DNA of 64,000 nt from Bacillota bacterium. Its GTDB lineage: Bacteria > Bacillota > Sulfobacillia > JACIYH01. Below the pieces are notes generated by a model. It saw only the letters and a program-made list of their open reading frames with translations. It was not told the origin of the DNA and made no database searches. Positions 1-64,000 of the stretch are shown here, one piece after another (position 1 is the stretch's first letter; every line of letters starts with the position of its first letter). The stretch lies in assembly GCA_040757085.1 (NCBI GenBank), contig JBFLXJ010000007.1, positions 1 to 64,000 of the forward strand, written 5' to 3'. The position numbers and the translations under genes were made by a program.

Positions 1-39
1 CCATTCTCGCCGCAGTTTCTGCCGCGCACCACTCGCCAT
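1..39 (-). CDS. 5' end of an unidentified gene, cut by window edge
   Basis: Only 13 codons are visible, starting at ATG (39) and running off the left edge; the peptide reads MASGARQKLRREW. A good ribosome-binding site (GGGGAGGG) lies about 7 bases upstream, which is the main reason to believe it. The 13 residues are too few to assign a family. The binding site lies inside the 3' arm of a perfect hairpin (48-74). The gene is downstream of a truncated larE remnant, so it could belong to whatever DNA replaced the rest of larE. Confidence 0.4.
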   Translation of the reverse strand, partial: MASGARQKLRREW

Positions 40-47
40 CACGGACC

Positions 48-74
48 CTCCCCGAATTGATGAACTTCGGGGAG
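48..74 (-). promoter_or_regulatory. Hairpin covering the RBS of the partial gene
   Basis: A perfect 9-bp inverted repeat (CTCCCCGAA / TTCGGGGAG) with a 9-base loop. On the minus strand its 3' arm contains the GGGGAG that would be the Shine-Dalgarno of the gene starting at 39. There is no T tract, so it is not an ordinary terminator. It could sequester the ribosome-binding site or be a mobile-element end; this is inference. Confidence 0.4.
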
Positions 75-122
75 ATTATCCTTCAGCGCCGAGCAGCACA
101 CCAGGTGGGTACAGTTTGACGC

Positions 123-362
123 TTACGAAGTGGCCAGCACCAGGTGCGCCACCCCCATCGCCCCGGCCAGCCGCCGGGCCCGTTCTACTTCCTCCTGGGG
201 GTGGATGGGGGAACTGGCAGTGACCGCCAGCACCCGCTCCCCCAGCACCTCCCTGGCCTCGTACAGGAGAAACGTGCTGTCCACCCCGCCCGAAAACGCC
301 AGAACAGCACCCGGTAAACGACCGAGAATCTCCCTGAGACGCCTACGCCTTTCCGTCGACAT
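123..362 (-). pseudogene. larE: N-terminal remnant of LarE-like sulfur transferase
   Basis: The 79-residue product begins like LarE, the ATP-dependent sacrificial sulfur transferase that matures the lactate racemase nickel-pincer cofactor. It shows the N-type ATP pyrophosphatase P-loop FSGGVDSTFLL near residue 23 and the following strand (VLAVTASSP). Family members are about 270 residues and continue with a cysteine-rich part; here TAA follows residue 79 and the next bases in all frames do not resume the family. I read it as a truncated, probably dead gene. A short start region (363-471) separates it from the next gene. No other lar gene is visible. Confidence 0.65.
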
Positions 363-471
363 TGGTTTAACCGCATTACAGCGATCGACTTGCTGTCAGA
401 CCTGCCACACCAAGGACCAGACATGGCATGTGGTAACATCTGATCGGTGTCAGGAAGCAAGCCAACCGCTG

Positions 472-768
472 TCATTCTTGGCAGCCTGAGCCGATTGGTC
501 TTGCACTTCCGAGTCTCTGCCTGATCATGCCCACGGCCATCCCGAGCATAAAGCACGCTGCACCTTCGATGGAGACACCGGCAAAATCTTCAAATGGGAC
601 GGACACCACAACGCCCGTTCCGCCGGAGTCCCGAACCGTTGCAGTCACACAACCACCCTTTGCCGCTTCGATGACCCGGAACTCGACGCCTTCAACAGCT
701 AGCTCAAATACCGGGCTTAGCTGATCAAGTTCTCTTCCGAGTCTACGGACCCAGTAGCTCATGTTCAC
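472..768 (-). CDS. Hypothetical protein, about 98 residues
   Basis: I do not recognise this protein. The start is GTG (768) or ATG (762), both behind a GGGGGG Shine-Dalgarno. The N-terminal half is charged; residues about 25-60 look like small beta strands (FELAVEGVEFRVIEAAKGG), followed by a short hydrophobic helix (GAACFMLGMAVGMI) that could be a single weak membrane segment or a buried helix. It lies between the larE remnant and the catabolic cluster, on the same strand. Base composition resembles the cluster. Function unknown. Confidence 0.4.
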   Translation of the reverse strand: MNMSYWVRRLGRELDQLSPVFELAVEGVEFRVIEAAKGGCVTATVRDSGGTGVVVSVPFEDFAGVSIEGAACFMLGMAVGMIRQRLGSARPIGSGCQE

Positions 769-904
769 GCAAATCCCCCCGGAACGGCTCGGCTATACGC
801 CCCTTTTGGGGACTTAGGTCCTGCATCGGACCAACCAGCGGACACAGGGTAGAGGACTGCTCGTCGAACGCCAGCAGCAAACTCCGGGCTACAATGACGG
901 TCTT

Positions 905-2140
905 CTAACCAGCGACGATACTGGTGATCTCTTTGACTAGCGATTCAAACTCCTCCTCCGTGAGAACCCGATGCAACCTAATCGACGCGTTCTTGACCGC
1001 CAGCAAAAGCTCCTGCAACTTGTCTTCGCTCAAGTGCGACATACCCATTCTCTCAACCCAAAGGCGAACCGAGTCGATTCCGCTGTTCTTCCCAAGAACA
1101 ACGGAGGGTGCTTTGTGCCCAACGAGGTCCCAGTGGAACGGCAGCAACTCAAGAGGCAACTCCTGGCCGCAGTTCCGGTACCAAGTGGAGATAATCCCTG
1201 ATTCGATGGAGTAAAGCATGTCTCCGACTATTGGACGATTCGAAGGGAAAGATTGGCCCGACGTTTCCCTAACGAGCCTAGACAACTCGTATACCTTGCG
1301 GAAATCAACACCAACATTGACGCCATACATTGTCAACAGCGTCAACACGACCTCCTCGAACGGGGCATTACCGGCCCGCTCCCCCAACCCACTCACTGTG
1401 GTGTGAGCCACCTCTACCCCATTCGCGAGCGCAAGAACCGTGTTTGCCGTCGCAAGTCCGAAGTCGTTATGGAAATGAGCCTCGAGGGGTTTGTCGACCC
1501 GTCTTCTCACACTCCTTACGAAATATGGAACGGCGTGAGGTGAAAGTACTCCGAAGGTGTCGACCAAGCCAAGCGCGTCCATATGCCCATGAGTAGCGAC
1601 CTGGTTAATCAACTCCAAAAACCAGTTCAGTTCGGCCCGCGTACCGTCGATCGGGAAGAAAACGACGTACAAACCACATTCCTTGGCGTACGAAGTTGCC
1701 TCCACGGCAAGGTCGATAGCCTTGTTCAACGGCCATTTATAGGCATTGCGGATGATATGCTCGCTGGCGGGAATCTCCACCACTACTCCCGAAACGCCAC
1801 AATCTACTGCCTTGTCCACGTCTTCCTTCATGCAACGACAGAATGCAAACACTTTACACCTCGTCCCGATTCGCTTTGTTATTTCCGCTACTGCTTCCGC
1901 ATCCTCCCTTGACACGGCCGGCATTCCGGCTTCGATGCGATGCACCCCCGCTTCCGCGAGCTTTTCGGCTATCCGCACCTTTTCATCCTTTGTGAAGACT
2001 ACACCTGCTTGCTGCTCGCCGTCCCGGAGGGTTACATCGTGGATAAGGATCTTTTCAGAGAACGATGCGCCCCCCACTGCCTCAGGTTCATAGTTCCAGG
2101 GGCTTACAAACCAGTGGTCGGTCTTCCACGGAGCCTGCAT
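905..2140 (-). CDS. DRE-TIM metallolyase, homocitrate/isopropylmalate synthase-like
   Basis: A pyruvate-carboxyltransferase-type TIM barrel of 411 residues. Visible are the family signature DVTLRDGEQQAG near the N-terminus (Asp metal ligand and catalytic Arg), the metal-binding HxH in AHFHNDFGLATAN, and GLGERAGNAP. There is no C-terminal LeuA regulatory domain, so it resembles homocitrate synthase NifV or HMG-CoA-lyase-type members. The start was set at ATG 2140, which has GGGAGGAAAGCTGAG before it; an upstream extension to 2212 is possible but poor. It is the last gene of the catabolic cluster. It should make or break a C-C bond between an acyl-CoA and a 2-oxo acid; the real substrate is unknown, and a lyase role would fit catabolism. 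Confidence 0.85.
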   Translation of the reverse strand: MQAPWKTDHWFVSPWNYEPEAVGGASFSEKILIHDVTLRDGEQQAGVVFTKDEKVRIAEKLAEAGVHRIEAGMPAVSREDAEAVAEITKRIGTRCKVFAFCRCMKEDVDKAVDCGVSGVVVEIPASEHIIRNAYKWPLNKAIDLAVEATSYAKECGLYVVFFPIDGTRAELNWFLELINQVATHGHMDALGLVDTFGVLSPHAVPYFVRSVRRRVDKPLEAHFHNDFGLATANTVLALANGVEVAHTTVSGLGERAGNAPFEEVVLTLLTMYGVNVGVDFRKVYELSRLVRETSGQSFPSNRPIVGDMLYSIESGIISTWYRNCGQELPLELLPFHWDLVGHKAPSVVLGKNSGIDSVRLWVERMGMSHLSEDKLQELLLAVKNASIRLHRVLTEEEFESLVKEITSIVAG

Positions 2141-2273
2141 CTCAGCTTTCCTCCCTTTATCCTCGAGTAAGTCAGTTGCTCCACAAAACAGACTCTCCTG
2201 CCCCAACGGCACGCACTACAGATGTCCGCAACCATGAGAAGGGCGAACTAAAACCCGTGCTTTGAGACGCCGC

Positions 2274-4217
2274 TCATATCTCATGCCCAACCTCGAATCC
2301 CTCCCGCACTGCATCCTTTATCTTCCTCGGCTCGCGAGCATCGCCGATTACAAATACGGAGCCCACCCGACCAACTGCACCCTCGTCCGTAAGGGCAAGC
2401 CGGCGCGAACGAGACCCAGTCGCTAAAACAACTGTATCCCCCGCATACCGTTGAAGACCGGCCGCGGTTCGAGTCTCGACGAAGCCGGTTCCAACCGACA
2501 CAACTTGCTGACCTACGACCACCGAAACCCCCCTCTCCTTAAGCTCGCGCAGAAGATGAGCTCGCGTGAATGCTTCCACGTCCCGACCCACCTCGGGCAG
2601 CATTTCTATGACCATCACCTCCTTACCACGCATGGCAAGGTAATGGGCTGTCTCAAGGCCGACGTACCCTCCCCCCACAACAATCACTTTATGACCCGTG
2701 AGCTTACCGCCGAGCACCTCCCAAGCGGTGCACGTGGTACCGGACTCGACTCCGGGAATTGGCGGAATCAATGGCTCGGCGCCGGTTGCCACGACAAGGA
2801 CATCGGGCGAATGCTCCCGCACGATCTCAGCGGTTGCCTCAACCCCGAGTACGATGCGTACCCCCGCCGCGGTAACCGAACACACAAGATACTCAAGGTA
2901 TTGCGCAATGTCCTGTTTGCCGGGGGGGACCTTGGCCAACAACAACTGCCCCCCTAGTTGATGTGACCTCTCCAACAATGTGACCGTATGCCCCCGTTCG
3001 GCGGCAACCCTCGCGCATTCTAAACCCGCCGGCCCTCCGCCGATGACCAGGACCCTCTTGGCTTGAGCCGCACGGGCCGGGGGCCTGGGGTACAGATGCT
3101 CCCGGCCAACCCGTGGATTCACCGTACATCCGATGGTTTGCTCCGACCTCAAAGCTGCATGGCATTCATTGCACGAAAGACATGGCCTACCTCGTCTTTG
3201 GGAGTCGTCTGCTGCGAAGCTGGGCCAGTCAGGTTCTGCGATCAAGGCTCTGCCGAGTGCAATAAGGTCAGCCTTGCCATCCTGTAGTGCATTCTCGGCG
3301 ATCTCCCGCCTGTTCAGCCGCCCCACAGCGATCACGGGCGCACCTGAAGCAGCCTTGACCATCCCCGCTAGGTCGACCAAGTGCCCCCTAGGCAAGAGGT
3401 ACGGTGCGATGGCAGTACCTATAGACGCCGGGAAATCCCGGCTTCCTGCTCCCGCGCTTACGTGAAGGATGTCCACGCCTTCCCGAACCAACTCACGGGC
3501 AAAGTAGCACGCCTCTGTGCTCGAAAGCCCTCCTGGGAGAAATTCATCCGCACTTAAGCGATATATTATTGGGTACTCGGAACCAACGGCCCGCCGTACC
3601 TCCCGCACTACTTCAAGAGGAAATCTCATCCGGTTCTCCAGAGTACCACCGTACTCGTCGGCTCGCTTGTTAAAAAAGGGGGAAAGGAAGCTCGCTAGCA
3701 GGTACCCGTGAGCCCCGTGGATTTCCACAGCATCAAACCCAGCCTTTCGCGCCCTAGCCGCCGCCGCCCCGAACTGCTCCGCGATTAACCGAATTTCCCG
3801 CCTTCTTAGCTCCCGCGGTATCTCATACTCGCCAAGAGCTACCGAAGAGGGGCCAACCGTGGGTACGCCTGTGATCCTGCTGCTGGTCTGCCGCCCAGCG
3901 TGACTCAGTTGAATTGCGGCCCTGGCCCCGCGAGCCTTGATAGCATCGGCAACGGCAGACAGGCCCTCGATTCTCCCGTCATGTTCCACACCCAACTGGC
4001 GTGTCCGGTGCCTGCCTGAATCGGCCACGAAAGCTGCTTCAACAATTACCAGTGCGCAGCCACCCACCGCACGCTCTGCGTAGTACGCCAGGGTGGCCTC
4101 AGTAGGTGCTCCATCGCCGGTACCGAGATTCGTGCCCATCGGTGCCATGACGATCCGATTCTTGAGGGCGAGCTTGGGGTGTTCAAACGGCTTGAACAAG
4201 ACTGACATCGACCGCAC
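2274..4217 (-). CDS. Old yellow enzyme / 2,4-dienoyl-CoA reductase-like flavoprotein
   Basis: The 647-residue protein has the three-part build of bacterial 2,4-dienoyl-CoA reductase (FadH) and trimethylamine dehydrogenase relatives. First comes an FMN TIM barrel (residues about 5-330, with EIHGAHGYLLASFLSP and YGGTLENRMRF), then a 4Fe-4S cysteine cluster (CLSCNECHA ... GCTVNP), then an FAD/NAD(P) domain with two Rossmann motifs (VLVIGGGPAGLE and VIVVGGGYVGLE). The start is GTG 4217 or ATG 4208, both served by GGAGAGGAGC. It likely reduces an enoyl bond or oxidises a saturated one, using NAD(P)H. It sits between the lyase-like gene and the zinc dehydrogenase of the same cluster. Confidence 0.88.
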   Translation of the reverse strand: MRSMSVLFKPFEHPKLALKNRIVMAPMGTNLGTGDGAPTEATLAYYAERAVGGCALVIVEAAFVADSGRHRTRQLGVEHDGRIEGLSAVADAIKARGARAAIQLSHAGRQTSSRITGVPTVGPSSVALGEYEIPRELRRREIRLIAEQFGAAAARARKAGFDAVEIHGAHGYLLASFLSPFFNKRADEYGGTLENRMRFPLEVVREVRRAVGSEYPIIYRLSADEFLPGGLSSTEACYFARELVREGVDILHVSAGAGSRDFPASIGTAIAPYLLPRGHLVDLAGMVKAASGAPVIAVGRLNRREIAENALQDGKADLIALGRALIAEPDWPSFAADDSQRRGRPCLSCNECHAALRSEQTIGCTVNPRVGREHLYPRPPARAAQAKRVLVIGGGPAGLECARVAAERGHTVTLLERSHQLGGQLLLAKVPPGKQDIAQYLEYLVCSVTAAGVRIVLGVEATAEIVREHSPDVLVVATGAEPLIPPIPGVESGTTCTAWEVLGGKLTGHKVIVVGGGYVGLETAHYLAMRGKEVMVIEMLPEVGRDVEAFTRAHLLRELKERGVSVVVGQQVVSVGTGFVETRTAAGLQRYAGDTVVLATGSRSRRLALTDEGAVGRVGSVFVIGDAREPRKIKDAVREGFEVGHEI

Positions 4218-4246
4218 GCTCCTCTCCCGCTATACGCATACTGTTA

Positions 4247-5329
4247 CTACTCGCTGTCAGTGGGAACAATAACCACCTTGCCCTCTGTCCCACTACGCGC
4301 AGCGCTCAGAGCCTCCGAAGCGTGAACTAACGGCACCTTTCTCGTGACTAGTTCCGCAAACGGATAGATCCCTTGACCGAGAAACTCAAGCACACGCCAG
4401 ACATCGTACGCCTCAAGGGACCAAGAACCGAATATCCGAGCCTCCCGATGAGTCAGCATCCGATACGGGTTGAAGCTAACCTCCCCCACGTCAGCACCAT
4501 AGCCCACCTCTACCACGATCCCCCCGCGGCGAATCAGCAACAAACAAGTCGGGAATGCCCTTGGGTTTCCCGTACAGGAGAAGACCACATCGGCGCCATG
4601 ACCATCGCTCATGTCTTTAACAGTCTGCGTGACGGAAGCAGCATCGACCGTAAACCGACAGAACCGTTTGGCCACCCGAAGCCGCCCCTCCGCAACGTCA
4701 GCTACCACCACCGTCGCCCCTCTTTCCTGAGCTATGGCCGCGCAGTAAAGTCCTACGGGTCCCGCACCCAGCACAACCACCAGATCACCAGGAAGGAGGG
4801 CAACTTTCCTGTGGGCATGCATGGCTGTCCCGCCAGCACAGCCAGCGCTTACAGCGGCCTCAAAAGTAACTGCGTTCGGTATGTGGAACACCGTACTACC
4901 AGGCAAGACGTACAAATACTCGGCATAACCGCCCCGAAAATGCGGCGGCTCCGAACACACGAACGGAGCAATACCGTAGATCAAACGGTTATCGCAAAGA
5001 TTGGGCTCTTTTCTAAGGCAAGCTCGGCAGTGTCCGCAGAAAACGCTTAGGAACACCAATACCCGGTCACCGGGTGCGAAAGAGTCGCCGAACGGATCAC
5101 GACAGAGGGGATCAGCCTCCACAACCCACCCTACGATTTCATGGCCCGGAATCATCGGATACCGGGAATCTGGCCGCTTGCCCTCAAGAATGTGTAAGTC
5201 GGTACCGCAAACACCCGCCATAGCTACTTTGATTACCATACCCCCCGGTTCGCAGGGAGCCAAAGGGTATTCACGGATCTCCAATCCGCGTCCTGGTCCG
5301 GGCAAAACTGCTGCCGCGCCACGCCCCAT
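4247..5329 (-). CDS. Zinc-dependent alcohol/polyol dehydrogenase (MDR family)
   Basis: A medium-chain dehydrogenase of 360 residues. The catalytic zinc site is visible as GVCGTDLHILEG and the GHEIVGWV segment. Structural zinc is held by four cysteines in CGHCRACLRKEPNLC. The NAD(P)-binding motif is VVLGAGPVGLYCAAI. It resembles threonine/sorbitol dehydrogenase-type members; the substrate alcohol is not deducible. The start was set at ATG 5329 because GGGAGGG lies 7 bases upstream; the longer frame to 5350 has no RBS. It lies 48 bp after the CoA-transferase gene, on the same strand, so it is probably co-transcribed. Confidence 0.88.
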   Translation of the reverse strand: MGRGAAAVLPGPGRGLEIREYPLAPCEPGGMVIKVAMAGVCGTDLHILEGKRPDSRYPMIPGHEIVGWVVEADPLCRDPFGDSFAPGDRVLVFLSVFCGHCRACLRKEPNLCDNRLIYGIAPFVCSEPPHFRGGYAEYLYVLPGSTVFHIPNAVTFEAAVSAGCAGGTAMHAHRKVALLPGDLVVVLGAGPVGLYCAAIAQERGATVVVADVAEGRLRVAKRFCRFTVDAASVTQTVKDMSDGHGADVVFSCTGNPRAFPTCLLLIRRGGIVVEVGYGADVGEVSFNPYRMLTHREARIFGSWSLEAYDVWRVLEFLGQGIYPFAELVTRKVPLVHASEALSAARSGTEGKVVIVPTDSE

Positions 5330-5377
5330 CGAAAACCCTCCCCGATGCACTTCGTTTGGTGCAGCATCTGATGCCGC

Positions 5378-6913
5378 TTACCGAAACAGTGTCGAATTCA
5401 TGCACCTCACCGGGCGCCGGACGGTACATTGAAACCCCATGCGACGCAACACATCCTGCTCCAGGTCCACTCCCGGAGCCACCTCAGTCACTACCCACCC
5501 ACCAGGAGTCAGCTCGAGAACAGCCCGCTCTGTCACCACGACAACCTGTTGGCCTTGCCTCAATGCACGTTCACCAGAAAAAGTAACCTGTTGCACTTGC
5601 GGTACGAACTTGCGGATCCGACCCTCTGACAAGATTTTCAGCGACCCATCGTTAATACCGACCGACAAGCCAGCAGCCGTAAAGGTGCCGCAGAATACCA
5701 CCTTGCGTGCGTGCTGGGATATATCAATGAACCCCCCTGCACCCGCAAGGTGGTCATCGAACCTACTGGCGTTGACGTTGCCCTTAGCGTCACATTCTGC
5801 AAAACTCAAGAAAGCAATGTCTAGCCCTCCGCCATGAAAGAGGTCAAACTGGTAAGGTTGATCAATGATGGCTTCGGGATTTGCTGCGCACCCAAATAAC
5901 ACCCCTGGCAAAGGCATGCCTCCAACGATCCCCTGTTCAATCACAAACACCACGTCCTCAAAGAGGCCTGCCTCCAAGGCAGCTTGAACCACAAAGGCGG
6001 ACGTCCCGTAGCCCACGTTCGCGACCATTCCGGGAGCGAGCTCGCGAACTGCCCGCCTGGCGATCACCGCTTTCACATCACCAGAGGGAAGTGCACCCTG
6101 AACCCTCGCCAACCTAAACTGTCCACTAAGCGCTCCATCGAATTCCGATCGGTAACTTTGCCACTGCTGCTCATCTACCACCACGTAGTCCACCAATGTG
6201 CGAGGAATTTTGACGAGCTTTGGGTCGAGTGTCCCCCACTTGACGACCCTTTTTACTTGTGCGATGACTATCCCCCCGCAAGCCCTTGCAGCTTGGCACG
6301 CCGATATCCCTTCAAAGGTGGCACACTCATGTTCATAAGAAATGTTGCCGTACTCGTCTGCCATGCTGCCCCGGACGAGCGCAACATGCACGGGCACAGC
6401 ACGGTAGAACAAATACTCTTCTCCCTCGATGCAAATCAGAGTGACGAGGTCATCCTTCGTGACGTCGTTGAGCTTTCCGCCCCCAAACCTTGGATCCACA
6501 AATGTCCCCAGGCCAACTTTGGTAACGAGCCCCGGCCCTCTGCGGGCGATTTCCCTCAGAAGTTGAGCCAACACGCCCTGGGGGAAGTTGTATGCTTCCA
6601 CCTCATTGCCTAAGATCATCTTGGCGACTGCGGGAAGCAGCCCAAAATGACCGCCTATGAACCTCTTCACCAATCCCCTGTGAGCTAAATGGTTTATGGA
6701 ACGGTCAATCCCGTCACCCAAACCGTTAGGATGGTATATCGTCAAATCTTTCGGGGACCCTGTCCGCAAGTACCTTTCCTCCAGAGCCAACACAAGCCGT
6801 TCGGCATCCGCGAATCCGCCACTTCCTCCTTCCACGACGACAGTATCCCCGTCCCGTATCTTGGCTACCGCGTCCTCCGCACTGACGAACCTAGCCCTGC
6901 ATCCCATCTCCAC
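5378..6913 (-). CDS. Family I CoA-transferase (acetate/propionate type)
   Basis: This 511-residue protein carries both halves of a family I CoA-transferase in one chain, as in propionate CoA-transferase. The N-terminal alpha half has the glycine-rich stretch VVVEGGSGGFADAER. The beta half has the catalytic-glutamate motif VIEQGIVGG followed by GGGLDIAFLSFAE. It would move CoA from a donor acyl-CoA to the acid taken up or produced by the cluster. The start is ATG 6913 or 6907. The MaoC-like gene lies 18 bp upstream and the dehydrogenase about 50 bp downstream, which argues for one transcript. The substrate is unknown. Confidence 0.87.
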   Translation of the reverse strand: MEMGCRARFVSAEDAVAKIRDGDTVVVEGGSGGFADAERLVLALEERYLRTGSPKDLTIYHPNGLGDGIDRSINHLAHRGLVKRFIGGHFGLLPAVAKMILGNEVEAYNFPQGVLAQLLREIARRGPGLVTKVGLGTFVDPRFGGGKLNDVTKDDLVTLICIEGEEYLFYRAVPVHVALVRGSMADEYGNISYEHECATFEGISACQAARACGGIVIAQVKRVVKWGTLDPKLVKIPRTLVDYVVVDEQQWQSYRSEFDGALSGQFRLARVQGALPSGDVKAVIARRAVRELAPGMVANVGYGTSAFVVQAALEAGLFEDVVFVIEQGIVGGMPLPGVLFGCAANPEAIIDQPYQFDLFHGGGLDIAFLSFAECDAKGNVNASRFDDHLAGAGGFIDISQHARKVVFCGTFTAAGLSVGINDGSLKILSEGRIRKFVPQVQQVTFSGERALRQGQQVVVVTERAVLELTPGGWVVTEVAPGVDLEQDVLRRMGFQCTVRRPVRCMNSTLFR

Positions 6914-6931
6914 CGCCTCCGTCGAAGCGCA

Positions 6932-7354
6932 TCATATGAGGCGCAAATAGCTCTGCCCCACGGCGGCAACCACTCCATCCTGCCGCGTGACGCTAGCATC
7001 CAGAACTATCTCGCGCTTCTCCTCGTTCTTGTTGCTGACCTTGACCGTTGCTGTGACCGTGTCTCCAATCCGCACGGGTGCGACAAAGCGAATATCGTAC
7101 CGAAAAGACACACAACCGGGAGGCGGAATTCTTTCGGCGAGAAGCCTCGTGGCAGAAGAAACATAAGCCACCAGCAAAGCCCCATGTGCGATCCTAGTCC
7201 CGTACCGCGTACCCTTCATGTATTCCTCGTTTATGTGGTTCGGGTGAAAATCGCCGCTTATTCCTGCGAACAAGTACACGTCCACTTCTCCGACCGTCTT
7301 TGAAAACGACGCAGTTTCACCTATCGGAAGAACATCCATCCTGGGATCAGTCAC
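6932..7354 (-). CDS. MaoC-like hot-dog (R)-enoyl-CoA hydratase
   Basis: This 140-residue single hot-dog domain has the MaoC/PhaJ signature: the catalytic Asp-His pair in SGDFHPNHINEEYM, then the A-H-G-A segment RIAHGALLVAYVSS. Family members hydrate trans-enoyl-CoA or dehydrate 3-hydroxyacyl-CoA. Placed next to a CoA-transferase and an enoyl-reductase-like flavoprotein, it suggests that the pathway handles a CoA thioester with a beta-hydroxy or enoyl intermediate. About 120 bp separate it from the DUF362 gene upstream; I see no clear terminator there. Confidence 0.85.
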   Translation of the reverse strand: MTDPRMDVLPIGETASFSKTVGEVDVYLFAGISGDFHPNHINEEYMKGTRYGTRIAHGALLVAYVSSATRLLAERIPPPGCVSFRYDIRFVAPVRIGDTVTATVKVSNKNEEKREIVLDASVTRQDGVVAAVGQSYLRLI

Positions 7355-7473
7355 AGTGTTTCCCCCCTACGGCCAGCCTTTTAGTGCCCACCATACGCAG
7401 TGCTGGACCAACGTCCGGCATCGTGATGATGGAACGGACCCCGATACTGTGCACCCGATGTTCGTCCATATAT

Positions 7474-8706
7474 CTATCCGGTCATCCATCCGCTCGCTCT
7501 CAGCGCTTTGAATGCTGACTCTTCCGCATACCAGTCAAGCGGCGGACAACCCGGAACCACATGTATTTTCGTTCGGCCTACCAACTTGGAACCAGGTGCA
7601 TCACTAAGCTGCCGCCTGAGAAGGTATGCCATCCCTGCCCTCAACCCGCAGTTTCCCACCAACCATATCTCGTCCGCATCAAGTGCGCCCGCAAGGGGAA
7701 TCGGCTCCCTGCCAATTATGACCGCATACGTCTTGTCCACCTCCACTCGAGGAGGAACGACCTTTATGCGCGGCCGGCACCCAGGACAAATCCCGCCGGC
7801 ATGCACTCTAACGTTCGGGTTCGGATTCACGAACTCCAGCACAGGCCGTTTGAATACCGAAGCGACCGCCGAAAGCTCTTCACCCACGATGCGTATCTGG
7901 TCCAAGTGGGCCACGCCCAAACCATCTTTTTCTGCCACCTGCGTTGCCACTGACGCACGCGGGTCATAGCCCATGAGGGCAGCCCCGACCGCATCGGCGG
8001 CCACAACATCATCGCTGGCTATCACGAGGTTTACCCTCTTCGGCGTGCCTGCGTGTGGCCCGTAGCCCTCCATGGCTACCATGCCGTCAATTATGGTGAG
8101 TCCCGGTCGGACTACCCTCGCAATATCGGCAAGTACATAGCCTAAGTCGATCTCCCTGTGAAAGCGCTTTCGCTGCTCGAACGGAATGCAGCCCAGCAAG
8201 TTCTTTATCCCAAGGGTTACCTCCTGCATGAAGCTAGTCTTCATTTTGGGTACGCTTACCACCACGTCTGCCTCTACAACCACCCGCGGCAAGCTCAGGA
8301 AGGGGAACACATGAGCATCTGGGACTGGCACTTCCACGCGAGGCTCCTCATCGAAGTACACAGCACGGACTCCCAGGTCTCGAACCACCTCGGCTAACCC
8401 AGTAACGCGAAAGGCATCACGGGCCCTGGCTCCCCAAGCAGGTGCATCGCCGACCCAAATTTCCTGAGCTCCCTCCTCCTTCACCCATTCCAGCACCGCT
8501 GCAACCACCAGGGGATCGGTTGTCTCAGGTCTGACGCTCGGAGGTACCGGTAGAGCCAGATTCGGCTTGACCAACACTTTCTTGCCCCGTACGTCGAGAG
8601 AAACCCCGGCTCCTCTGAGCAACGCGACAACTTTCAGCACCGCCCGCCGCGGAGACGAATCCTGGACTATGGCGACCGTACTCGTGGCATTCACTGTCCC
8701 ATCCAC
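7474..8706 (-). CDS. DUF362 domain protein
   Basis: A 410-residue member of the DUF362 family. Visible are the opening VAIVQDSS strand, GKKVLVKPNLALP, the conserved SVPKMKTSFMQEVTLGIKN region and IIDGMVAMEGYGP. Scattered cysteines (CPGCRPRI, VGNCGLR, VPGCPPLD) could bind a metal or cluster. The family has no general biochemical role; in acetogens and clostridia members often sit near corrinoid or one-carbon genes. Here the gene begins a few bases after metF ends, so it is tightly linked to the MetVF pair. Confidence 0.8.
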   Translation of the reverse strand: MDGTVNATSTVAIVQDSSPRRAVLKVVALLRGAGVSLDVRGKKVLVKPNLALPVPPSVRPETTDPLVVAAVLEWVKEEGAQEIWVGDAPAWGARARDAFRVTGLAEVVRDLGVRAVYFDEEPRVEVPVPDAHVFPFLSLPRVVVEADVVVSVPKMKTSFMQEVTLGIKNLLGCIPFEQRKRFHREIDLGYVLADIARVVRPGLTIIDGMVAMEGYGPHAGTPKRVNLVIASDDVVAADAVGAALMGYDPRASVATQVAEKDGLGVAHLDQIRIVGEELSAVASVFKRPVLEFVNPNPNVRVHAGGICPGCRPRIKVVPPRVEVDKTYAVIIGREPIPLAGALDADEIWLVGNCGLRAGMAYLLRRQLSDAPGSKLVGRTKIHVVPGCPPLDWYAEESAFKALRASGWMTG

Positions 8707-8712
8707 CCTCCC

Positions 8713-9579
8713 TCAGACTAGTCCGGCACTCTCAATAACCTGGGGAACTAAATGTTCCCAACCCATCGCCATTATGTGCGCCCCCTGGCATACCTGGCGC
8801 AAATCCCTGATCAGCTGCGCAGCCACGGAAACAGCAGCTCTTTGTGCGTCCTCCCCTCCTTCAAACCGCGCCAGCAAGTCTCCGGGCACTTTTACCCCCG
8901 GAAGCCTGCTCAACATGCTCTGGAGGAAGGTTACCGACTTGATTAAAACGACCCCGGCAATTACAGGAACATCGATGTTCCGGATAGCTGCCTCAAGTTG
9001 ACGCACGTCGAACACAGGCTGCGTCTGAAAGAATTGGCATCCTGCCGCGACCTTTGCACGCGCCTTCGCAACCTGTAGCTCGATCGGAGCCAAATGAGGG
9101 TTAAAAGCGGCGCCCAAGCAAAACGACGGGCTCCCCCGCAAAGGCCGACCGCCCAGGTCCGTCCTCCCTTCCAACCGCTTCGCCGTCCACAGCAGGGAAA
9201 CCGAGTCCAGGTCAAAGACGGCACTCGACGCAGGGTGGTCTCCCGTTACCGGGTGATCACCGGTAAGACAGAGGACATTCCGAACACCAAGCACATACGC
9301 ACCCAGCAGGTCGGACTGCAACGCGATCCGGTTCCGGTCCCGGCATGTGACCTGCAGAATCGGCTTGATGCCCGCATCCAGCAACAGATGGGCAGCAGCC
9401 AAGGAGCTCAGGGCCATGTTCGCGCCTTGCTGGTCTGTGACATTTACGAAGTCCACCACACCCTTGAGGTACTCAACTCGGCCCAAGAACCTGTCAACCG
9501 ACGTTCCCTTGGGCGGTGTCAACTCGACCGTGATAATGAACCCGCGCTTCGCGATAGCCTCGATGACAGTGCTGCTCAT
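8713..9579 (-). CDS. metF: Methylenetetrahydrofolate reductase, catalytic subunit
   Basis: MetF-type TIM barrel: ITVELTPPKGTSVDRFL at the N-terminus, the VTDQQGANMALSS segment, VLCLTGDHP and GCQFFQTQPVFD, all typical of 5,10-methylene-THF reductase. It is 288-291 residues, the usual size of the short acetogen type. The start is taken at ATG 9579, which overlaps the metV stop as ATGA; ATG 9588 is also possible. Together with MetV it should interconvert methylene-THF and methyl-THF, linking the cluster to one-carbon metabolism. There is no methyltransferase or CODH gene in the window, so the direction is unknown. Confidence 0.88.
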   Translation of the reverse strand: MSSTVIEAIAKRGFIITVELTPPKGTSVDRFLGRVEYLKGVVDFVNVTDQQGANMALSSLAAAHLLLDAGIKPILQVTCRDRNRIALQSDLLGAYVLGVRNVLCLTGDHPVTGDHPASSAVFDLDSVSLLWTAKRLEGRTDLGGRPLRGSPSFCLGAAFNPHLAPIELQVAKARAKVAAGCQFFQTQPVFDVRQLEAAIRNIDVPVIAGVVLIKSVTFLQSMLSRLPGVKVPGDLLARFEGGEDAQRAAVSVAAQLIRDLRQVCQGAHIMAMGWEHLVPQVIESAGLV

Positions 9580-10262
9580 CGTTTCCATCCCACCACGCTC
9601 TCAAGTATTTCGGTCAGGGCACCCCGTACGTCATCTGGTGGCAAAGACTTGCGATGATCACGTATCCGGCACGTCCGCTCCAAACCAAGCGAGCGTCCAC
9701 TTGCGAGCATCCGCTCCCAAATTTCTACCCAAGCGCACCGACGATCAGGGAACACCTCACAAGTTCCATCGCGAGAGCCCCCACAGGGGCCATTGAGCAA
9801 GCCCTTGGCGCATCGTGAGATTGGGCAAACCCCACAGGTCAAGTGAACCTGGCAGTCGCCGCACTCCCTGCACATCTCAGGTCCCCACGGCTGCCCAACC
9901 CGCCCACCAAGGCTCACCGTGTCGCACGATGCAATAACGACCTTGTGCGAGACAAGCGCCGAAACACTCTGAACCCCTACACCACAGGCGCCAACAAGCA
10001 CGCACTCCGCACTGGCCAGGTCACCGGCTTTCCGCGACAACCAAAGCCCGGTGAGGCTCTTCTCGCAAGCAAAATCGACAACCAATTCCCCCACCACTGC
10101 CTTACCCCACTCACCCAATAACTTCCTCATCCTGAGGATTCCAGCCGTGCCACCATTCCCAAATGCCTCAGCACACCCCGAACACCCGACCAAGAACACT
10201 TGCTCCATACCGGTAAGTAACTCACGGAGGACTTCCGGTTTCTTAGCCACGGTAACGATCAA
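9576..10262 (-). CDS. metV: MetV, zinc/cysteine partner of methylene-THF reductase
   Basis: The C-terminal half has the MTHFR C-terminal zinc-binding pattern: CRECGDC, HLTCGVCP, CAKGLLNGPCGG and the CAWVEIWERM run. The N-terminal half is the MetV-type domain that in acetogens joins MetF to a redox partner. I set the start at TTG 10262 because AAGGGGG lies 8 bases upstream and the resulting beginning (M/L-IVTVAKKPEVLRELL) fits the family; longer starts to 10322 are unlikely. The gene is now the first one downstream of the insertion sequence on this strand, so its original promoter or read-through from livF may be altered. Confidence 0.8.
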   Translation of the reverse strand: MIVTVAKKPEVLRELLTGMEQVFLVGCSGCAEAFGNGGTAGILRMRKLLGEWGKAVVGELVVDFACEKSLTGLWLSRKAGDLASAECVLVGACGVGVQSVSALVSHKVVIASCDTVSLGGRVGQPWGPEMCRECGDCQVHLTCGVCPISRCAKGLLNGPCGGSRDGTCEVFPDRRCAWVEIWERMLASGRSLGLERTCRIRDHRKSLPPDDVRGALTEILESVVGWKR

Positions 10263-10290
10263 GTGCACAACCCCCTTCTCGCCCGTCCCT

Positions 10291-10312
10291 AATCGGCCCC
10301 TGAAGGCCGATT
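10291..10312 (-). promoter_or_regulatory. Perfect 8-bp hairpin in the metV leader
   Basis: AATCGGCC and GGCCGATT pair perfectly around a 6-base loop, between the insertion sequence and the TTG start of metV. No run of T follows on either strand, so it does not look like a simple terminator. It may be an operator or an mRNA-stability element in what was the livF-metV junction. Confidence 0.4.
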
Positions 10313-10340
10313 CGCCAACCAAACCCCCAGAGATGCCTAA

Positions 10341-10344
10341 CTAG
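10341..10344. repeat. Left target-site duplication CTAG of the IS
   Basis: CTAG directly precedes the left terminal inverted repeat; an identical CTAG follows the right one at 12000-12003. This is the 4-bp duplication expected from insertion at a palindromic CTAG. Confidence 0.75.
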
Positions 10345-10537
10345 TTCCCCATGAAAAAGTCTGGGGTGCTGAATGGCAGAAACCCGTGATTCCGTAAGGC
10401 TTCCGGCCCATAAAAGGAGGGATCCTCGCCTGCAGGATAGAATGGTTGAGTTGGCAACGCAAACCACCCATCCAGAGGGGGAACCCCATGTCCTGGTTCG
10501 ACAGGACGAAGCGTTCCTCCTGCGAGGTGGCACCCGG

Positions 10538-11911
10538 ATGCTGCGCGAGACCCAGCCCCAGATCACCCTGTGGGATGCGGCACTGCCCCCGGAGTTGACC
10601 CAACTCAGCCCCGAACTTGGCAGGGTGGACAAGATCCTCGACGACGACCGCTTTCTGGCTCCCTACCGCCGGCGGTTCAGTAAGAGAATCGGCCGCCCCA
10701 CCATCCCCTTGGACACCTTCCTCCGCCTCATGTACCTCAAGTTCCGCTACGGCCTGGGATACGAGACCCTGGTGCGCGAGATCTCCGACAGCGTCATGTG
10801 GCGGCGGTTCTGCCGCATCCCCCTGAACCAGTTGCCTCCTCACCCCACCACCCTGATCAAGCTGGTGAAGAGGTGCGGGCCGGAGACGCTCAGGGAACTC
10901 AACGAGTTGCTCGTCCAGAAGGGCCGGGAAGAGAAGCTGATTCGGGGCAGGAAACTGAGGGTGGATACCACCGTCGTGCAGGCCAACATCCGCTACCCAA
11001 CCGACGCCGGCCTGCTCGCGGACGGGATCAGGCTGGTCACCAGGGCGGTCAAGAGGATCCAGGCTTCCGGAGTGGCCGCAACCGTCAGATTCCGCAACTC
11101 CACGCGCGCGGCCAAGAAGAGGCTGCTTGAGATCGCGAAGGTGTTGCGCTGCAGGACGGGTGATGCCCGTGCTGAGGTGGACCGGGTCACGGCCAAGATG
11201 GTGGTCATTGGGCGCCGGGTGGCCCGCCAGGCTGGGAAGGTTCTCTCGCAAGCCAAGGCTGAACTGTCCCGGGGCGGGGTTCAATGCGCGGTGGGGGTAG
11301 AGCGTCTGGTGCACCGGCTCGAGCGCGGTGTCGCCCTCTTGGGACGGGCTGTGGCTCAAGCAAAGCAGGTCGTGGCAGGCAACCGCCACATCGCCGATCG
11401 GCTGGTCAGCGTGTTCGATCCGGATGCCAGGCCGATCAGGCGGGGCAGGCTCAAGGAGCCCACCGAGTTCGGTTACAAGGTGGCATTGCAGGAAGTGGAA
11501 AACGGCATCGTTTCGGGGTACGAAGTCGCTCAGGGGAATCCACCGGATGAGAAGTTGCTGCCTGCTGCGGTCAAGCGCCATGAGGGGCAGTTCGGGAGGC
11601 CGCCCAAGGAACTTGCCGCCGACCGGGGCTTCTCCAACCGGCGCCAGGAAAGGGAACTTCAAGGGCGAGGGATCGAGCACGTGTGCATCCCCTACAGAGG
11701 CAACAAGAGTGCTGCCCGCAAGGTGTTTGAGCGACAGGCATGGTTCAGGCGCCTGGCGAGGTGGCGGGCAGGGTGCGAGGGCAGGATCAGCCTTCTGAAG
11801 CGGAAGTTCGGGCTGGATCGCTGCAGGTCCCGGGGTCGTGCGGGGGCGGAAACCTGGGTGGGTTGGGCAATCCTGGCCCACAACCTGAGCAAGATGGCAG
11901 CTCTCACGTGA
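10538..11911 (+). CDS. IS transposase, DUF772 plus DDE domain
   Basis: The N-terminal DUF772 helix bundle is seen in RIGRPTIPLDTFLRLMYLK and DSVMWRRFCRI. The DDE core follows: first Asp in LRVDTTVVQANIRYPTD, second Asp in ELAADRGFSNR, and the Glu region in the C-terminal WRAGCEGRISLLKRKFG block. I prefer ATG 10538, which has GAGGTGG eight bases upstream and gives about 457 residues, the usual size; the frame is open back to 10373. It appears intact and could be active. A short hairpin with five T follows it. Confidence 0.85.
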   Translation: MLRETQPQITLWDAALPPELTQLSPELGRVDKILDDDRFLAPYRRRFSKRIGRPTIPLDTFLRLMYLKFRYGLGYETLVREISDSVMWRRFCRIPLNQLPPHPTTLIKLVKRCGPETLRELNELLVQKGREEKLIRGRKLRVDTTVVQANIRYPTDAGLLADGIRLVTRAVKRIQASGVAATVRFRNSTRAAKKRLLEIAKVLRCRTGDARAEVDRVTAKMVVIGRRVARQAGKVLSQAKAELSRGGVQCAVGVERLVHRLERGVALLGRAVAQAKQVVAGNRHIADRLVSVFDPDARPIRRGRLKEPTEFGYKVALQEVENGIVSGYEVAQGNPPDEKLLPAAVKRHEGQFGRPPKELAADRGFSNRRQERELQGRGIEHVCIPYRGNKSAARKVFERQAWFRRLARWRAGCEGRISLLKRKFGLDRCRSRGRAGAETWVGWAILAHNLSKMAALT

Positions 11912-11969
11912 GACAGGGTGGTTCAGGGGCAGACAGCCTCCTCTCGCCAGGGAGGTTGGGATTGGGTGG

Positions 11970-11990
11970 CGCCCCGCGGGGGGCGTTTTT
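11970..11990 (+). terminator. Terminator at the right end of the IS
   Basis: CGCCCC, a four-base loop and GGGGCG are followed by TTTTT, just after the transposase. The T run overlaps the right inverted repeat. Confidence 0.6.
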
Positions 11991-11999
11991 CAGGGGGAA

Positions 12000-12003
12000 C
12001 TAG
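12000..12003. repeat. Right target-site duplication CTAG, containing the livF stop
   Basis: Second copy of the 4-bp duplication. On the minus strand its TAG is the stop codon of livF, so the insertion left the LivF protein unchanged. Confidence 0.75.
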
Positions 12004-12719
12004 CTACCACCCCCAAGATAGGCCTTCCATACTGCGTCCTGCGAGCGCAACTCGGTCGGTGTACCCTCCAACTTGACACCCCCCTCAGCCATCACATAAA
12101 CCCGATCTACGATCCCCAAAAGCAGCGACGCGTTCTGGTCTGCGACCAACAGGGTCATTCCTGTACCCCTTAAAACCCTGAGGGCTCCGATGATCTCTCG
12201 TATCACGACGGGAGCCAAACCCAGCGACGGTTCGTCGAGGAGGAGAACCCTGGGGTCAGTCACAAGCCCGCGGGCCACCGCAAGCATTTGTTGCTGCCCA
12301 CCGCTGAGGCTCCCCGCCCTCGTGCTCCACCTCTCGCGCAACACCGGAAACAGCCCAGTTACGTATTCCAACCGCTCACGACGTTGTCGAAGAGAGAACT
12401 TTCGCGAATCCAGAGCAACCAGGAGATTATCGCCTACCGTCATATCGGCGAAAATCATACGGCCCTCTGGAACATGGCAGATGCCAAGACCTACTACATC
12501 CCAAGGCTTGAGCTTATTGAGCACGCGACCTTCGTACCGAATGACCCCACCCAAGATCCTTGTGAGCCGCGAAACCGACCGCAACAGCGTGCTCTTGCCC
12601 GCCCCGTTCGGCCCCACGATCCCCACATACTCTCCGGCACGCACAGAGAGGGAAACCTCTTGCAAGACCCTTGCCGACCCGTAACCAGCAGTGAGGTTTT
12701 GCACCTCAAGCACTAGCAT
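12000..12719 (-). CDS. livF: Branched-chain amino acid-type ABC ATPase LivF
   Basis: One of two ABC ATPases of the importer. Walker A is GPNGAGKSTLL, the Q-loop and LivF-typical HVPEGRMIF follow, then signature LSGGQQQMLA and Walker B VLLLDEPSLGL. The start is ATG 12719, overlapping the livG stop and preceded by GGGGGGCGA. At about 239 residues it is full length for LivF. Its stop codon lies in the CTAG at which the insertion sequence entered; the first bases downstream are IS sequence, so any original terminator or read-through to metV is displaced. Confidence 0.92.
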   Translation of the reverse strand: MLVLEVQNLTAGYGSARVLQEVSLSVRAGEYVGIVGPNGAGKSTLLRSVSRLTRILGGVIRYEGRVLNKLKPWDVVGLGICHVPEGRMIFADMTVGDNLLVALDSRKFSLRQRRERLEYVTGLFPVLRERWSTRAGSLSGGQQQMLAVARGLVTDPRVLLLDEPSLGLAPVVIREIIGALRVLRGTGMTLLVADQNASLLLGIVDRVYVMAEGGVKLEGTPTELRSQDAVWKAYLGGGS

Positions 12720-13489
12720 TCGCCCCCCAGATAGCACTCAATAACGACCGGGTTGCTTTGTACCTCCGAAGGAGTACCGTCTGCAATTACCCGACCCCGG
12801 TCAAGAACCACAACGCGCTCCGCCAGCTGCATCACAAATCCGATTCGGTGCTCCACGATGCACACACGCACGCCCTCTTTGGCAACTTGCTCTACAACTC
12901 TACCAAGCTCTGATGCTTCTTTCGGCGACAAGCCACCCGCGGGCTCATCGAGGAAAAGAAGCTGCGGGCCCCGGGCGATAGCAGTCGCCACCTCGAGCAC
13001 CTTCAACTGCCAGTACGCCAGGCCCACCCGGTCAACTGCAGCCGAGCTCCTCAAAGCGGCCCCCAGCCCCGCGCTCTCAAGAAGCTCAAGTGCTAGATCG
13101 CGCCACCAACTCGCTTGCCGACCGCCCGCCTGCGCACCAAAGGACACAAGCAGAGAGTTCGCTATGTCGACATGCCCGCGTACAGACACCCCTGACAAGA
13201 AACGCGGTATCTGGAAGGTCCGAACGATACCCCGGCGTGCCACTGCATGGGGCGGCCACCCGGATATGGCTTGTCCCCTCCAACGCACCGTCCCGGCCGT
13301 AGGCTCAAGGAACCCGGTCACAACGTTGATCAGTGTCGTTTTTCCCGCCCCGTTCGGCCCAATCAGGGCCGTGATCCTCTCCTCACCGAGGCGAATAGAC
13401 ACACGATTGAGAGCATTCACCCCACCGAAGTTCTTGCTCAGCTCAACTAACTCGAGCAACGCTCGTGCCCTCCCTACGGCGTTCGACAA
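12713..13489 (-). CDS. livG: Branched-chain amino acid-type ABC ATPase LivG
   Basis: The second ABC ATPase, 258 residues. Walker A is GPNGAGKTTLINVVTGF, the signature region is partly altered (VGLAYWQLKVLEVATAIA in place of a plain LSGGQ), and Walker B is LLFLDEPAGGL. The C-terminal RVVVLDRGRVIADGTP block is typical of LivG. The missing canonical LSGGQ is odd, though LivG signatures vary (usually L-S-Y-G-Q); here the motif reads LAYWQ. It overlaps livM by 47 bases and livF by 7, so translation is probably coupled. Confidence 0.9.
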   Translation of the reverse strand: MSNAVGRARALLELVELSKNFGGVNALNRVSIRLGEERITALIGPNGAGKTTLINVVTGFLEPTAGTVRWRGQAISGWPPHAVARRGIVRTFQIPRFLSGVSVRGHVDIANSLLVSFGAQAGGRQASWWRDLALELLESAGLGAALRSSAAVDRVGLAYWQLKVLEVATAIARGPQLLFLDEPAGGLSPKEASELGRVVEQVAKEGVRVCIVEHRIGFVMQLAERVVVLDRGRVIADGTPSEVQSNPVVIECYLGGEC

Positions 13490-14396
13490 GGCCCATTACG
13501 CCCCTCGGCATAACAAGGATTACCACCACCAGGATTAAACCGTAAGTGACAAGGCGCAACTGCGGCCCCATGCGCAGGACCTGAGGAACCCAGGTCAACA
13601 ACAACGACCCTAACAATGGACCGACAACGGTACCTCTGCCTCCGATGAGAACCATCATAAGGACCTCTATGGTGCCGCTTACGCCGAACTGCTCCGGTGT
13701 CAAGCACGACATAAATGGCGCGTACAAGCACCCGCCGAGAGCCGCCAAAGTACTCCCTACAACAAATGCAGTTAACTTGGCCACCTTGCTGTGAACACCC
13801 AGTGCCTCGGCCAAGTCCTCATCCCCACGGACAGCGATCCAAGCCTTGCCCAAGGTTGTCTTTGTGATTACGATCCAGACCACGAGCGTAACGCAAAGGA
13901 AAACCGTGAGCACGGTATAGTACCATGCCTCGGGGCTGCTGATTTCAAAGCCCAGTATTCTCGGCCGCTGAAGAACCAGCAAACCCTGGGTCCCCCCTGT
14001 CAACCTTTCCAAGTTAGTAAGCAGTAAAACCACGCTCTCCCCGACCGCCAATGTGCTGATGCCGAAGAAGTGACCCCTTAGCGCGAGGCCCGGGTAACCA
14101 ACCGCTGCTGCGAGGAAACTCACGGTCGTCATACCTGCCAACAACGCCCAAACGTACGGCCACCCCCCTTTCGTCACCAAAAGGCTGCATGTATAAGCCC
14201 CAAGGCCCGCAAACGCCATGTGCCCAAACGAAAACTGGCCGGCATAACCAAATAGGACGTTGTATCCTGTGGCTATGATAGCGTATATCAGGGCAAGGCT
14301 TAGTACGGTCAGCGTGTACTCGCTTGCTACCAAAGGCAAGATGAACCCGAGTAACACGGACACTCCGATCACCAACAGCCGGGTTTGTGACTTCAC
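13443..14396 (-). CDS. livM: ABC permease LivM
   Basis: Polytopic membrane protein of 317 residues with the LivM pattern: N-terminal hydrophobic segments (VLLGFILPLVAS, LIYAIIATGYNVLFGYAGQFSFGH) and the EAA-like cytoplasmic region GKAWIAVRGDEDLAEALG. The final part carries VVGPLLGSLLL and several glycine-rich helices. With LivH it forms the membrane channel. The gene starts 19 bases after the livH stop and overlaps livG at its end. Confidence 0.9.
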   Translation of the reverse strand: MKSQTRLLVIGVSVLLGFILPLVASEYTLTVLSLALIYAIIATGYNVLFGYAGQFSFGHMAFAGLGAYTCSLLVTKGGWPYVWALLAGMTTVSFLAAAVGYPGLALRGHFFGISTLAVGESVVLLLTNLERLTGGTQGLLVLQRPRILGFEISSPEAWYYTVLTVFLCVTLVVWIVITKTTLGKAWIAVRGDEDLAEALGVHSKVAKLTAFVVGSTLAALGGCLYAPFMSCLTPEQFGVSGTIEVLMMVLIGGRGTVVGPLLGSLLLTWVPQVLRMGPQLRLVTYGLILVVVILVMPRGVMGLVERRREGTSVARVS

Positions 14397-14414
14397 TCAA
14401 ACTACACCTCCGTC

Positions 14415-15272
14415 TTAGCGCCCGGCTTTTGAAGCCACCAGGAGGCCTGCGTACAGGAGGGCGTAGGCGAACAAATCCTGCCACTGAGCGGCCGTCAGTG
14501 CAGTTCCCACACTCTCGACAAGACCTATTGCTAAGCCAGCAACAAATGTGGAGGTAATATTACCCAAGCCCCTGTAAGCTCCACCCAAAAGAACCGCCGC
14601 AAACCCCTTCAACACGTATCGTGCGCCCAGGTACGGAGTCAGAACAAATAGAACACCCAGCCCTACTCCAGCCAATGCGGCCAACATGCCACTGAAAACA
14701 TAACTCGCTGCCTCGACTCTGTCCGCATTGACACCTACAAATTTAGCTCCGTCTATGTTGCACGCCGCAGCACGGATTTGGCGTCCTATCCGGGTGCGCC
14801 CCAGAATCCACAACGCCGCCGCCAAGCTGACCACCGATAGGCCGATAAAGAGACAGCGGAGGACCGGAATCGAAGCGCCAAATACCCTCAACGAGCCCAG
14901 CGAAGGCACGTGAATCTCTCGGGCCGCCCCTGTCACCGCCAACTCCAAACCATTCTGGATGACGAGCGATAGGCCAGACGAGATAATGAACCCGTTAACA
15001 AGGTCTCGCTGCGTGAAATGAAAGGTTCCGCGGGCAACCAAGGCCATCAGCAAGCCTGTGCAGACTATCCCAACGGGCGCAGCAAATGGCAAGGGGAGGT
15101 GCAACGTTCCCAGCAGCATCCAGACCAGATAGCCGCCAAGCACCATGAATTCACCCTGAGCGAGGTTAAGGATGCCCCAGAGACCAAACGTTACTGCCAA
15201 CCCAATCCCCACTAACCCATAGAAAGACCCCAGCGCTAAGCCATTCAGTACAGCTTGCAACAACGCGGCCAC
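14415..15272 (-). CDS. livH: ABC permease LivH
   Basis: The second permease of the Liv-type importer, about 285 residues. The beginning LLQAVLNGLALGSFYGLVGIG and the following FGLWGILNLAQGEFMVLG are very characteristic of LivH. I placed the start at GTG 15272 because the usual N-terminus begins right there and GGTGGGGG lies upstream; the reading frame is open back to 15380 but that extension (Gly/Pro/Asp rich) is not membrane-like. There is a gap of about 230 bases to the binding-protein gene. Confidence 0.88.
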   Translation of the reverse strand: MAALLQAVLNGLALGSFYGLVGIGLAVTFGLWGILNLAQGEFMVLGGYLVWMLLGTLHLPLPFAAPVGIVCTGLLMALVARGTFHFTQRDLVNGFIISSGLSLVIQNGLELAVTGAAREIHVPSLGSLRVFGASIPVLRCLFIGLSVVSLAAALWILGRTRIGRQIRAAACNIDGAKFVGVNADRVEAASYVFSGMLAALAGVGLGVLFVLTPYLGARYVLKGFAAVLLGGAYRGLGNITSTFVAGLAIGLVESVGTALTAAQWQDLFAYALLYAGLLVASKAGR

Positions 15273-15500
15273 GCCCTCGCACCCCCACCGGTCATCAGTC
15301 TTCCCCGCGCCTACCGGGGGGAGAGCAGGTACCGAACGTCCTAAAACTACTCCTTCACCTGCTCCCCCCACCTGTGCCACAAGATCTCTATACTATCCCG
15401 AGTCCATAGGCCGCGCCCCCTGCTCAGGATAAGGGACGCAACAAGGAGGCGTGCCCTCACGGCCAGGACAGGCTGCGCCGATCACCAATACTTTCCTCCC

Positions 15501-16694
15501 TTACGGCGTTACGTGCTCTCTCTCAATCTGACCGTCATGTACGTCGTACATGAAGTAGTCGACCAAGATTTGTCCTTTACCGTCAAACGAGATGGTCCAT
15601 ATTTTCCCCTCGTATCGCATTCCGTGCAATGCGGCCGCCAACTTGGGAACGTCCTCGACTGTTCCGGTTTTCTTCATTGCCTCTACGATGGCATAAAGCG
15701 GTTCATATACCGCCGCAGCCCGAGGAATCATGGCATAGTCAGGCTCCCTACCGAACAGGTGCTTATAATCTGTAATGAACTCCTGGACGCCCGGGAGAGA
15801 ACGGGTTTGCGGATCCAAGAAGTTCTTTTCCTCTACTCCGATGAAATGTCCCGAGGCAATATCGTCCTTCCGCTCAAGGGCAACCTTGGGCGTTATTCTG
15901 TTCGTCGCGAAGTTCCGGAATCCCAGTTCCAAAGCCTGCTTCAACATGGGCCTGACATCCTCGTCGGTGTTACCCATGAACAAAAGATCCGGCTTGAGCG
16001 CGGCTATCTTGCTCAGCTGGGGATAGAAGTCAGTTGTTCCGGTGGGATAGTACTCTTCAGCCACGACCTCTAGACCCCGTGCGCGGCAAGCCTCTGAGTA
16101 TATGGGCACGAGCATCTTCCCTAGTGCGTTGTTCTGGTCTAGAAACGCCACCTTCTTGACGCCCGGAATTTTTCTGAGCACATAGTCAACAAGCTTGTTC
16201 GCTGTACCGTTTGGTCCGAAATCTGCATTGTAGCAGTTGAACGAATACTCGTAACCAGGCTGCCCCAACATTTTTTGATGCGCCGTTGCCGCCGTAAAAT
16301 GTAACACCTGCCGCCCACGGATGAGATCAAGCACAGGCAAGGTACACGGGGTCGTTTGCGTAGCAAACAGTATCTTTACCTTGTCAACATCGAGGAGACG
16401 TTTAACGAATGCTACGCTTTCGTCTGGTTTTGAACGATTGTCGTATATGAGCAGCTTGAGCTTATATTTCGTCCCGCTTACGTCGAAGCCTCCGGCCTTC
16501 TCTATCTGGTATGCTGCTACCTGCATCGCTTCCACTCTCGGAAGTCCCCAGACAGCCTGAGGACCCGTCTGTTCTATTACTACTCCTACAGGTACCTCCC
16601 TCAGGGAACTCCCTTGCTTGCCGCCGCACCCAGCAAGGAACACGGCAGCAGTTATGAGCAGGACAATCCACCCGCACGTTAACCTGCGCATCAC
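15501..16694 (-). CDS. livK: Extracellular substrate-binding lipoprotein of the Liv-type importer
   Basis: The 397-residue protein starts with a lipoprotein signal: a positively charged MMRR, a hydrophobic core and the lipobox LAGC, after which the mature protein would be lipid-anchored outside. The rest fits type I periplasmic binding proteins (Leu/Ile/Val receptor family), e.g. VPVGVVIEQTGPQAVWGLP at the start and KLKLLIYDNRSKPDESVAFV. Such proteins bind amino acids, amides, urea or aromatic acids; the ligand cannot be told here. The ATG overlaps the regulator's stop as ATGA, tying expression to the GntR gene. Confidence 0.9.
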   Translation of the reverse strand: MMRRLTCGWIVLLITAAVFLAGCGGKQGSSLREVPVGVVIEQTGPQAVWGLPRVEAMQVAAYQIEKAGGFDVSGTKYKLKLLIYDNRSKPDESVAFVKRLLDVDKVKILFATQTTPCTLPVLDLIRGRQVLHFTAATAHQKMLGQPGYEYSFNCYNADFGPNGTANKLVDYVLRKIPGVKKVAFLDQNNALGKMLVPIYSEACRARGLEVVAEEYYPTGTTDFYPQLSKIAALKPDLLFMGNTDEDVRPMLKQALELGFRNFATNRITPKVALERKDDIASGHFIGVEEKNFLDPQTRSLPGVQEFITDYKHLFGREPDYAMIPRAAAVYEPLYAIVEAMKKTGTVEDVPKLAAALHGMRYEGKIWTISFDGKGQILVDYFMYDVHDGQIEREHVTP

Positions 16695-17563
16695 GATTCC
16701 TCCCTCCTTGGTTGCGCACGCTTTCTCCTCCGCCCCTCTCCACAGGTTTTACCCGAAATCGGAATCCCACCTCCCTCGGATGGACCCTGCACCTCCACAC
16801 GAGCACTTGTCAGGGCATCACGGATGGCGTCCACGTGTGCAGCCATCAGTTTCGAACTCTGCTTTGCATCTCGAGCCTCTAAAGCATCGACAATCAGCCT
16901 GTGATCAGACAAGGCCCGTTCTCGCACCCCAGGAAGCGTGACAGTCAATTCTCTACTGGCGCGCAGCAAACTCCCTATGCTCTCCATGATAGCCATGAGC
17001 ACGGGGTTGCGGCTCGCTTGAGCAATGACGGAGTGTATGCGCAGGTCTGCCTCAAGGAAGCGACGCGGGTCATCGAGAGCCTCCGCCGCTTGGCTAATGC
17101 ACTTACGCAATGCCGCAAGCTCGTCCTGCGTGATGCGTTGGGCAGCGAACTCGGCCACGGCTGCTTCCAGAACCCTGCGAGCCTCAAATAAGTGCTCGAT
17201 AGTCATGACACCGAGAGACAGAAACATGCGGTAAGGCTCTATGAGGGATCCTGGCTGGAGTGAAGTCACGTATGTACCGTCACCATGACGTACCTCAAGA
17301 ATATTCATCATCTGCAGAGCCCTCAAAGCTTCGCGAACCGCTGGCCGACCAACACCCAATTCAGAAGCCAACTCGCGTTCAGGAGGCAGGCGGTCACCGG
17401 CCTTCAGACGGCCGGTAGATATCATGGACACAATCTGACGGGCTACTTTTACCGCGAGGATGTCCCGCTCGATGGGCGAGAACGGAATACGGGTCAACGT
17501 ATACCACACCCTTGCGTTCCAACTGACCAGCTGGGCATGCCACTTAACTGGCCTTACCACCAT
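16691..17563 (-). CDS. FadR/GntR-family regulator (FCD domain)
   Basis: Winged-helix domain at residues about 35-100 with the GntR signature (LKAGDRLPPERELASELGV, RPAVREALRAL), followed by an FCD ligand-binding domain. The metal-type residues are seen in EADLRIHSVIAQASRNP, SDHRLIVDAL and MAAHVDAIRDAL. It is the first gene of the long minus-strand cluster and very likely controls it in response to an acid-type ligand, as FCD regulators usually do. The start is uncertain: ATG 17563 has only AAGG upstream, and later GTG/TTG codons are possible. The C-terminal tail is unusually basic. Confidence 0.88.
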   Translation of the reverse strand: MVVRPVKWHAQLVSWNARVWYTLTRIPFSPIERDILAVKVARQIVSMISTGRLKAGDRLPPERELASELGVGRPAVREALRALQMMNILEVRHGDGTYVTSLQPGSLIEPYRMFLSLGVMTIEHLFEARRVLEAAVAEFAAQRITQDELAALRKCISQAAEALDDPRRFLEADLRIHSVIAQASRNPVLMAIMESIGSLLRASRELTVTLPGVRERALSDHRLIVDALEARDAKQSSKLMAAHVDAIRDALTSARVEVQGPSEGGGIPISGKTCGEGRRRKRAQPRREES

Positions 17564-17712
17564 ACCTTATTCTACGCGCACTCCGCAAATCCTTCTCGGC
17601 GGCGGGACCACTCCACAGGTCCTCAGGGATTAGTCGCAAGTGGCGGAAGTGTTGAGGGCTGAGTGCGTTGGGGCGCTTGGGTCTTTCCTACAGCTGAGTT
17701 TCAACCCCATGG

Positions 17713-18102
17713 CTACGGCAAGGGTAGACCCAGGTGGGCAAAGATCATGCGATGAAGCGGGCTAGCAACGTTGAACTGGTAGCGGCCAATCACCATAGTG
17801 TTTCCTTGGATCATTTCCAGCTGCCGCCTCAGCAACTCCTTTTCGTCTTCCCCAAAGACGTTGCCTGAGGAGTTCGCGGCGGCCAGGGCTCCGCCGAGAA
17901 ACGCTACCTGCCTTGGTGCGTCAAGGTCATGCGTCGCACAAGAAGCATATCTCGACCGGACTGCGGGTCCGACGGCCACGGCAGCGCAACGCCTGCGCCT
18001 TTCTGCAGAAACTCGATCAGCAGATCACTCGCGGTCAGCCAGCCAGTCCTCCCGAGATATTCCGGGTCTCAACGGGATCCGCTGCAGGTCTGCCCTCACC
18101 AT
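17713..18102 (-). pseudogene. Frameshifted gene, about 130 codons, family unknown
   Basis: Three reading frames join into one sensible protein. Frame 1 starts at ATG 18102 (MVRADLQRIPLRPGISREDW); the second reads LTASDLLIEFLQKGAG and then LPWPSDPQSGRDMLL; the third reads RQVAFLGGALAAANSSGN and ends with SPLHRMIFAHLGLPLP. The first break coincides with a 4-base tandem duplication (GACTGGCTGGCTGACC instead of GACTGGCTGACC); the second lies at the CACCAAGGCAGG stretch. I do not recognise the family. It sits beside a transposase remnant in a decayed stretch. Confidence 0.5.
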
Positions 18103-18133
18103 GAAGGGATGCCTGCCACCCCAACTGCGCACC

Positions 18134-18427
18134 CTACCCACTAGGAGCCGGCACCAAAAGGGCGTGAAATGATGCTTTTCTACCCTGAGGAAATCTCTGG
18201 ATGCCGACCCGCTGGATGAGGATCGGCCCGGCGAGCTGGGCGGGACTCACGGAGGGGCGGCCGATGCCTGCATAAAGGTGGGCGAACTCCTCTTCCCTGA
18301 GGTTTCCCTGTTCCCAGGCCCAGGCGCGGAAGCGGGCCCAGAAGGACTTCTTGGGGATGCGGTCCATCCAGCCCCAGGTGTTTTCCACGTGCCAGTTGGT
18401 GTTGGCCCGGCCCAGCATCGGCACCAC
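18134..18427 (-). pseudogene. Transposase N-terminal remnant
   Basis: The first 70 or so residues look like the start of a long DDE transposase: MLGRANTNWHVENTW, GWMDRIPKKSFWARFR and GRPSVSPAQLAGPILIQ. The sequence then loses the family pattern and ends after 97 codons, where about 400 more residues are expected. It differs from the intact transposase at 10.5 kb, so it is a second, older element. No matching end repeats were found. The gap from 18430 to 18720 holds no gene that I can see. Confidence 0.6.
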
Positions 18428-18719
18428 CGACCTTGCTCCAAATTGTTGCTACGAATGGATTTTAGAAGCCTAAACCTGGACCTGTGTTGCGGGACACGAC
18501 AAGCACCTACTTGCAGGCAGGGCCAGGGAACCCCTGGCCAGAAGCTCATCCACAGCTCCCTCCCCCTCCCGCAAGCACCCGGCCCGCGCCTCCCCGGCTA
18601 AGGCTTACGCCCGGGACGAGGCCAATTGCTCCACCCCGGAGCAAAACAAAGGTTTTCACCGATTACTTAAAGATTAGCACGTTTCCTGCATAGGGTGTAC
18701 CTCCCCCGTCGGGACCGTG

Positions 18720-19208
18720 TCAAGGGATGCTCCCCCAGCCCCCCCAGCAGCCCGTAAGCCCAGGGCAGCAAAGCATCCCTCCGTGGTACCGGAGCCGGTG
18801 GACCACATGTCCCTCCCTGGTGATAGTCTCAATGCCCCAGAAGCGTTCCACGCGGCCATGAGTCACATCCCTGTATAAGTAAGGCCTGCTCCTGAGCAAG
18901 CGGGGACGGCGATAGGGGCGTTCCGGCGTAACCGGCTGCAGGGCTAAGCGCAGAAACTCGTACAGTTCGGCCGCGTCGACTTCGGTCGGGAGAATGCCCC
19001 CGGCGTAACCCATGGCCCAGATAGGGGACGAATCGTAGTAGACTATCCCCTGACCCACAAAATGTCGGAAGCCGAAGTAGATGTCCCGGTACAGCAGTGC
19101 TCCCTCCCGGCATTCCAGTCGCCGCGCACCGGGTAGCAGCGGCGAAACGCTGGCCTCACCCCCCTGGGACGCGTATGTTTGTCGTTCACGAATAGCATTC
19201 GGTGTCAA
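18720..19208 (-). CDS. DUF5680-like protein
   Basis: A protein of up to 162 residues resembling the DUF5680 family, which has no known function. Supporting motifs are the aromatic-rich core LLYRDIYFGFRHFVGQGIV, the YAGGI loop and the final FWGIETITREGHVVHRLRYHGG. The start is uncertain: the first 35 residues are not conserved-looking, and a start nearer residue 20-40 is possible. The C-terminal tail after YHGG is rich in Cys, Gly and Trp and may be read-through into noncoding sequence. It is isolated among remnants. Confidence 0.55.
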   Translation of the reverse strand: MTPNAIRERQTYASQGGEASVSPLLPGARRLECREGALLYRDIYFGFRHFVGQGIVYYDSSPIWAMGYAGGILPTEVDAAELYEFLRLALQPVTPERPYRRPRLLRSRPYLYRDVTHGRVERFWGIETITREGHVVHRLRYHGGMLCCPGLTGCWGGWGSIP

Positions 19209-19344
19209 ACGGACGTTTCTCTCCGAACCTTTGCCGAGAAGCTAACCCTGCCCCCAAATGCGCATGCACCTTCCGCACGCTCCAGCAAATGCCCAAGTAA
19301 TGCCGTGGGCCCCGTGCACACTATGTGGCGAGGAGGTGAGGAGC

Positions 19345-19587
19345 GTGCCCAAATTCATGAATCAGCCCAAGGTGCTCCCAGAGTCCGTACTTGATACCTT
19401 CAAGTACGAACTGGCGGATGAACTGGGCATCACGCCTAAGATCCGCGACGGGTACTGGGGTGATGTTCCCGCGCGCGAATGCGGCAGGGTAGGCGGCAAG
19501 ATTGGTGGCAACATCGTGAAAGTTATGATCCGTCACGCCGAGCAAGCGTTGGAACAAAACCAGGGCCAGGGTCGCTCCACCTTCTAA
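19345..19587 (+). CDS. Alpha/beta-type small acid-soluble spore protein
   Basis: SASP of about 80 residues that coats spore DNA. The family hallmarks are clear: LDTFKYELADELGI (with the protease cleavage region), then GYWGDVPARECGRVGGKIGGNIVKVMI in two short conserved blocks. The start is GTG 19345, preceded by AGGAGGTGAG with ideal spacing; upstream codons in the same frame are not SASP-like. A hairpin terminator follows. Expression is expected in the forespore under sigma G; I did not identify the promoter with confidence. Confidence 0.9.
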   Translation: MPKFMNQPKVLPESVLDTFKYELADELGITPKIRDGYWGDVPARECGRVGGKIGGNIVKVMIRHAEQALEQNQGQGRSTF

Positions 19588-19618
19588 CCGGAGGTACGGT
19601 CGGGGGGCAAGCCTCCGT

Positions 19619-19648
19619 GGGGCGAGGGTGTCGCTCCTCGCCCCTTCT
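19619..19648 (+). terminator. Hairpin terminator after the SASP gene
   Basis: GGGGCGAG and CTCGCCCC pair perfectly around a 10-base loop, followed by TTCT. It lies 31 bp after the SASP stop. The T run is weak, so efficiency is uncertain. Confidence 0.55.
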
Positions 19649-19767
19649 CACCCAAGCTCCCCCCTTTGCATAAGGGTTCCTCTCTACGGTCCCATGTGAC
19701 CCCTGACCCTGAGCCCCCACTCGTCAAACCGGGCCAGCAGGGGCAAGTTCAGAGGAGGTGTTCTCCG

Positions 19768-20283
19768 GTGGCCAAAAATACCACGTCGCAAAACATAGAC
19801 CTGCTTCGGCAGAGCCTGGGTCCCATCCCCTCCCCCGGCAGTGCCCAGACGCCGGCGGGATATCTCACCCAGGCCGTCACCACCATACAAAACATCCTCC
19901 GTCAGGAGCAGTTCACCTCGGAGCAGGAGTTGCAAAGCAGCCTGACCCAGTCCTCCACCAAGGTATCTCAATCCCAGCGTCTGGACCAGATGCTGACCCT
20001 GATCAATCAACTGGTACAGACGGCCCAGGAGGGAGCCGACGCCGTACGCCAGAACCTGCCCCACTTCCAGCAAACCCTGCAGGAATTGAAGACGCAGATC
20101 GCCGAAGAGGAAACTCAGATCGGCACCCAGGTATCCCAGGCCCTCCAGCAGGCGGTGTCGAGCCTGGCGCAGGCCCACGCTGCCATGATACAGGGCCAGT
20201 CATTCCGCGACCTCAACCGCTTGGTGGCGGAGGCCGAACACCTGGTGGCCCAGATCCAGAAACCCACCGACGTGGTTTCCTGA
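19768..20283 (+). CDS. Gln-rich coiled-coil protein, unknown function
   Basis: This 171-residue protein starts at GTG 19768, with GGAGGTG at proper distance. Nearly the whole chain is predicted helical: repeated Gln/Leu/Ala heptads (QRLDQMLTLINQLVQTAQEG, LQELKTQIAEEETQIGTQV) point to a coiled coil. There is no signal peptide, membrane segment or cysteine. I do not know the family. It follows the SASP gene on the same strand after a terminator-like hairpin, so a sporulation link is possible but only by position. Confidence 0.6.
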   Translation: MAKNTTSQNIDLLRQSLGPIPSPGSAQTPAGYLTQAVTTIQNILRQEQFTSEQELQSSLTQSSTKVSQSQRLDQMLTLINQLVQTAQEGADAVRQNLPHFQQTLQELKTQIAEEETQIGTQVSQALQQAVSSLAQAHAAMIQGQSFRDLNRLVAEAEHLVAQIQKPTDVVS

Positions 20284-20440
20284 TGCGTCCCTCGTTCCCT
20301 CTCGCCCCCGTCCTCGATGAGCCTTCAGCTGTGCCTTCGCCTGATACCGGCCGCTACTTCACTCCACGGGAGCCCACCACCCCCCGGGCCGTCCTCCCCA
20401 GGAGAGCCGGGTCACCCCGGAACGGGGCCGGTCGACCGGA

Positions 20441-21304
20441 CTAACAGTGACTGAGGTGCCTTATGCCTTGCCGCAGGGCCTGTTTCCAGAGTTCGATGTG
20501 CTCAAGCTGGACCGGGCCCGGCGGCACCTGGGTCATCCAGTTCTTGATCTCCCGGGCGACGATGACGATGGCGTCCCTGTAAAGCTCCTTGCGGTCCCAC
20601 CGGTCGGCGAGGCCCTCGAGCAGTTCGATCCCCTCCCCGGGCGGGTGGGAAAAGAGCAGGAACAGGGCGGGGTCGTAGGACGGGGGACGCAGGGACGCGT
20701 ATTCCCAGTCCACCAGCCAGTAGCTGCCGTCCCGATCGGCCAGGATGTTGGCCGGTAACAGGTCCCCGTGGCTCAGGACGACTTCGGGCGCCGGGGTCCA
20801 GGAGCGCGAGGCGAGCTCGAGGAAGGAGACCGTATCGGAGTCCAGTTGGGGGGCGATCACCGGAAGATACCTCTTCAGCTTAGTGCCGCGCTCATATTCC
20901 ATGGGGAGGTCCTGGGGCGGTACCGCCCCCTGAAGGCGCAGCACCTCCTCCAGGATGCCGTCCGCCCGAGCGCCCGTATGAAGGCGGAAAGCGTTGCGTT
21001 TCTCCGCCAGGGGCACCGCCTCCAGACGGTCAAGAACGAGGATCACCACTTCGTCCGAAACATGGCGGCCCCGCAGGGCGGGCACCCGCACGGGCAAGCA
21101 GGGATGCCCCTGCAAGAAACGCAGTTCGTGGCGTATTGCGTTGAGACCGTATCGGTCAGCATCGGTACGGGCCTTGACGAACCACTGGCCCGAAGGAATC
21201 GCCAGCCGAGCAGTGCGCGCCAGCAGATCGAGGAGCCGATCCACTTCCTCCCGGACGAGGAAGGGCTCGAGCGCCTGCCGGATTCCCGCAATACCCGGCC
21301 TCAT
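20441..21304 (-). CDS. Aminoglycoside phosphotransferase/choline kinase-like protein
   Basis: A kinase-fold protein of 287 residues. The catalytic loop is VLSHGDLLPANILAD (HxDxxxxN type) and the metal-binding segment is LVDWEYASLRPPSYD. The N-lobe is divergent, with a probable nucleotide-binding lysine in QWFVKARTD. Such proteins phosphorylate aminoglycosides, sugars, choline or unknown small molecules; drug resistance should not be assumed. The start ATG 21304 overlaps the end of an ABC ATPase remnant by four bases (ATGA), so the two were once co-translated. Confidence 0.75.
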   Translation of the reverse strand: MRPGIAGIRQALEPFLVREEVDRLLDLLARTARLAIPSGQWFVKARTDADRYGLNAIRHELRFLQGHPCLPVRVPALRGRHVSDEVVILVLDRLEAVPLAEKRNAFRLHTGARADGILEEVLRLQGAVPPQDLPMEYERGTKLKRYLPVIAPQLDSDTVSFLELASRSWTPAPEVVLSHGDLLPANILADRDGSYWLVDWEYASLRPPSYDPALFLLFSHPPGEGIELLEGLADRWDRKELYRDAIVIVAREIKNWMTQVPPGPVQLEHIELWKQALRQGIRHLSHC

Positions 21305-21795
21305 TCGCGCTCCTCCTGGAGTTGGGAAGCGAAGAGGCGATAGAACTCGCCGCGTTGCCGCAGCAGGGCAGCGGGCGTGCCCGTTTCCACCACCCGATCG
21401 TCCCGGAGGACCACCACGTGATCGGCCACCTTTACCGTGCTCAAACGGTGGGAAAACAGGAGTATGGTACTGTGCTCGCGGGCCGCCACCAGGCCGCGGC
21501 AGACGCGTTCTTCGGTTTCACCGTCGAGGGCGGAAGTCGGCTCGTCGAGGATCACGAGGCGCGGGCGGGCGAAGAGTGCGCGCATGGGGGAAACGCACTG
21601 CTGCTGGCCGCCAGAAAGGCGTGAGCCCCTCTTGCCCACCTCGGTGCCGAGACCGTGGGGCAGCTCATCCCGCAGTGAAGCGTCCACGCTCAAAACCCTG
21701 ACCACAGCCAGTGTACCATGCCGCTCCCTCGCGATCAACGCGCATTGCGCCGCTCTCACTTTGCGCCGCTCCCTCACCGGCAGGAGGACTTGCAA
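21301..21795 (-). pseudogene. C-terminal remnant of an ABC exporter ATPase
   Basis: Only the last 135 or so residues of a nucleotide-binding domain remain: signature LSGGQQQ, Walker B LVILDEPTSALD and the switch histidine in LLFSHRLSTVKVADHVVVL. The Walker A motif and the whole membrane domain of an ABCB-type exporter are missing, and the first 30 or so codons (from 21795) are unrelated. It should be inactive. The downstream kinase-like gene overlaps its stop codon, a relic of an operon. Confidence 0.75.
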
Positions 21796-21928
21796 CAGCT
21801 ACGCACCCTCCACCACTGAGCTTCCGGAAAGCTGGGAGGCGCTTGCAGGAACATGCGTCCGCGTGGGAGAATTTAGCCGGGCTCCAGCCTCGTCTCCTGC
21901 GGAGAGTGGCCGGGGAGGTGCTTGCCGA

Positions 21929-22129
21929 GTGAAGATCCTTGTGCTAGGTGGCACCGGCACCATCAGTTCGTACCTGGTACCGCAGTTGCTGGAGCGTGGA
22001 GACAGGTTTACTCTCCTCAGTCGAGGCCACCGGAGGCAACCCTATCTTGGAGCTGTGGAGCATATCTCGGTCGACCGCTTCCGTGACGGGTTGAAGCCGC
22101 TGGCAGGCCGGGAGTTCGATGCAACGTGA
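21929..22129 (+). pseudogene. N-terminal remnant of an NAD-dependent epimerase
   Basis: GTG 21929 with GGGGAGG upstream opens a 66-codon frame that begins with a Rossmann motif: KILVLGGTGTISSYLVPQLL, then RGDRFTLLSRG. Extended SDR epimerases are about 300 residues, so this is a fragment. The frame ends at TGA 22127-22129; right afterwards another frame reads MVYAEGVALAQ, which fits the next part of the fold, suggesting a frameshift before further decay. Confidence 0.6.
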
Positions 22130-22292
22130 TGGTATACGCTGAGGGTGTGGCTCTAGCCCAGGTTGCCTGCCTGGGAAACCCAAATGCCGAACCAGGGACC
22201 TACCATAGGGGCGTGGTGAGTCACCGGTTCATGGAAAGCGGAGAAAGCCGAGGCTGATGGCAGCTTCCGTACAGCGGGGGCATGATGGAGCT

Positions 22293-22324
22293 GCCGACCT
22301 GCAGGACCGATGGGGCAGGTCGGC
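22293..22324. promoter_or_regulatory. Perfect 10-bp hairpin upstream of dinB
   Basis: GCCGACCTGC and GCAGGTCGGC pair perfectly around a 12-base loop, about 24 bp before the probable dinB start. No T tract follows. It could be an attenuator, an operator or an mRNA leader hairpin. Confidence 0.4.
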
Positions 22325-22347
22325 TGCAGACGGGATGCGGCAGGGCG

Positions 22348-23619
22348 GTGGTGAGATTGAGGGCGGAGAGGCCCGGGCAGGACATCCTGCTGTGCGATCT
22401 GGATGCTTTCTTCGCCTCCATTGAGCAGCGTGACCATCCCGAATTGCGGGGCAAACCCGTGATCGTCGGGGGTGATGCGTCAAGGCGGGGGGTGGTGGCC
22501 GCGTGCTCCTATGAGGCCCGCGCTTACGGAGTGCGGTCCGCCATGCCCATGCGCCAGGCCCTGGAGCTGTGTCCCCGGGCCATCGTCCTGCCGGTGCGCA
22601 TGTCTCGATACCGCAAGGTATCCGACCGCGTCTTCTCCATCTTCGACCGGTTCACCCCCGATCTGGAACCGGTGTCCATCGACGAGGCATACCTGGCCGT
22701 CCCTGCAGGTAAGGGGGCGGAAGTCGCGCAGCAAATCCGCACCCTGGTGCGCAGGGAGCTCGACCTCCCCCTATCCGTTGGTGTCTCCTGCAACAAGCTG
22801 CTGGCCAAGATAGCCTGCCGGCTGGCCAAACCGGACGGCCTCCGCGAACTCTGGCCGGACCACGTGGCCGGGATCCTCTGGCCCCTGCCGGTGGGAATCC
22901 TGCCCGGGGTGGGTCCAAAAGCGGAAGAAAGGCTGCTGCGGGCGGGCATCCGGACCGTGGGAGATGTGGCGGCCGCCTCTCCCCAGCTCATGGAAACCCT
23001 CCTGGGGTCATTCGGCCACACCGTCTACCAGTATGCCCACGGCCGGGACGGGCGGCCGGTGATCACCCAGCATCAGGCCCGATCCCTGTCCGAGGAGATG
23101 ACGTTCGCCACCGATGTGGGCGACCCCGAGCAGGTCCTTTCTGCCCTCATGGAGATGGCCGAGGAACTGGGCCATCGCCTGCGTACCGCCGGTCTCAGAG
23201 CGCGCACCATCGGGATCAAGCTGCGATTCCCCGATTTCCTGACCATCACCCGGGCCACCACGCTGCGGCAGGCCACGGATAGCGACAGCACCATCTACCG
23301 GGTGGCCAGCGAGCTTTTCTTGCGGCACCGGGGTAACCCGCCCTGGCGCCTGGTGGGGATCTCGGTTTCAAGCCTGGAAGAGTGGCAGCAGCTTTCTTTC
23401 CCCGGGCTCACGGGGGATGCCCCCGACGAGACCCCCGTGGACCGCACCCTGGATGCACTGCGCAGGCGTTTCGGCAAACCGGTGGTCTTCCGCGCCCGGC
23501 GGCTGCGACCGCAGGCACAGAGCCCGAAGCCCCCTGAAGGCGTCCCGCCCAGGTCAATGGCCAGCGGTCGGCCGGGGGCCTCCTCGGACGACGCCTCCCA
23601 TGGGACCGGAGAGGAGTAG
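22348..23619 (+). CDS. dinB: DNA polymerase IV (Y family)
   Basis: Error-prone translesion polymerase. The catalytic carboxylates are in ILLCDLDAFFASIEQ and PVSIDEAYLAV. GVSCNKLLAKIACRLAKPDG and the helix-hairpin-helix LPGVGPKAEERL follow; the little-finger domain ends before a Pro/Ser-rich tail of about 35 residues. There is no clear beta-clamp motif at the very end. The start is uncertain: GTG 22348 is used here because the upstream part of the open frame contains a strong inverted repeat. The length after this start (about 423 residues) fits the family. I see no obvious LexA box. Confidence 0.9.
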   Translation: MVRLRAERPGQDILLCDLDAFFASIEQRDHPELRGKPVIVGGDASRRGVVAACSYEARAYGVRSAMPMRQALELCPRAIVLPVRMSRYRKVSDRVFSIFDRFTPDLEPVSIDEAYLAVPAGKGAEVAQQIRTLVRRELDLPLSVGVSCNKLLAKIACRLAKPDGLRELWPDHVAGILWPLPVGILPGVGPKAEERLLRAGIRTVGDVAAASPQLMETLLGSFGHTVYQYAHGRDGRPVITQHQARSLSEEMTFATDVGDPEQVLSALMEMAEELGHRLRTAGLRARTIGIKLRFPDFLTITRATTLRQATDSDSTIYRVASELFLRHRGNPPWRLVGISVSSLEEWQQLSFPGLTGDAPDETPVDRTLDALRRRFGKPVVFRARRLRPQAQSPKPPEGVPPRSMASGRPGASSDDASHGTGEE

Positions 23620-23677
23620 GAAATGGGAACAGTGGAACGAACGGCTGGTGGCCACTCGTTGGGGCTGAGCGTACCCG

Positions 23678-24121
23678 TCACCCCGCAGGCGCTTCGCCAG
23701 CGCGATCGTGCGGGCCGGTTATGTACCGGCCGGTGGCGGTGGCCAGTTCCTCTCCGTCCGCCCCGAGCAGGCGCGCGGAGACCTCCACCATCCGTCCTTT
23801 GCGGCGCCCGGCCCGCGCCTCCACGGTGAGGGGCCGGTGCAGGGGCACGGGCGCGCGGAACCGCACCTCCAGGCGGGCGGTATGACCCTCGCAGCCAATG
23901 GCGTGTACGGCATAGGCCATGGCCTCGTCCAGCAGGGTGCAGATCAGGCCGCCGTGGAGCATGCCCGGGTAGCCCTGGTGCTCGTCGCGGGGCAGGAACG
24001 AGGCGCTTGCCAGTCCGTCTTCGCAACTGAACCGCAGGGCCAGGCCGATGGGGTTTTCTCTGCCGCAGCCGAAGCACAGTGGATACTCACGGATGAGCAA
24101 CCATTCACCCCCCGGCGACAT
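23678..24121 (-). CDS. PaaI-type hot-dog thioesterase
   Basis: This 147-residue single hot-dog domain has the PaaI pattern: CFGCGRENPIGLALRF at the N-terminus, then HQGYPGMLHGGLICTLLDEAM in two segments where the HGG loop and Glu/Asp form the active site. It would hydrolyse an acyl-CoA. The CFGCG start is common in a subfamily of unknown substrate. It is convergent with dinB; the preceding 196 bp (24122-24317) contain no gene that I can support. Confidence 0.8.
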   Translation of the reverse strand: MSPGGEWLLIREYPLCFGCGRENPIGLALRFSCEDGLASASFLPRDEHQGYPGMLHGGLICTLLDEAMAYAVHAIGCEGHTARLEVRFRAPVPLHRPLTVEARAGRRKGRMVEVSARLLGADGEELATATGRYITGPHDRAGEAPAG

Positions 24122-24317
24122 GCCCGAGCAGAGCGGGCGGCTTAACCCGGAACCCGGACCCGGAACGTGAACCGGGAACCTGAATCGGAAACTAGATGGG
24201 GCGTCCCAACGCGATGCCCCGTTCGAGTTCTCCGGGGCATCCCGTTACTCCTCCCCGCCCGGGCGATGCAACCCTGTTGCCGGGGTCCGCGCTAGAGGGG
24301 GGATTTTGGCACGACGG

Positions 24318-24608
24318 TCAGTACTTGCCCACGTGCTTCACCATCCGGCAGGCCCACCGCAGCACCCGCCGCTGGGAAGCATCCAGGCGCACCCGCCGCC
24401 CGGAGCGGTGCCGCAGGGACACCAGGACCTGCGAAGAACGGCGGGTGCGTAGCCTCTCAAGGAGCACCTGCCACTGCCAGGGATACCGATCCCAGACCCG
24501 GTACCCGTAGGTCGCCCGGAGAAAACAGGGGAGGCGTTGGCGGATGATCCCGCCGAGGGAGGAATTGCTGCGTAGCCTGGGGGACCTGGTGCTGGGGCTG
24601 GAGCGCAT
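24318..24608 (-). CDS. Small basic protein, unknown
   Basis: ATG 24608 has a very strong Shine-Dalgarno (GGGGGAGGAAGG) and opens 96 codons. The product is strongly basic, with an Arg/Ser N-terminus and a Trp/Arg-rich C-terminal half (YGYRVWDRYPWQWQVLLERL, RWACRMVKHVGKY). I do not recognise it. It lies 80 bp downstream of the deacetylase gene on the same strand, so it may be its operon partner. The case rests on the RBS and the ordered-looking aromatic segment only. Confidence 0.4.
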   Translation of the reverse strand: MRSSPSTRSPRLRSNSSLGGIIRQRLPCFLRATYGYRVWDRYPWQWQVLLERLRTRRSSQVLVSLRHRSGRRVRLDASQRRVLRWACRMVKHVGKY

Positions 24609-24687
24609 CTTGACCTTCCTCCCCCGCCCACACGTGGCGCGCGATCCCGAATAGGCACCCCCGCCCCCGTCAGAGGGCAATGTGGGG

Positions 24688-25854
24688 TCAGGGGGCCCCC
24701 AGTTCGGCGAGTGTGACCAGACGCGCCCCTGCGCCGGTGAGCAGGCGAATGAGATGGTCGACGACGGCGGCGGTCTGGGGGCGGTCCGCATGGAGCATTA
24801 CTATGTATCCCTCCCGGCAGCGGGAGGCGATGCGCCGGGCCAGTTCCTCAGGGGGAAGGGGCAGGTCGTCGGTGGCTCCCACGTTGTGCCAGAGTACAGT
24901 GGTGAGCCCCTGGCGGGCGGCAGCCGTGGCAACAGTGCGATCCATTGCGCCGCCGGGGGGCCGAAAGTACCCCGGTTCCTGTCCCGCGGCGGCAGCGATG
25001 GCAGCCTGGGCGGCAGAGATGTCCTTCTCCACGTCAGCGAGGGCCTGCCCCACCAGGACGTGGTGAGAATAGGAGTGGTTGCCCAACTGGTGGCCTTCCG
25101 TCACCATGCGACGGACCTGAGCCCGGGACGGGACCACTCTCTCCCCGATCAGGAAGAAAGTGGCCTTCGCCCCATGCCGGGCCAGCACGTCCAGGACGGA
25201 ATCGGTGTTCCGGTGGGGCGCGTCGTTGAAGGTCAGGGCGACCCGGGCGCCCTGCAGCCCCAGCCGCGGCGGCGCGGCGGCGGCACCCGGCAGGAAGGTC
25301 TGCCAGGCGGGGCCTTCATCCTTGCCGCTCACCGTATCCTTCTCGGCCGCAGCCCGCTCGGCCTGGGGTTGGGTCGTGCGCTGTCCCGGGGACTCACGGG
25401 TGGTGTTTTGCCCCGAACCTGTCCTGGACTGCCCGGTAGTCCCGGCGGCCTTGACCTCCCGCACTATCAGCTTCTGCCCGGGCCGGATGAGATCCGCATC
25501 CCTGATGCGGTTCACCTGGCACAGCCATTTCACGGTGACCCCGTAGCGGGCGGCAATTGCAGCGAGAGTATCTCCCTTCCGTACCACATAGGTGGCGGCA
25601 GCCCGTCGTAGCGCAGCCAGCGTGGCCGGGCCCACCACTCCGTCCGCGACCAGACCGTGGTCCCTTTGAAAGCGTATGACGGCTTCCTCGGTTAGAGGGC
25701 CGCGGATGCCGTCGAGCGGTCCGCGGTAGTATCCGGTTTCCTTCAGCAGGGACTGGTACTCGCGTACCGGGACATCCGGACCTGCCCGAGCGGCTGGCAC
25801 CACGGCCGTGACGAAAAATACGGTCAAAACCAAAACACACGAAAAGCGGATCAT
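24688..25854 (-). CDS. Secreted PG-binding/LysM polysaccharide deacetylase-like protein
   Basis: Start ATG 25854 gives a signal peptide (MIRFSCVLVLTVFFVTAVV ... ARA). Next come a peptidoglycan-binding domain (YYRGPLDGIRGPLTEEAVIR, near residues 35-85), a LysM domain (TYVVRKGDTLAAIAARYGV), a Gln/Thr/Ser linker, and a NodB-type deacetylase domain. The metal His pair is HSYSH, the proline motif is YFRPPGG and the final His is in VMLHAD. However, motif 1 reads TFND where TFDD is usual, so the presumed catalytic base is Asn. A spore cortex or cell-wall role is likely. A hairpin covers its RBS. Confidence 0.82.
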   Translation of the reverse strand: MIRFSCVLVLTVFFVTAVVPAARAGPDVPVREYQSLLKETGYYRGPLDGIRGPLTEEAVIRFQRDHGLVADGVVGPATLAALRRAAATYVVRKGDTLAAIAARYGVTVKWLCQVNRIRDADLIRPGQKLIVREVKAAGTTGQSRTGSGQNTTRESPGQRTTQPQAERAAAEKDTVSGKDEGPAWQTFLPGAAAAPPRLGLQGARVALTFNDAPHRNTDSVLDVLARHGAKATFFLIGERVVPSRAQVRRMVTEGHQLGNHSYSHHVLVGQALADVEKDISAAQAAIAAAAGQEPGYFRPPGGAMDRTVATAAARQGLTTVLWHNVGATDDLPLPPEELARRIASRCREGYIVMLHADRPQTAAVVDHLIRLLTGAGARLVTLAELGAP

Positions 25855-25856
25855 GG

Positions 25857-25877
25857 CTACCCCCAATCCGGGGGTAG
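25857..25877 (-). promoter_or_regulatory. Hairpin over the deacetylase RBS
   Basis: A perfect 8-bp stem (CTACCCCC / GGGGGTAG, 5-base loop) ends two bases before the ATG. Its 3' arm on the mRNA contains the only Shine-Dalgarno-like stretch (GGGGG), so translation may be restrained. Confidence 0.4.
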
Positions 25878-25908
25878 CTTCCCCTTCCACCCACCACCTT
25901 ATGCCTGG

Positions 25909-26295
25909 TCAGAAGTTCACGCCCACTATGCCGCCCAGGGCTCCCAGGATCACGCCGGCTGCCAGCCTGAGCAACCAGGGCCACAACGAGAACGTGGCTC
26001 CGAAGAAGAGCAGCCCAATGATGAGCACGATGAGGGTGAACAGGACCCCGGTCACCGCCCCATGCGCCAGGCCTCTTGCCCGGGCCCGTTGCCCAGCCAC
26101 GAAGCCGGCTACCAGAGCCCCGATTCCCCCCATGACGTCCATGATGATCCGGGTGGCGCGGTCACCCAGATCCACCCACAGTAAGACCACGGCCAGGACG
26201 CAGAGCAGCAGCAGGGTCACCAGCAGTCCCGATATCGCCCCCCGGATCACCCCGCCCACGGCCCAACCTGCCTCTTCTTGCCTTACCGGGCGCAT
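25909..26295 (-). CDS. TIGR04086/DUF3792-type membrane protein
   Basis: A 128-residue protein with four hydrophobic helices: ISGLLVTLLLLCVLAVVLLW, the GGIGALVAGFVAGQRARARG turn, a third segment VLFTLIVLIIGLLFFGATF, and the last LAAGVILGALGGIVGVNF. The glycine-rich second helix followed by a basic loop and G-x-x-x-G helices is the pattern of the TIGR04086 family found in spore-forming Firmicutes. Function unknown. It is upstream of the deacetylase gene on the same strand, 54 bp away. Confidence 0.75.
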   Translation of the reverse strand: MRPVRQEEAGWAVGGVIRGAISGLLVTLLLLCVLAVVLLWVDLGDRATRIIMDVMGGIGALVAGFVAGQRARARGLAHGAVTGVLFTLIVLIIGLLFFGATFSLWPWLLRLAAGVILGALGGIVGVNF

Positions 26296-26360
26296 GTTTT
26301 CACCCCCCGGCCCGGTAAGGTATATGAACGCCGTTCTGCCCTTATGCCGGGTAACGTCTG

Positions 26361-26394
26361 AAAAACAGGACAGGGGGAGCCCGGGACTCCCCCT
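26361..26394 (-). terminator. Terminator after SASP gene 2
   Basis: Read on the minus strand, AGGGGGAG and CTCCCCCT form an 8-bp stem with a 7-base loop, followed after a few bases by TTTTT. It lies 78 bp downstream of the SASP stop and before the TIGR04086 gene. Confidence 0.65.
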
Positions 26395-26471
26395 GGGCCT
26401 TCCGGCTGCCTGCGGCCCGACTCACCTGTCCTCCGGGAAAGGGCCCGACAGCGGCAGGCAACGGTCGGGCT

Positions 26472-26720
26472 TCAGCCACCCTGCCGCTCATTCTGCCGCT
26501 CGTTCTCCCGTTCCCCCCGGCGAGCCAGGTTCGCCTCGGCGTAGCGCACCATGCGGCGCACCATCTGACCTCCGATGTGGCCAACTTCGCGGGTGGTCAT
26601 GTCACCCCACCCGCGTCGCTCCACGTCGTCGGCCAGACCGAGGTCCTGGGCCACCTCGTACTTCAGCCGGTCCAGCCCGCGCCGTGCCTCGGGAAGCACG
26701 ATCCGACGCCTCCGCGGCAT
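26472..26720 (-). CDS. Alpha/beta-type small acid-soluble spore protein
   Basis: The second SASP of the window. ATG 26720 has AAGGAGG upstream. The product (82 residues) starts with a basic RRRR stretch, then shows LDRLKYEVAQDLGL and RGWGDMTTREVGHIGGQMV, the two conserved blocks. The C-terminus ends in an Asn/Glu/Arg/Gln repeat (RENERQNERQGG), which is unusual. It is divergent from the SASP at 19.3 kb. It follows the HDAC-like gene by 64 bp on the same strand and is followed by a terminator. Confidence 0.88.
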   Translation of the reverse strand: MPRRRRIVLPEARRGLDRLKYEVAQDLGLADDVERRGWGDMTTREVGHIGGQMVRRMVRYAEANLARRGERENERQNERQGG

Positions 26721-26784
26721 GGGCGCCCTCCTTTCCGCCCTTCCGGCGCCGGCGGCATTATTAGCATGAGCGGAGTCGGGGCCG

Positions 26785-27837
26785 TTATGTAAACAGCTTG
26801 CCCCAAATCTGACAGAACTTCTCGCGGCTTCTTTCAATCTGCATTTCCACTTCTGTGCGAACGCCGCTGCTTTCGGGTCCGAACGGCTCCTGGCCAGAAA
26901 GGGGCAGGCCGGCCAGGGCGGCGACCGTGGCCGCCACGCCCCAACCCATCCCCTGCCGGCTGTACCCGCCTTCCAGGACCATCACCAGGGGTGCTCCCAG
27001 GCTCGCCGCCAACTCCTTCGTACGTGAGGACAGGGCCCAAAAACCCGAGGCGGTGACATCCATGTCTCCCAACTGGTCGGCGAAATGAGCGTCGTACCCC
27101 GTGGAAACAAGTACCAGTTGGGGATGGTAAGCGTTCGCCAGGGGGACCAGCAGCCGGTCGAATGCGAGCAGATACTCCTCATCGGTGCTCCCATGAGGAA
27201 GAGCTACGTTCACCGTGTACCCGAGCCCGGCTCCCGTCCCGCATTCATCCCAGGACCCGGTGTAGGGGTAAAACGGGTACTGATGCCAGGAAAAGTACAG
27301 AACGCCGGGGTCGGCGTAAAACGCATCCTGGGTGCCGTCTCCGTGGTGGACATCCCAGTCCAGGATTAGTACGCGCTCGAGGGCGAACCTCTGCCGCGCC
27401 CACAGGGCGCCTATCACCACGTTATTGAAAAAGCAAAAGCCCTTGCCCAGAGCGGGTCCGGCGTGGTGGCCGGGAGGACGCACCAGGCACAGCGCGGAGG
27501 GGAACTGGCCCGTGCAGGCGGCCTCGATGGCCCGTAGCACCCCACCCACAGCCAGCAGGGCGGCGCGGTAGGTTCCTGCCGAACCGGCCGTATCCAGGCA
27601 AAAGAGGCCTCCCCCCGCACGAGAAAATGCCTCCACGCGGGCTATGTACCGGGAGTCGTGAAAGAGGGCCACCTCTTCCGGTGTAGCCGTGCGCGGGGCG
27701 ACCAGTTGACACGAATCCCACAGGCCCATGTCACCCAGCTTTTCCACTGCCCACAGCAGGCGCTCGGGGCATTCGGGATGGAACCCCGTCTCGTGTTCCA
27801 AGAAGCGTGGGTCGTACACCAGCCCTACCCTTTGCAA
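26785..27837 (-). CDS. Histone deacetylase-superfamily protein (AcuC/HDAC-like)
   Basis: An arginase-deacetylase fold of 350 residues with the class II-like HDAC motifs: RPPGHHAGP (His pair), FCFFNNVVIGA, the zinc ligands in LDWDVHHGDGTQDAFY, STGYDAHFADQLG, and LEGGYS near the end. The family removes acetyl groups from proteins, acetylpolyamines or small molecules. The start is TTG 27837, as no ATG is better placed. It directly precedes a SASP gene; speH, a polyamine gene, lies 7 kb away, so either protein or acetylpolyamine deacetylation is possible. Confidence 0.88.
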   Translation of the reverse strand: MQRVGLVYDPRFLEHETGFHPECPERLLWAVEKLGDMGLWDSCQLVAPRTATPEEVALFHDSRYIARVEAFSRAGGGLFCLDTAGSAGTYRAALLAVGGVLRAIEAACTGQFPSALCLVRPPGHHAGPALGKGFCFFNNVVIGALWARQRFALERVLILDWDVHHGDGTQDAFYADPGVLYFSWHQYPFYPYTGSWDECGTGAGLGYTVNVALPHGSTDEEYLLAFDRLLVPLANAYHPQLVLVSTGYDAHFADQLGDMDVTASGFWALSSRTKELAASLGAPLVMVLEGGYSRQGMGWGVAATVAALAGLPLSGQEPFGPESSGVRTEVEMQIERSREKFCQIWGKLFT

Positions 27838-27907
27838 CGCTTTTCGCCCCCCAACGGTGCCCCCTCACCTGTGAGACGGCGTGGGCGGAGGGATCGTGGC
27901 CGCGCGC

Positions 27908-28696
27908 TCATAACCAGGGTGCCGGTTCCTGACTTCCCAGGTTCCACTCCCGCATGCTCTCCACCAGGCCGTGGTGGGTGAGGTCAAGATGTACTGGTGT
28001 CACCGAGATGAGGTTTTGCCGCAGGGCCATCACATCCGAATCTCCGGGCTCCTCCCCGTCTTCGGCCTCTCCGGTGAGCCAGTAATACACCCTGCCGCGG
28101 GGGTCCACCCTGCGGTCGAACATGTTCCGGTAGTGCCGTACTCCCAGGCGGGTGATGGCCAGCCCCGCGATCTCGTGAGACTCAAGGGGGGGGACGTTCA
28201 CATTGAGCAGCACCCCAGCTGGCCACCCCCGACGCAGCACTTCCCGGGCCAGGCGGTGAGAGAAGCGCGCGGCCACCCCGTAGTCGCCATCCTCGTAGGC
28301 CGCCAGGGAAACGGCCAGGGAGGGCAAACCCAGGATGGTCCCCTCTATGGCAGCCGACACGGTCCCGGAATAGAACAGATCCGAACCCAGGTTGGGACCG
28401 CGGTTCACCCCGGAAATGATCAGGTCGGGAGGACGTGGCAGAAGTGCCCCGACCGCCAGCTTAACGGCATCGGCGGGTGTACCGCCCACCGACCACCCCT
28501 TCACCAGGCTGCCCGGGAATACCACCTCTTCCACCATGAGGGGGCGGAAGAGGGTGATAGCGTGACCGGAGGCAGAACGCTCTTCCGCGGGGGCTACCAC
28601 GTACACCTCGCAGTCCTCCTGCTTTTCCCATACCTCCCGCAGGGCGCGCAGGCCAGGGGCAAAAATACCGTCGTCGTTGGTGAGCAGGACCAGCAC
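27908..28696 (-). CDS. surE: 5'/3'-nucleotidase SurE
   Basis: A survival-protein nucleotidase of 262 residues. The N-terminal metal site LLTNDDGIFAPGL is invariant in the family. SGHAITLFRPLMV and SGVNRGPNLGSDLFYSGTV complete the active site, and INVPPL appears as LNVNVPPLES. It dephosphorylates nucleoside monophosphates. The gene starts with GTG 28696. It is divergent from comB with only 52 bp between them, so promoters for both must lie in that interval or overlap the 5' ends. Confidence 0.92.
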   Translation of the reverse strand: MLVLLTNDDGIFAPGLRALREVWEKQEDCEVYVVAPAEERSASGHAITLFRPLMVEEVVFPGSLVKGWSVGGTPADAVKLAVGALLPRPPDLIISGVNRGPNLGSDLFYSGTVSAAIEGTILGLPSLAVSLAAYEDGDYGVAARFSHRLAREVLRRGWPAGVLLNVNVPPLESHEIAGLAITRLGVRHYRNMFDRRVDPRGRVYYWLTGEAEDGEEPGDSDVMALRQNLISVTPVHLDLTHHGLVESMREWNLGSQEPAPWL

Positions 28697-28748
28697 CGGT
28701 CACCACCTCGCCAGGCTATGATATACTGCCCCGAGGAGGCGAGACAAG

Positions 28749-29495
28749 GTGCAGGTTGATGTTACCTTCCGTGCCCAGGATATCGAACCCCAAGTGGTGC
28801 ACGACTCCTGGGCGGTAGTAATCGACGTGCTGCGGGCGACCACCACCATCACCACCGCCCTGGAAGCGGGATGCCGGGCGATCGTCCCTGCCCTCGAGCC
28901 AGAGGAAGCCAGATCCCTTGCCGCCAACTGGAATCGCGATGGTCGCACGGCCCTGCTCGGAGGAGAACGGGGATGCCGGCTCATCCCCGGCTTCGATCTC
29001 GGCAACTCGCCCCAGGCCTACCGCCCGGAGCGGGTGGGCGGCCGGGTGGTTTTCTTCACCACCACCAACGGGACCAGGGCCCTGCGCCGTTGCCGGGCTT
29101 CCCGGGTCACCCTGTGCGCGTGCCTGCGCAACGCAGAGGCCGTGGTGGAATACCTGGTCGAGCACAGGCCGGCCCGGGTGCTGCTGGCGTGCTCGGGCCG
29201 GGAGGGAGGGGTGGCGCCCGAGGACGTGGCGGTGGCGGGATTGCTGGCCGGCCGGCTGGCCCAAAAGGGCGCATGGCTCCTACCCCGAGCGCACGAGGCC
29301 ACCCGTCTCACCGCCTCCGTGACCGACTGGTACACCTTCTTTGCCGGTGTCCCTGCTGGGCAGACCTTGCTCGAACTGGGCTACCACGAGGACGTCTCTT
29401 TCTGTGTCCAGCTGGACCGGAGCCGGGTTGTTCCCCGCTACCTGATGGGAGTGGTCATGCCGGCGCGCCGGTCAGGCGCTGGTGGGCGCACTTGA
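28749..29495 (+). CDS. comB: 2-phosphosulfolactate phosphatase-like protein
   Basis: A ComB-family protein of 248 residues. Family blocks are WAVVIDVLRATTTITTAL at the start, ALLGGERGCRLIPGFDLGN, FFTTTNGTRAL and AVAGLLAGRL. ComB converts phosphosulfolactate to sulfolactate, an intermediate of coenzyme M in archaea and a spore solute in some Bacillus. Its partner ComA is not in the window. GTG 28749 is preceded by GAGGAGGCGAG. The C-terminus overlaps the aldo/keto reductase gene on the other strand by 41 bp. Confidence 0.87.
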   Translation: MQVDVTFRAQDIEPQVVHDSWAVVIDVLRATTTITTALEAGCRAIVPALEPEEARSLAANWNRDGRTALLGGERGCRLIPGFDLGNSPQAYRPERVGGRVVFFTTTNGTRALRRCRASRVTLCACLRNAEAVVEYLVEHRPARVLLACSGREGGVAPEDVAVAGLLAGRLAQKGAWLLPRAHEATRLTASVTDWYTFFAGVPAGQTLLELGYHEDVSFCVQLDRSRVVPRYLMGVVMPARRSGAGGRT

Positions 29496-30507
29496 GCTTT
29501 TCCCGGATGGGAAGCTGATACGGGCAACGGGTCTCACATTCGCCGCAGCCGGCACAGGCGTCCGCCTGCGGGGCCACCGATACATACTGCTGGCGGGCCC
29601 ATTCTTCCTGACCATAGCGGGCGAAGCACCCGTCCAGGCGAAAAATGCCGGGGATGTTGATCCCCGCCGTGCAGGGGAGGCAGTACCCGCACTGACGGCA
29701 AAACTCCAGGCCCAACTCTCGGCTGCGTAGCCAGAGCTGGTCCTCTTCTTCGGGCGTGAGAGGGTGGGGGTGGCAACCCACCTCCACGTCAGTTTCCACC
29801 TCAACCACGGTTCCCATACCGGGGACGGCAGAAGCAACTGCCTGTCCCAGGCAGTAGCGGAGGGCGAGCGGGGCATACTCTTTGAGAGCTCCCCCCGCCA
29901 GCGGCTTCATGGCCAGCACCCCTATATCATGCTCCCGGCAGTACGGGAGCAGCGTTTCTTCCGCCCCGTATATATGGCGGTCCACGATGTTGACGGGGAC
30001 CATCACCACTTCGAATTCCTCCTCCCCCAGCATGTGGAGTAGCAGATCGGGCCGGTGGCCGCTTATGCCCAGGTGGCGCACCTTTCCTTCCTCACGGGCG
30101 TGCCGGAATGCCTCCAGGGCCCCCCCCGGACCTTTGATAGCCTCCCATTTGCTCAGTTGGTCCACCGAGTGCAGCATCCACACGTCCACGTAATCGGTCC
30201 CCAGCCTGCGCAGGCTCTCCTCCAGGTGCTCCCGGGCCAGGGCAGCGGAGGTGGCCTGGGTCTTGGTGCAGATCACCACCTGATCCCGCACCGTGCGCAG
30301 GGCCCGGCCGATCTTGTCCTCGCTGGCGGACACGGGCAGGTCAGCCCGTTCGTAGGCGCGGGCAGTATCGTACAGGGTGACCCCCAGATCGAATGCGCGC
30401 CGCACCACCCGCTCCGCTGCCTCATCCGGAGCAGTGATAATGGGGATGCCCCCGAACCCGATCACGGAAACCCACAACCCGGTCCGACCCAGCCTGCGCT
30501 TCTGCAT
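29455..30507 (-). CDS. Aldo/keto reductase with C-terminal ferredoxin-like domain
   Basis: The N-terminal TIM barrel (to about residue 260) has the AKR signature: RRLGRTGLWVSVIGFGG, Asp-Tyr in LYDTARAYERA, the Lys in VICTKTQ and the LGTDYVDVWMLHSVD segment. The last 90 residues hold cysteine sets for two 4Fe-4S clusters (CRQCGYCLPC and CAGCGECETRCPY). This AKR-FeS build is common in anaerobes; electrons may pass from ferredoxin. Start ATG 30507 follows GGGGAAGG; the longer frame to 30588 is less likely. It is divergent from the DUF401 gene. Confidence 0.85.
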   Translation of the reverse strand: MQKRRLGRTGLWVSVIGFGGIPIITAPDEAAERVVRRAFDLGVTLYDTARAYERADLPVSASEDKIGRALRTVRDQVVICTKTQATSAALAREHLEESLRRLGTDYVDVWMLHSVDQLSKWEAIKGPGGALEAFRHAREEGKVRHLGISGHRPDLLLHMLGEEEFEVVMVPVNIVDRHIYGAEETLLPYCREHDIGVLAMKPLAGGALKEYAPLALRYCLGQAVASAVPGMGTVVEVETDVEVGCHPHPLTPEEEDQLWLRSRELGLEFCRQCGYCLPCTAGINIPGIFRLDGCFARYGQEEWARQQYVSVAPQADACAGCGECETRCPYQLPIREKLKCAHQRLTGAPA

Positions 30508-30622
30508 TTCCTTCCCCAACCCCCTGCAATCGGGCAATCGGCTTTCTCCCGGCGAACCCACGGTGCGCAGGAACGCTTGCTTCGGCATGCGAATTAGCTA
30601 AGAGGAAAGAAGGAATCCGCCC

Positions 30623-31819
30623 TTGGAAACGTTAGGACTCGCTGCCGCTTTCGTCGCCATCATCGTCCTGGGTGCGCTCCGTGCCCGCCTGTGGATCACC
30701 ATGACGGTTGGCACCGCCATCCTCCTCCTGGGAGGGGCAGGGCCCCCGGGATCTGCCCTGGTGACCACCCTGAGAGCAGCAGTGGATCCCGCTACCCTGG
30801 AACTGGTCTTGACGGTGGCCCTGATCATGCTGCTGGCGGGACTGCTGAAGAATTCCATCCTGCTTGGGCCCATGAGCAGGTCCCTGGCAGGGATGTTGCG
30901 CAGCGACCGGCTGGCGTTTGCCCTGGTCCCCGGCATCCTGGGCTGCTTGCCCGTACCGGGCGGGGCAGGTTTGTCCGCCCCCATGGTGGACGGGCTGGGG
31001 GAAACCCTGGGTATGTCCCCGGCCCGCAAGGCAACCGCCAACGTGCTCCTGCGCCACGCCTGGTTCTTCGTGTTCCCCTTCAGCCCCTCTCTTATCCTGT
31101 CCGCCCACCTCTCCGGCCTCACCGTGTCCGCCATCATCGCCCGGCAGTGGCCGCTCACGGTGCTGGCCGTCCTCACCGCCGCCCTGCTCTTCCTGAGCGG
31201 ATCCGCCGGAGATAGGGCCCCGTACCGTCCCTGGGGACGGGAGGCCCTTGACTTCCTGGCAACCGCCTCGCCCATCTTTGTCAGCGTGGCCCTGTTCTTG
31301 GGAGCAAGGCTGCCGCTGCCGCTGGCGCTGAGCGTGGGAATTGTCTTCGCCTGCCTGGTGGCCTGCCACCGCGGTACTTTCCAGTGGAGAATCCTGCGCA
31401 TGAGCGCGGACTGGGAAATGCCCCTTGCCACGGAACTCATCATGATCTTTGCCGCCCTGGTGCGGGAAACCCCGGGGCTGGCTACGCTTATCACCGCTGC
31501 CAGCGCCCGGGCACCCCTGGCAGCCATCATGCTGGCGTCGGTACTGACGGGGTTTCTGACCGCCAACCCGGTGGCGGGATTGGGCATCGCCCTGCCGGCG
31601 CTTTTGCCCATGGTGCCCATGGGTCAGGACCCAGGGGCGTACGTTTGCCTCATCTTCGGCCTGACGTTCCAGGCCTACCTGGTTTCCCCCCTGCACATGT
31701 GCCTGATCCTCACCAACCGCTACTTCGAGGTGAGCCTGGGCCAGGCGTACCGTTACCTATTGCCCCCGGTAGCCCTGAACGCGGCCGGCGTCATCCTCCT
31801 GTTCTTGCTCACCAGGTGA
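30623..31819 (+). CDS. DUF401 family membrane protein
   Basis: A polytopic membrane protein of 398 residues with about ten hydrophobic helices, starting at TTG 30623 (AAGAAGGAA upstream). Helical segments include LELVLTVALIMLLAGLLKNS, a conserved-looking LVPGILGCLPVPGGAGLSAP re-entrant loop, and NPVAGLGIALPALLP. The gene-family name is DUF401, related to anion/gluconate-type transporters. The substrate is unknown. It is the only plus-strand gene between comB and the decayed end; the next gene converges with it at 12 bp. Confidence 0.78.
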   Translation: METLGLAAAFVAIIVLGALRARLWITMTVGTAILLLGGAGPPGSALVTTLRAAVDPATLELVLTVALIMLLAGLLKNSILLGPMSRSLAGMLRSDRLAFALVPGILGCLPVPGGAGLSAPMVDGLGETLGMSPARKATANVLLRHAWFFVFPFSPSLILSAHLSGLTVSAIIARQWPLTVLAVLTAALLFLSGSAGDRAPYRPWGREALDFLATASPIFVSVALFLGARLPLPLALSVGIVFACLVACHRGTFQWRILRMSADWEMPLATELIMIFAALVRETPGLATLITAASARAPLAAIMLASVLTGFLTANPVAGLGIALPALLPMVPMGQDPGAYVCLIFGLTFQAYLVSPLHMCLILTNRYFEVSLGQAYRYLLPPVALNAAGVILLFLLTR

Positions 31820-31830
31820 TGAATGCCCCC

Positions 31831-32655
31831 TCAGGGCGGGGGCGGCCCCGGCAGGTCCATGGTGAGCAAAAGTTGCATCATGGAGGCGTTCTTGGCCGCC
31901 TGGCCGGCGTGGCAGTTGTTGAACAGGACGTAGGTACGTTCCGCCTGGACCGCCATATTACGGATCCGGGGAACCCAGGACTTTAGCTCTTCTTCGGAAT
32001 ACAGGTAATCGTAGCGCTCCCAGGCGTGCTCGTGCTTCCACCACTTTTGGGTGTTGCGTCCGTGGAAACGGACGTAGGTCACGGGCGCGGTGACCCAGGT
32101 GATAGGGGGCATCAGCCCCTTCAGGCGGGGTTCGTCCACGGCACAGAAGCCCAGCCCCGCCCGAGTCAGGGCCTGGCGCGTGTCCTCGGATATCCACTGG
32201 TTGTTGCGGAACTCCACCACCAGGGGAAAGTCGGGCAGCAATTCGGGCAGGCCTTCCACCAGGGCCCGGTTGGCCGGAGCAGGGCCAAAACTCCAGGGAA
32301 ACTGCACCAGCACGCATCCCAGCTTGCCCGCATCTATCACGGGCTTCAGGGCGGAAGCGAACTGGCGGCAGAGGGAGCGCAGTTCGGAAGGGTCCTGCGG
32401 CCGCTCGTGGGTCATCTCCCGGTAGGCCTTCACACAGAAGGTAAAGCCCGGCCCCGTCTTGCGCTCGATCTGGGCCATGGTGCGGGGGGAAGGCATGCGA
32501 TAATACGTGAAGTCCAGTTCCACCACCGGGAAGTGGCGGCTGTAGTAGGTGAGCATATCGCGGGCGGGCAGGTCAGCGGGATAAAAGGGACCCCGCCAGT
32601 CCTCGTAAGAAAAGCCGGACGTCCCCACCAGGATCAACCCTGGGGCCATGTCCAC
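31831..32655 (-). CDS. DUF72 family protein
   Basis: This 274-residue protein shows the DUF72 TIM-barrel signs: [18 protein letters not shown] near the start, [30 protein letters not shown] and [13 protein letters not shown]. The C-terminal [16 protein letters not shown] block is also typical. Its activity is unknown. It overlaps ndk by 22 bases, so the two are likely translated together. Confidence 0.88.
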
Positions 32656-33089
32656 GGCTCATCAACCTTTCGCCAGGACACGATTTCTTCCTCGGAGAAG
32701 AAGAGGCCCACCTCACGGGTGGCCGTCTCCTCGGAATCTGACCCGTGCACCAGGTTGTGGCCCACGTCCAGGCCCAGGTCACCGCGGATTGTCCCTGGGG
32801 CGGCCTTACGGGCGTCGGTGGCACCCATGAGGTTGCGTACCACGGCCACCGCCTCGGGACCTTCCCACACCATGGCCACCACCGGGCCTGAGGTGATAAA
32901 GTCGATCAATCCGAGGAAAAAGGGCTTTCCCCGGTGCACCTCATAGTGACGCTCGGCCAGGTCGCGGGTAACCCGCATCATCTTGAGGCCCACAAGCCGC
33001 AACCCTTTCCTCTCCAGGCGTGATATGACTTCACCGACCAGCCCCCGGTGTACTCCGTCGGGCTTGACCAGAACGAGTGTGCGCTGCAA
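32634..33089 (-). CDS. ndk: Nucleoside diphosphate kinase
   Basis: Short NDK of 151 residues. It opens with [18 protein letters not shown], has RPFF-like [20 protein letters not shown], and the catalytic histidine in [12 protein letters not shown]. The start is TTG 33089, because GGAGGGGG lies 7 bases upstream and the conserved N-terminus begins there; the frame extends to 33143 without family support. It balances NTP pools. The DUF72 gene follows with overlap and an M42 peptidase precedes it. Confidence 0.92.
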
Positions 33090-33111
33090 CCCCAATCCCC
33101 CTCCACATCGA

Positions 33112-34170
33112 CTATTCGACCAGAGAAGCCACCGTGGGCGCATCCAGCCGCTCGATGACAGCTACCAGCAGTTCGACCGCCTTCTCCAAGTCCTCGCGGT
33201 CGATTATGCCGGTGTGGCTGTGGATGTAACGGCAGGGTACGCCGATGACCACGCTCGGGACCCCGGCGGCGTTGATGTGGATGCGACCGGCATCCGTGCC
33301 ACCTCCCGGCATGGCGTTCACCTGCCAGGGGATGCCCTCTTTCTCGGCCGTTTCGATGACCAGGTCGCGCAGGCGGAAATTGGGAACCATGGAGGCATCG
33401 TACAGGATGATGCTGGGGCCACCTCCCAGCCTGGCCTGGGCCTCGTGCTCTGCGATCCCGGGGGTATCGCCCGCGATATCTACCTCAAGGGCAAAGGCCA
33501 CGTCCGGGTTCACCACGTGGGCGCTGGTGGTGGCACCCCGCAGGCCCACTTCTTCCTGGACCGTGCCCACCCCGTACACCGTGTTGGGATGACTGCGCGT
33601 CCGGAGACGCCGCAGCACCTCCACGAACATGGCGCATCCCACCCGGTCGTCCCAGGCCTTGGCCATCAGAAAGCGCCCGTTCTTCATCACCTGGAACGGG
33701 GAATCGGGCACCACCGGGTCCCCAGGCCGGATGCCCATCCTGGTGGCTTCTTCTCGCGAAGAGGCCCCCACGTCGATGAACATGTCCTTCTTCTCGACCA
33801 TCTTCTTGCGGTCGTCAGGGCTCAGGAGGTGGGGCGGCTTGGCGCCGATGATCCCGGGGACGTCTCCCTCCCTGCCTTTGACCAGCACGCGCTGGGCCAG
33901 CATCACGTGCTCCCACCATCCCCCGAGCGTCTGGAACCGCAGGAAACCCTTCTCGGTGATGTGGGTCACCATGAATCCCACTTCATCCATGTGACCGGCC
34001 AGCATCACCCGCGGGCCGGAAGCCTTTCCTTCCCGGCGGGCGATGAGGCTGCCCAGCCGATCCTGCTCGATCGCCTCGCCGGCGAGGTAGGTCCTGAGTA
34101 CTGCCCGCACTTCGTGCTCGAACCCAGGCAGACCGGTAGCAGCGGTGAGGTCCCGCAAAAGGTCCAGCAT
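33112..34170 (-). CDS. M42 family glutamyl/leucyl aminopeptidase
   Basis: A dinuclear-zinc aminopeptidase of 352 residues. Metal and catalytic residues are visible in [41 protein letters not shown] (catalytic Glu-Glu), [10 protein letters not shown] and the final His in CRYIHSHTG. It is of the FrvX/CelM type formerly annotated as endoglucanase. It should trim peptides in the cytoplasm. It is upstream of ndk by about 20 bp on the same strand. Confidence 0.9.
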
Positions 34171-34251
34171 GACATTTCGCCCTCCTGCAACATCGACTTC
34201 GTGGCACGATGAGTGCCCTTCAAACTTCGTATTGCCGGTTATGTAACAGCA

Positions 34252-34286
34252 GCCCTACGGCACCGCCGCCCCGCGCGCCGTAGGGC
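34252..34286. terminator. Perfect 10-bp hairpin between speH and the M42 gene
   Basis: GCCCTACGGC and GCCGTAGGGC flank a 15-base GC-rich loop. The minus-strand flank (TGCTGTTACAT) has few T, so it is a weak or Rho-type terminator candidate for speH. The interval 34171-34371 holds no gene. Confidence 0.4.
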
Positions 34287-34371
34287 CACCAGTGTGCGGA
34301 TCCTTGCTCCCTTTGCGCTTGCGTCTAGGGCGCAAGATTTCACCGTCCTCCTTGTAATCGCCCCTGCCTGC

Positions 34372-34755
34372 TCACGATCCTGCCGCCACGGCCGCGGGTT
34401 GTGCCGCGAACAGTATACCCCGCTTGCTTTCGGTGGCGGTCATGTGGGACGCCCGGAACTGGGCCACTATGAGGTCGCAGGCCAGCCAGGGGTCTACGCG
34501 TTCGCCACAGGTGAAGACGTCTACCGCCGCATACCCGAGTTCCGGCCAGGTATGGACGGCCAGGTGGGATTCGGAGATCACCACCACGCCCGAAACTCCC
34601 TGTGGACTGAACTTGTGGAACACCGTTTCCCGTATCTCTGCACCGGCTTCTTGAGCCGCCCGAACCAGGATACGTTCTACGGCTTGAACGTCATCGAGGA
34701 CGTTCGGGTCACAACCGTAGACTTCCGCCAGCACGTGACGGCCCAGGGCTTGCAT
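34372..34755 (-). CDS. speH: S-adenosylmethionine decarboxylase proenzyme
   Basis: Prokaryotic AdoMetDC, 127 residues, making decarboxylated SAM for spermidine. The self-cleavage site that yields the pyruvoyl group is in [15 protein letters not shown] (cleavage before the second Ser of ES). [11 protein letters not shown] and [10 protein letters not shown] also fit. ATG 34755 follows AAAGGGGGCTGGGA; the open frame upstream to 34872 is leader. A near-consensus promoter lies 85-110 bases upstream, so it is probably monocistronic with a leader of roughly 75 bases. Confidence 0.92.
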
Positions 34756-34838
34756 CTCATTCCCAGCCCCCTTTCGGCAGGTCTCCCAAACATGGGAACG
34801 GCCCCCGGGGGAGCGGCCCGGCAGCCAATTCCACGATG

Positions 34839-34866
34839 ATTTTAGCAGACTAAGAGGGGGTGTCAA
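34839..34866 (-). promoter_or_regulatory. Sigma-A-type promoter of speH
   Basis: On the minus strand TTGACA (34866-34861) and TAAAAT (34844-34839) are separated by 16 bases. It overlaps the end of the fumarylacetoacetase-like gene and points at speH. Confidence 0.7.
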
Positions 34867-35695
34867 CTGCAATCTTTACCGGATTGGAAAGCACCCCCAC
34901 CCCCTCGATCTCCACCTCGACCAGGTCGCCAGGCTCAAGGGGGCCGATCCCCGCCGGAGTGCCTGTCAAGAGCACGTCCCCGGGCTCCAGGGTCATGATC
35001 CCGGAAACGAACGAAACCAGCTCGGCCACCGGAAAGATGAGATCGCGGGTGTTCCCCTGCTGGCGCACCTTTCCGTTCACGCGGCAAACCACCTGCAGGG
35101 CCGCCGGGTCCAGCCCGGGCACCACCCACGGCCCCAAGGGGCAAAAGGTGTCGAAGGACTTAGAACGCGTCCACTGCCCGTCCTTTTGCTGCAGGTCGCG
35201 GGCGGTTACGTCATTTCCGCAGGTGTATCCCAGCACGTAATCGGGGGCCTGCCCCACCGCAACCCTCTTCGCCCGCCGTCCGATCACTACGGCCAGTTCT
35301 GCCTCGTAGTCCACCCTCCGGGACACGGGGGGTAACAGAATGGCCGCACCCGGTCCGATCACCGCCGTGGCTGGTTTGACGAACAGCACCGGTTCCTCCG
35401 GAAGCACTGCTCCCACTTCGTGGGCGTGGTCCCGGTAGTTCAACCCCACCGCTACCACTTTGCCCGGTTCCACCGGGCATATCAGCTCGGCCTCGTCGGT
35501 CCCTATGTACGGCAGTCTGGAGGGGCGCCCGCCCTCCCCCCGTAAGAAGGAGGCCCATTCCGGGCGGTCCCAGGGCCACCGGCTCCCGGCCAGGTATATG
35601 CGGTCCTCTACCATCAGCCCGTAAAAAATGCCCGCCCCCGTGCTGACGCGCACCAGTCGCTCCTTTACGCCTTCCGTCACCACGCGTTCCCCCAA
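34850..35695 (-). CDS. Fumarylacetoacetate hydrolase family protein
   Basis: This 281-residue FAH-fold protein has the usual catalytic domain in its C-terminal 210 residues: [11 protein letters not shown], the metal site [31 protein letters not shown], and [16 protein letters not shown]. Such enzymes hydrolyse or decarboxylate 2-oxo or acylpyruvate acids (e.g. 2-hydroxyhepta-diene-dioate isomerase, acylpyruvase). The substrate is unknown. It ends inside the speH promoter, and tRNA-Pro lies 23 bp upstream on the same strand. Confidence 0.87.
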
Positions 35696-35717
35696 ATGCC
35701 CCGAATATAATGAAAGA

Positions 35718-35794
<77 letters not shown>

Positions 35795-35805
35795 ACCTCG
35801 TCTTG

Positions 35806-35834
35806 ATTATAAAGGATAGCGACCGGGAACGCAA
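35806..35834 (-). promoter_or_regulatory. Promoter of tRNA-Pro
   Basis: TTGCGT (35834-35829), a 17-base spacer and a perfect TATAAT (35811-35806), 11 bases before the first tRNA base on the minus strand. Confidence 0.75.
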
Positions 35835-35911
35835 CCGCGCTGCGGGCTTATGCCCGCGGCTGGGGCGACCACCGGCGACACCTGGCGACACGCCCCTGGC
35901 CATCGGAGCAT

Positions 35912-35934
35912 GGGGGCGACCAGAAGTCGCCCCC
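35912..35934 (-). terminator. Hairpin downstream of the HU gene
   Basis: GGGGGCGAC and GTCGCCCCC pair perfectly around a 5-base loop, 46 bp beyond the HU stop. No T run follows on the minus strand, so the terminator role is uncertain. Just beside it, GGCGACAC-type short repeats occur (35863-35892). Confidence 0.35.
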
Positions 35935-35979
35935 TTCTGCCTCATTATATGTGCGTTGGGTCAGACATGCCCACCGGGC

Positions 35980-36252
35980 TCAACGGACGGCTTCTTTTAG
36001 GGCCTTGCCCGGTCGAAACACGGGCACCTTGCGAGCCGCGATCTTGATTTCCGTACCGGTCTGTGGGTTACGGCCCTTGCGTGCCGCCCGCTTGCGTACG
36101 GAAAAAGTACCAAAACCCACCACCGAAATCTTGTTCCCTGCCGCCAGGCCCTCCGTCAACGCCTCGAACAGCGCCTCCACGAAACGGGCCGAGTCCTTCT
36201 TGGTGAACCCGGTCTTCTCGGCCACCTTATCGACCAGATCAGCCTTGGTCAC
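35980..36252 (-). CDS. hup: DNA-binding protein HU
   Basis: A 90-residue HU/IHF-family protein. GTG 36252 is preceded by AAAGGAGGTG, and the product begins [20 protein letters not shown]; the beta-arm signature [20 protein letters not shown] and [12 protein letters not shown] are plain. It compacts DNA. It follows spoIVA in transcription direction, as in other spore formers, but with a 260-bp interval that contains an inverted repeat. Confidence 0.95.
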
Positions 36253-36346
36253 CGTCGCACCTCCTTTCAGATTCAGTTCCCGCGCCCTTTTCCGACGGGG
36301 TATGATATTCGACAGTGATGCGGGTTTTCCTTTAAGACGCGCCCTG

Positions 36347-36389
36347 CCGGGCTTGACAACCGGTGGTCTGCCGTGGACGGCAAGCCCGG
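36347..36389 (-). promoter_or_regulatory. Branched inverted repeat between spoIVA and hup
   Basis: A 9-bp stem (CCGGGCTTG / CAAGCCCGG) encloses 25 bases that contain a smaller stem (GCCGT/ACGGC). It may end spoIVA transcription or form the hup leader; a TTGTCA -35-like element overlaps its minus-strand end. Confidence 0.4.
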
Positions 36390-36511
36390 GCGACACCCGC
36401 AAGGCAGAGGCCAGCACCGGCGTGATCGGTACTGGCCCCATTCGTTCGGCTGGCACCCCCTATGGCCGAGGAGGCCTTCGGGTGCTCACCGCGCAAGCAC
36501 AAGCGGCCTGG

Positions 36512-37990
36512 TTACAGGATGATGCAGATCAGGCCTCCCGTCCCTTCGTTCACGATGCGGGTCAGGGTCTCCTGCAGCTTGGCCTGAGCGTGCTCGGGCA
36601 TCCGGTAGAGCTTGCTCTGCATCCCCTCCCGGACCAGCTGTTCCAGGGACTTGCCGAAGAGGTGGGCCTGCCAGATCTTCTGGGGCTCATCCTCGAACTG
36701 GACGAGCAGGCTGCGCAGGAGTTCCTCGGACTGCTTCTCCGTTCCGATGACGGGCGTGATCTCGGTGTTGACATCGGCCCTGATGAGGTGGATGGAGGGC
36801 GCCGTGGCACGCAACCTCACCCCGAAACGGTTACCCTGCCTGATGAGTTGGGGCTCTTCGAACTTCATGTCTTCGAAACGGGGCGGCACCACCCCGTAGC
36901 CGGTCTGCCACAGTTCCTGCAACCCCTCTGCCAGCTTGTCGTACTCCCGCTTGGCGTGCGCCAGTTCCTTCATGGCCCGGACCAGGTCGTGCTTTCCCTC
37001 CATTGTGTAACCCGACATTTCCTGCAGTACCCGGAAGAAAACGTCCTCGCGGGCAGTCACCTGCAGGCTGGCCCGGCCGGTGCCCAGGTCCAGGGCTTCC
37101 AGGGTTACGTCGGCCACGAAGTCGGCCTGGCGAAGGCGCAAGATGCACGGGTCAACGTCGCGCACACGCCTGACACCGGGGATCACTTCTTCTACCTTTT
37201 CCGCGAACTTACGGTGCAACCAGTGTTCGCGCCCCAGTTCTTCCACCCAGCGCGGTAGCCTGACGTTCACCTGGGTGACGGGGAACTCGTACAGGGCCTG
37301 CTCCATGATGAGGTACACGTCGTCGAGCTCCATGGTGGCGGCATTGACGGGGACCACGGCCACGTCGTACTCGGCCTCCAGTTCTCCGGCCAGATCCTGG
37401 GTTACGGGGTCTTCCGGGTGGGTGGAGTTCAGGACCACCAGGAAAGGCTTCCCCAGCTCCTTGAGTTCGGCCACCAGGCGCGCCTCCGGCTCGGAATACG
37501 CGGATCGGGGCAGGTCCACCACGGAGCCGTCGCTGGTAATGACCAGGGCCAGGGTGGAATGCTCGGTAACCACCTTGCGGGTTCCCAACTCCGCCGCCTC
37601 GGGGAAGGGAATGGGCTCCTCCACCCAGGGGGTCTGCACCATGCGGGGGACGCCGTCTTCCTCATACCCGAGAGCGCCGGGGATCGGGTAGCCGGGGCAA
37701 TCCACCATGCGCACTTTCATGGTGACGTTCTCCCGCAGGTTTACCTGCACCGCCTCGTCGGGGATAAACTTGGGCTCGGTGGTCATCACCAGGCGACCGG
37801 CCCCTGCCTGGGGAAGTGCGTCGATGGCGCGCTCGCGGTCATGGGGGTCCTGGATGTGGGGTAACACCAGGAGCTCCATGAACCGCCGGATGAACGTGGA
37901 CTTTCCCGCCCGCACGGGACCTACCCCGCTGATGTAAATCTCTCCCCCCGTGCGCTCGGCCATATCCCGCAAAATATCGAACTTCTCCAT
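36512..37990 (-). CDS. spoIVA: Stage IV sporulation protein A, spore-coat ATPase
   Basis: SpoIVA, 492 residues, forms the basement layer of the spore coat around the forespore. The start MEKFDILRDMAERTGG is the family's own, with Walker A VGPVRAGKSTFI, the VDCPGYPIPGALGY switch region, and the C-terminal tail ending in GGLICIIL needed for localisation. ATG 37990 follows GGGGAGG. It lies just after der, and hup follows, matching the usual Firmicute neighbourhood. Confidence 0.96.
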   Translation of the reverse strand: MEKFDILRDMAERTGGEIYISGVGPVRAGKSTFIRRFMELLVLPHIQDPHDRERAIDALPQAGAGRLVMTTEPKFIPDEAVQVNLRENVTMKVRMVDCPGYPIPGALGYEEDGVPRMVQTPWVEEPIPFPEAAELGTRKVVTEHSTLALVITSDGSVVDLPRSAYSEPEARLVAELKELGKPFLVVLNSTHPEDPVTQDLAGELEAEYDVAVVPVNAATMELDDVYLIMEQALYEFPVTQVNVRLPRWVEELGREHWLHRKFAEKVEEVIPGVRRVRDVDPCILRLRQADFVADVTLEALDLGTGRASLQVTAREDVFFRVLQEMSGYTMEGKHDLVRAMKELAHAKREYDKLAEGLQELWQTGYGVVPPRFEDMKFEEPQLIRQGNRFGVRLRATAPSIHLIRADVNTEITPVIGTEKQSEELLRSLLVQFEDEPQKIWQAHLFGKSLEQLVREGMQSKLYRMPEHAQAKLQETLTRIVNEGTGGLICIIL

Positions 37991-38042
37991 GGCCCTTTTG
38001 CCTCCCCAGCACATGATGGCACGCTGGCGCCTTTCTCCTCCA

Positions 38043-39386
38043 CTATATGCGCTTACCAGCCCGGGTAGACATCCCTCCCCCGCCCGGGCCGTCGGCGGGA
38101 CGCCAGATCATGCGCAGGGGAGTGCCCTGCCAGTCAAATGCCTCTCGTAACCTGGTCTCCAGATACCGCCGGTAAGAAGGCGGGACCTCCCCGGGGTCGC
38201 TGGCGGTCACCACGAAGGTGGGGGGCGCGATACCCACCTGCTTGAGGGAGGTCACCCTCACCCCCCCAGGAGGGGGCGTACGGGAGACCGCGTCGGCCAG
38301 GAACCGGGACAGCGTCCTGGTGGCAACTTCCCGCCGGTAGGCGGCCGCCACCCGGTCGACGGCGGAAAGAAGTTTGCCCAGGCCCCGTCCGGTCCGGGCG
38401 GACACCGCCCATAGGGGAGCGTAAGCAACAAAGGAAAGGTCCGCTGCCGCCCGCGCCATGACCTGGGGGCTCTCCGGCCCCGGGATCAGATCCCACTTGT
38501 TGAGGGCGACCACCAGCGCCCGCCCGCTCTCATGGATGTAGCCGGCCAGGCGCTGGTCCTGCTGCACCACCCCCTGGGTAGCATCGATCACCAGGATGGC
38601 CACCTCGGCCCCGTCGATGGCCCGCAGGGCCCGCATGACGGCGTGACGCTCCAGGGTGCGGACGATCTTGCTCGCCCGCCGCACCCCCGCGGTGTCCACC
38701 AGGATGTAGCAGCGGTCGCCCCGGCGCAACAAGCAGTCCACGGCGTCTCTCGTGGTGCCCGGCAACTCGGAAACTATGAATCGCTTTTCACCAAGGAGGG
38801 CGTTCACCAGGGAGGATTTCCCCGCATTGGGCCGCCCCACCACGGCGACCCGCACCGCTTCCCCGGCACCGGCCACAGGCCCCGGGGCCGGAGGGGGAAG
38901 CAGCGCCACCACCCGATCCAGTAGATCGCCCACGCCGCGCCCGTGCAGGGCCGATACAGGCAAGGGGTCACCCAGTCCCAGGCGGTAAAACTCGGAGGCT
39001 CCCCGCGCCCGCTCCGCATTGTCCGCTTTGTTGGCCGCCACCAGCACGCGCTTGCCCGTCCGGCGCAGGAAGTCCGCTACCTCCTGATCCAGGGGGTGCA
39101 GGCCTTCGGTCACGTCCACCACCAGGATCACCAGGTCAGCGGCGGCCACGGCGGCTTCCGCCTGCTCCCTCACTTCCCGGGCCAGGTCGATGCCGCCTTC
39201 GGCCATGCCCCCCGTATCCACCAGCACCATTTCCCGCCCTGCCCAGTCCGCCTCGGCGTATACCGGGTCTCGCGTCACGCCGGGACTCTCTTCCACGATG
39301 GAACGCCGCTCACCGATGATGCGGTTGAACAGGGCGGATTTGCCGACGTTCGGCCGTCCCACCAGGGCCACCAGGGGCCTGGTCAC
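38043..39386 (-). CDS. der: Ribosome-associated GTPase Der (EngA)
   Basis: Tandem GTPase for 50S assembly. G domain 1 has GRPNVGKSALFN and DTGGM, with NKAD as the guanine motif. G domain 2 has GRPNAGKSSLVN, DTAGVRR and NKWD. A C-terminal KH-like domain follows, ending in a short basic tail. GTG 39386 has GGAGGTGGGG upstream and overlaps the DUF512 gene stop. Length 447 is normal. Confidence 0.95.
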   Translation of the reverse strand: MTRPLVALVGRPNVGKSALFNRIIGERRSIVEESPGVTRDPVYAEADWAGREMVLVDTGGMAEGGIDLAREVREQAEAAVAAADLVILVVDVTEGLHPLDQEVADFLRRTGKRVLVAANKADNAERARGASEFYRLGLGDPLPVSALHGRGVGDLLDRVVALLPPPAPGPVAGAGEAVRVAVVGRPNAGKSSLVNALLGEKRFIVSELPGTTRDAVDCLLRRGDRCYILVDTAGVRRASKIVRTLERHAVMRALRAIDGAEVAILVIDATQGVVQQDQRLAGYIHESGRALVVALNKWDLIPGPESPQVMARAAADLSFVAYAPLWAVSARTGRGLGKLLSAVDRVAAAYRREVATRTLSRFLADAVSRTPPPGGVRVTSLKQVGIAPPTFVVTASDPGEVPPSYRRYLETRLREAFDWQGTPLRMIWRPADGPGGGGMSTRAGKRI

Positions 39387-40777
39387 GGATGCCCCACCTC
39401 CACCCGCGGGCGCCACCGGGCACCTGCATCCCGGGCGGCGTCCATTCCCAGTACGGCCCGCCTCAGGGCCGCCGGCGTGGCCGGTACCGCCCGCACCGGC
39501 ACCCCCAAGCGGGCTTCCAGATCGGCAAGGCGATAATCGTCGAGGAACCTCCCTTCCGCGTCAACCGCGGCCCCGGGGACGAGCACCAGGTCACCCAATT
39601 TCCCCCTGCGCGCGGCCAGCGTCGCTTCCAGGTCAGTCCCTGTGAGGAGCCCGGCCACGTCCACCTGCTCACCCCAAAAGACCGACGGCACGGCCACGAG
39701 TTCCAGTTCCAGCCCCCGGATCGTCGCCACATCTTCCACCACCGGTGCCAACACCCCGGCCCCTGCCCGCCCGGTGGCGATGGTCACCCGGTATCTCCCC
39801 CGCGGATGGCGGCGGGGCAGGTATTTCCGCTGCCGCATCCAGCCCTGCCGGAAGCGGGCCACCATCCCCACGCCGTTTTCCAGTTGGGGGAATCCATCGT
39901 ACCCCGATGCCGGAGGAAAGGGAATCCCGGCGCGCAGGTACACCTCATCCGCCAGGTAGAGCACCCCCCGCTGCCGCTGCTGCCTGAGGCGTGCCTGGTT
40001 CCATTCCCCCCATGCCACCAGGCGCCTTGCTCCCTCGGGGTCGAGCGGGACCAGGCCGCGGCGGTGGTAGCGGGTCAGTCCCACCGGCACCACGGCCAGC
40101 GAGGCCAGCCCGGGGCCCAGGGTCTCCAGGTCGCGCAGGGTGTTATCAAGAACATCGCCATCGTTGTAACCAGGGCAAAGCACCACCTGCCCGTGGATGG
40201 CGATGCCCGCCTCCACAAGTCGCCGTAACAGGGGGAGGATATCCCCAGGCGGAGGGCAGCGCATCAGCCGCTGCCGGACGGCCGGATCGGTGGCATGGAT
40301 GGAAAGCCGCAGGGGGCTCAGCCGCTGTCGCACGATGCGCTCGAGATCAGCAGGTCCCAGGTTGGTCAGCGTAACATAGTTGCCGTTCAGAAAGGAGAGC
40401 CGGTAGTCGTCGTCCCTCACGTAAAGACTGGGCCGCAGGCCGCGCGGCAGCTGATCCAGGAAGCAGAACAGGCACCGGTTGGCACATGTCCTCACCCCGT
40501 CAAACAGGGGATGGGTGAACCGGAGCCCCAGGTCGTCGTCCCACCCTTTGACAGCCTCTATTCGGTAAGTCCCCAGGCCCTCCCGCCACACTTCCAGGAT
40601 CACGCGCGGTGCGGCGATCTCGAAGCGAAAGTCCAGCCAGTCCCGGGGACGATTACCGTTCACCGCCACGAGCCGGTCTCCCGGGCGAATACCCAGGCGC
40701 CAGCCCGTTCCCCCGTATTCCACACGCTCGATCAACACACCGCCTGTCATCATCCCACGGGCATTATAGCCCAGCAC
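39383..40777 (-). CDS. DUF512 PDZ-radical SAM-type protein
   Basis: A 464-residue protein beginning with a PDZ-like domain (GTGWRLGIRPGDRLVAVNG), then a cysteine motif CANRCLFCFLDQLPRGL in radical-SAM style, LRLSIHATDP and VLCPGYNDGDVL, and the DUF512 C-terminal domain. The family occurs next to der in clostridia; its reaction is unknown. The probable start is one of two ATG codons at 40753/40750 or the TTG/ATG further up. It overlaps der by four bases, implying coupled translation. Confidence 0.9.
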   Translation of the reverse strand: MLGYNARGMMTGGVLIERVEYGGTGWRLGIRPGDRLVAVNGNRPRDWLDFRFEIAAPRVILEVWREGLGTYRIEAVKGWDDDLGLRFTHPLFDGVRTCANRCLFCFLDQLPRGLRPSLYVRDDDYRLSFLNGNYVTLTNLGPADLERIVRQRLSPLRLSIHATDPAVRQRLMRCPPPGDILPLLRRLVEAGIAIHGQVVLCPGYNDGDVLDNTLRDLETLGPGLASLAVVPVGLTRYHRRGLVPLDPEGARRLVAWGEWNQARLRQQRQRGVLYLADEVYLRAGIPFPPASGYDGFPQLENGVGMVARFRQGWMRQRKYLPRRHPRGRYRVTIATGRAGAGVLAPVVEDVATIRGLELELVAVPSVFWGEQVDVAGLLTGTDLEATLAARRGKLGDLVLVPGAAVDAEGRFLDDYRLADLEARLGVPVRAVPATPAALRRAVLGMDAARDAGARWRPRVEVGHP

Positions 40778-40797
40778 AGGCGGGAGTCAACCATGCA

Positions 40798-41490
40798 TTA
40801 TGAGGAGTTGCGGGCTTGTTTGACCACTCGGAGCAGGCGGGGGAGGTCCCTGGTGATGCCCACGGCAGCCAGCGCCCGTCCGGGTTTCACCAGGCCCAGC
40901 CGGCGCGAGAGGTACCCTCCCAGCTTGGTGAGGGGCCCGGCGCAGGCCAGGGTATCGTGGCTGGTCACCTGCCCGTCCAGGCCCAGGGCCCGCAAGAGGG
41001 CGTCGAATACCAGGGTGGCGCCCCGGGAGTCGCGCCCTCTGCCCATGGCGTACACCCGCCGCCCCTTCTCATCCGTCCCCAGGTAGAGGGGCCATCCCCG
41101 CTCGCGGGTGGGGGTACGGTCAAACAGGGGAAAAGTAGCCACCTGGCGCCAGGTGGGCCGCTGTGGCAGCATCCCGAGGTGGATCGCTCCGGCTACCACC
41201 GAGGTGTGGGCTCCCCCGAAACAGTGATAGACGATGCAGCGGGTGCCGTCGCATACCGGCTCTGGGCGAGGTCCGGGCGGGCCAGGAGCTGGCCTGCCCC
41301 CGGGCAGCAAGACTTGCGCCCGGTCCGGGGCCAGGATGCCGGCCCAGGCGGAAACCCACCGTGCGACCAGGGGCACAGGGCGCCCCACGTGGAGAATGTA
41401 ATTCTGCCTTCCTTCCGCATCGGTACCCAGGGAGACGAGGTGTCCGGGCCGCCCGCGACGCAGGTGCAGAACAATCTTATTTCCTTCCAT
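40798..41490 (-). CDS. DUF3189 family protein
   Basis: A protein of 230 residues. The DUF3189 core is in the middle (CIVYHCFGGAHTSVVAGAIH, then RGWPLYLGTDEKGRRVYAMG). The N-terminal 75 residues look like a partial second copy of the same fold (HLVSLGTDAEGRQNYILHVG mirrors LYLGTDEKGRRVYAMG), which I read as an internal duplication. The family is restricted to spore-forming Firmicutes and is uncharacterised. ATG 41490 overlaps the spoIIP end. Confidence 0.82.
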   Translation of the reverse strand: MEGNKIVLHLRRGRPGHLVSLGTDAEGRQNYILHVGRPVPLVARWVSAWAGILAPDRAQVLLPGGRPAPGPPGPRPEPVCDGTRCIVYHCFGGAHTSVVAGAIHLGMLPQRPTWRQVATFPLFDRTPTRERGWPLYLGTDEKGRRVYAMGRGRDSRGATLVFDALLRALGLDGQVTSHDTLACAGPLTKLGGYLSRRLGLVKPGRALAAVGITRDLPRLLRVVKQARNSS

Positions 41491-42685
41491 AGCCCCGGCC
41501 ACCGCGTAGCGTCACTTCGTTCAGCCAGCGCCCCAGACGACGCCTGGCCTCTTGCCAGCTACCGGTGCTCAGCCAGAGATACGCTCCTCCCAGGACGCCG
41601 GTCAGGCCGAGCACCCACCACAGTGCCCGCAGGGCACCTGCCGCCTCGCGCCCTCCACCCACAGCGGGCCCTACGGCACCTGCGGCGACGGGAATGGCGT
41701 CGGCCAGGAGGGCAGCCCCCCGCTGGGCCTGCTCCTGGGTGACCTTCTCTGTTCCTACCTCAATCAGCAGATTTCGGGGGTGGACGTCCTGATTGAACTT
41801 CCCGCTCACGTAAAGGATTCCCCGTACCAGGCCGGGGTACATGTTGTCTGCCACCGCTTTCAGGCGCTCCGCAAAGGAGCTGTTGGCAGAGGCCTGGGGG
41901 TTTTGACGCCCGATGACGATCATGACCTGGCTGGTGGGTTGCCCCCCGATGTTCCGCAGGTATTCCTCGGCCGGCCCGGAGTCCCGGTGTACGTCCAGGA
42001 GAGCCAGGGGCCTGGAGGCGGCCAGCGCCACCGCTCCCCGCCGCGACCGCTCGTAAGCCCTCCCGTCGTGGGGCAGATAGACGGACATATCGTGGACGGG
42101 CGTGATTCCCTTCTCCTTCAGGCGGGAGGCCAGGCTCGCGCCCACCGCGAACACGCCCCCCTTGCCCTCTACGCTGGCCGCACCCTGAGAAGGCTCGTAC
42201 GACTCGTCACTATGTGTATGGTAGATTCCGACAACTCTTTGGGGGGCTTGCACCGGCTCAGCACCGGTCGTGGAGCCCGGGACCGCGCTCAAACTCTCCC
42301 GCCACTTTCCTGTGCGGGCCGACGGAAGCGGGCGGCCGGTTCCGACACTGGCGGCCTGTGGGGGCTCTCCCACCAGGATGCGGGCAATGACTTCGAGGTC
42401 GGCAGGGGTGAGCAGAGCACCCAGATCTTCTTCAGCTATCAGGCGGGCTACTGCGCGCCTGTTCTCGACCCGCACCACGCGGTAACGACGGTTATCGAAC
42501 GCTAAGAACTCGTCCCCCGGCTTCAGGACATGCCCGGTGGCGATGATGTGCTGCCCGTTTTCGTCCACCACCATCATATGGGCGGGCGGGACCAGTTCGT
42601 CCTCTGCTCTGGCCAGAGGGATCCCCACCGGCGCCCACAGGAAAAGCAGGGTCAGGCAGGTCAGGGCCAGGACTCTGTTCCTCAG
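41477..42685 (-). CDS. spoIIP: Stage II sporulation protein P
   Basis: A peptidoglycan amidase/endopeptidase for engulfment. The catalytic domain shows VVGIYHTHSDESYEPSQG (metal His and Glu), LLDVHRDSG, VMIVIGRQNP and LLIEVGTEKVT; a C-terminal membrane helix follows. The first normal start codon is GTG 42628, which would remove half the signal sequence. CTG 42685 is in frame, overlaps the upstream stop as CTGA, has GAGGGGGGGG eight bases upstream, and restores a full signal/anchor (RNRVLALTCLTLLFLW). I therefore use CTG. Confidence 0.88.
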   Translation of the reverse strand: MRNRVLALTCLTLLFLWAPVGIPLARAEDELVPPAHMMVVDENGQHIIATGHVLKPGDEFLAFDNRRYRVVRVENRRAVARLIAEEDLGALLTPADLEVIARILVGEPPQAASVGTGRPLPSARTGKWRESLSAVPGSTTGAEPVQAPQRVVGIYHTHSDESYEPSQGAASVEGKGGVFAVGASLASRLKEKGITPVHDMSVYLPHDGRAYERSRRGAVALAASRPLALLDVHRDSGPAEEYLRNIGGQPTSQVMIVIGRQNPQASANSSFAERLKAVADNMYPGLVRGILYVSGKFNQDVHPRNLLIEVGTEKVTQEQAQRGAALLADAIPVAAGAVGPAVGGGREAAGALRALWWVLGLTGVLGGAYLWLSTGSWQEARRRLGRWLNEVTLRGGRGYGRK

Positions 42686-43371
42686 TGCTGGTCCCCCCCC
42701 TCACCTCTGCCACCCGTTTCCCGATGCCGGTCACCTTCCTGCCCGGCACGGGTGGTCATCCTCTCGCGCACTTCACCGGCCAGTTCCGCCAGGCCCACGG
42801 CCAGGAGAGCTGCTATCACCACGGCATCGAATGCGCCTGCCCCCCCCACCCAGGTGCGGGTGGGGTAGGGCCGGCCAAACCCCTCCACCCAGTGGCCCAG
42901 GTCAGCCAGGATGGTGCCGGTGGCGCCGGCCGAAAATGCCGCCCGCCGCGATCGCCCGGCCAGGTAAGCGATGATCCCGGCCACGGGTCCGAACACGTAG
43001 GCGGGGTCGATCCACATGGTCTGCTCCTCAGGAGGGAGCAGTCTGCCGAGCAGATAAACCGCTCCTCCCGCCAGCAGGGCGGCCAGGACGCCCCGTCCTC
43101 TCTCCCTGGGGGTATCCGCAGTGGCCAGAAGGTATACGCTCACCCCCAGGGGCACCAGCCCGCCGCCCACGTTGATCACCAGTTCCCGCGGGGGCGGCAC
43201 CAGGCGGAAATTGGCCAGGCTGCCGGCAGCCATGAGCAAGAGTATCCCCAAAGCCGCGCGGTCACTCAGGCGCATGCGGTCGAGCACCCGGTGACCCGCG
43301 CCCAGGTAAACGAAGATGGCGACCACAAGAAGGAGTACGGATCCCCAGGGCACGGCCACACCACTCCCCAA
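42682..43371 (-). CDS. DUF1614 membrane protein
   Basis: A 229-residue polytopic membrane protein matching DUF1614: hydrophobic segments VLLLVVAIFVYLGAG, ALGILLLMAAGSLAN, the conserved-looking VNVGGGLVPLGVSVYL (INVGGGLVPLG) block, DPAYVFGPVAGIIAYLAG and SAGATGTILADLGH. The Gly-Ala-Gly motif GGAGAFDAVVIAALLAVG is also typical. Function unknown. It overlaps the inferred CTG start of spoIIP, so it is part of that operon. Confidence 0.82.
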   Translation of the reverse strand: MGSGVAVPWGSVLLLVVAIFVYLGAGHRVLDRMRLSDRAALGILLLMAAGSLANFRLVPPPRELVINVGGGLVPLGVSVYLLATADTPRERGRGVLAALLAGGAVYLLGRLLPPEEQTMWIDPAYVFGPVAGIIAYLAGRSRRAAFSAGATGTILADLGHWVEGFGRPYPTRTWVGGAGAFDAVVIAALLAVGLAELAGEVRERMTTRAGQEGDRHRETGGRGEGGDQH

Positions 43372-43419
43372 ACGGCGGGCAAGCCTAGCTTGCCCGGCCC
43401 GGGAGCAGGGTATGCCCGC

Positions 43420-43448
43420 AAAAAGCAGGTCACCTGCCGAGCGGCAGG
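43420..43448 (-). terminator. Terminator after ispH-rpsA
   Basis: On the minus strand GCAGG-TGA-CCTGC is followed at once by TTTTTG. An alternative, stronger hairpin (CCTGCC/GGCAGG, 4-base loop) overlaps it, so two exclusive structures are possible, as in an attenuator. Confidence 0.6.
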
Positions 43449-43507
43449 CGACTGCTGAATTACCGGGGAAGAGCCCGGACGGACGGTGGGATCAATGCAC
43501 GTCCGGA

Positions 43508-45712
43508 TCAGTGATTTTCCTTGTTGTTGAGAACCTCGCTAACGGCCGTGCTCAGCGGGGCAGAGTTCCCCGTGGTCAGAAACCGCTTGATCTCGGCCCG
43601 CTCCTGGTCCTGGAGCACCTGCCGCAGGGAGAGGCCGATACGGCGGTCGTGAGGACGCACCCTCAGGATCTTGACCTTGATTTCCTCCCCCACGTTGAGC
43701 ACTTCGTCGGCCCGGGAAACCCGGTCGCTGGACAGTTCGGACAGGTGGACGAGTCCTTCTACCCCGGGCTCCAGTTCCACGAAGGCTCCAAACGGCGCCA
43801 ACCTGGTCACCCGCCCCGTGACCACGCTGCCCACCGGATACCGCTCCTGTACGGTCTGCCAGGGGTCAGGCATGGTCTGCTTCAGCCCCAGGGAGATCTT
43901 ACCCTTCTCCCGGTCCAGACGCAGTACCATGACGTTTACTTCCTGGCCCTCCTGCAGCACCTCGGAGGGATGGTTGACACGCCCCCAGGACATCTCGGAG
44001 ACGTGCAGCAGCCCGTCCACACCGCCCACGTCAATGAAGGCACCGAAGTCTGTGATGCTTTTTACGGTGCCGGGCCGGATCTGGCCTTCGGCGATGGTAG
44101 CCCAGGTTTCCTCCCGCTTGCGCCGGCGCTCTTCTTCCAGCACCACCCGCTGAGAGAGAATGCAGCGACCCTTGCTACGGTCCAGTTCAATTACCTTGAG
44201 GCGCAGCTTCTTCCCCACGTACTTGCTGAGGTCCTGGACGTAGCCCCGCTCAATCTGGGAAGCAGGAACGAAGCCGCGCAGGCCCACATCCACCACCAGG
44301 CCACCCTTGACCTCCTGGATGACCTCGGCCTCGATTACCTGGCCCTGCTGCCGCACCTGCTTGAGCTCCTCCCAGGCCAGGATTTCGTCGGCCCGTTTCT
44401 TGGACAGCTTCAACACCTGTTCCTGGTTGTCCACCGAGAGTACATACACTGTGACCTCGTCCCCTGGTCGTACGATCTCGTCGGGGGAATTAAAGCGCCG
44501 CCGGGCCAGTTCTCCCAGCGGGATGATGCCCTCGGACTTGTATCCCACGTCCACCAGTACGCCCTGGGGGGTCACTTCCAGCACCCTGCCCTGCACCAGG
44601 TCTCCGGGCTGAAGCAGACCTAGGCTCTCCTCAAGCAGGCTCACGTCCGATCCCGCCGGCGAGAGGCCCGCGTCTTCCGCCTCCGACACCTCTACGGGAA
44701 CGGCATCCCGGTCCCCCGCGGGGATCGCGCTCCCATCCTCCTCGGCGACGCCAGCCTCGTCGTCCGCGGGGGCCTGGGTTTCGTCTGCCGGGACCGCCAC
44801 GCGGGTAACGTCTACCGCTTCGGTCACCAGGGTCTCCAGGGTAGCTGCCTCCTCAGACGCCCCCTCTAGTTCCTTGCGATCCTCCCCAGATAACTCCTGC
44901 ACTTTGGCCACGACCTCCTTTATCGCCCATTCCGGGGTAGAAGCCCCAGCAACGATGCCCACCGTGCCGACCCCTTCCAGCCAACCCGGCTGGATGTCCT
45001 CGGCGCCCTCGACCAGGTATGCGGGGGAACCCTGCTCGCGCGCGATCTCGAGCAGTCGCCTGGTGTTGGCGCTCCCGCTGTCGCCCACCACCAGTACCAG
45101 GTCGGCCTCCCGGGCCACCTCCCGGGTGGCTTGTTGTCTCTGGACGGTGGCAGTACAGACGGTGTCTGCCACCGTCACCTCCCCGCACCGCTGGCGCAGT
45201 GCCGCGACCACGCGCTCCAGCGTCTCCGCGGGAAGGGTGGTCTGAGCCACCACGCCCACGCGCTCCGCAGGGGGGAAATCCGCCACCTCGTCCGGCCCGC
45301 TCACCACCCTGGCCTTACCGCCCACCCACTCCACCAGGGCCTGGATTTCCGGGTGGGAAGGATCACCCACCACCACCACCTGGTAACCCTGGTCGGCCAG
45401 CCGCTGCGCTTCCCTACGGGCGCGCCTCACGAAGGGACAGGTGGCATCCAGTACCTTGAGCCCCCGGCGCCGGGCCTCCTCGTACACCGAGGGCCCCACC
45501 CCGTGGGTACGGAAGATCACGGTGCCCTTTACATCGTCCAGGGCGGAAACACACCTGACCCCGGCCGCTTCCAGTTCAGCGACTACGCGCCGGTTATGGA
45601 TAAGCGGCCCGAGAGTGGCCAGCGGGCCTCGCCCCGCAGCCTCCCGGGCCATGTGGACCGCCCTTTCTACCCCGAAACAGAAGCCAAAGTGCCTAGCCAG
45701 CAGTACCCTCAC
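43508..45712 (-). CDS. ispH: IspH-ribosomal protein S1 fusion
   Basis: Residues 1-280 are 4-hydroxy-3-methylbut-2-enyl diphosphate reductase: cluster cysteines in FGFCFGVERAV, LDATCPFVRRA and DTVCTATVQRQ, with SSNT replaced by SGSANTRRL. After an acidic Ala/Glu/Asp linker (about 285-345) come four S1 RNA-binding domains (e.g. GVLVDVGYKSEGIIPLGEL, DFGAFIDVGGVDGLLHVSEM, FGAFVELEPGVEGLVHLSEL). The fusion is typical of Clostridia. The enzyme ends the MEP isoprenoid pathway; the S1 part probably assists translation initiation. It overlaps plsC. Confidence 0.95.
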   Translation of the reverse strand: MRVLLARHFGFCFGVERAVHMAREAAGRGPLATLGPLIHNRRVVAELEAAGVRCVSALDDVKGTVIFRTHGVGPSVYEEARRRGLKVLDATCPFVRRARREAQRLADQGYQVVVVGDPSHPEIQALVEWVGGKARVVSGPDEVADFPPAERVGVVAQTTLPAETLERVVAALRQRCGEVTVADTVCTATVQRQQATREVAREADLVLVVGDSGSANTRRLLEIAREQGSPAYLVEGAEDIQPGWLEGVGTVGIVAGASTPEWAIKEVVAKVQELSGEDRKELEGASEEAATLETLVTEAVDVTRVAVPADETQAPADDEAGVAEEDGSAIPAGDRDAVPVEVSEAEDAGLSPAGSDVSLLEESLGLLQPGDLVQGRVLEVTPQGVLVDVGYKSEGIIPLGELARRRFNSPDEIVRPGDEVTVYVLSVDNQEQVLKLSKKRADEILAWEELKQVRQQGQVIEAEVIQEVKGGLVVDVGLRGFVPASQIERGYVQDLSKYVGKKLRLKVIELDRSKGRCILSQRVVLEEERRRKREETWATIAEGQIRPGTVKSITDFGAFIDVGGVDGLLHVSEMSWGRVNHPSEVLQEGQEVNVMVLRLDREKGKISLGLKQTMPDPWQTVQERYPVGSVVTGRVTRLAPFGAFVELEPGVEGLVHLSELSSDRVSRADEVLNVGEEIKVKILRVRPHDRRIGLSLRQVLQDQERAEIKRFLTTGNSAPLSTAVSEVLNNKENH

Positions 45713-46331
45713 GACGCTTGCCTGCCTCGCCTGAAATAGAGCCCTCGAGCAACGCAGCTATGGCCCGGGCCATCTCGTCCCGGACTGCCCTCACCTTCTC
45801 CCGGCTGGGGTTGAGATCCCGGCCGAAATAGAGGGGCCTGCCGATTCGCACGTGCAGAGGCCGGAACAACCGGTAGGGACCGACAATGGCCATGGGAACC
45901 ACCGCCGCTCCCGTGCGCAGGGCCAGCTTGGCCCCCCCGCTGCGCAGGGGCCCCAGCTTGCCCGTCCGGCTCCTCGTGCCCTCCGGGAAGACCCCCACGG
46001 CCTGCCCCTTCTCCAGAAGTTCCAGGGACCGGCGCACGGAGGAAAGGTCGGCCCGCTTGCGGTCCACAGGATACGCCCCCAGAGCGGTGATGACGGAGCG
46101 CAGTACCGGTATCCGCCACAGTTCCCGCTTGGCCATGAAGTATACCTGACGGGTGGCGGCGCATCCCACCACGGGGGGATCCCAGGCGCTGATGTGGTTA
46201 CAGCAAAACAGGACCGGTCCCTCCGGAGGGATGTGCTGGCGCCCCTCAACCCTCCAGAAGAAGAACAGCTTGAGGAACGCCGACACCAAGTACCGCGCCA
46301 GGCGGTAAGCCACGGTTACTCGTCCTGACAC
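45693..46331 (-). CDS. plsC: 1-acyl-sn-glycerol-3-phosphate acyltransferase
   Basis: A 212-residue acyltransferase with the catalytic HxxxxD motif in CCNHISAWDPPVVG, the substrate-binding GVFPEGTRSR and a further AVVPMAIVGPYR. One N-terminal hydrophobic stretch (LVSAFLKLFFFWRV) anchors it in the membrane. It makes phosphatidic acid. It overlaps ispH-rpsA by 20 bases and cmk by 16, the usual clostridial order cmk-plsC-ispH. Confidence 0.93.
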   Translation of the reverse strand: MSGRVTVAYRLARYLVSAFLKLFFFWRVEGRQHIPPEGPVLFCCNHISAWDPPVVGCAATRQVYFMAKRELWRIPVLRSVITALGAYPVDRKRADLSSVRRSLELLEKGQAVGVFPEGTRSRTGKLGPLRSGGAKLALRTGAAVVPMAIVGPYRLFRPLHVRIGRPLYFGRDLNPSREKVRAVRDEMARAIAALLEGSISGEAGKRREGTAG

Positions 46332-47032
46332 AGCCGCAACACCGCCTCCACCGTCTGCTCCACGTCCAGGTCGGTGGTATCGATCACCACCGCGCCCTCC
46401 GCCACCGCCAGGGGGGCCAGCCCGCGGCGAGAATCCGCCTCGTCGCGGGATGCCAGGTTATCTCGGACTTCCTCGAAGGAAACCGGATACCCCGTCTCCC
46501 TGAGTTCCTTCCACCTGCGTCTTGCCCTCTCCTCCAGGGACGCTGTCAGGAACACCTTGCAATCGGCCTCGGGGACGACACAGGTGCCGATATCGCGACC
46601 TTCCAGCACCGCTCCGCCCGGCTGCGCCAGCTCCCGCATGCGCCGGGTGAGGATCTCGCGTACGGCAGGTGACCGGGCCACCCTGCTGACCGCAGCGGAA
46701 ACGGCAGGTCCCCGGATAGCTGAGGTAACGTCCTCACCGTCAAGGAGGATGCGCCCCGAAGCAGATTCCACCGTTATGCGCGTGCTGGCAGCCAGACCCG
46801 CCAGCGCCCTTTCGTCGTCCGGGTCAACCCCTGCCCGCAACACCTTCAGGGTGAGCGCACGGTACATGCCCCCGGTATCCACATACAGATATCCGAGCCT
46901 CGTCGCTACCCGTCTCGCCACCGTACTTTTTCCCGCCCCCGCCGGCCCGTCAATGGCAATAACTCGTGCCCGGCGGTCTCTTTCGCCTTCCCTTTCGACA
47001 ATGATCTGTTCTTTCCCTTTTTCACTCTTCAT
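46316..47032 (-). CDS. cmk: Cytidylate kinase
   Basis: A P-loop kinase converting CMP/dCMP to the diphosphates: VIAIDGPAGAGKSTVARRVA, LGYLYVDTGGMYRALTL, LEGRDIGTCVVPEADCKVFL. I prefer ATG 47032, giving about 18 extra Lys/Glu/Arg residues ahead of the conserved start; the frame is open to 47086 and overlaps the previous gene there. Length about 238, normal for the family. Confidence 0.93.
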   Translation of the reverse strand: MKSEKGKEQIIVEREGERDRRARVIAIDGPAGAGKSTVARRVATRLGYLYVDTGGMYRALTLKVLRAGVDPDDERALAGLAASTRITVESASGRILLDGEDVTSAIRGPAVSAAVSRVARSPAVREILTRRMRELAQPGGAVLEGRDIGTCVVPEADCKVFLTASLEERARRRWKELRETGYPVSFEEVRDNLASRDEADSRRGLAPLAVAEGAVVIDTTDLDVEQTVEAVLRLCQDE

Positions 47033-47060
47033 GCTTCTAAGCCGCCGCCCCTTACCATCC

Positions 47061-47993
47061 CTATTCGGCCAGGCGCAAACCGGCACGCACGGCCAACTCC
47101 CGGGCGCGGAGATACTCCTTTGTGCTCAGGGGCCCGGCCAGTTCTTGCGCTTCCCAAGCCCGATAACACGGCCGATACTGCCCCATGACATTCACGTACG
47201 TGCGGGGAGAGATCTCCTCCACCAGGAAGCGGACCACCTCTGCTGTTCCCGCAAGACCGTGGGGCAAGACCAGGTGGCGTACGAGGAGCCCCCTTTTTGC
47301 CAGCCCGTCTTCGATCACCAGGTCACCCACTTGGCGGTGCATCTCGCGCACCGCCTCCCGGTTGCGCTGCGGGTAGTCGGGGACACCCGACAACCGCCTC
47401 CCCACTTCTGCATCAGAGTACTTCATGTCCGGCATGTAAATGTCAACTATGCCTTCCAGGAGACGCAGGACGGGGAGGGCATCGTACCCTCCTGTATTGT
47501 ACACCAACGGGACGGAAAGACCCTGGCTTGCTGCAATGGCCAGAGCGGAGAGAATTTGAGGCACTACGTGGGTGGGGCTGACCAGGTTGATGTTGTGACA
47601 CCCCCAGTGCTGAAGAGTCAGCATCATATGGGCCAGTTCCAGATGCGTAGTCTCCCTACCCTCACCCTCCTGACTGATCTGGTAGTTCTGGCAGTAAAGA
47701 CAGCGCAGATTACACCACCCGAAGAAGATGGTACCCGATCCCCGCCACCCGGTAAGAGGCGGTTCCTCTCCGAAGTGGGGCCCGTAGCTGGAAACCACCG
47801 CCCGCTCGCCCGTACGGCACACGCCCACCTGTCCGCGCCGCCGCCGTGCTCCGCATTCCCGGGGACAGAGACGGCAGGGGTCGGCCAGTTCCCAGGCAGC
47901 CTGCGCCCTGGCCTCGATCACGCCCGCGTCAAGCTGCCGGTACGCCGGGAAATCCCGTCTCAAGGTCGCCACCTCCACCCCGTAGCGTACCAA
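47061..47993 (-). CDS. PflA-like radical SAM protein (PflX type)
   Basis: A 310-residue member of the glycyl-radical-activase-like group. A preceding cysteine pair (CRLCPRECGARRRRGQVGVC) is followed by the SAM cluster motif CNLRCLYCQNYQIS. Later GGYDALPVL, VDIYMPDMKYSD and VLPHGLAGTAEVVRF fit the PflX/YjjW-like group rather than a dedicated pyruvate-formate-lyase activase. No glycyl-radical enzyme is in the window. Its target is unknown. It follows a small membrane protein and precedes cmk. Confidence 0.85.
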   Translation of the reverse strand: MVRYGVEVATLRRDFPAYRQLDAGVIEARAQAAWELADPCRLCPRECGARRRRGQVGVCRTGERAVVSSYGPHFGEEPPLTGWRGSGTIFFGWCNLRCLYCQNYQISQEGEGRETTHLELAHMMLTLQHWGCHNINLVSPTHVVPQILSALAIAASQGLSVPLVYNTGGYDALPVLRLLEGIVDIYMPDMKYSDAEVGRRLSGVPDYPQRNREAVREMHRQVGDLVIEDGLAKRGLLVRHLVLPHGLAGTAEVVRFLVEEISPRTYVNVMGQYRPCYRAWEAQELAGPLSTKEYLRARELAVRAGLRLAE

Positions 47994-48293
47994 CTAGTGA
48001 CCCCTGAGACCCAGGACCAGACCCAGCACCAGCCCCATCAGAAAGACGCCTGTCGTGACGGCCAAGAAAAGGCCCGGGCGAGCAAAGGGATTCCACCCTC
48101 CAGCCGGGACCCTGGTGCGCACGACCCCCCGCCCGGCCTTGCCGGGGCGGGCACCACCAACGTGCGCCCTGGCAGCCGGAGAACCGGTACGACCTAACGA
48201 CGCACGGAACCAACTGGCGGAGGCGCGCGCCGCGCGCCCGCCGGCAGGGCGCTGGAAAACCCGCGTCGGCTCCGGCCCTCCCCTCCCACTCAC
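47994..48293 (-). CDS. Small C-tail-anchored protein
   Basis: A 99-residue product starting at GTG 48293, which overlaps the pncB stop as GTGA. The N-terminal 65 residues are Arg/Gly/Ala/Pro-rich and probably disordered; the end is one hydrophobic helix (PGLFLAVTTGVFLMGLVLGL) with a short tail. No family recognised. Coupled start and abutting neighbours support expression, but the low-complexity part resembles noncoding GC-rich sequence, so the gene is uncertain. Confidence 0.45.
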   Translation of the reverse strand: MSGRGGPEPTRVFQRPAGGRAARASASWFRASLGRTGSPAARAHVGGARPGKAGRGVVRTRVPAGGWNPFARPGLFLAVTTGVFLMGLVLGLVLGLRGH

Positions 48294-49321
48294 AGGATCT
48301 TTTGCAGCCGGGTGCCGGGGGTAATGCCGGGGATGCGACCCCGTTTGGCTATCGGCTGCCCGGCAACCTCCTTCAGATCCATGGTCATGTCTATGGGTCG
48401 CGTCCCGGAAATGTAACTCCCCACCCCGAATGCGTCTGCGCCGGCTTCCGCCAGCATGGCAATGCGCCCGGGGTCGAGTCCGCCGGAGACGAAAACCTTC
48501 ACGTGGGAAAACCCCGCCTGGTCAAGCCGCTGCCTCACTTCCCGCACCAGGTCGGGCGTGACCCCCCCACGCTCGGCCGGGGTATCCAGCCTCACCCCGT
48601 TCAGCGCCGGCCCCAGGGCGTGGGCAACCCGCAGCGCCTCCTCCGCCTCGTCCTTGAAGGTGTCCACGAGGATTATGCGGGGCGCGTCCGGGGGCATGTA
48701 CCGGTCGTAGGCGCGGGCTACTTCGACCGTATCCCCCACGATCAGGATGGCAGCGTGGGGAATGGTGCCCGCGGGAAGCCGCCCTGCCAGCCGGGCGGCC
48801 ATGACGCAGCTTGCCCCGCTGGCTCCTCCCACCAGCGCTGCTCTCTCCATGACGGGGGCCACCGCCGGGTGCACGTGCCGGGCCCCGAAACAAATCACCG
48901 GTTTCCCCCGCGCAGCTCTTTGGCACTCCCTGGCCGCCGTGGCCCAGGCGCAGTTCGAGGCGAGAATGCCCAAAAGGGCAGTCTCCAGCAATCCGAACTC
49001 CCCGTAAGGACCGGCAATGCGCATAATGACTTCCTTTTCGGTGAACTCTTCTCCCTCGGGCAGAGCCCAGAGTTCCACCCGGCGGCCCTGCAGCAGGTTG
49101 ACGCACTCGGGGACTCCCGCCATCACCCCGGCCCGGCTGGTGAAAATCTCCGCCACCACGGGGGTTTCCAACTTACCCAAACGTTTCAGGATCTCGTAAG
49201 TGCGCAAGAAATAGACGTCGGTAGTCGCCCCTCTGGCCACTTCTTCAGGGGTAGCCGAATGCAGAAGACGGGGCCCGGGGTCGTAATCGGGTACCTCGGA
49301 CAAGGTCATGAATTCTGCCAA
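48290..49321 (-). CDS. pncB: Nicotinate phosphoribosyltransferase
   Basis: A NAPRTase of 343 residues of the compact type. Landmarks are TTDVYFLRTYEIL at the N-terminus, PVVAEIFTSRAGVMAG, ICFGARHVHPAVAPVMERAA (catalytic His region), LVDTFKDEAEEALRVA, NGVRLDTPAERGG and VFVSGGLDPGRIAML. It feeds nicotinate into NAD. The next gene upstream encodes an isochorismatase-fold hydrolase, a plausible nicotinamidase, so the two may form a salvage pair. Confidence 0.92.
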   Translation of the reverse strand: MAEFMTLSEVPDYDPGPRLLHSATPEEVARGATTDVYFLRTYEILKRLGKLETPVVAEIFTSRAGVMAGVPECVNLLQGRRVELWALPEGEEFTEKEVIMRIAGPYGEFGLLETALLGILASNCAWATAARECQRAARGKPVICFGARHVHPAVAPVMERAALVGGASGASCVMAARLAGRLPAGTIPHAAILIVGDTVEVARAYDRYMPPDAPRIILVDTFKDEAEEALRVAHALGPALNGVRLDTPAERGGVTPDLVREVRQRLDQAGFSHVKVFVSGGLDPGRIAMLAEAGADAFGVGSYISGTRPIDMTMDLKEVAGQPIAKRGRIPGITPGTRLQKIL

Positions 49322-49353
49322 ATTGATCCCTCCGCTCGGACACGCCGCTCCTC

Positions 49354-49875
49354 TCAGAACACCCGCACTCCCAGCACCTTCTCCATCTGGTTCAGGGCCC
49401 AGTCATGGGCGTCGGCGGCGAATGAGGCCACCTTCTCCCTGGGGACTTCCACCTGGTAGCCCCTCATGCGTGCGTCGGCGGCCGTGTACAGGATACAGAT
49501 GTTGGTGCACACACCGACCAACCGCAAGCGCGTTATCCCCAGTTCCCGCAAGGTCAGGTCCAGGTCGGTGGCAAAAAACCCGCTGAAGCGTCTCTTGGGG
49601 ATGACCCGATCGCCCGGACGCGGGGCCAGGGCGGGAACCACCTCGGCACCGGGAGAACCCGCCACGCAGTGGGGGGGGAACATGGCGAACTCGGGGTCAT
49701 CGGGCCGGTGTCGGTCACATACGTAGATCACGGGTACCCCGGCCCGCCGTGCCTCCTCGATCTCCGCCGCGACCGGGTCCACCAGGGCAGAAGCCGCCGG
49801 ACCGCAGTACAGGCTGCCGTCCTCGACCACAAAATCCCGCAGCATATCTATAACCAGCAGTGCCCATTTTTCCAT
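49354..49875 (-). CDS. Isochorismatase-fold hydrolase, probable nicotinamidase
   Basis: A 173-residue cysteine hydrolase: catalytic Asp in LLVIDMLRDFV, Lys in VIPKRRFSGFFATDL, and nucleophilic Cys in LVGVCTNICILYTA preceded by the cis-peptide Gly-Val. HCVAGSPGAEVVPAL also fits nicotinamidases. ATG 49875 has GGAGGGGG upstream; the open frame to 49962 overlaps rluB. It is 32 bp ahead of pncB. Nicotinamidase is inferred from that position; ureidoacrylate or isochorismate hydrolysis cannot be excluded. Confidence 0.82.
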   Translation of the reverse strand: MEKWALLVIDMLRDFVVEDGSLYCGPAASALVDPVAAEIEEARRAGVPVIYVCDRHRPDDPEFAMFPPHCVAGSPGAEVVPALAPRPGDRVIPKRRFSGFFATDLDLTLRELGITRLRLVGVCTNICILYTAADARMRGYQVEVPREKVASFAADAHDWALNQMEKVLGVRVF

Positions 49876-49939
49876 GTTACGCCCCCTCCTGGGCGTTGAT
49901 ATTCGCTCCTTCGGGAGGCTTTCCTGCCATACGGGTGGC

Positions 49940-50725
49940 TCACCTGGCCCACTTTCCCTCACTTTTGGCAGGTCGCTGCTCTCCGGGGGCAGGGATGCCC
50001 ACTGCCCGGCGCAGAGCCGCCAGTTCCTTCCCGGTCAGGTAACGGAACTGTCCGGGCGGCAGGCGCCCCAGGCTCAAAGGTCCCATCCTCACGCGGGTCA
50101 GGCGCAGAACGGGATGCCCCACCGCTTCCGCCATCAGCTTTACCTGATGGTACCTGCCTTCCCGCACGGTGACCTCCAACCATGCGTTCTCCCCATCCCT
50201 CCCCAGTATCCGTACCCGGGCAGGCGCGGTGGGCCTGCCGCCCACCATCACGCCCCGCCGCAGGCGAGACAGTGCCCGGGGCCCGGGCACCCCGCGTACC
50301 AGGGCGCGGTAGGTCCTGGGCACCTCGAACCGCGGGTGGGTAAGGCGAAATGCCAGGGGGCCGTCGTTGGTGAGCAAGAGGAGACCAGAGGTGTCCCAGT
50401 CCAGCCTCCCCACCGGGTAAAGCCGCACATCCCCAGGCACCAGATCCAGCACGGTGGGCCGGCCCTGCGGGTCCCGCGCCGTGCTCACATACCCGGGGGG
50501 TTTATGTAACAGGATGTAAACGTGTTCCTGAGGCCGCACCGGGTGGCCATCCACCGCTACCCGGTCGCAGGCGGGGTCAACCGTAGTGCCCAGGCGCGTG
50601 ACCACGTGCCCGTTGACCTGTACCCGGCCCGCCTGGATCAGCTCGTCGCACTTGCGGCGCGAACCCATCCCGCAGCGGGCCAGGTAACGATTCAACCTCT
50701 CACGTGGGCGAGGGCCTTCTTCCAA
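49940..50725 (-). CDS. rluB: 23S rRNA pseudouridine synthase RluB
   Basis: An RsuA/RluB-family enzyme of 261 residues: an S4 RNA-binding domain (ERLNRYLARCGMGSRRKCDE) followed by the synthase domain with catalytic Asp in VGRLDWDTSGLLLLTNDG and the REGRYHQVKLM segment. The start is TTG 50725 with GGAGGACT upstream. In Bacillus subtilis rluB follows spmB directly; here the catabolic block is between them. It overlaps the upstream P-loop gene by 26 bases. Confidence 0.92.
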   Translation of the reverse strand: MEEGPRPRERLNRYLARCGMGSRRKCDELIQAGRVQVNGHVVTRLGTTVDPACDRVAVDGHPVRPQEHVYILLHKPPGYVSTARDPQGRPTVLDLVPGDVRLYPVGRLDWDTSGLLLLTNDGPLAFRLTHPRFEVPRTYRALVRGVPGPRALSRLRRGVMVGGRPTAPARVRILGRDGENAWLEVTVREGRYHQVKLMAEAVGHPVLRLTRVRMGPLSLGRLPPGQFRYLTGKELAALRRAVGIPAPGEQRPAKSEGKWAR

Positions 50726-51749
50726 GTAACCAGTCCTCCACCACCTGCCCCAGCTGCTCGGGCCCGTCCCGCTTCACGTCTATCACCGGAATCTGCGATC
50801 CCACGTGTTCTGCCACCCGGGCCTTGAGCTGGGACGCGTCGAGCCTGGCTGCCCGGAACCGGTTGGGCCCCAGCAACCGGGGATAAAAGGGGTTTACGGT
50901 CACCGCCAGTATAGCAGGTCCGCCTACTACTGCCAAACCCGGTCCCAGCGACTCCAGCCGGTACACCATCTCGAGTACCCGTTCGGCCGGGCCAGCCAGC
51001 AATAGCTGCACGGGATGAGCAAAAAGCAGCCACCCCCACCCCTTCCCCGCTTCCATGCCGCTTATCATATCGGCGAGCCAGGCCAGGCCGGCCAGGGTTA
51101 CCATACCCAGGATCAGCACGGTCTGGCCCCCGGCCAGCAGCCGGGCCGCCACCCGGCACTCATCCTCCGATTGCAGGTGACGCAAACGGCATCCCTGTAG
51201 CCGATGGCGGGGTAAGGAAAACAGCCGGGTGAGGGCGTGCACCTCCCGGCCCAGCACCTCCGGGTCAACAGAGCGCGCAGCTCCCGTGGAAATCACCAGC
51301 CCCTGCGCCCTCCCCAGGGGCGAAAGACGCCCGAAGGCTCCGTCCACGAGGAGCAGGTCGGACTCCTGCCGGGCGGCCAGCAGGCGGCAAAGCCGGCCCA
51401 AGCCCCGCCGGTGGGCGGGACCGGCCAGTATCACCCGTCCGGGCGAAGTGACTCTGGCAACCACCAGAGGGCCCAGGGCGGTGGAGACGCCACAGTCAGC
51501 CAGCAGGTCCCACCCCAGCGGGGACTTCTCCAGGCAGGGGCGGGCCGTGCCCACCAGGTCGCCCGCGTGCACCTCCACCCGCGGCTTGGGAAGACCAGTG
51601 AGGTTGTCTAGTTCTTCGCCATCGTAACCTATGCTGGTCAGCGCCACCCGGTAGCCGCGCCGCCGGGCTTCTTGAAGGATGGCGGTGAGGGCCGTAGTCT
51701 TGCCCGTGTTCTTGGCCGTTCCCACGCACCCCAGTACCGGGAGGTACAT
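50700..51749 (-). CDS. P-loop protein, KamB-type aminomutase reactivase candidate
   Basis: This 349-residue protein opens with a P-loop VGTAKNTGKTTALTAIL, where the spacing differs by one residue from a plain GxxxxGKT, and continues with ALTSIGYDGEELDNLTGLPKP and the strand LLLVDGAFGRLSPL (Walker B-like). I recall the same opening in KamB, the ATPase that with KamC reactivates lysine 5,6-aminomutase; family assignment is from memory. It directly abuts the mutase stop codon, supporting a chaperone role that replaces damaged cobalamin. KamC (MutS-like) is absent here. Other ideas: a generic GTPase for metallocofactor handling. Confidence 0.6.
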   Translation of the reverse strand: MYLPVLGCVGTAKNTGKTTALTAILQEARRRGYRVALTSIGYDGEELDNLTGLPKPRVEVHAGDLVGTARPCLEKSPLGWDLLADCGVSTALGPLVVARVTSPGRVILAGPAHRRGLGRLCRLLAARQESDLLLVDGAFGRLSPLGRAQGLVISTGAARSVDPEVLGREVHALTRLFSLPRHRLQGCRLRHLQSEDECRVAARLLAGGQTVLILGMVTLAGLAWLADMISGMEAGKGWGWLLFAHPVQLLLAGPAERVLEMVYRLESLGPGLAVVGGPAILAVTVNPFYPRLLGPNRFRAARLDASQLKARVAEHVGSQIPVIDVKRDGPEQLGQVVEDWLLGRRPSPT

Positions 51750-53588
51750 CTAGGCCCGGCCGGAGCGTGACACCGTGCCCTTGCCCGCCCGGCCGGGGTT
51801 GCCTCCTTCCTCGCGATTGCCGAACACCCCCGCATACAGCGCCTCACAAAAAGAAGGCTGTTGCAGGGCTTCCCGCAACGTCGCCGCCACACCTTCCAGC
51901 AGTTGCTCGGCCAGGTGCTCTGCCCGGGGGGTGGGGGAGACGGCGGCCTCCCCCAGGAAACGGAACACCTCCCCTACCGCCCGGAGGGAATCCACCCGGG
52001 CGGCGGCGGTGATCGGTCCCCGCGAGTAAGCCTCGTCGGTGGAGGCGATGGTAATGGCGTCCACCCCCAGAGAAGCGGCCAGGCCGGCGTGCAGGGCAGT
52101 GGTTACCGCCGATTGCACCCTTTCCTCCGTGTGGGTCAAGAATCCGATGGGCGCCCCTGGCCAGATGGGGGCATCGATGATCCGGCGCAGGGCAATCACC
52201 TTGGCGGCGTTCCAGTCCACGTAGTCCTGGTCCATGTATCCTTCCAGCATGGCCTCCGGAGAGTAGCAGAACAGGGGCTGCAGGATCGGCCGCGCCCCCA
52301 GTTCCAGGGCCGTGGCCACCACCGCCAGCATGCCGGCCACCGCCTTGTGTGCGGGCACCCCGCCCAGTTCCTCGTTCGTCACCACGTCGAATGGGAGCCC
52401 GTAATCCGCGGCCAGGCGCATGGCAAACAACGCGTCGGCCAGAAGGCGCTCCGGATCGGTACCCCCGCCGAGGGACCCGTACACCGGGTTGATCTTAGTC
52501 AGGTCCGCACCCGTGGCGGCGGCCCACACCACCGTCTCCGGGGTGTTGAGACCCCGGTGGGCCCGCACCTGCCAGAGCAGGTGATTGCCGGTGGCCTCCC
52601 GGAAGAAGCGCAGGTTCTCCGGCGTGCAGAAGGTGCCATCGGCACTCCAGGCCAGGAGTCCCCGTGGCAGCCCTTCGTGCCGGGCGCTCCAGGCGGGATC
52701 GAAGTGAACGGTACCTTGCGCCCCCCACTGGCCGGCCACCACCGCGTGCAGGGCATCCATGACCGGGCATCCCGTGCCGTACTGGATGAATACCACGGGG
52801 CGCCGGTCGTACCCGGTCGCCACCAGGGGACGCCATCCCCTGCCCTTCCCCAGCAGTTCCAGGGCGCGATCTCGCTCTTCCTGCCCGATGGGCCGGCAGT
52901 GGGCGGGCAACTGCCCCTGCCTCATGGCCACCACCTCTGGGCTGGCCAGGCGCAGGTATTCCTCCTCCAGGCGGGCCCTCTCTACCTCGTCCGCCGTGAG
53001 CATGGCCCGCACGAGAACGGCCCGCTCCGTGCCCGGGGTGCTGGTGCCCTCTCCCCAGGCGAGAATCCCCCGCGCCAGTTCCCCCGCCCACCGGCCAATG
53101 TGGGCATCCTTCCACCGGTAAGTGTAGCGGGCACACAGGTCGGGTTTTTCGAGGCTGAGGGCCTCCTCACCGTGGTGGAACGGCATTTCCTCCACGAACG
53201 CCACCGCTGCTTCCGGCGGCGTCCCGGGACCGAAGCCAGCATCGTATCCCATTTCCGCCGCCAGTTCGGGTCGCACCGCCATCCCGCCGACGGCAACGCG
53301 CAGGCGCGGCCGCAGGCCGGCACCATCCAGCAGGTCCGCTAGGTGCGCCAGAGTCTCGGCCGACTCGTACCCGACGGTGCGGCTGACCAGCAGGCAGTCG
53401 TAGTGATCCCCCAGGGCCGCCCGGGTGATCTCTTCCGCGGTGAGGTCCGGCGGCAGGAGGGTAACCCGGTGCCCGCGGGCCTCCAAGCGCTTTTTGATCA
53501 GCTTCAGGCCCACGTCGTGTACGGGATCGAGCGGGGCCAGCAAGACCCGCCTGGCCCGCGAAGCAGCCCCGGTTTCGCTAGCCGGCAT
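51750..53588 (-). CDS. Cobalamin-dependent mutase-like protein, B12 domain + TIM barrel
   Basis: A 612-residue protein. Residues 15-130 match the B12 domain of lysine 5,6-/ornithine 4,5-aminomutase beta subunits: LLVSRTVGYESAET at 66-79 and the diagnostic GYDAGFGPGT at 114-123. The cobalt-ligand histidine would be H24 in LDPVHDVG, one residue longer than DxHxxG. The PLP lysine expected at H+11 is L35; the nearest lysines are K32/K33. From about 240 on, a TIM-barrel-like domain (IQYGTGCPVMDALHAV, NPVYGSLGGGTDPERLL, ITIASTDEAYSRGPIT) recalls glutamate mutase E/KamD. The domain order (B12 first) is reversed from OraE. Substrate unknown. Confidence 0.72.
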   Translation of the reverse strand: MPASETGAASRARRVLLAPLDPVHDVGLKLIKKRLEARGHRVTLLPPDLTAEEITRAALGDHYDCLLVSRTVGYESAETLAHLADLLDGAGLRPRLRVAVGGMAVRPELAAEMGYDAGFGPGTPPEAAVAFVEEMPFHHGEEALSLEKPDLCARYTYRWKDAHIGRWAGELARGILAWGEGTSTPGTERAVLVRAMLTADEVERARLEEEYLRLASPEVVAMRQGQLPAHCRPIGQEERDRALELLGKGRGWRPLVATGYDRRPVVFIQYGTGCPVMDALHAVVAGQWGAQGTVHFDPAWSARHEGLPRGLLAWSADGTFCTPENLRFFREATGNHLLWQVRAHRGLNTPETVVWAAATGADLTKINPVYGSLGGGTDPERLLADALFAMRLAADYGLPFDVVTNEELGGVPAHKAVAGMLAVVATALELGARPILQPLFCYSPEAMLEGYMDQDYVDWNAAKVIALRRIIDAPIWPGAPIGFLTHTEERVQSAVTTALHAGLAASLGVDAITIASTDEAYSRGPITAAARVDSLRAVGEVFRFLGEAAVSPTPRAEHLAEQLLEGVAATLREALQQPSFCEALYAGVFGNREEGGNPGRAGKGTVSRSGRA

Positions 53589-53820
53589 TGGCGACCACCT
53601 TCTTCAGCCAGGCGTATTCGCCTCCCGGGCGGTGCACGTAGGCACGCAGCCTCACCCGTGCCCCTACCCCCCGGAATTGCAGGGACACCACATCGCACTC
53701 GCCAAGCCCCAACTCTTCGATCAGCGCGCGGGCAAGACGCACGCACTCCTCTTCACTCTGCCCGAGCAGGAACGTTTCCACGTCTATGGCGTCGGCCACA
53801 TGGTCCAGTGCCCTGTGCAT
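53578..53820 (-). CDS. Small protein like the aminomutase dimerisation domain
   Basis: An 80-residue protein starting at ATG 53820 behind GGGAGGCAGG. After MHRALDHVADAIDVETFL, the stretch EEECVRLARALIEELGLGEC followed by VVSLQF and LRAYVHRP resembles the OAM-dimerisation domain that precedes the B12 domain in KamE, which has a ...LA..MGL....VV....F.....Y pattern. The similarity is weak and from memory. It overlaps the mutase gene by 11 bases, the stop and start interlocking, so the two products are probably made in equal amounts and associate. Alternative: an unrelated small subunit like OraS, which it does not resemble in sequence. Confidence 0.55.
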   Translation of the reverse strand: MHRALDHVADAIDVETFLLGQSEEECVRLARALIEELGLGECDVVSLQFRGVGARVRLRAYVHRPGGEYAWLKKVVANAG

Positions 53821-53895
53821 TTCCTGCCTCCCGCTCATCATTGATGACCAGCTTGCCCCACACGAGAGCAGATTCACACCACACTCGCTGCTGCT

Positions 53896-54621
53896 CTAAC
53901 GGGCTTCGCTGGCGTGTTCTTCCCAGAACCTGATCACGTCGCGGATGATATTGTCTATGTGGCGAGCCATCGCCTGCTGCGCACCCTCGGAATCGCGGGC
54001 TATCACCTTTTCCAAAATGGCACGGTGGTCGGCCACCATCACGCCCCCTACCCGACCCCGGATGTACTCCAGCACGGGGGAGAGCTGCCCCTCTTCCCGC
54101 ACCAGTTCGCTCGCGGCCAGCAGCACGCGGTTACCGGCCGCCTGAGCGAGCAAGCGATGGAAGGAGGCATCCTCGTGCCATCCGGTCATCTGCGATGCCA
54201 CCTGGGCCTGGTGGTGGTTAACCACCTGTGCCATCTGTTCGACCAGGTCGGCAGGGGCACGCAGAGCGGCTAGGCGCGCCACCTCGCTTTCGATCGCTCG
54301 GCGTGCCTCCAGGATCTCCAGCAACTGTTCCCGGTTGTGAGCACGCAGTGCCTGCAGAAAGGCCCGCTGGTTCTGGGACGCCCGCCGCTCCTGGGCCAGA
54401 GCCTGAAGGCGCTCGCGCCCCTGGGCGGTCAGCACGCGCCCCCGGAAGCCCTGGCGCTCGGTGAATCCCCGCTTGTCCATCTCCCGCAGGATGCGCCCGG
54501 CGGTAGCCTCGGAAACCCTGATGCCCGCCTGGGCCAGCCCGTCGCGTAGACCCCACGATCCCATGGGCTCGGGTGATTCCCCTATTGCCTTCAGGGCCAG
54601 ATACTCCAGTTCTCGCTCCAC
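53896..54621 (-). CDS. Regulator: NrpR/RNase R-type winged helix + FCD
   Basis: The 241-residue chain has an N-terminal winged helix unlike GntR: GLRDGLAQAGIRVSEATAGR, ILREMDKRGFTERQGFRGRV and LTAQGRERLQ match the domain found in archaeal NrpR and next to RNase R. From residue 90 comes an FCD ligand-binding domain (LEARRAIESEVARLAA, EDASFHRLLAQAAGN, ADHRAILEKVIARDSEGA, MARHIDNII) with the usual Asp/His metal residues. It lies between the PLP enzyme and the mutase set, on the same strand, and is likely the local repressor or activator, sensing a carboxylic acid of the pathway. Confidence 0.8.
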   Translation of the reverse strand: MERELEYLALKAIGESPEPMGSWGLRDGLAQAGIRVSEATAGRILREMDKRGFTERQGFRGRVLTAQGRERLQALAQERRASQNQRAFLQALRAHNREQLLEILEARRAIESEVARLAALRAPADLVEQMAQVVNHHQAQVASQMTGWHEDASFHRLLAQAAGNRVLLAASELVREEGQLSPVLEYIRGRVGGVMVADHRAILEKVIARDSEGAQQAMARHIDNIIRDVIRFWEEHASEAR

Positions 54622-54691
54622 TTTGCCTCTCCCATCTCAGTCTTCTTGCGCCGCCGCACCACCGGCGCATGCGTGCCTGTCCGCGCGGCCC

Positions 54692-56149
54692 TCAGGCCAC
54701 ACCCGCCCAGCGGGCCAGGATGTCCAGCACCTTGACCAGCCCGCGCACCGCCAGGCGCATGCGGTCAGGGATCAGGTTGCCGTCGGGATCGCTGGTGCCC
54801 ATGCCGGGCGATATGAAGATGTTGGCATCATAGCAGATGGTAGGGATGATCCCCATCTGGGAAAGGCCGCTCTGGATGAGGTGGCTGCCCGCGTACATGT
54901 CTTCGATGGAGAAAACCGGCAGGCCCAAACCGTCCCTCCAGGTGCGCTCATAATTGATCTCCACCGTGCCGGAGTTGTACGACTTGGTGACCACCAGGCC
55001 GGAGCGCAGCCGGGCGGGGAGCCCCTGCAGTTCCTCACGCACGATGATCTCCAGTTCGTCCACCGGCCGGGTGACCACCTCAGGCCGGTCGCGCAGCACC
55101 TTGAGGGCCTGGATCTGCGTCAGAAGCGCCTCTTTCCCCGGGTCCTGGGTCACGTAGGCAGCCTTGCCGTACGAGGCCGTGGTGCCGTAGCGGTCCCCGT
55201 GCATGCCCAGGGCTCGCCGGATGGGCACCATCACTTCTTCCCGGCCGATGATCAGCCCGCTGGTGGCCGCCCCCGAGGCCTTGTCCATGCTGTAAACCAT
55301 GACGTCCGCCCCGATGGCACGCGGATCGGTGCCCACAAACGGGAGGCCCCAGGCGTTGTCCACCACATAGGGCACGTTGTACTGGCGGGCCAGATCTCCG
55401 ATGTACTTGAGCAACACCGGCGTCCCCTTTTCGTCCTTCACCCCGTATCCGTAGCCGGGGGTATCATAGCCCAGGGAACTGAACCCGCTGAGGAGGTCGC
55501 GGTGCCTCTCGGCGGCCTCGGCCAGAGCCTGGCGGCTGCCTTCGGGGTCCACGTCCAGCATAAAGGGGACCGGGTAGAACTTGATGCCGTGATTTGGGTA
55601 TTTCGCCCCCGGCAGCGGGACGATCACCGTGTCGAGGTTGTTGAGCCGCTTGCCGTAGAACCCAAGCTCACCGGCCGTGCAACCCCGGTCAGCCAGGATG
55701 TCCTTGTACCGGGGAGGGAAGGGCCGGCCGTACGCCCCCTGGTGGTGCAGGTGCTTTTCGTAGGGCACAATGTATCGGGCCCGGTAGTTATCGCCCCGGC
55801 CGAGATTGGGCGGCGTGCACAGACAGTCAAACGAAACCCAGAGACCCGCTTCACAGGTGTTAACCGGGCAGACGTCCCACTCGTCGCCGTACACGTCCTT
55901 GACGATTTCCCGGATCTCATCCACCAGCCGGGCCAGCGGGACTACGTCAGTAGCCCCCTTCTCGCTCGCCTCCAGGATGTCACGACGCAGGGGAGCAGGA
56001 GCACCGGAAATTGCCCCTGTCAGGCCGAACTTGCCCCGCAGTTCGGCAGGGATGCCGATTTCGTCGGCTGCCTTTCGCATCTCCTCGTAGATGCGCCCAG
56101 CGTTTTGCTGCAGGTAACGGTATAACTGAAACCGGTAAGAGAAACCCAT
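54692..56149 (-). CDS. PLP-dependent fold-type I enzyme, SelA-like, function unknown
   Basis: This 485-residue protein carries a fold-type I core: PLP-ring Asp in YVVDNAWGLPF (D264) and the Schiff-base lysine in YSMDKASGAATSGLIIG (K290), a pattern closest to SelA and its relatives (SGDKLLGGPQAG). The N-terminal 190 residues (with GLTGAISGAPAPLRRD and several cysteines in CPVNTCEAGLWVSFDCLC) look specific to this family. Possible reactions are beta- or gamma-elimination, ammonia-lyase or aldol chemistry. ATG 56149 follows GGAGGGG. It is placed next to the regulator and mutase, suggesting it acts on the same amino acid. Confidence 0.75.
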   Translation of the reverse strand: MGFSYRFQLYRYLQQNAGRIYEEMRKAADEIGIPAELRGKFGLTGAISGAPAPLRRDILEASEKGATDVVPLARLVDEIREIVKDVYGDEWDVCPVNTCEAGLWVSFDCLCTPPNLGRGDNYRARYIVPYEKHLHHQGAYGRPFPPRYKDILADRGCTAGELGFYGKRLNNLDTVIVPLPGAKYPNHGIKFYPVPFMLDVDPEGSRQALAEAAERHRDLLSGFSSLGYDTPGYGYGVKDEKGTPVLLKYIGDLARQYNVPYVVDNAWGLPFVGTDPRAIGADVMVYSMDKASGAATSGLIIGREEVMVPIRRALGMHGDRYGTTASYGKAAYVTQDPGKEALLTQIQALKVLRDRPEVVTRPVDELEIIVREELQGLPARLRSGLVVTKSYNSGTVEINYERTWRDGLGLPVFSIEDMYAGSHLIQSGLSQMGIIPTICYDANIFISPGMGTSDPDGNLIPDRMRLAVRGLVKVLDILARWAGVA

Positions 56150-56249
56150 CGTCACCCCTCCTGATGTGTTGCATTGTCCCGTTCTCGATTGCATGCTACC
56201 AGCTTACTCTCCCGCGCCGCTCTCTCCCGCTGCCCGGACCCGGAAACGG

Positions 56250-56690
56250 TCAGGCCGGGGCACCACCGATCACCACCTGGTCGCCCAGCCCGACGCGCCA
56301 GGCCAGCCCGTCCAGGGCCACCTTGCCCTTGAGCACCACGTTGAGGTGGTTGGGCATGTGGGTGGCATCGAAGCCGGCTATCTCACCTACTACCGAACCC
56401 CTCACCCGGACGTCGTCGCCCACCACCACCACGCCCCCCTGCTTAACTTCAAAGAAGCCCAGGTAGGAGATGGCATTCACCCGGCAGCCGGGCCCGGCGT
56501 CCTCGGTAGTGAGGATGAGTTCGTGCACCTCACCCTGGCACAGCACCCGGGAAGGTTGCGGGATCAACTCCAACCCCCGATCGGGCAACGACCCCGCCAG
56601 CACGGCCACCACCACTCCGGTGACCGGCCGGTGACGCACGAACCGGGCGGGCGGGTTTTGTCTCAGGTAAGGATCGCGTCCGGGTGTCAC
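56250..56690 (-). CDS. Small conserved-looking protein of the mutase block, unknown
   Basis: A 146-residue protein that I do not recognise. It looks all-beta: alternating hydrophobic strands (VTGVVVAVLAGSLPDRG, VNAISYLGFFEVKQGGVVVV, VVLKGKVALDGLAWRVGLGD) separated by Gly/Pro turns, with two His-containing loops (GEVHELILTTEDAG, DATHMPNHLNVVLK). No signal or membrane segment. It sits between the FAD oxidoreductase (79 bp away) and the PLP enzyme (100 bp), same strand, so it probably serves the same pathway as a subunit or binding protein. Confidence 0.65.
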   Translation of the reverse strand: MTPGRDPYLRQNPPARFVRHRPVTGVVVAVLAGSLPDRGLELIPQPSRVLCQGEVHELILTTEDAGPGCRVNAISYLGFFEVKQGGVVVVGDDVRVRGSVVGEIAGFDATHMPNHLNVVLKGKVALDGLAWRVGLGDQVVIGGAPA

Positions 56691-56769
56691 CTGTTCCCCT
56701 CCTCGGTTACCTCGCCGTTCTCGGGCCCACCCCTTGGGAAGCCTGAGGCTCCGGGCAGCGCCGGCCCCG

Positions 56770-58092
56770 TCACCGGCCGTCGTCGCGCGCGGCGGCTGCT
56801 TCCGCCCGGGCCAGACTGGAGAATACCCCCTCCAGCCCTGCGTGCCGAACCCGCTGCCGGATCTGCGCGCGGTCGGTGGTGTAAAGCCCGAGCGACTTCA
56901 TGCGGGCAAAGTACACCGAACCCGAGAATGTGTACTTCTCGGTAAGCCCTTCCTCCGGCCCCCGCATCCTGTCGGTGACCTGAGCAATGGCATCTCCCAC
57001 TGCCAGGCTGGTGGGCAGAACGAGTAGCGGCAGGCCCGAGACCCAGCGGGCAGCGTTGTGACCGGCCAGCGTACCCGTGCAGATGGCCTCGGTGTGTCCC
57101 ACCATCGGACCGGCCTTCTCTCCGGCACAGAAGAGGTTGGCCACCCCTTCCACCCTCAGGGCCTCATCGTGGGGACTCATGGCCAGGTAGCGGATGGAAT
57201 TACCCACCCCGGCTGCATACGGGTCCTCGTAACGCGCATTTTCCATGCCCGGTATGGAACGCAGTGCCTCCAGCGGGAAGTAGCTGGTCATGAGCTTGGC
57301 GTGCCCGGTATCCAGAAGGATCAGGTTCTCGCCGAAGTCGGGCAGCGCGTACTGCTGACAGGCCTTCCTGGAGAGGTCGGCCTTACGCAGTTCCGGTGGC
57401 AGGGGCAGGATGACCACCCCGTCCCGATCCAGGACCCGCTGCAAGTCGGGAGCCAGAGAATCCTTGAGGATCTTGCACGACCCGCTCATGGAACCCACCT
57501 GGCCGGCCGGGGTGCGTCCCATCTTCTCCTTAACCCCCGCCTTCTCCGCCACGCTCACCCGGGGCCCGAAGGAGGGACAGCGCAGGACGCACATGCAGCA
57601 ACCATGCCCGTAGCGGGTGCAGTTACCCTGGGGGCCGGCACCACCGGTGGTGTCCACGAAGGCATCCCCCTCACAGTGCGTGTTACCCTGCGGGGAAATG
57701 GCTTCCACCGCTACCAGCCTGTCCTCGTGCATCTGGACCCCCGTCACCCGATGCTGCAAGTGTATGTGAACACCGGCTTCGTGCAGGATCCTGCGCACGC
57801 GGGGCTCGATGCGAGCCACATCGTACAGCGTGGCGTGCTTGTGCCCCGGGAACTCGATATTGCGATGCCTGGCCACGTCGTCCGCGGCCAGAAACAGCTC
57901 TCCGCCCCCCAGGGCGATCATCTCTTCCGCAGCAGTGAAGCGGCCATTGTTGCGCATGATGCCGCCCACCAGCCCCGTGCCCAGGAGCTGGTCGGTGCGC
58001 TCTAGCAGAACCACTTCTGCTCCTGCCTTGCGCGCGGCCAGGGAAGCAGCACACCCGGCCCATCCTCCCCCGATCACCACCACGCGCGCCAC
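56770..58092 (-). CDS. FAD-dependent oxidoreductase (FAD_oxidored type)
   Basis: A flavoprotein of 440 residues. The FAD dinucleotide motif is VVVIGGGWAGCAASLAARKAG, followed by LLERTDQLLGTGLVGGIM, characteristic of the FAD-dependent family with a conserved GGxxT/GG loop. A cysteine run (CTRYGHGCCMCVLRCP) may hold a redox or cluster site. Late in the chain, VANLFCAGEKAGPMVGHTEA closes the FAD site. The start is GTG 58092, seven bases after GGGGGTGAG. The gene follows the transporter, so it likely oxidises the imported compound or a product of the PLP enzyme. Confidence 0.82.
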   Translation of the reverse strand: MARVVVIGGGWAGCAASLAARKAGAEVVLLERTDQLLGTGLVGGIMRNNGRFTAAEEMIALGGGELFLAADDVARHRNIEFPGHKHATLYDVARIEPRVRRILHEAGVHIHLQHRVTGVQMHEDRLVAVEAISPQGNTHCEGDAFVDTTGGAGPQGNCTRYGHGCCMCVLRCPSFGPRVSVAEKAGVKEKMGRTPAGQVGSMSGSCKILKDSLAPDLQRVLDRDGVVILPLPPELRKADLSRKACQQYALPDFGENLILLDTGHAKLMTSYFPLEALRSIPGMENARYEDPYAAGVGNSIRYLAMSPHDEALRVEGVANLFCAGEKAGPMVGHTEAICTGTLAGHNAARWVSGLPLLVLPTSLAVGDAIAQVTDRMRGPEEGLTEKYTFSGSVYFARMKSLGLYTTDRAQIRQRVRHAGLEGVFSSLARAEAAAARDDGR

Positions 58093-58158
58093 GCTTCTCA
58101 CCCCCTGTTTTCCCGAGGGGAGGGGAAACCCCGCCGGGCTCCCCTCCCCAGTTTTGTC

Positions 58159-59553
58159 CTACGCGAGGATCATCGTCAAGATGGTAGCCGCCGCCAGAGC
58201 AGCTACCGTGGGTATGAAGTTCCGCCGCGTGAGGTCCATGGGCGAAACCCCCGTGATACCCGAGACGGGCAGCACCGCCCACGGGATCAGGGTGCCGCCA
58301 CCCACCCAGATGCCTCCCAGCTGACCCATGGCGGTCAGGGTGGCCAGGCTCCCACCCGTGGCAGTGGCGAACACCTTAGCGGTGGAACCGGCCAGGTTCA
58401 GGCCCGAGAATCCGGAGCCATCCAGGCCGGTGATGGAGCCCACCACCGTCTGCCCGATGGCCGCCGCCACCACGTTCAGCGGTATGGCGGCAGCCAGGGC
58501 GGCACCGAAGTCGCCGAAGATACCCAGCGATCCTTCCGGCAAGAAGTCCCCCACGATAGCCTTGAACGGGCCCACTTCGCCTATTACAAAGAACCCGTAA
58601 ATGGGCAGTACCGGTCCGAACACGCGCAGGCCGAACACAAATCCCTCCACCAGGTGCTGGGTGATCTTCTCCAGAGCCTTATCGCCCATCGCCCAGAACG
58701 AGAAGATGACCATCACCAGGAAAGCAGTACCGCCCACCAGAGCGGTGGCATCCCCGCCCCGCAGGTCCAGGACAAACATCCCCACCACGTCCAGCAAAAA
58801 AGCGATGGGCACCACGATGGCGGCCGTGCGCGAGGCCGTTTCCCTGCCCGGGATAATCTCCTGCTTCTCCGCCTCCAGGCGCCCGGTCAAGTTGACACCG
58901 CTGATGCGCCCGCGCCTCATGTCCCGGCGGAGCAGCAAGTACCCCACCACGAGGGCAGTCAGCCCCGACACAAGTACCAGCGGCCACGACGCCACGATGA
59001 CGTCGTTCACCGGGATGCCCGCCGACGCGCTGGTTATGCGGGGTGCCCCCTGGATCACGAAGTCGCCGGAGAGCGCCGCCCCGTGTCCGGCCAGGTTGAT
59101 GGCGGAGGCAAAGCCTATGGCGGGCAACCCTGCGGATACGGCCGCAGGCATGAGCACAGCCCCCACCAGAGCAGTGGCGGGAGACGGCCAGAAGAACAGG
59201 GAGAACACGAACATGATCACCGCACTGCCGAAGTACGCCAGGGCCGGTGTGCGCATGAAGCCACGGAGGGGCGATATCATCCGCTCCATGGCCCCGATCT
59301 CGTTGAGCACTCGGGACATGGCTACGATGACGGATATGACCGCGATAGTGCTGAAGAGGTCGACCCCGGCGAAGACCACGCCGTCAAACGTGCTCCGGAT
59401 TGCCCTCACCAGGCTACCACTGGCGACCCAACTCACCGTCAGGATACCCAGCAGGCATGCCACCACCGGGTCGCGCCGCTTGATCATGAAAACCAGCACG
59501 ATGACAACAAAAGCCAGATAGACCCAGTGGTATGAAGTCAGCACAGGCATCAT
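58159..59553 (-). CDS. Ion-transporter-superfamily permease (GntP/DcuC-like)
   Basis: A 464-residue membrane protein with about twelve helices in two halves. It begins HWVYLAFVVIVLVFMIKRR like GntP/NhaC/DcuC-type carriers, with internal motifs INLAGHGAALSGDF, NVVAAAIGQTVVGSITG and a re-entrant LGGIWVGGGTLIPWAVLP. Such carriers move gluconate, dicarboxylates or amino acids with a cation. GGAGGAGGTGAG precedes ATG 59553. It is the first gene of the accessory block, and 198 bp separate it from spmB (59554-59751), in which no gene or clear terminator is seen. Confidence 0.75.
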   Translation of the reverse strand: MMPVLTSYHWVYLAFVVIVLVFMIKRRDPVVACLLGILTVSWVASGSLVRAIRSTFDGVVFAGVDLFSTIAVISVIVAMSRVLNEIGAMERMISPLRGFMRTPALAYFGSAVIMFVFSLFFWPSPATALVGAVLMPAAVSAGLPAIGFASAINLAGHGAALSGDFVIQGAPRITSASAGIPVNDVIVASWPLVLVSGLTALVVGYLLLRRDMRRGRISGVNLTGRLEAEKQEIIPGRETASRTAAIVVPIAFLLDVVGMFVLDLRGGDATALVGGTAFLVMVIFSFWAMGDKALEKITQHLVEGFVFGLRVFGPVLPIYGFFVIGEVGPFKAIVGDFLPEGSLGIFGDFGAALAAAIPLNVVAAAIGQTVVGSITGLDGSGFSGLNLAGSTAKVFATATGGSLATLTAMGQLGGIWVGGGTLIPWAVLPVSGITGVSPMDLTRRNFIPTVAALAAATILTMILA

Positions 59554-59751
59554 CCCGACCCCTCACCTCCTCCTAGCAAGAATCACCTGACCTCTCCTTC
59601 CCCTCTCGTTCTTCTCCCGCTGTCGCAGCCTCACCTCCGCTCCTACTCATCAATGAGTAGCTGGTCACCTGCTTGTCCTATTCGCCGCCCGGGCAAGAAA
59701 TCCTCCTGCCTACCGGTCAGCCTTTTCGCTGACGAATGCTTGCTATGCCCG

Positions 59752-60285
59752 TCAGCAAAGGAAGAGCTTCCAGAAGAGTACTCCGGAAACAAAGGCCACG
59801 ATGTCGCCAAACAGGCACACACCCAGGGCATACCGCGGATGCTGTACCCCGACCGAGCCCAGGTAAAGGCTGAGCACGTAGAAGGTGGTGTCGGTGGAGC
59901 CCTGTAAAACGGAGGCCAGCAGGCCTGGCGGGCTGTCCGGCCCGTGCCGGCGCAGGAGGTCCGAGGTCACTGCCAGGGCACCGCTCCCCGAAAAGGGACG
60001 CACAAGAACCAGCGGGAGGATGTCGGCGGGGATACCCCACCTGCCCAGAACGGGCCCAAGGATATCCTGCACCCCTTCCAGCAATCCCGAGGTGCGCAGG
60101 GCGGCGAGCGCCACCATGATCGCCACCAGGTAGGGAAGGATGCGCAGGGAAATCTCCAGTCCCTGCGCTGCCCCTTCCACGAAGGTATCGTAAACGGGCA
60201 CCCGCCTCCAGGCGCCGTACAGGGGAATCAGCACCAGTAGAGCTGGCACCAGCCAGCGGCTGGCCTGCTGCAATGTCTCCCCCAT
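59752..60285 (-). CDS. spmB: Spore maturation protein B
   Basis: A membrane protein of 177 residues with the nucleoside-recognition (Gate) domain: LEISLRILPYLVAIMVALAA, then VRPFSGSGALAVTSDLLRRH and STDTTFYVLSLYLGSVGV, the family blocks. SpmA and SpmB are needed for full spore core dehydration. ATG 60285 overlaps the spmA stop by one base (TGATG). The usual next gene, rluB, is displaced by 9 kb. Confidence 0.92.
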   Translation of the reverse strand: MGETLQQASRWLVPALLVLIPLYGAWRRVPVYDTFVEGAAQGLEISLRILPYLVAIMVALAALRTSGLLEGVQDILGPVLGRWGIPADILPLVLVRPFSGSGALAVTSDLLRRHGPDSPPGLLASVLQGSTDTTFYVLSLYLGSVGVQHPRYALGVCLFGDIVAFVSGVLFWKLFLC

Positions 60286-60899
60286 CACCTCTCCCTCCCG
60301 CGCCAGCGGATGAACGCATCCAAGAGGATGCAACTCACCCAGGACGTCCCGGTGACGAGGGCGATCACAGGCACCACCACCGCCGGCTGGGCTGACCCAC
60401 AGGCGGAACGCACGGCCAGCAACGCCGATGGTACCAGTAGTAACACCGAGGAATTGAGCGCCAGGAACGTGCACATGGCGGGGGAGGCTTCCAGCGGCCT
60501 GGGGTTGAGTTCCTGCAGCCTCCTCATGGCCGCGAGTCCAAAGGGAGTGGCAGCACTTCCCACGCCCAGGATGTTGGCGCTCAGGTTCATGGCCATCGTT
60601 CCCAGGACGGGGTCGCCGCCGGGGATGGTGGGGAACAGGGGGCCCAGCAACCTGGAGACGACGCGCGCCAGGACTTCCAGCAGCCCCCCTTTTTCGGCAA
60701 TGCGCAGGATACCCAGCCACAGGCACATTGCCCCCACCATCTCCAGGGTGTACTGGATTGCCCGGTCGGCGGAAGCAAACACTTCCGCGCTAAGGAGGTC
60801 GAGCCTGCCGCGGGCTGCGGCCACGCTCGTGCCGACCAAGACCAAAACGAGCCATATCACGTTGAGCACAACCCTCACCGGGCAAACCTTATGTGACAC
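60285..60899 (-). CDS. spmA: Spore maturation protein A
   Basis: The partner of SpmB, 204 residues with several membrane helices: VVLNVIWLVLVLVGTSVAA, LEMVGAMCLWLGILRIAEKG, PVLGTMAMNLSANILGVGSA and FLALNSSVLLLVPSALLAV. The ATPFGLAAMRRLQELN block is diagnostic. ATG or GTG near 60899 starts the gene. A hairpin- and repeat-rich stretch lies upstream, between it and the LigD-type polymerase gene. Confidence 0.92.
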   Translation of the reverse strand: MSHKVCPVRVVLNVIWLVLVLVGTSVAAARGRLDLLSAEVFASADRAIQYTLEMVGAMCLWLGILRIAEKGGLLEVLARVVSRLLGPLFPTIPGGDPVLGTMAMNLSANILGVGSAATPFGLAAMRRLQELNPRPLEASPAMCTFLALNSSVLLLVPSALLAVRSACGSAQPAVVVPVIALVTGTSWVSCILLDAFIRWRGRER

Positions 60900-60929
60900 G
60901 CCACCGTTCTAGGACTCCCTGCCCAGAAC

Positions 60930-61436
60930 TCCCGGGAAAAGGCATGGTTAAAAACGAAGGGCACGGAGACAATAGGTAGCGAGGTCCACGGTAGCCGGGC
61001 GAAGGCTGCTGCACGTTCCCCAAGGGGACGTGCAGTGGCCGGGCAAAGGTCACTGCCGTCCTGGGTGCACGAGAATTCCTCGCTGACGATGGGCGGCGGT
61101 GGCCGGAGCGCAGATCATCATGGGCCCTCCAGGGTACTGCCAGGTGCCCCAAGGGCGCCTGGTGGGCCCGATTGACGGTCCATGGTGGTCGAGCTAAGCC
61201 TGGCCTGGGGCCCAGCGAGATCGGTCTCGTGCCGAGAGGTGCGGATCGGTCCAAGCAGGTGGGACTCCAGGCAGGCGAGCCAAGGTCGTCACGTGTTCCG
61301 TAAGGGTTTACCCGGGCCGAAAGGTCCGGGTGAGCTCTGCAGGGATGCGTGGTGGCCGGTGCGAAGGTTGCCGCGGGCCTCAATGTGTGGTGGTGAGGCA
61401 GTCGCCCCGAGCCGCCAAACCAGCGGCGACCACCGG
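60930..61436 (-). other. Noncoding stretch with hairpins and a degenerate repeat
   Basis: About 500 bp without a supportable gene. It contains perfect or near-perfect hairpins: CTGCACGT..ACGTGCAG (61010-61036), CCAGGTGCCC..GGGCGCCTGG (61139-61168) and CCCGGGCC-GAAA-GGTCCGGG (61314-61333). A degenerate element, on the minus strand about GRCCTTYGCCCGGCYACC, recurs at least five times at irregular spacing. It lies between the NHEJ polymerase and spmA genes, upstream of spmA. It may be a structured RNA leader, a decayed repeat or a mobile remnant. Confidence 0.5.
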
Positions 61437-62369
61437 TCAGTGTACCCCGCGGAGGCGGCCGGCGAGGTCGCTGAGGCGGTGGCCGGCGCCAAGCAAGCCT
61501 GCGGCCAGGTCTCCGCGCCGGGCCAGGCGGTCCGGCAGGGTTCGTATGGTGAACTCCCGGGGTAAGACGTGCTCCAGCTCATCCCATGCAAAAGGAGCGG
61601 ATACCGGGGCCCCGGGCAACGCCCGCGGGCTGTACGGTGCCACCATGGTCTTGCCCCGTGCGTTTTGCAGATAGTCCACGTAGACTTTCCCAGTGCGGTT
61701 CCTAACCGCCCGCTCCAGGGTGATGAGGTCGGGGCGGGCCGCCCGCAAAACGCGCGCCAGCGTTTCCGCCACCCGCGTGACCTCCTCCGGGCCGGCGTCG
61801 GGAACGAGGGGGATGAAGACGTGGATACCGGTTGCGCCCGAGGTCTTGGGAAATCCCCGGACGCCCAATTGCTCCAGCAGGGTGCGCACCATGACGGCCG
61901 CCCGGCGGACATCCTCAAACGTAGCCGGCGGGGCCGGGTCCAGGTCGATCACCAGGCGGTCGGGCAGGTCCGGGTGGGAGACCTGCCAGGGAGCGGGGTG
62001 GATCTCCAGGCAAGCCTGATTTCCCAGCCAAGCCAGGGTAGCCCGTTCTTCCGCCAGTACGAAGCGGATCACGTGTCCCTCGCCCCGGTAGGGGTAAGTC
62101 CTGATCCACTCTGGGGCGTGTTCGGGCCGGTCTTTCTGGTAGAAAGACCCGCCCGTGATTCCGTCCGGATAACGGGTAAGAGTGAGAGGACGTCCCCTGA
62201 GATGGGGCAGGAGTACGTCCGCCACTTTCAGGTAATAGTCGATGAGGTCGGCCTTGCGGATACCGTCCTCAGGCCAGAGCAGCTTGTCCAGGTTGGTCAG
62301 GCGCAGTTCGCGCCCCTCCACCTCGACGTGCTGGCCCGCCAGGCCCGCCACCACCGTCACCCCCACCAC
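61437..62369 (-). CDS. ligD: LigD-type NHEJ polymerase domain protein
   Basis: A stand-alone polymerase/primase of the LigD PolDom type, 310 residues. LTNLDKLLWPEDGIRKADLI, YQKDRPEHAPEW, the catalytic Asp pair in LVIDLDPAPPATFEDV and SGATGIHVFIPL, and YVDYLQNARGKTMVAPYS are typical. It fills gaps at broken ends, preferring ribonucleotides. It begins just after the ligase gene ends and belongs to the ku-ligase-polymerase operon. The C-terminal 40 residues beyond the domain are Arg/Leu/Gly rich. Confidence 0.92.
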   Translation of the reverse strand: MVGVTVVAGLAGQHVEVEGRELRLTNLDKLLWPEDGIRKADLIDYYLKVADVLLPHLRGRPLTLTRYPDGITGGSFYQKDRPEHAPEWIRTYPYRGEGHVIRFVLAEERATLAWLGNQACLEIHPAPWQVSHPDLPDRLVIDLDPAPPATFEDVRRAAVMVRTLLEQLGVRGFPKTSGATGIHVFIPLVPDAGPEEVTRVAETLARVLRAARPDLITLERAVRNRTGKVYVDYLQNARGKTMVAPYSPRALPGAPVSAPFAWDELEHVLPREFTIRTLPDRLARRGDLAAGLLGAGHRLSDLAGRLRGVH

Positions 62370-62375
62370 CCTGCT

Positions 62376-63350
62376 TCACACCTGGCCCGGAGGCTCCCGC
62401 CGGCCTTGCTCCCCCGGGGTGATAGCAGGGCGGTCATCGGGTTGCAGTTCCAGCCCCGCTTCTCGAGGCGAAAGGTCAGGGCGCAACCCGAGGAAGCTGG
62501 TGTGCCGCAGCATGCCATCCCGGGTTACCTCCAGGTAGGATACGCTGCACACCACCTGGGGTTCCACCCAGGCGACGCCCCGGCGGAACCCCCTGGGGAC
62601 GCGGGCCGGCGGGGAACCGGGGTGCAGCAGAGAAAGGATGTGTGCTCCCGTGCGCTGGTCCCATCCCGTGCCCACGTGCCCCACCACCTGCCACTCCCCT
62701 GCGCCGGGGACGGCCAGCACGAGCGACCCCAGGCCACCGCCCGGGGCCAGCCGGTACCCCACGATGACGCAATCAGCGGTACGCCGCACCTTTACCTTGA
62801 GCCAGTAACGGGACCTCTGCCCGGGCAGGTAGGGGCTGTCCCGCTCCTTGCCCACTACGCCCTCTAGCCCCAGCCGGGCCGCCTTCGCGAAAAGTTCCCG
62901 ACCCCTCTCGGGCACCACGGGGGAAAGCGCCAGATCCCCCCCGGCCGTCTCCTCTTGTACCACGCGCTCCAGGACCTCTCTACGCTCCGCCAGGGGCCGG
63001 TCCATCAGCTCCCGCCCCTCAAGTTCGAGGAGGTCGAAGGCAACGAACACCAGTCGTCCCGTCCGGGCCTGCAGGGCAGAAAAGGACGGCCTCCCCTGTT
63101 CCCAGGCGGTGATCTCCCCGTCCACCACCGCCTGCCGCGCCTTCAGGTACCGGTGTAACCCTTCCAGGCCCGGAAACTCCCCCGTAATGTCTCGCAGGTT
63201 GCGGCTCTGCAGGCGGGTGACTCCCCCGTCCACGAAGGCCAGGCAGCGGTAACCGTCCCACTTGGGCTCGAACAGGTGGCGGGGAGAGTCGAAAGGGGCA
63301 GGAGCGGCATATGCCAGCATGGGACGCACCTCGCCCGGACGAAGGGGCAT
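62376..63350 (-). CDS. ligD: ATP-dependent DNA ligase for NHEJ
   Basis: A LigD-type ligase of 324 residues. The nucleotidyl-lysine is in FEPKWDGYRCLAF (KxDG), with VVDGEITAWE, VFVAFDLLELEG, LEGVVGKERDSPY and WLKVKVRRTADCVIVG giving motifs III-V; an OB domain completes it. ATG 63350 gives the natural start MPLRPGEVRPMLA. It is separate from the polymerase, unlike the fused LigD of mycobacteria and pseudomonads. It overlaps nothing and is 11 bp from ku. Confidence 0.93.
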   Translation of the reverse strand: MPLRPGEVRPMLAYAAPAPFDSPRHLFEPKWDGYRCLAFVDGGVTRLQSRNLRDITGEFPGLEGLHRYLKARQAVVDGEITAWEQGRPSFSALQARTGRLVFVAFDLLELEGRELMDRPLAERREVLERVVQEETAGGDLALSPVVPERGRELFAKAARLGLEGVVGKERDSPYLPGQRSRYWLKVKVRRTADCVIVGYRLAPGGGLGSLVLAVPGAGEWQVVGHVGTGWDQRTGAHILSLLHPGSPPARVPRGFRRGVAWVEPQVVCSVSYLEVTRDGMLRHTSFLGLRPDLSPREAGLELQPDDRPAITPGEQGRREPPGQV

Positions 63351-63361
63351 CGGCGGCCCGC

Positions 63362-64000
63362 TTACGTCCTGGCTCCCGCCTCGGCCAGGCGCACGCTTTC
63401 CCGCAGGGCTTCCAGCAAGCTCTCCACCCCCACCGGCTCCTGGGGCCGGGGCAGCTCCCACCTCTGGCCCTGGGCCTTCCTCGCCACCAGTTCCAGGAGG
63501 GCTTCGCGATAACGGTCCCGGTACTTGCCCGGGTCAAAGCACACCGTCAGCCGTTCGATGAGGGTATGGGCGAGTTCCAGTTCTCGGGGATCCACCTCCG
63601 TCTCCTGGTCTGTCCCGCGCAGTGGCGATGGATCCCGGACCTCATCGGGATAGTGCATGGTTTCCAGCACCAGCACCCGTTCCCCGTAGACCCGCACTGA
63701 AGCCAGATGTTCCTTCTGGCGGAATGCCACCTGGGCCACGGCTACCCGCCCTGCTTCCCGCATGGCCCGCCGCAAGAGGGCATAGGACCGCTCCGCACCC
63801 TCCATGGGCTCCAGGTAGTAGGAACGGTCGAAGTAGATGGGGTCGATATCGGCCAGATTCACGAAATCCAGGATACGGATGGTGCGCTGGGCAGCCGGAG
63901 GCAACCGCTCGAGTTCTTCCTCCTCAACGGGGACGTAGGCGTCCCGCTGCCACTCGTAGGCACGTACGATATTCTCAGAGGGCACCGTCTCCCCGCAGGT
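63362..64000 (-). CDS. ku: Ku protein, N-terminus beyond the window
   Basis: The C-terminal two thirds of bacterial Ku (homodimeric end-binding protein). The reading frame continues past the edge as ...TCGETVPSENIVRAYEW, which matches the zinc-ribbon-like CxxCGE segment of the family, so the gene starts outside. Further blocks are LADIDPIYFDRSYYLEP, AVAQVAFRQKEHLASVRV, LVLETMHYPDEVRD and LELAHTLIERL. It recruits the ligase and polymerase encoded next to it. Such sets protect dormant spores against breaks. Confidence 0.93.
   Translation of the reverse strand, partial: TCGETVPSENIVRAYEWQRDAYVPVEEEELERLPPAAQRTIRILDFVNLADIDPIYFDRSYYLEPMEGAERSYALLRRAMREAGRVAVAQVAFRQKEHLASVRVYGERVLVLETMHYPDEVRDPSPLRGTDQETEVDPRELELAHTLIERLTVCFDPGKYRDRYREALLELVARKAQGQRWELPRPQEPVGVESLLEALRESVRLAEAGART

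Follow-up and report, generated by a model that had tools for sequence, protein, structure and literature searches.

Only two aminomutases that combine PLP with B12 are covered by a review of these enzymes (PMC3958899). In LAM, the phosphate of PLP is contacted by Arg184, by the Gly187-Gln188-Ser189 segment, and by Arg268, with Ser238 at the ring nitrogen, Tyr263 stacking, and Asn299 at the phenolic oxygen (PMC3958899). The locus described here lies on contig JBFLXJ010000007.1 of a Bacillota bacterium (GCA_040757085.1; GTDB lineage Bacteria; Bacillota; Sulfobacillia; JACIYH01), within a stretch of 64,000 nucleotides (positions 1-64,000 of the forward strand) that we refer to as the window. Its central gene, AMT, is accompanied by a small ORF, DIM, and by a reactivase gene:

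50700..51749, minus strand: KamB-type reactivase (NF052386, 174 bits, cut-off 210)
51750..53588, minus strand: AMT, B12 domain, KamD-like helical domain, and TIM-barrel mutase in one chain of 612 aa
51945..52805, minus strand: AMT TIM barrel, approximately residues 262-548 (KamD profile comparison; Foldseek matches to LAM/OAM)
52479..52496, minus strand: AMT Lys365-Tyr370, an invariant Lys at a predicted barrel-strand end and the Tyr aligned with LAM Tyr263
52551..52574, minus strand: AMT WQVRAHRG, residues 339-346, with invariant Arg342, His344, and Arg345
52839..53111, minus strand: KamD-like N-terminal helical domain of AMT, approximately residues 160-250 (KamD profile alignment; helices in the model)
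53190..53549, minus strand: B12-binding Rossmann domain of AMT, residues 14-133 (Pfam PF02310; KamE profile comparison)
53484..53519, minus strand: H24-L35 stretch, the site of the PLP-lysine loop of KamE/OraE, which is absent in AMT (alignment and spacing)
53578..53820, minus strand: DIM, a likely stand-alone dimerization domain of the KamE N-terminal type, ~80 aa (profile comparison; 79/79 loci)

LAM (KamDE; 1xrs, 8t0v, and 9q1a) and the AMT locus have in common a KamD-type helical domain with a TIM barrel, the stacking Tyr, B12 and dimerization domains of the KamE type, and a KamB-type reactivase. AMT differs from LAM in its domain order, in the separate gene for the dimerization domain, and in a DxxH rather than a DxH motif, and it is without the PLP-lysine loop, the phosphate loop, Arg184, Arg268, and Ser238. 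As in OraSE (3kow), to which its sequence is distantly related, the B12 domain and the barrel are joined in a single chain; however, OraE runs from barrel through dimerization domain to B12 domain and carries Lys629, whereas AMT runs from B12 domain to barrel without such a lysine, and no OraS-like gene was recognized near AMT. With GlmES/MutES (1ccw and 1i9c), AMT shares a loop-free B12 domain of the same spacing and the lack of a LAM-type PLP site; a QVR-H motif may be a further, tentative point of likeness. Unlike in GlmES, its barrel is not detectably related to GlmE, and the accompanying dimerization domain and reactivase resemble those of aminomutases.

The N-terminal region of AMT is a B12-binding domain of the base-off/His-on type and is nearest to those of aminomutases. 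Residues 22-129 match the Pfam B12-binding family (PF02310, E 1.8e-12), the closest NCBIfam models are Lys_5_6_beta (E 7.5e-12) and then OraE (E 5.9e-07), and profile-profile comparison (HH) of the domain with KamE returns E 3e-20. Scores stay far below the curated NCBIfam cut-offs (45.5 vs 280 for the KamE model and 27.8 vs 800 for the OraE model), and no single Pfam or NCBIfam model covers the whole chain. The two motifs by which the original prediction recognized a KamE/OraE-like domain, LLVSRTV (residues 66-72) and GYDAGFGPGT (residues 114-123), are both present in an ORF that is as it was described, together with the further B12-domain marks H24 (the putative cobalt ligand), S69-R70-T71, and G101-G102.

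The relationship of the barrel is more distant. A direct search gives a weak match to the KamD family (E 0.014), sequence likeness being weak at ~20% identity. With an AMT profile built from 30 family members, profile-profile comparison with KamD reaches E 1.1e-05 over 381 columns, including the helical N-terminal domain, compared with E 0.17-0.69 for control comparisons with reversed KamD profiles; the alignment starts at residue 165 of AMT, which corresponds to residue 17 of KamD. In a Foldseek search of the PDB with an AlphaFold2 model of AMT (mean pLDDT 82.6), the LAM alpha chain 1xrs_A ranks first (E 1.3e-17), the first seven matches are all LAM alpha or OAM chains, and acyl-CoA mutases come after. 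Judged by its sequence, AMT is a member of an as yet unnamed B12 family built on the KamD/OraE-type aminomutase scaffold, with the parts reordered.

This family is sizeable. We collected 109 full-length homologs, mostly from Bacillota and all with the same domain order; when 398 genomes from the phylum were searched in six frames, 39 contained full-length members of ~49-57% identity, and scanning species genomes yielded 79 named loci. Hosts include Sporomusa, Heliobacterium, Heliorestis, Tepidanaerobacter, Thermovorax, Fervidicola, Desulfovirgula, Desulfotomaculum, and Candidatus Fermentithermobacillaceae. The motifs DPVHD, Lys29, Arg70, Gly101-Gly102, and, in the barrel, VRAHRG are near-invariant across the aligned sequences, with H24, R70, G101, and G102 kept in every one of the 109. 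Because these motifs are common to all members, the architecture is fixed and is not an artefact of assembly. Two features singled out by the original prediction hold in all 109 members: the B12 domain precedes the barrel in one chain, and the His motif is an invariant DPVH, with the Asp at -3 rather than -2. An in-frame TGA in two homologs was considered as a selenocysteine codon and rejected, the TGA being a normal stop codon. As a separate observation, ten positions that are otherwise near-invariant, being shared by at least 95% of family members, are altered in the window AMT and its closest relative (L031); H314W, S299A, and G523R are among these changes.

What the original prediction overlooked is the dimerization domain, which is likely encoded by a separate small ORF directly upstream of AMT. 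The DIM ORF overlaps AMT by 11 nt and has an alternative GTG start at 53877, and a gene of the DIM family occupies the position directly upstream of AMT in all 79 loci. Profile-profile comparison matches DIM to the dimerization domain of KamE (E 2.3e-06) and to that of OraE (E 3.6e-04), against E 0.0014-0.4 for unrelated or reversed control profiles; searches of Pfam and of solved structures yielded nothing beyond CheY-like chance matches. DIM is thus likely a KamE-type dimerization domain, an assignment made by profile-profile comparison alone. Together, DIM and AMT would comprise all of the LAM/OAM parts in an apparent circular permutation, dimerization domain | B12 domain-barrel, and this order recurs in all loci examined. 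Downstream of AMT, the KamB-type reactivase is present in 65 of the 79 loci. Among its orthologs at other loci, two score above the NF052386 cut-off of 210 (216 and 246 bits) and three below it; a literature search on the KamB reactivase returned nothing useful.

A lysine follows the cobalt-ligand His at +11 in all 18 KamE and all 17 OraE sequences compared. In the alignment, this PLP lysine sits in a loop that is absent from AMT, from GlmS, and from corrinoid methyl-carrier proteins. The His and the start of the next conserved strand motif lie 21 residues apart in both AMT and GlmS, compared with 25 in OraE and 30 in KamE. The AMT value was measured automatically in 96 members; those of the remaining members that were inspected have LQPD or LAPD at this position. 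The original prediction correctly placed Leu35 at H24+11, but it took this for a change at the lysine position. Since the lysine-bearing loop is missing as a whole, Leu35 is no replaced lysine, and it aligns instead with the residue just past the loop. Nor do K32 and K33, the nearby lysines that were pointed out, qualify as substitutes, since neither is conserved (among the 109 members, position 32 is Lys in 48 and Arg in 39, and position 33 is Arg in 94 and Lys in 8).

The losses continue in the barrel. In the profile alignment, AMT lacks nine residues between its HFDP and SWGARTEG motifs, where LAM has the Arg184-Ser189 segment; Arg184 is replaced, Ser238 corresponds to the invariant Arg345, and Arg268 corresponds to Gly/Ala375. 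Asn299 aligns ambiguously, with either Val403 or Asn405. The stacking residue is retained, with LAM Tyr263 aligned to the invariant Tyr370. Five residues ahead of this Tyr, at the end of a predicted barrel strand, lies the invariant Lys365, and after the Tyr comes a glycine-rich loop, GSLGGGTDP, that could still serve as a phosphate binder. The PLP-independent aminomutase branch proposed in the original prediction is supported by two losses, that of the lysine loop in all members whose spacing was measured and that of most LAM-type PLP contacts, but PLP independence as such is left unproven by the invariant Lys365 near Tyr370.

The gene cluster extends beyond DIM, on the same strand, with a conserved set of neighbors that includes a separate PLP enzyme:

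53896..54621, minus strand: FCD-type (GntR-like) transcriptional regulator (Pfam FCD, 2e-21; 60/79 loci)
54692..56149, minus strand: fold-type-I PLP enzyme of the SelA/SepCysS/DgaE/Cap15 group (67/79 loci)
56250..56690, minus strand: DUF6917 protein (PF21891, 1.1e-42; 54/79 loci)
56770..58101, minus strand: GidA-like FAD oxidoreductase (PF01134, 1.5e-32; 49/79 loci)
58159..59553, minus strand: probable membrane transporter that matches no Pfam family (19/79 loci)

These neighbor counts, and that of the reactivase, are lower bounds, many of the contigs being short, as is the count of 35 AMT loci with a RidA-like gene. The strongest partner of AMT is the PLP enzyme, which occurs in the same 39 of 398 genomes as AMT, plus one genome without AMT (G050), and in 11 of 12 further AMT genomes, including those with a non-adjacent copy; the neighbors of the non-adjacent copies offered no clue to a pathway. 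Model and profile both place the enzyme in the SelA/SepCysS/DgaE/Cap15 group (8t7j, E 1.4e-13; 3wks; 7lc0), whose chemistry includes beta-replacement, ammonia-lyase, and oxidative reactions. It shares the fold of this group at only ~11-16% identity and forms a separate family. By sequence, both it and the FAD enzyme have remote fold relatives only. No cobalamin riboswitch was detected in the 64-kb window at the gathering threshold. RidA proteins are imine/enamine deaminases, and the combination of PLP enzyme, RidA, and FAD enzyme looks like a gene set for amino-acid catabolism with an imine intermediate. The separate PLP enzyme beside AMT suggests an undescribed route of anaerobic amino-acid degradation, and the conserved set as a whole matches no pathway that we could name.

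We consider it somewhat probable that AMT is an AdoCbl-dependent radical mutase without LAM-type PLP binding, acting in an amino-acid pathway whose PLP-dependent step is carried out by another protein. In such a scheme, AdoCbl would be bound base-off through His24, and closure of the B12 domain on the barrel would be accompanied by homolysis of the Co-C bond to give the 5'-deoxyadenosyl radical. The substrate, presumably an amino acid, would then be rearranged in the barrel with no PLP Schiff base of the LAM/OAM type, its carboxylate(s) held by the conserved residues Arg303, Arg342, Arg345, and His344. The KamB-type reactivase would service AMT, the companion PLP enzyme may process the amino acid after (or before) the rearrangement, and RidA and the FAD oxidoreductase would take the imine and redox steps. 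More tentatively, the whole family may be PLP-free, its B12 domain having kept a loop-free state and its barrel PLP site having been lost or never made, with an obligate second enzyme supplying the PLP chemistry.

The conserved barrel residues would also fit an enzyme that still uses PLP with AdoCbl and in which the Schiff-base lysine has moved into the barrel, to Lys365 or else to Lys415 or Lys463. The phosphate of PLP would then rest on the glycine-rich loop after Tyr370, and Arg345 would face the ring nitrogen as in alanine racemase. Four lysines (K29, K365, K415, and K463) are kept in at least 107 of the 109 members, and Lys365 closes a predicted strand ahead of the retained stacking Tyr. 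Against this stand the loss of both LAM phosphate arginines along with the Gly187-Gln188-Ser189 loop, and the separate PLP enzyme of AMT genomes, which suggests that PLP chemistry is done elsewhere. On balance, we regard a relocated lysine as unlikely.

A carbon-skeleton mutase resembling glutamate mutase, in which Arg303 and Arg342 form a claw for a dicarboxylic amino acid, appears to us improbable. By eye, WQVRAHRGLNTPET of AMT resembles QVRHGTPDAR of GlmE, which we treat as a lead only, and the spacing of the B12 domain equals that of GlmS. The arginine claw of GlmE consists of Arg66, Arg100, and Arg149; by the same visual match, Arg303 and Arg342 of AMT could correspond to Arg100 and Arg149, but the position of Arg66 is Gly or Thr. 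Profile comparison of the barrel with GlmE gives no signal, with E values of 0.1-0.6 that equal those of reversed controls whether profiles are whole or trimmed and alignments local or global, the GlmE model PF06368 has no match at the AMT locus, and the nearest family is KamD. The B12-domain phylogeny that had been named as a check groups AMT with KamE/OraE in a tree of 68 domains (support 92/80), a placement that is not decisive, with long branches and an AMT+GlmS grouping that is not rejected (p-AU 0.57). The suggested role of AMT as a link between aminomutases and glutamate mutase is not supported by the barrel, which is without detectable GlmE similarity; the B12 domain has only its loop-free form in common with GlmS, and this form is found also in corrinoid methyltransferase proteins. 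As its sequence places it, AMT represents an aminomutase-superfamily branch whose B12 domain is loop-free, as in other B12 proteins.

That AMT is an ordinary lysine 5,6- or ornithine 4,5-aminomutase isoenzyme is very improbable; likeness in all domains and the KamB-type reactivase would accord with it, but the PLP lysine and the phosphate site are absent, the scores lie far under the curated cut-offs given above, and many AMT-bearing genomes also encode true KamDE or OraE. We give next to no credence to a fusion of a corrinoid methyl carrier with a methyltransferase barrel. The loop-free B12 domain common to corrinoid proteins would speak for it, but the B12 domain and the barrel of AMT both have their nearest relatives among aminomutases, and the operon includes a mutase reactivase gene.

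If the AMT family does lack PLP altogether, then the aminomutase superfamily has a PLP-free member in an undescribed anaerobic pathway of amino-acid metabolism, from which it might be learned how PLP-bound aminomutases evolved out of plain AdoCbl mutases or degenerated into them. Why aminomutases need PLP, and how B12 came to be joined with it, can be tested on a large natural family that has their scaffold but not the PLP lysine. The set of mutase, dimerization subunit, reactivase, PLP enzyme, RidA, FAD enzyme, and DUF6917 protein is carried by ~10% of the sampled genomes of the phylum.

Several further features of these loci were apparent. The recurrence of DUF6917 connects this uncharacterized domain with the B12/PLP metabolism of amino acids; no description of DUF6917 or of the AMT family was found in the literature searched, in which subscription journals are thinly covered. 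The PLP enzyme family (~485 aa) is well conserved, with copies at loci L031-L109 being 56-93% identical to the window copy at a mean column identity of 75%, and two genomes (G257 and G281) hold extra, more divergent copies of 51-58% identity. In Desulfosporosinus (L088), the DUF6917-PLP-FAD set is present twice around one mutase, at 2922-6596 and 14965-18826. A Cys-rich protein with the N-terminal motif CPCxLA...CxxC...CDCxW is encoded at L033:12986-13954, L055:8681-9568 (minus strand), and L096:8789-9652 (minus strand). It adjoins the FAD enzyme or lies between FAD/transporter and DIM genes; short forms are on the opposite strand, and longer forms have a C-terminal 2Fe-2S motif and resemble an electron-transfer subunit. 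Finally, positions 1-20000 of the window have a G+C content of 57-61%, against 64-67% elsewhere, and a stronger GC skew, and are possibly of other origin.
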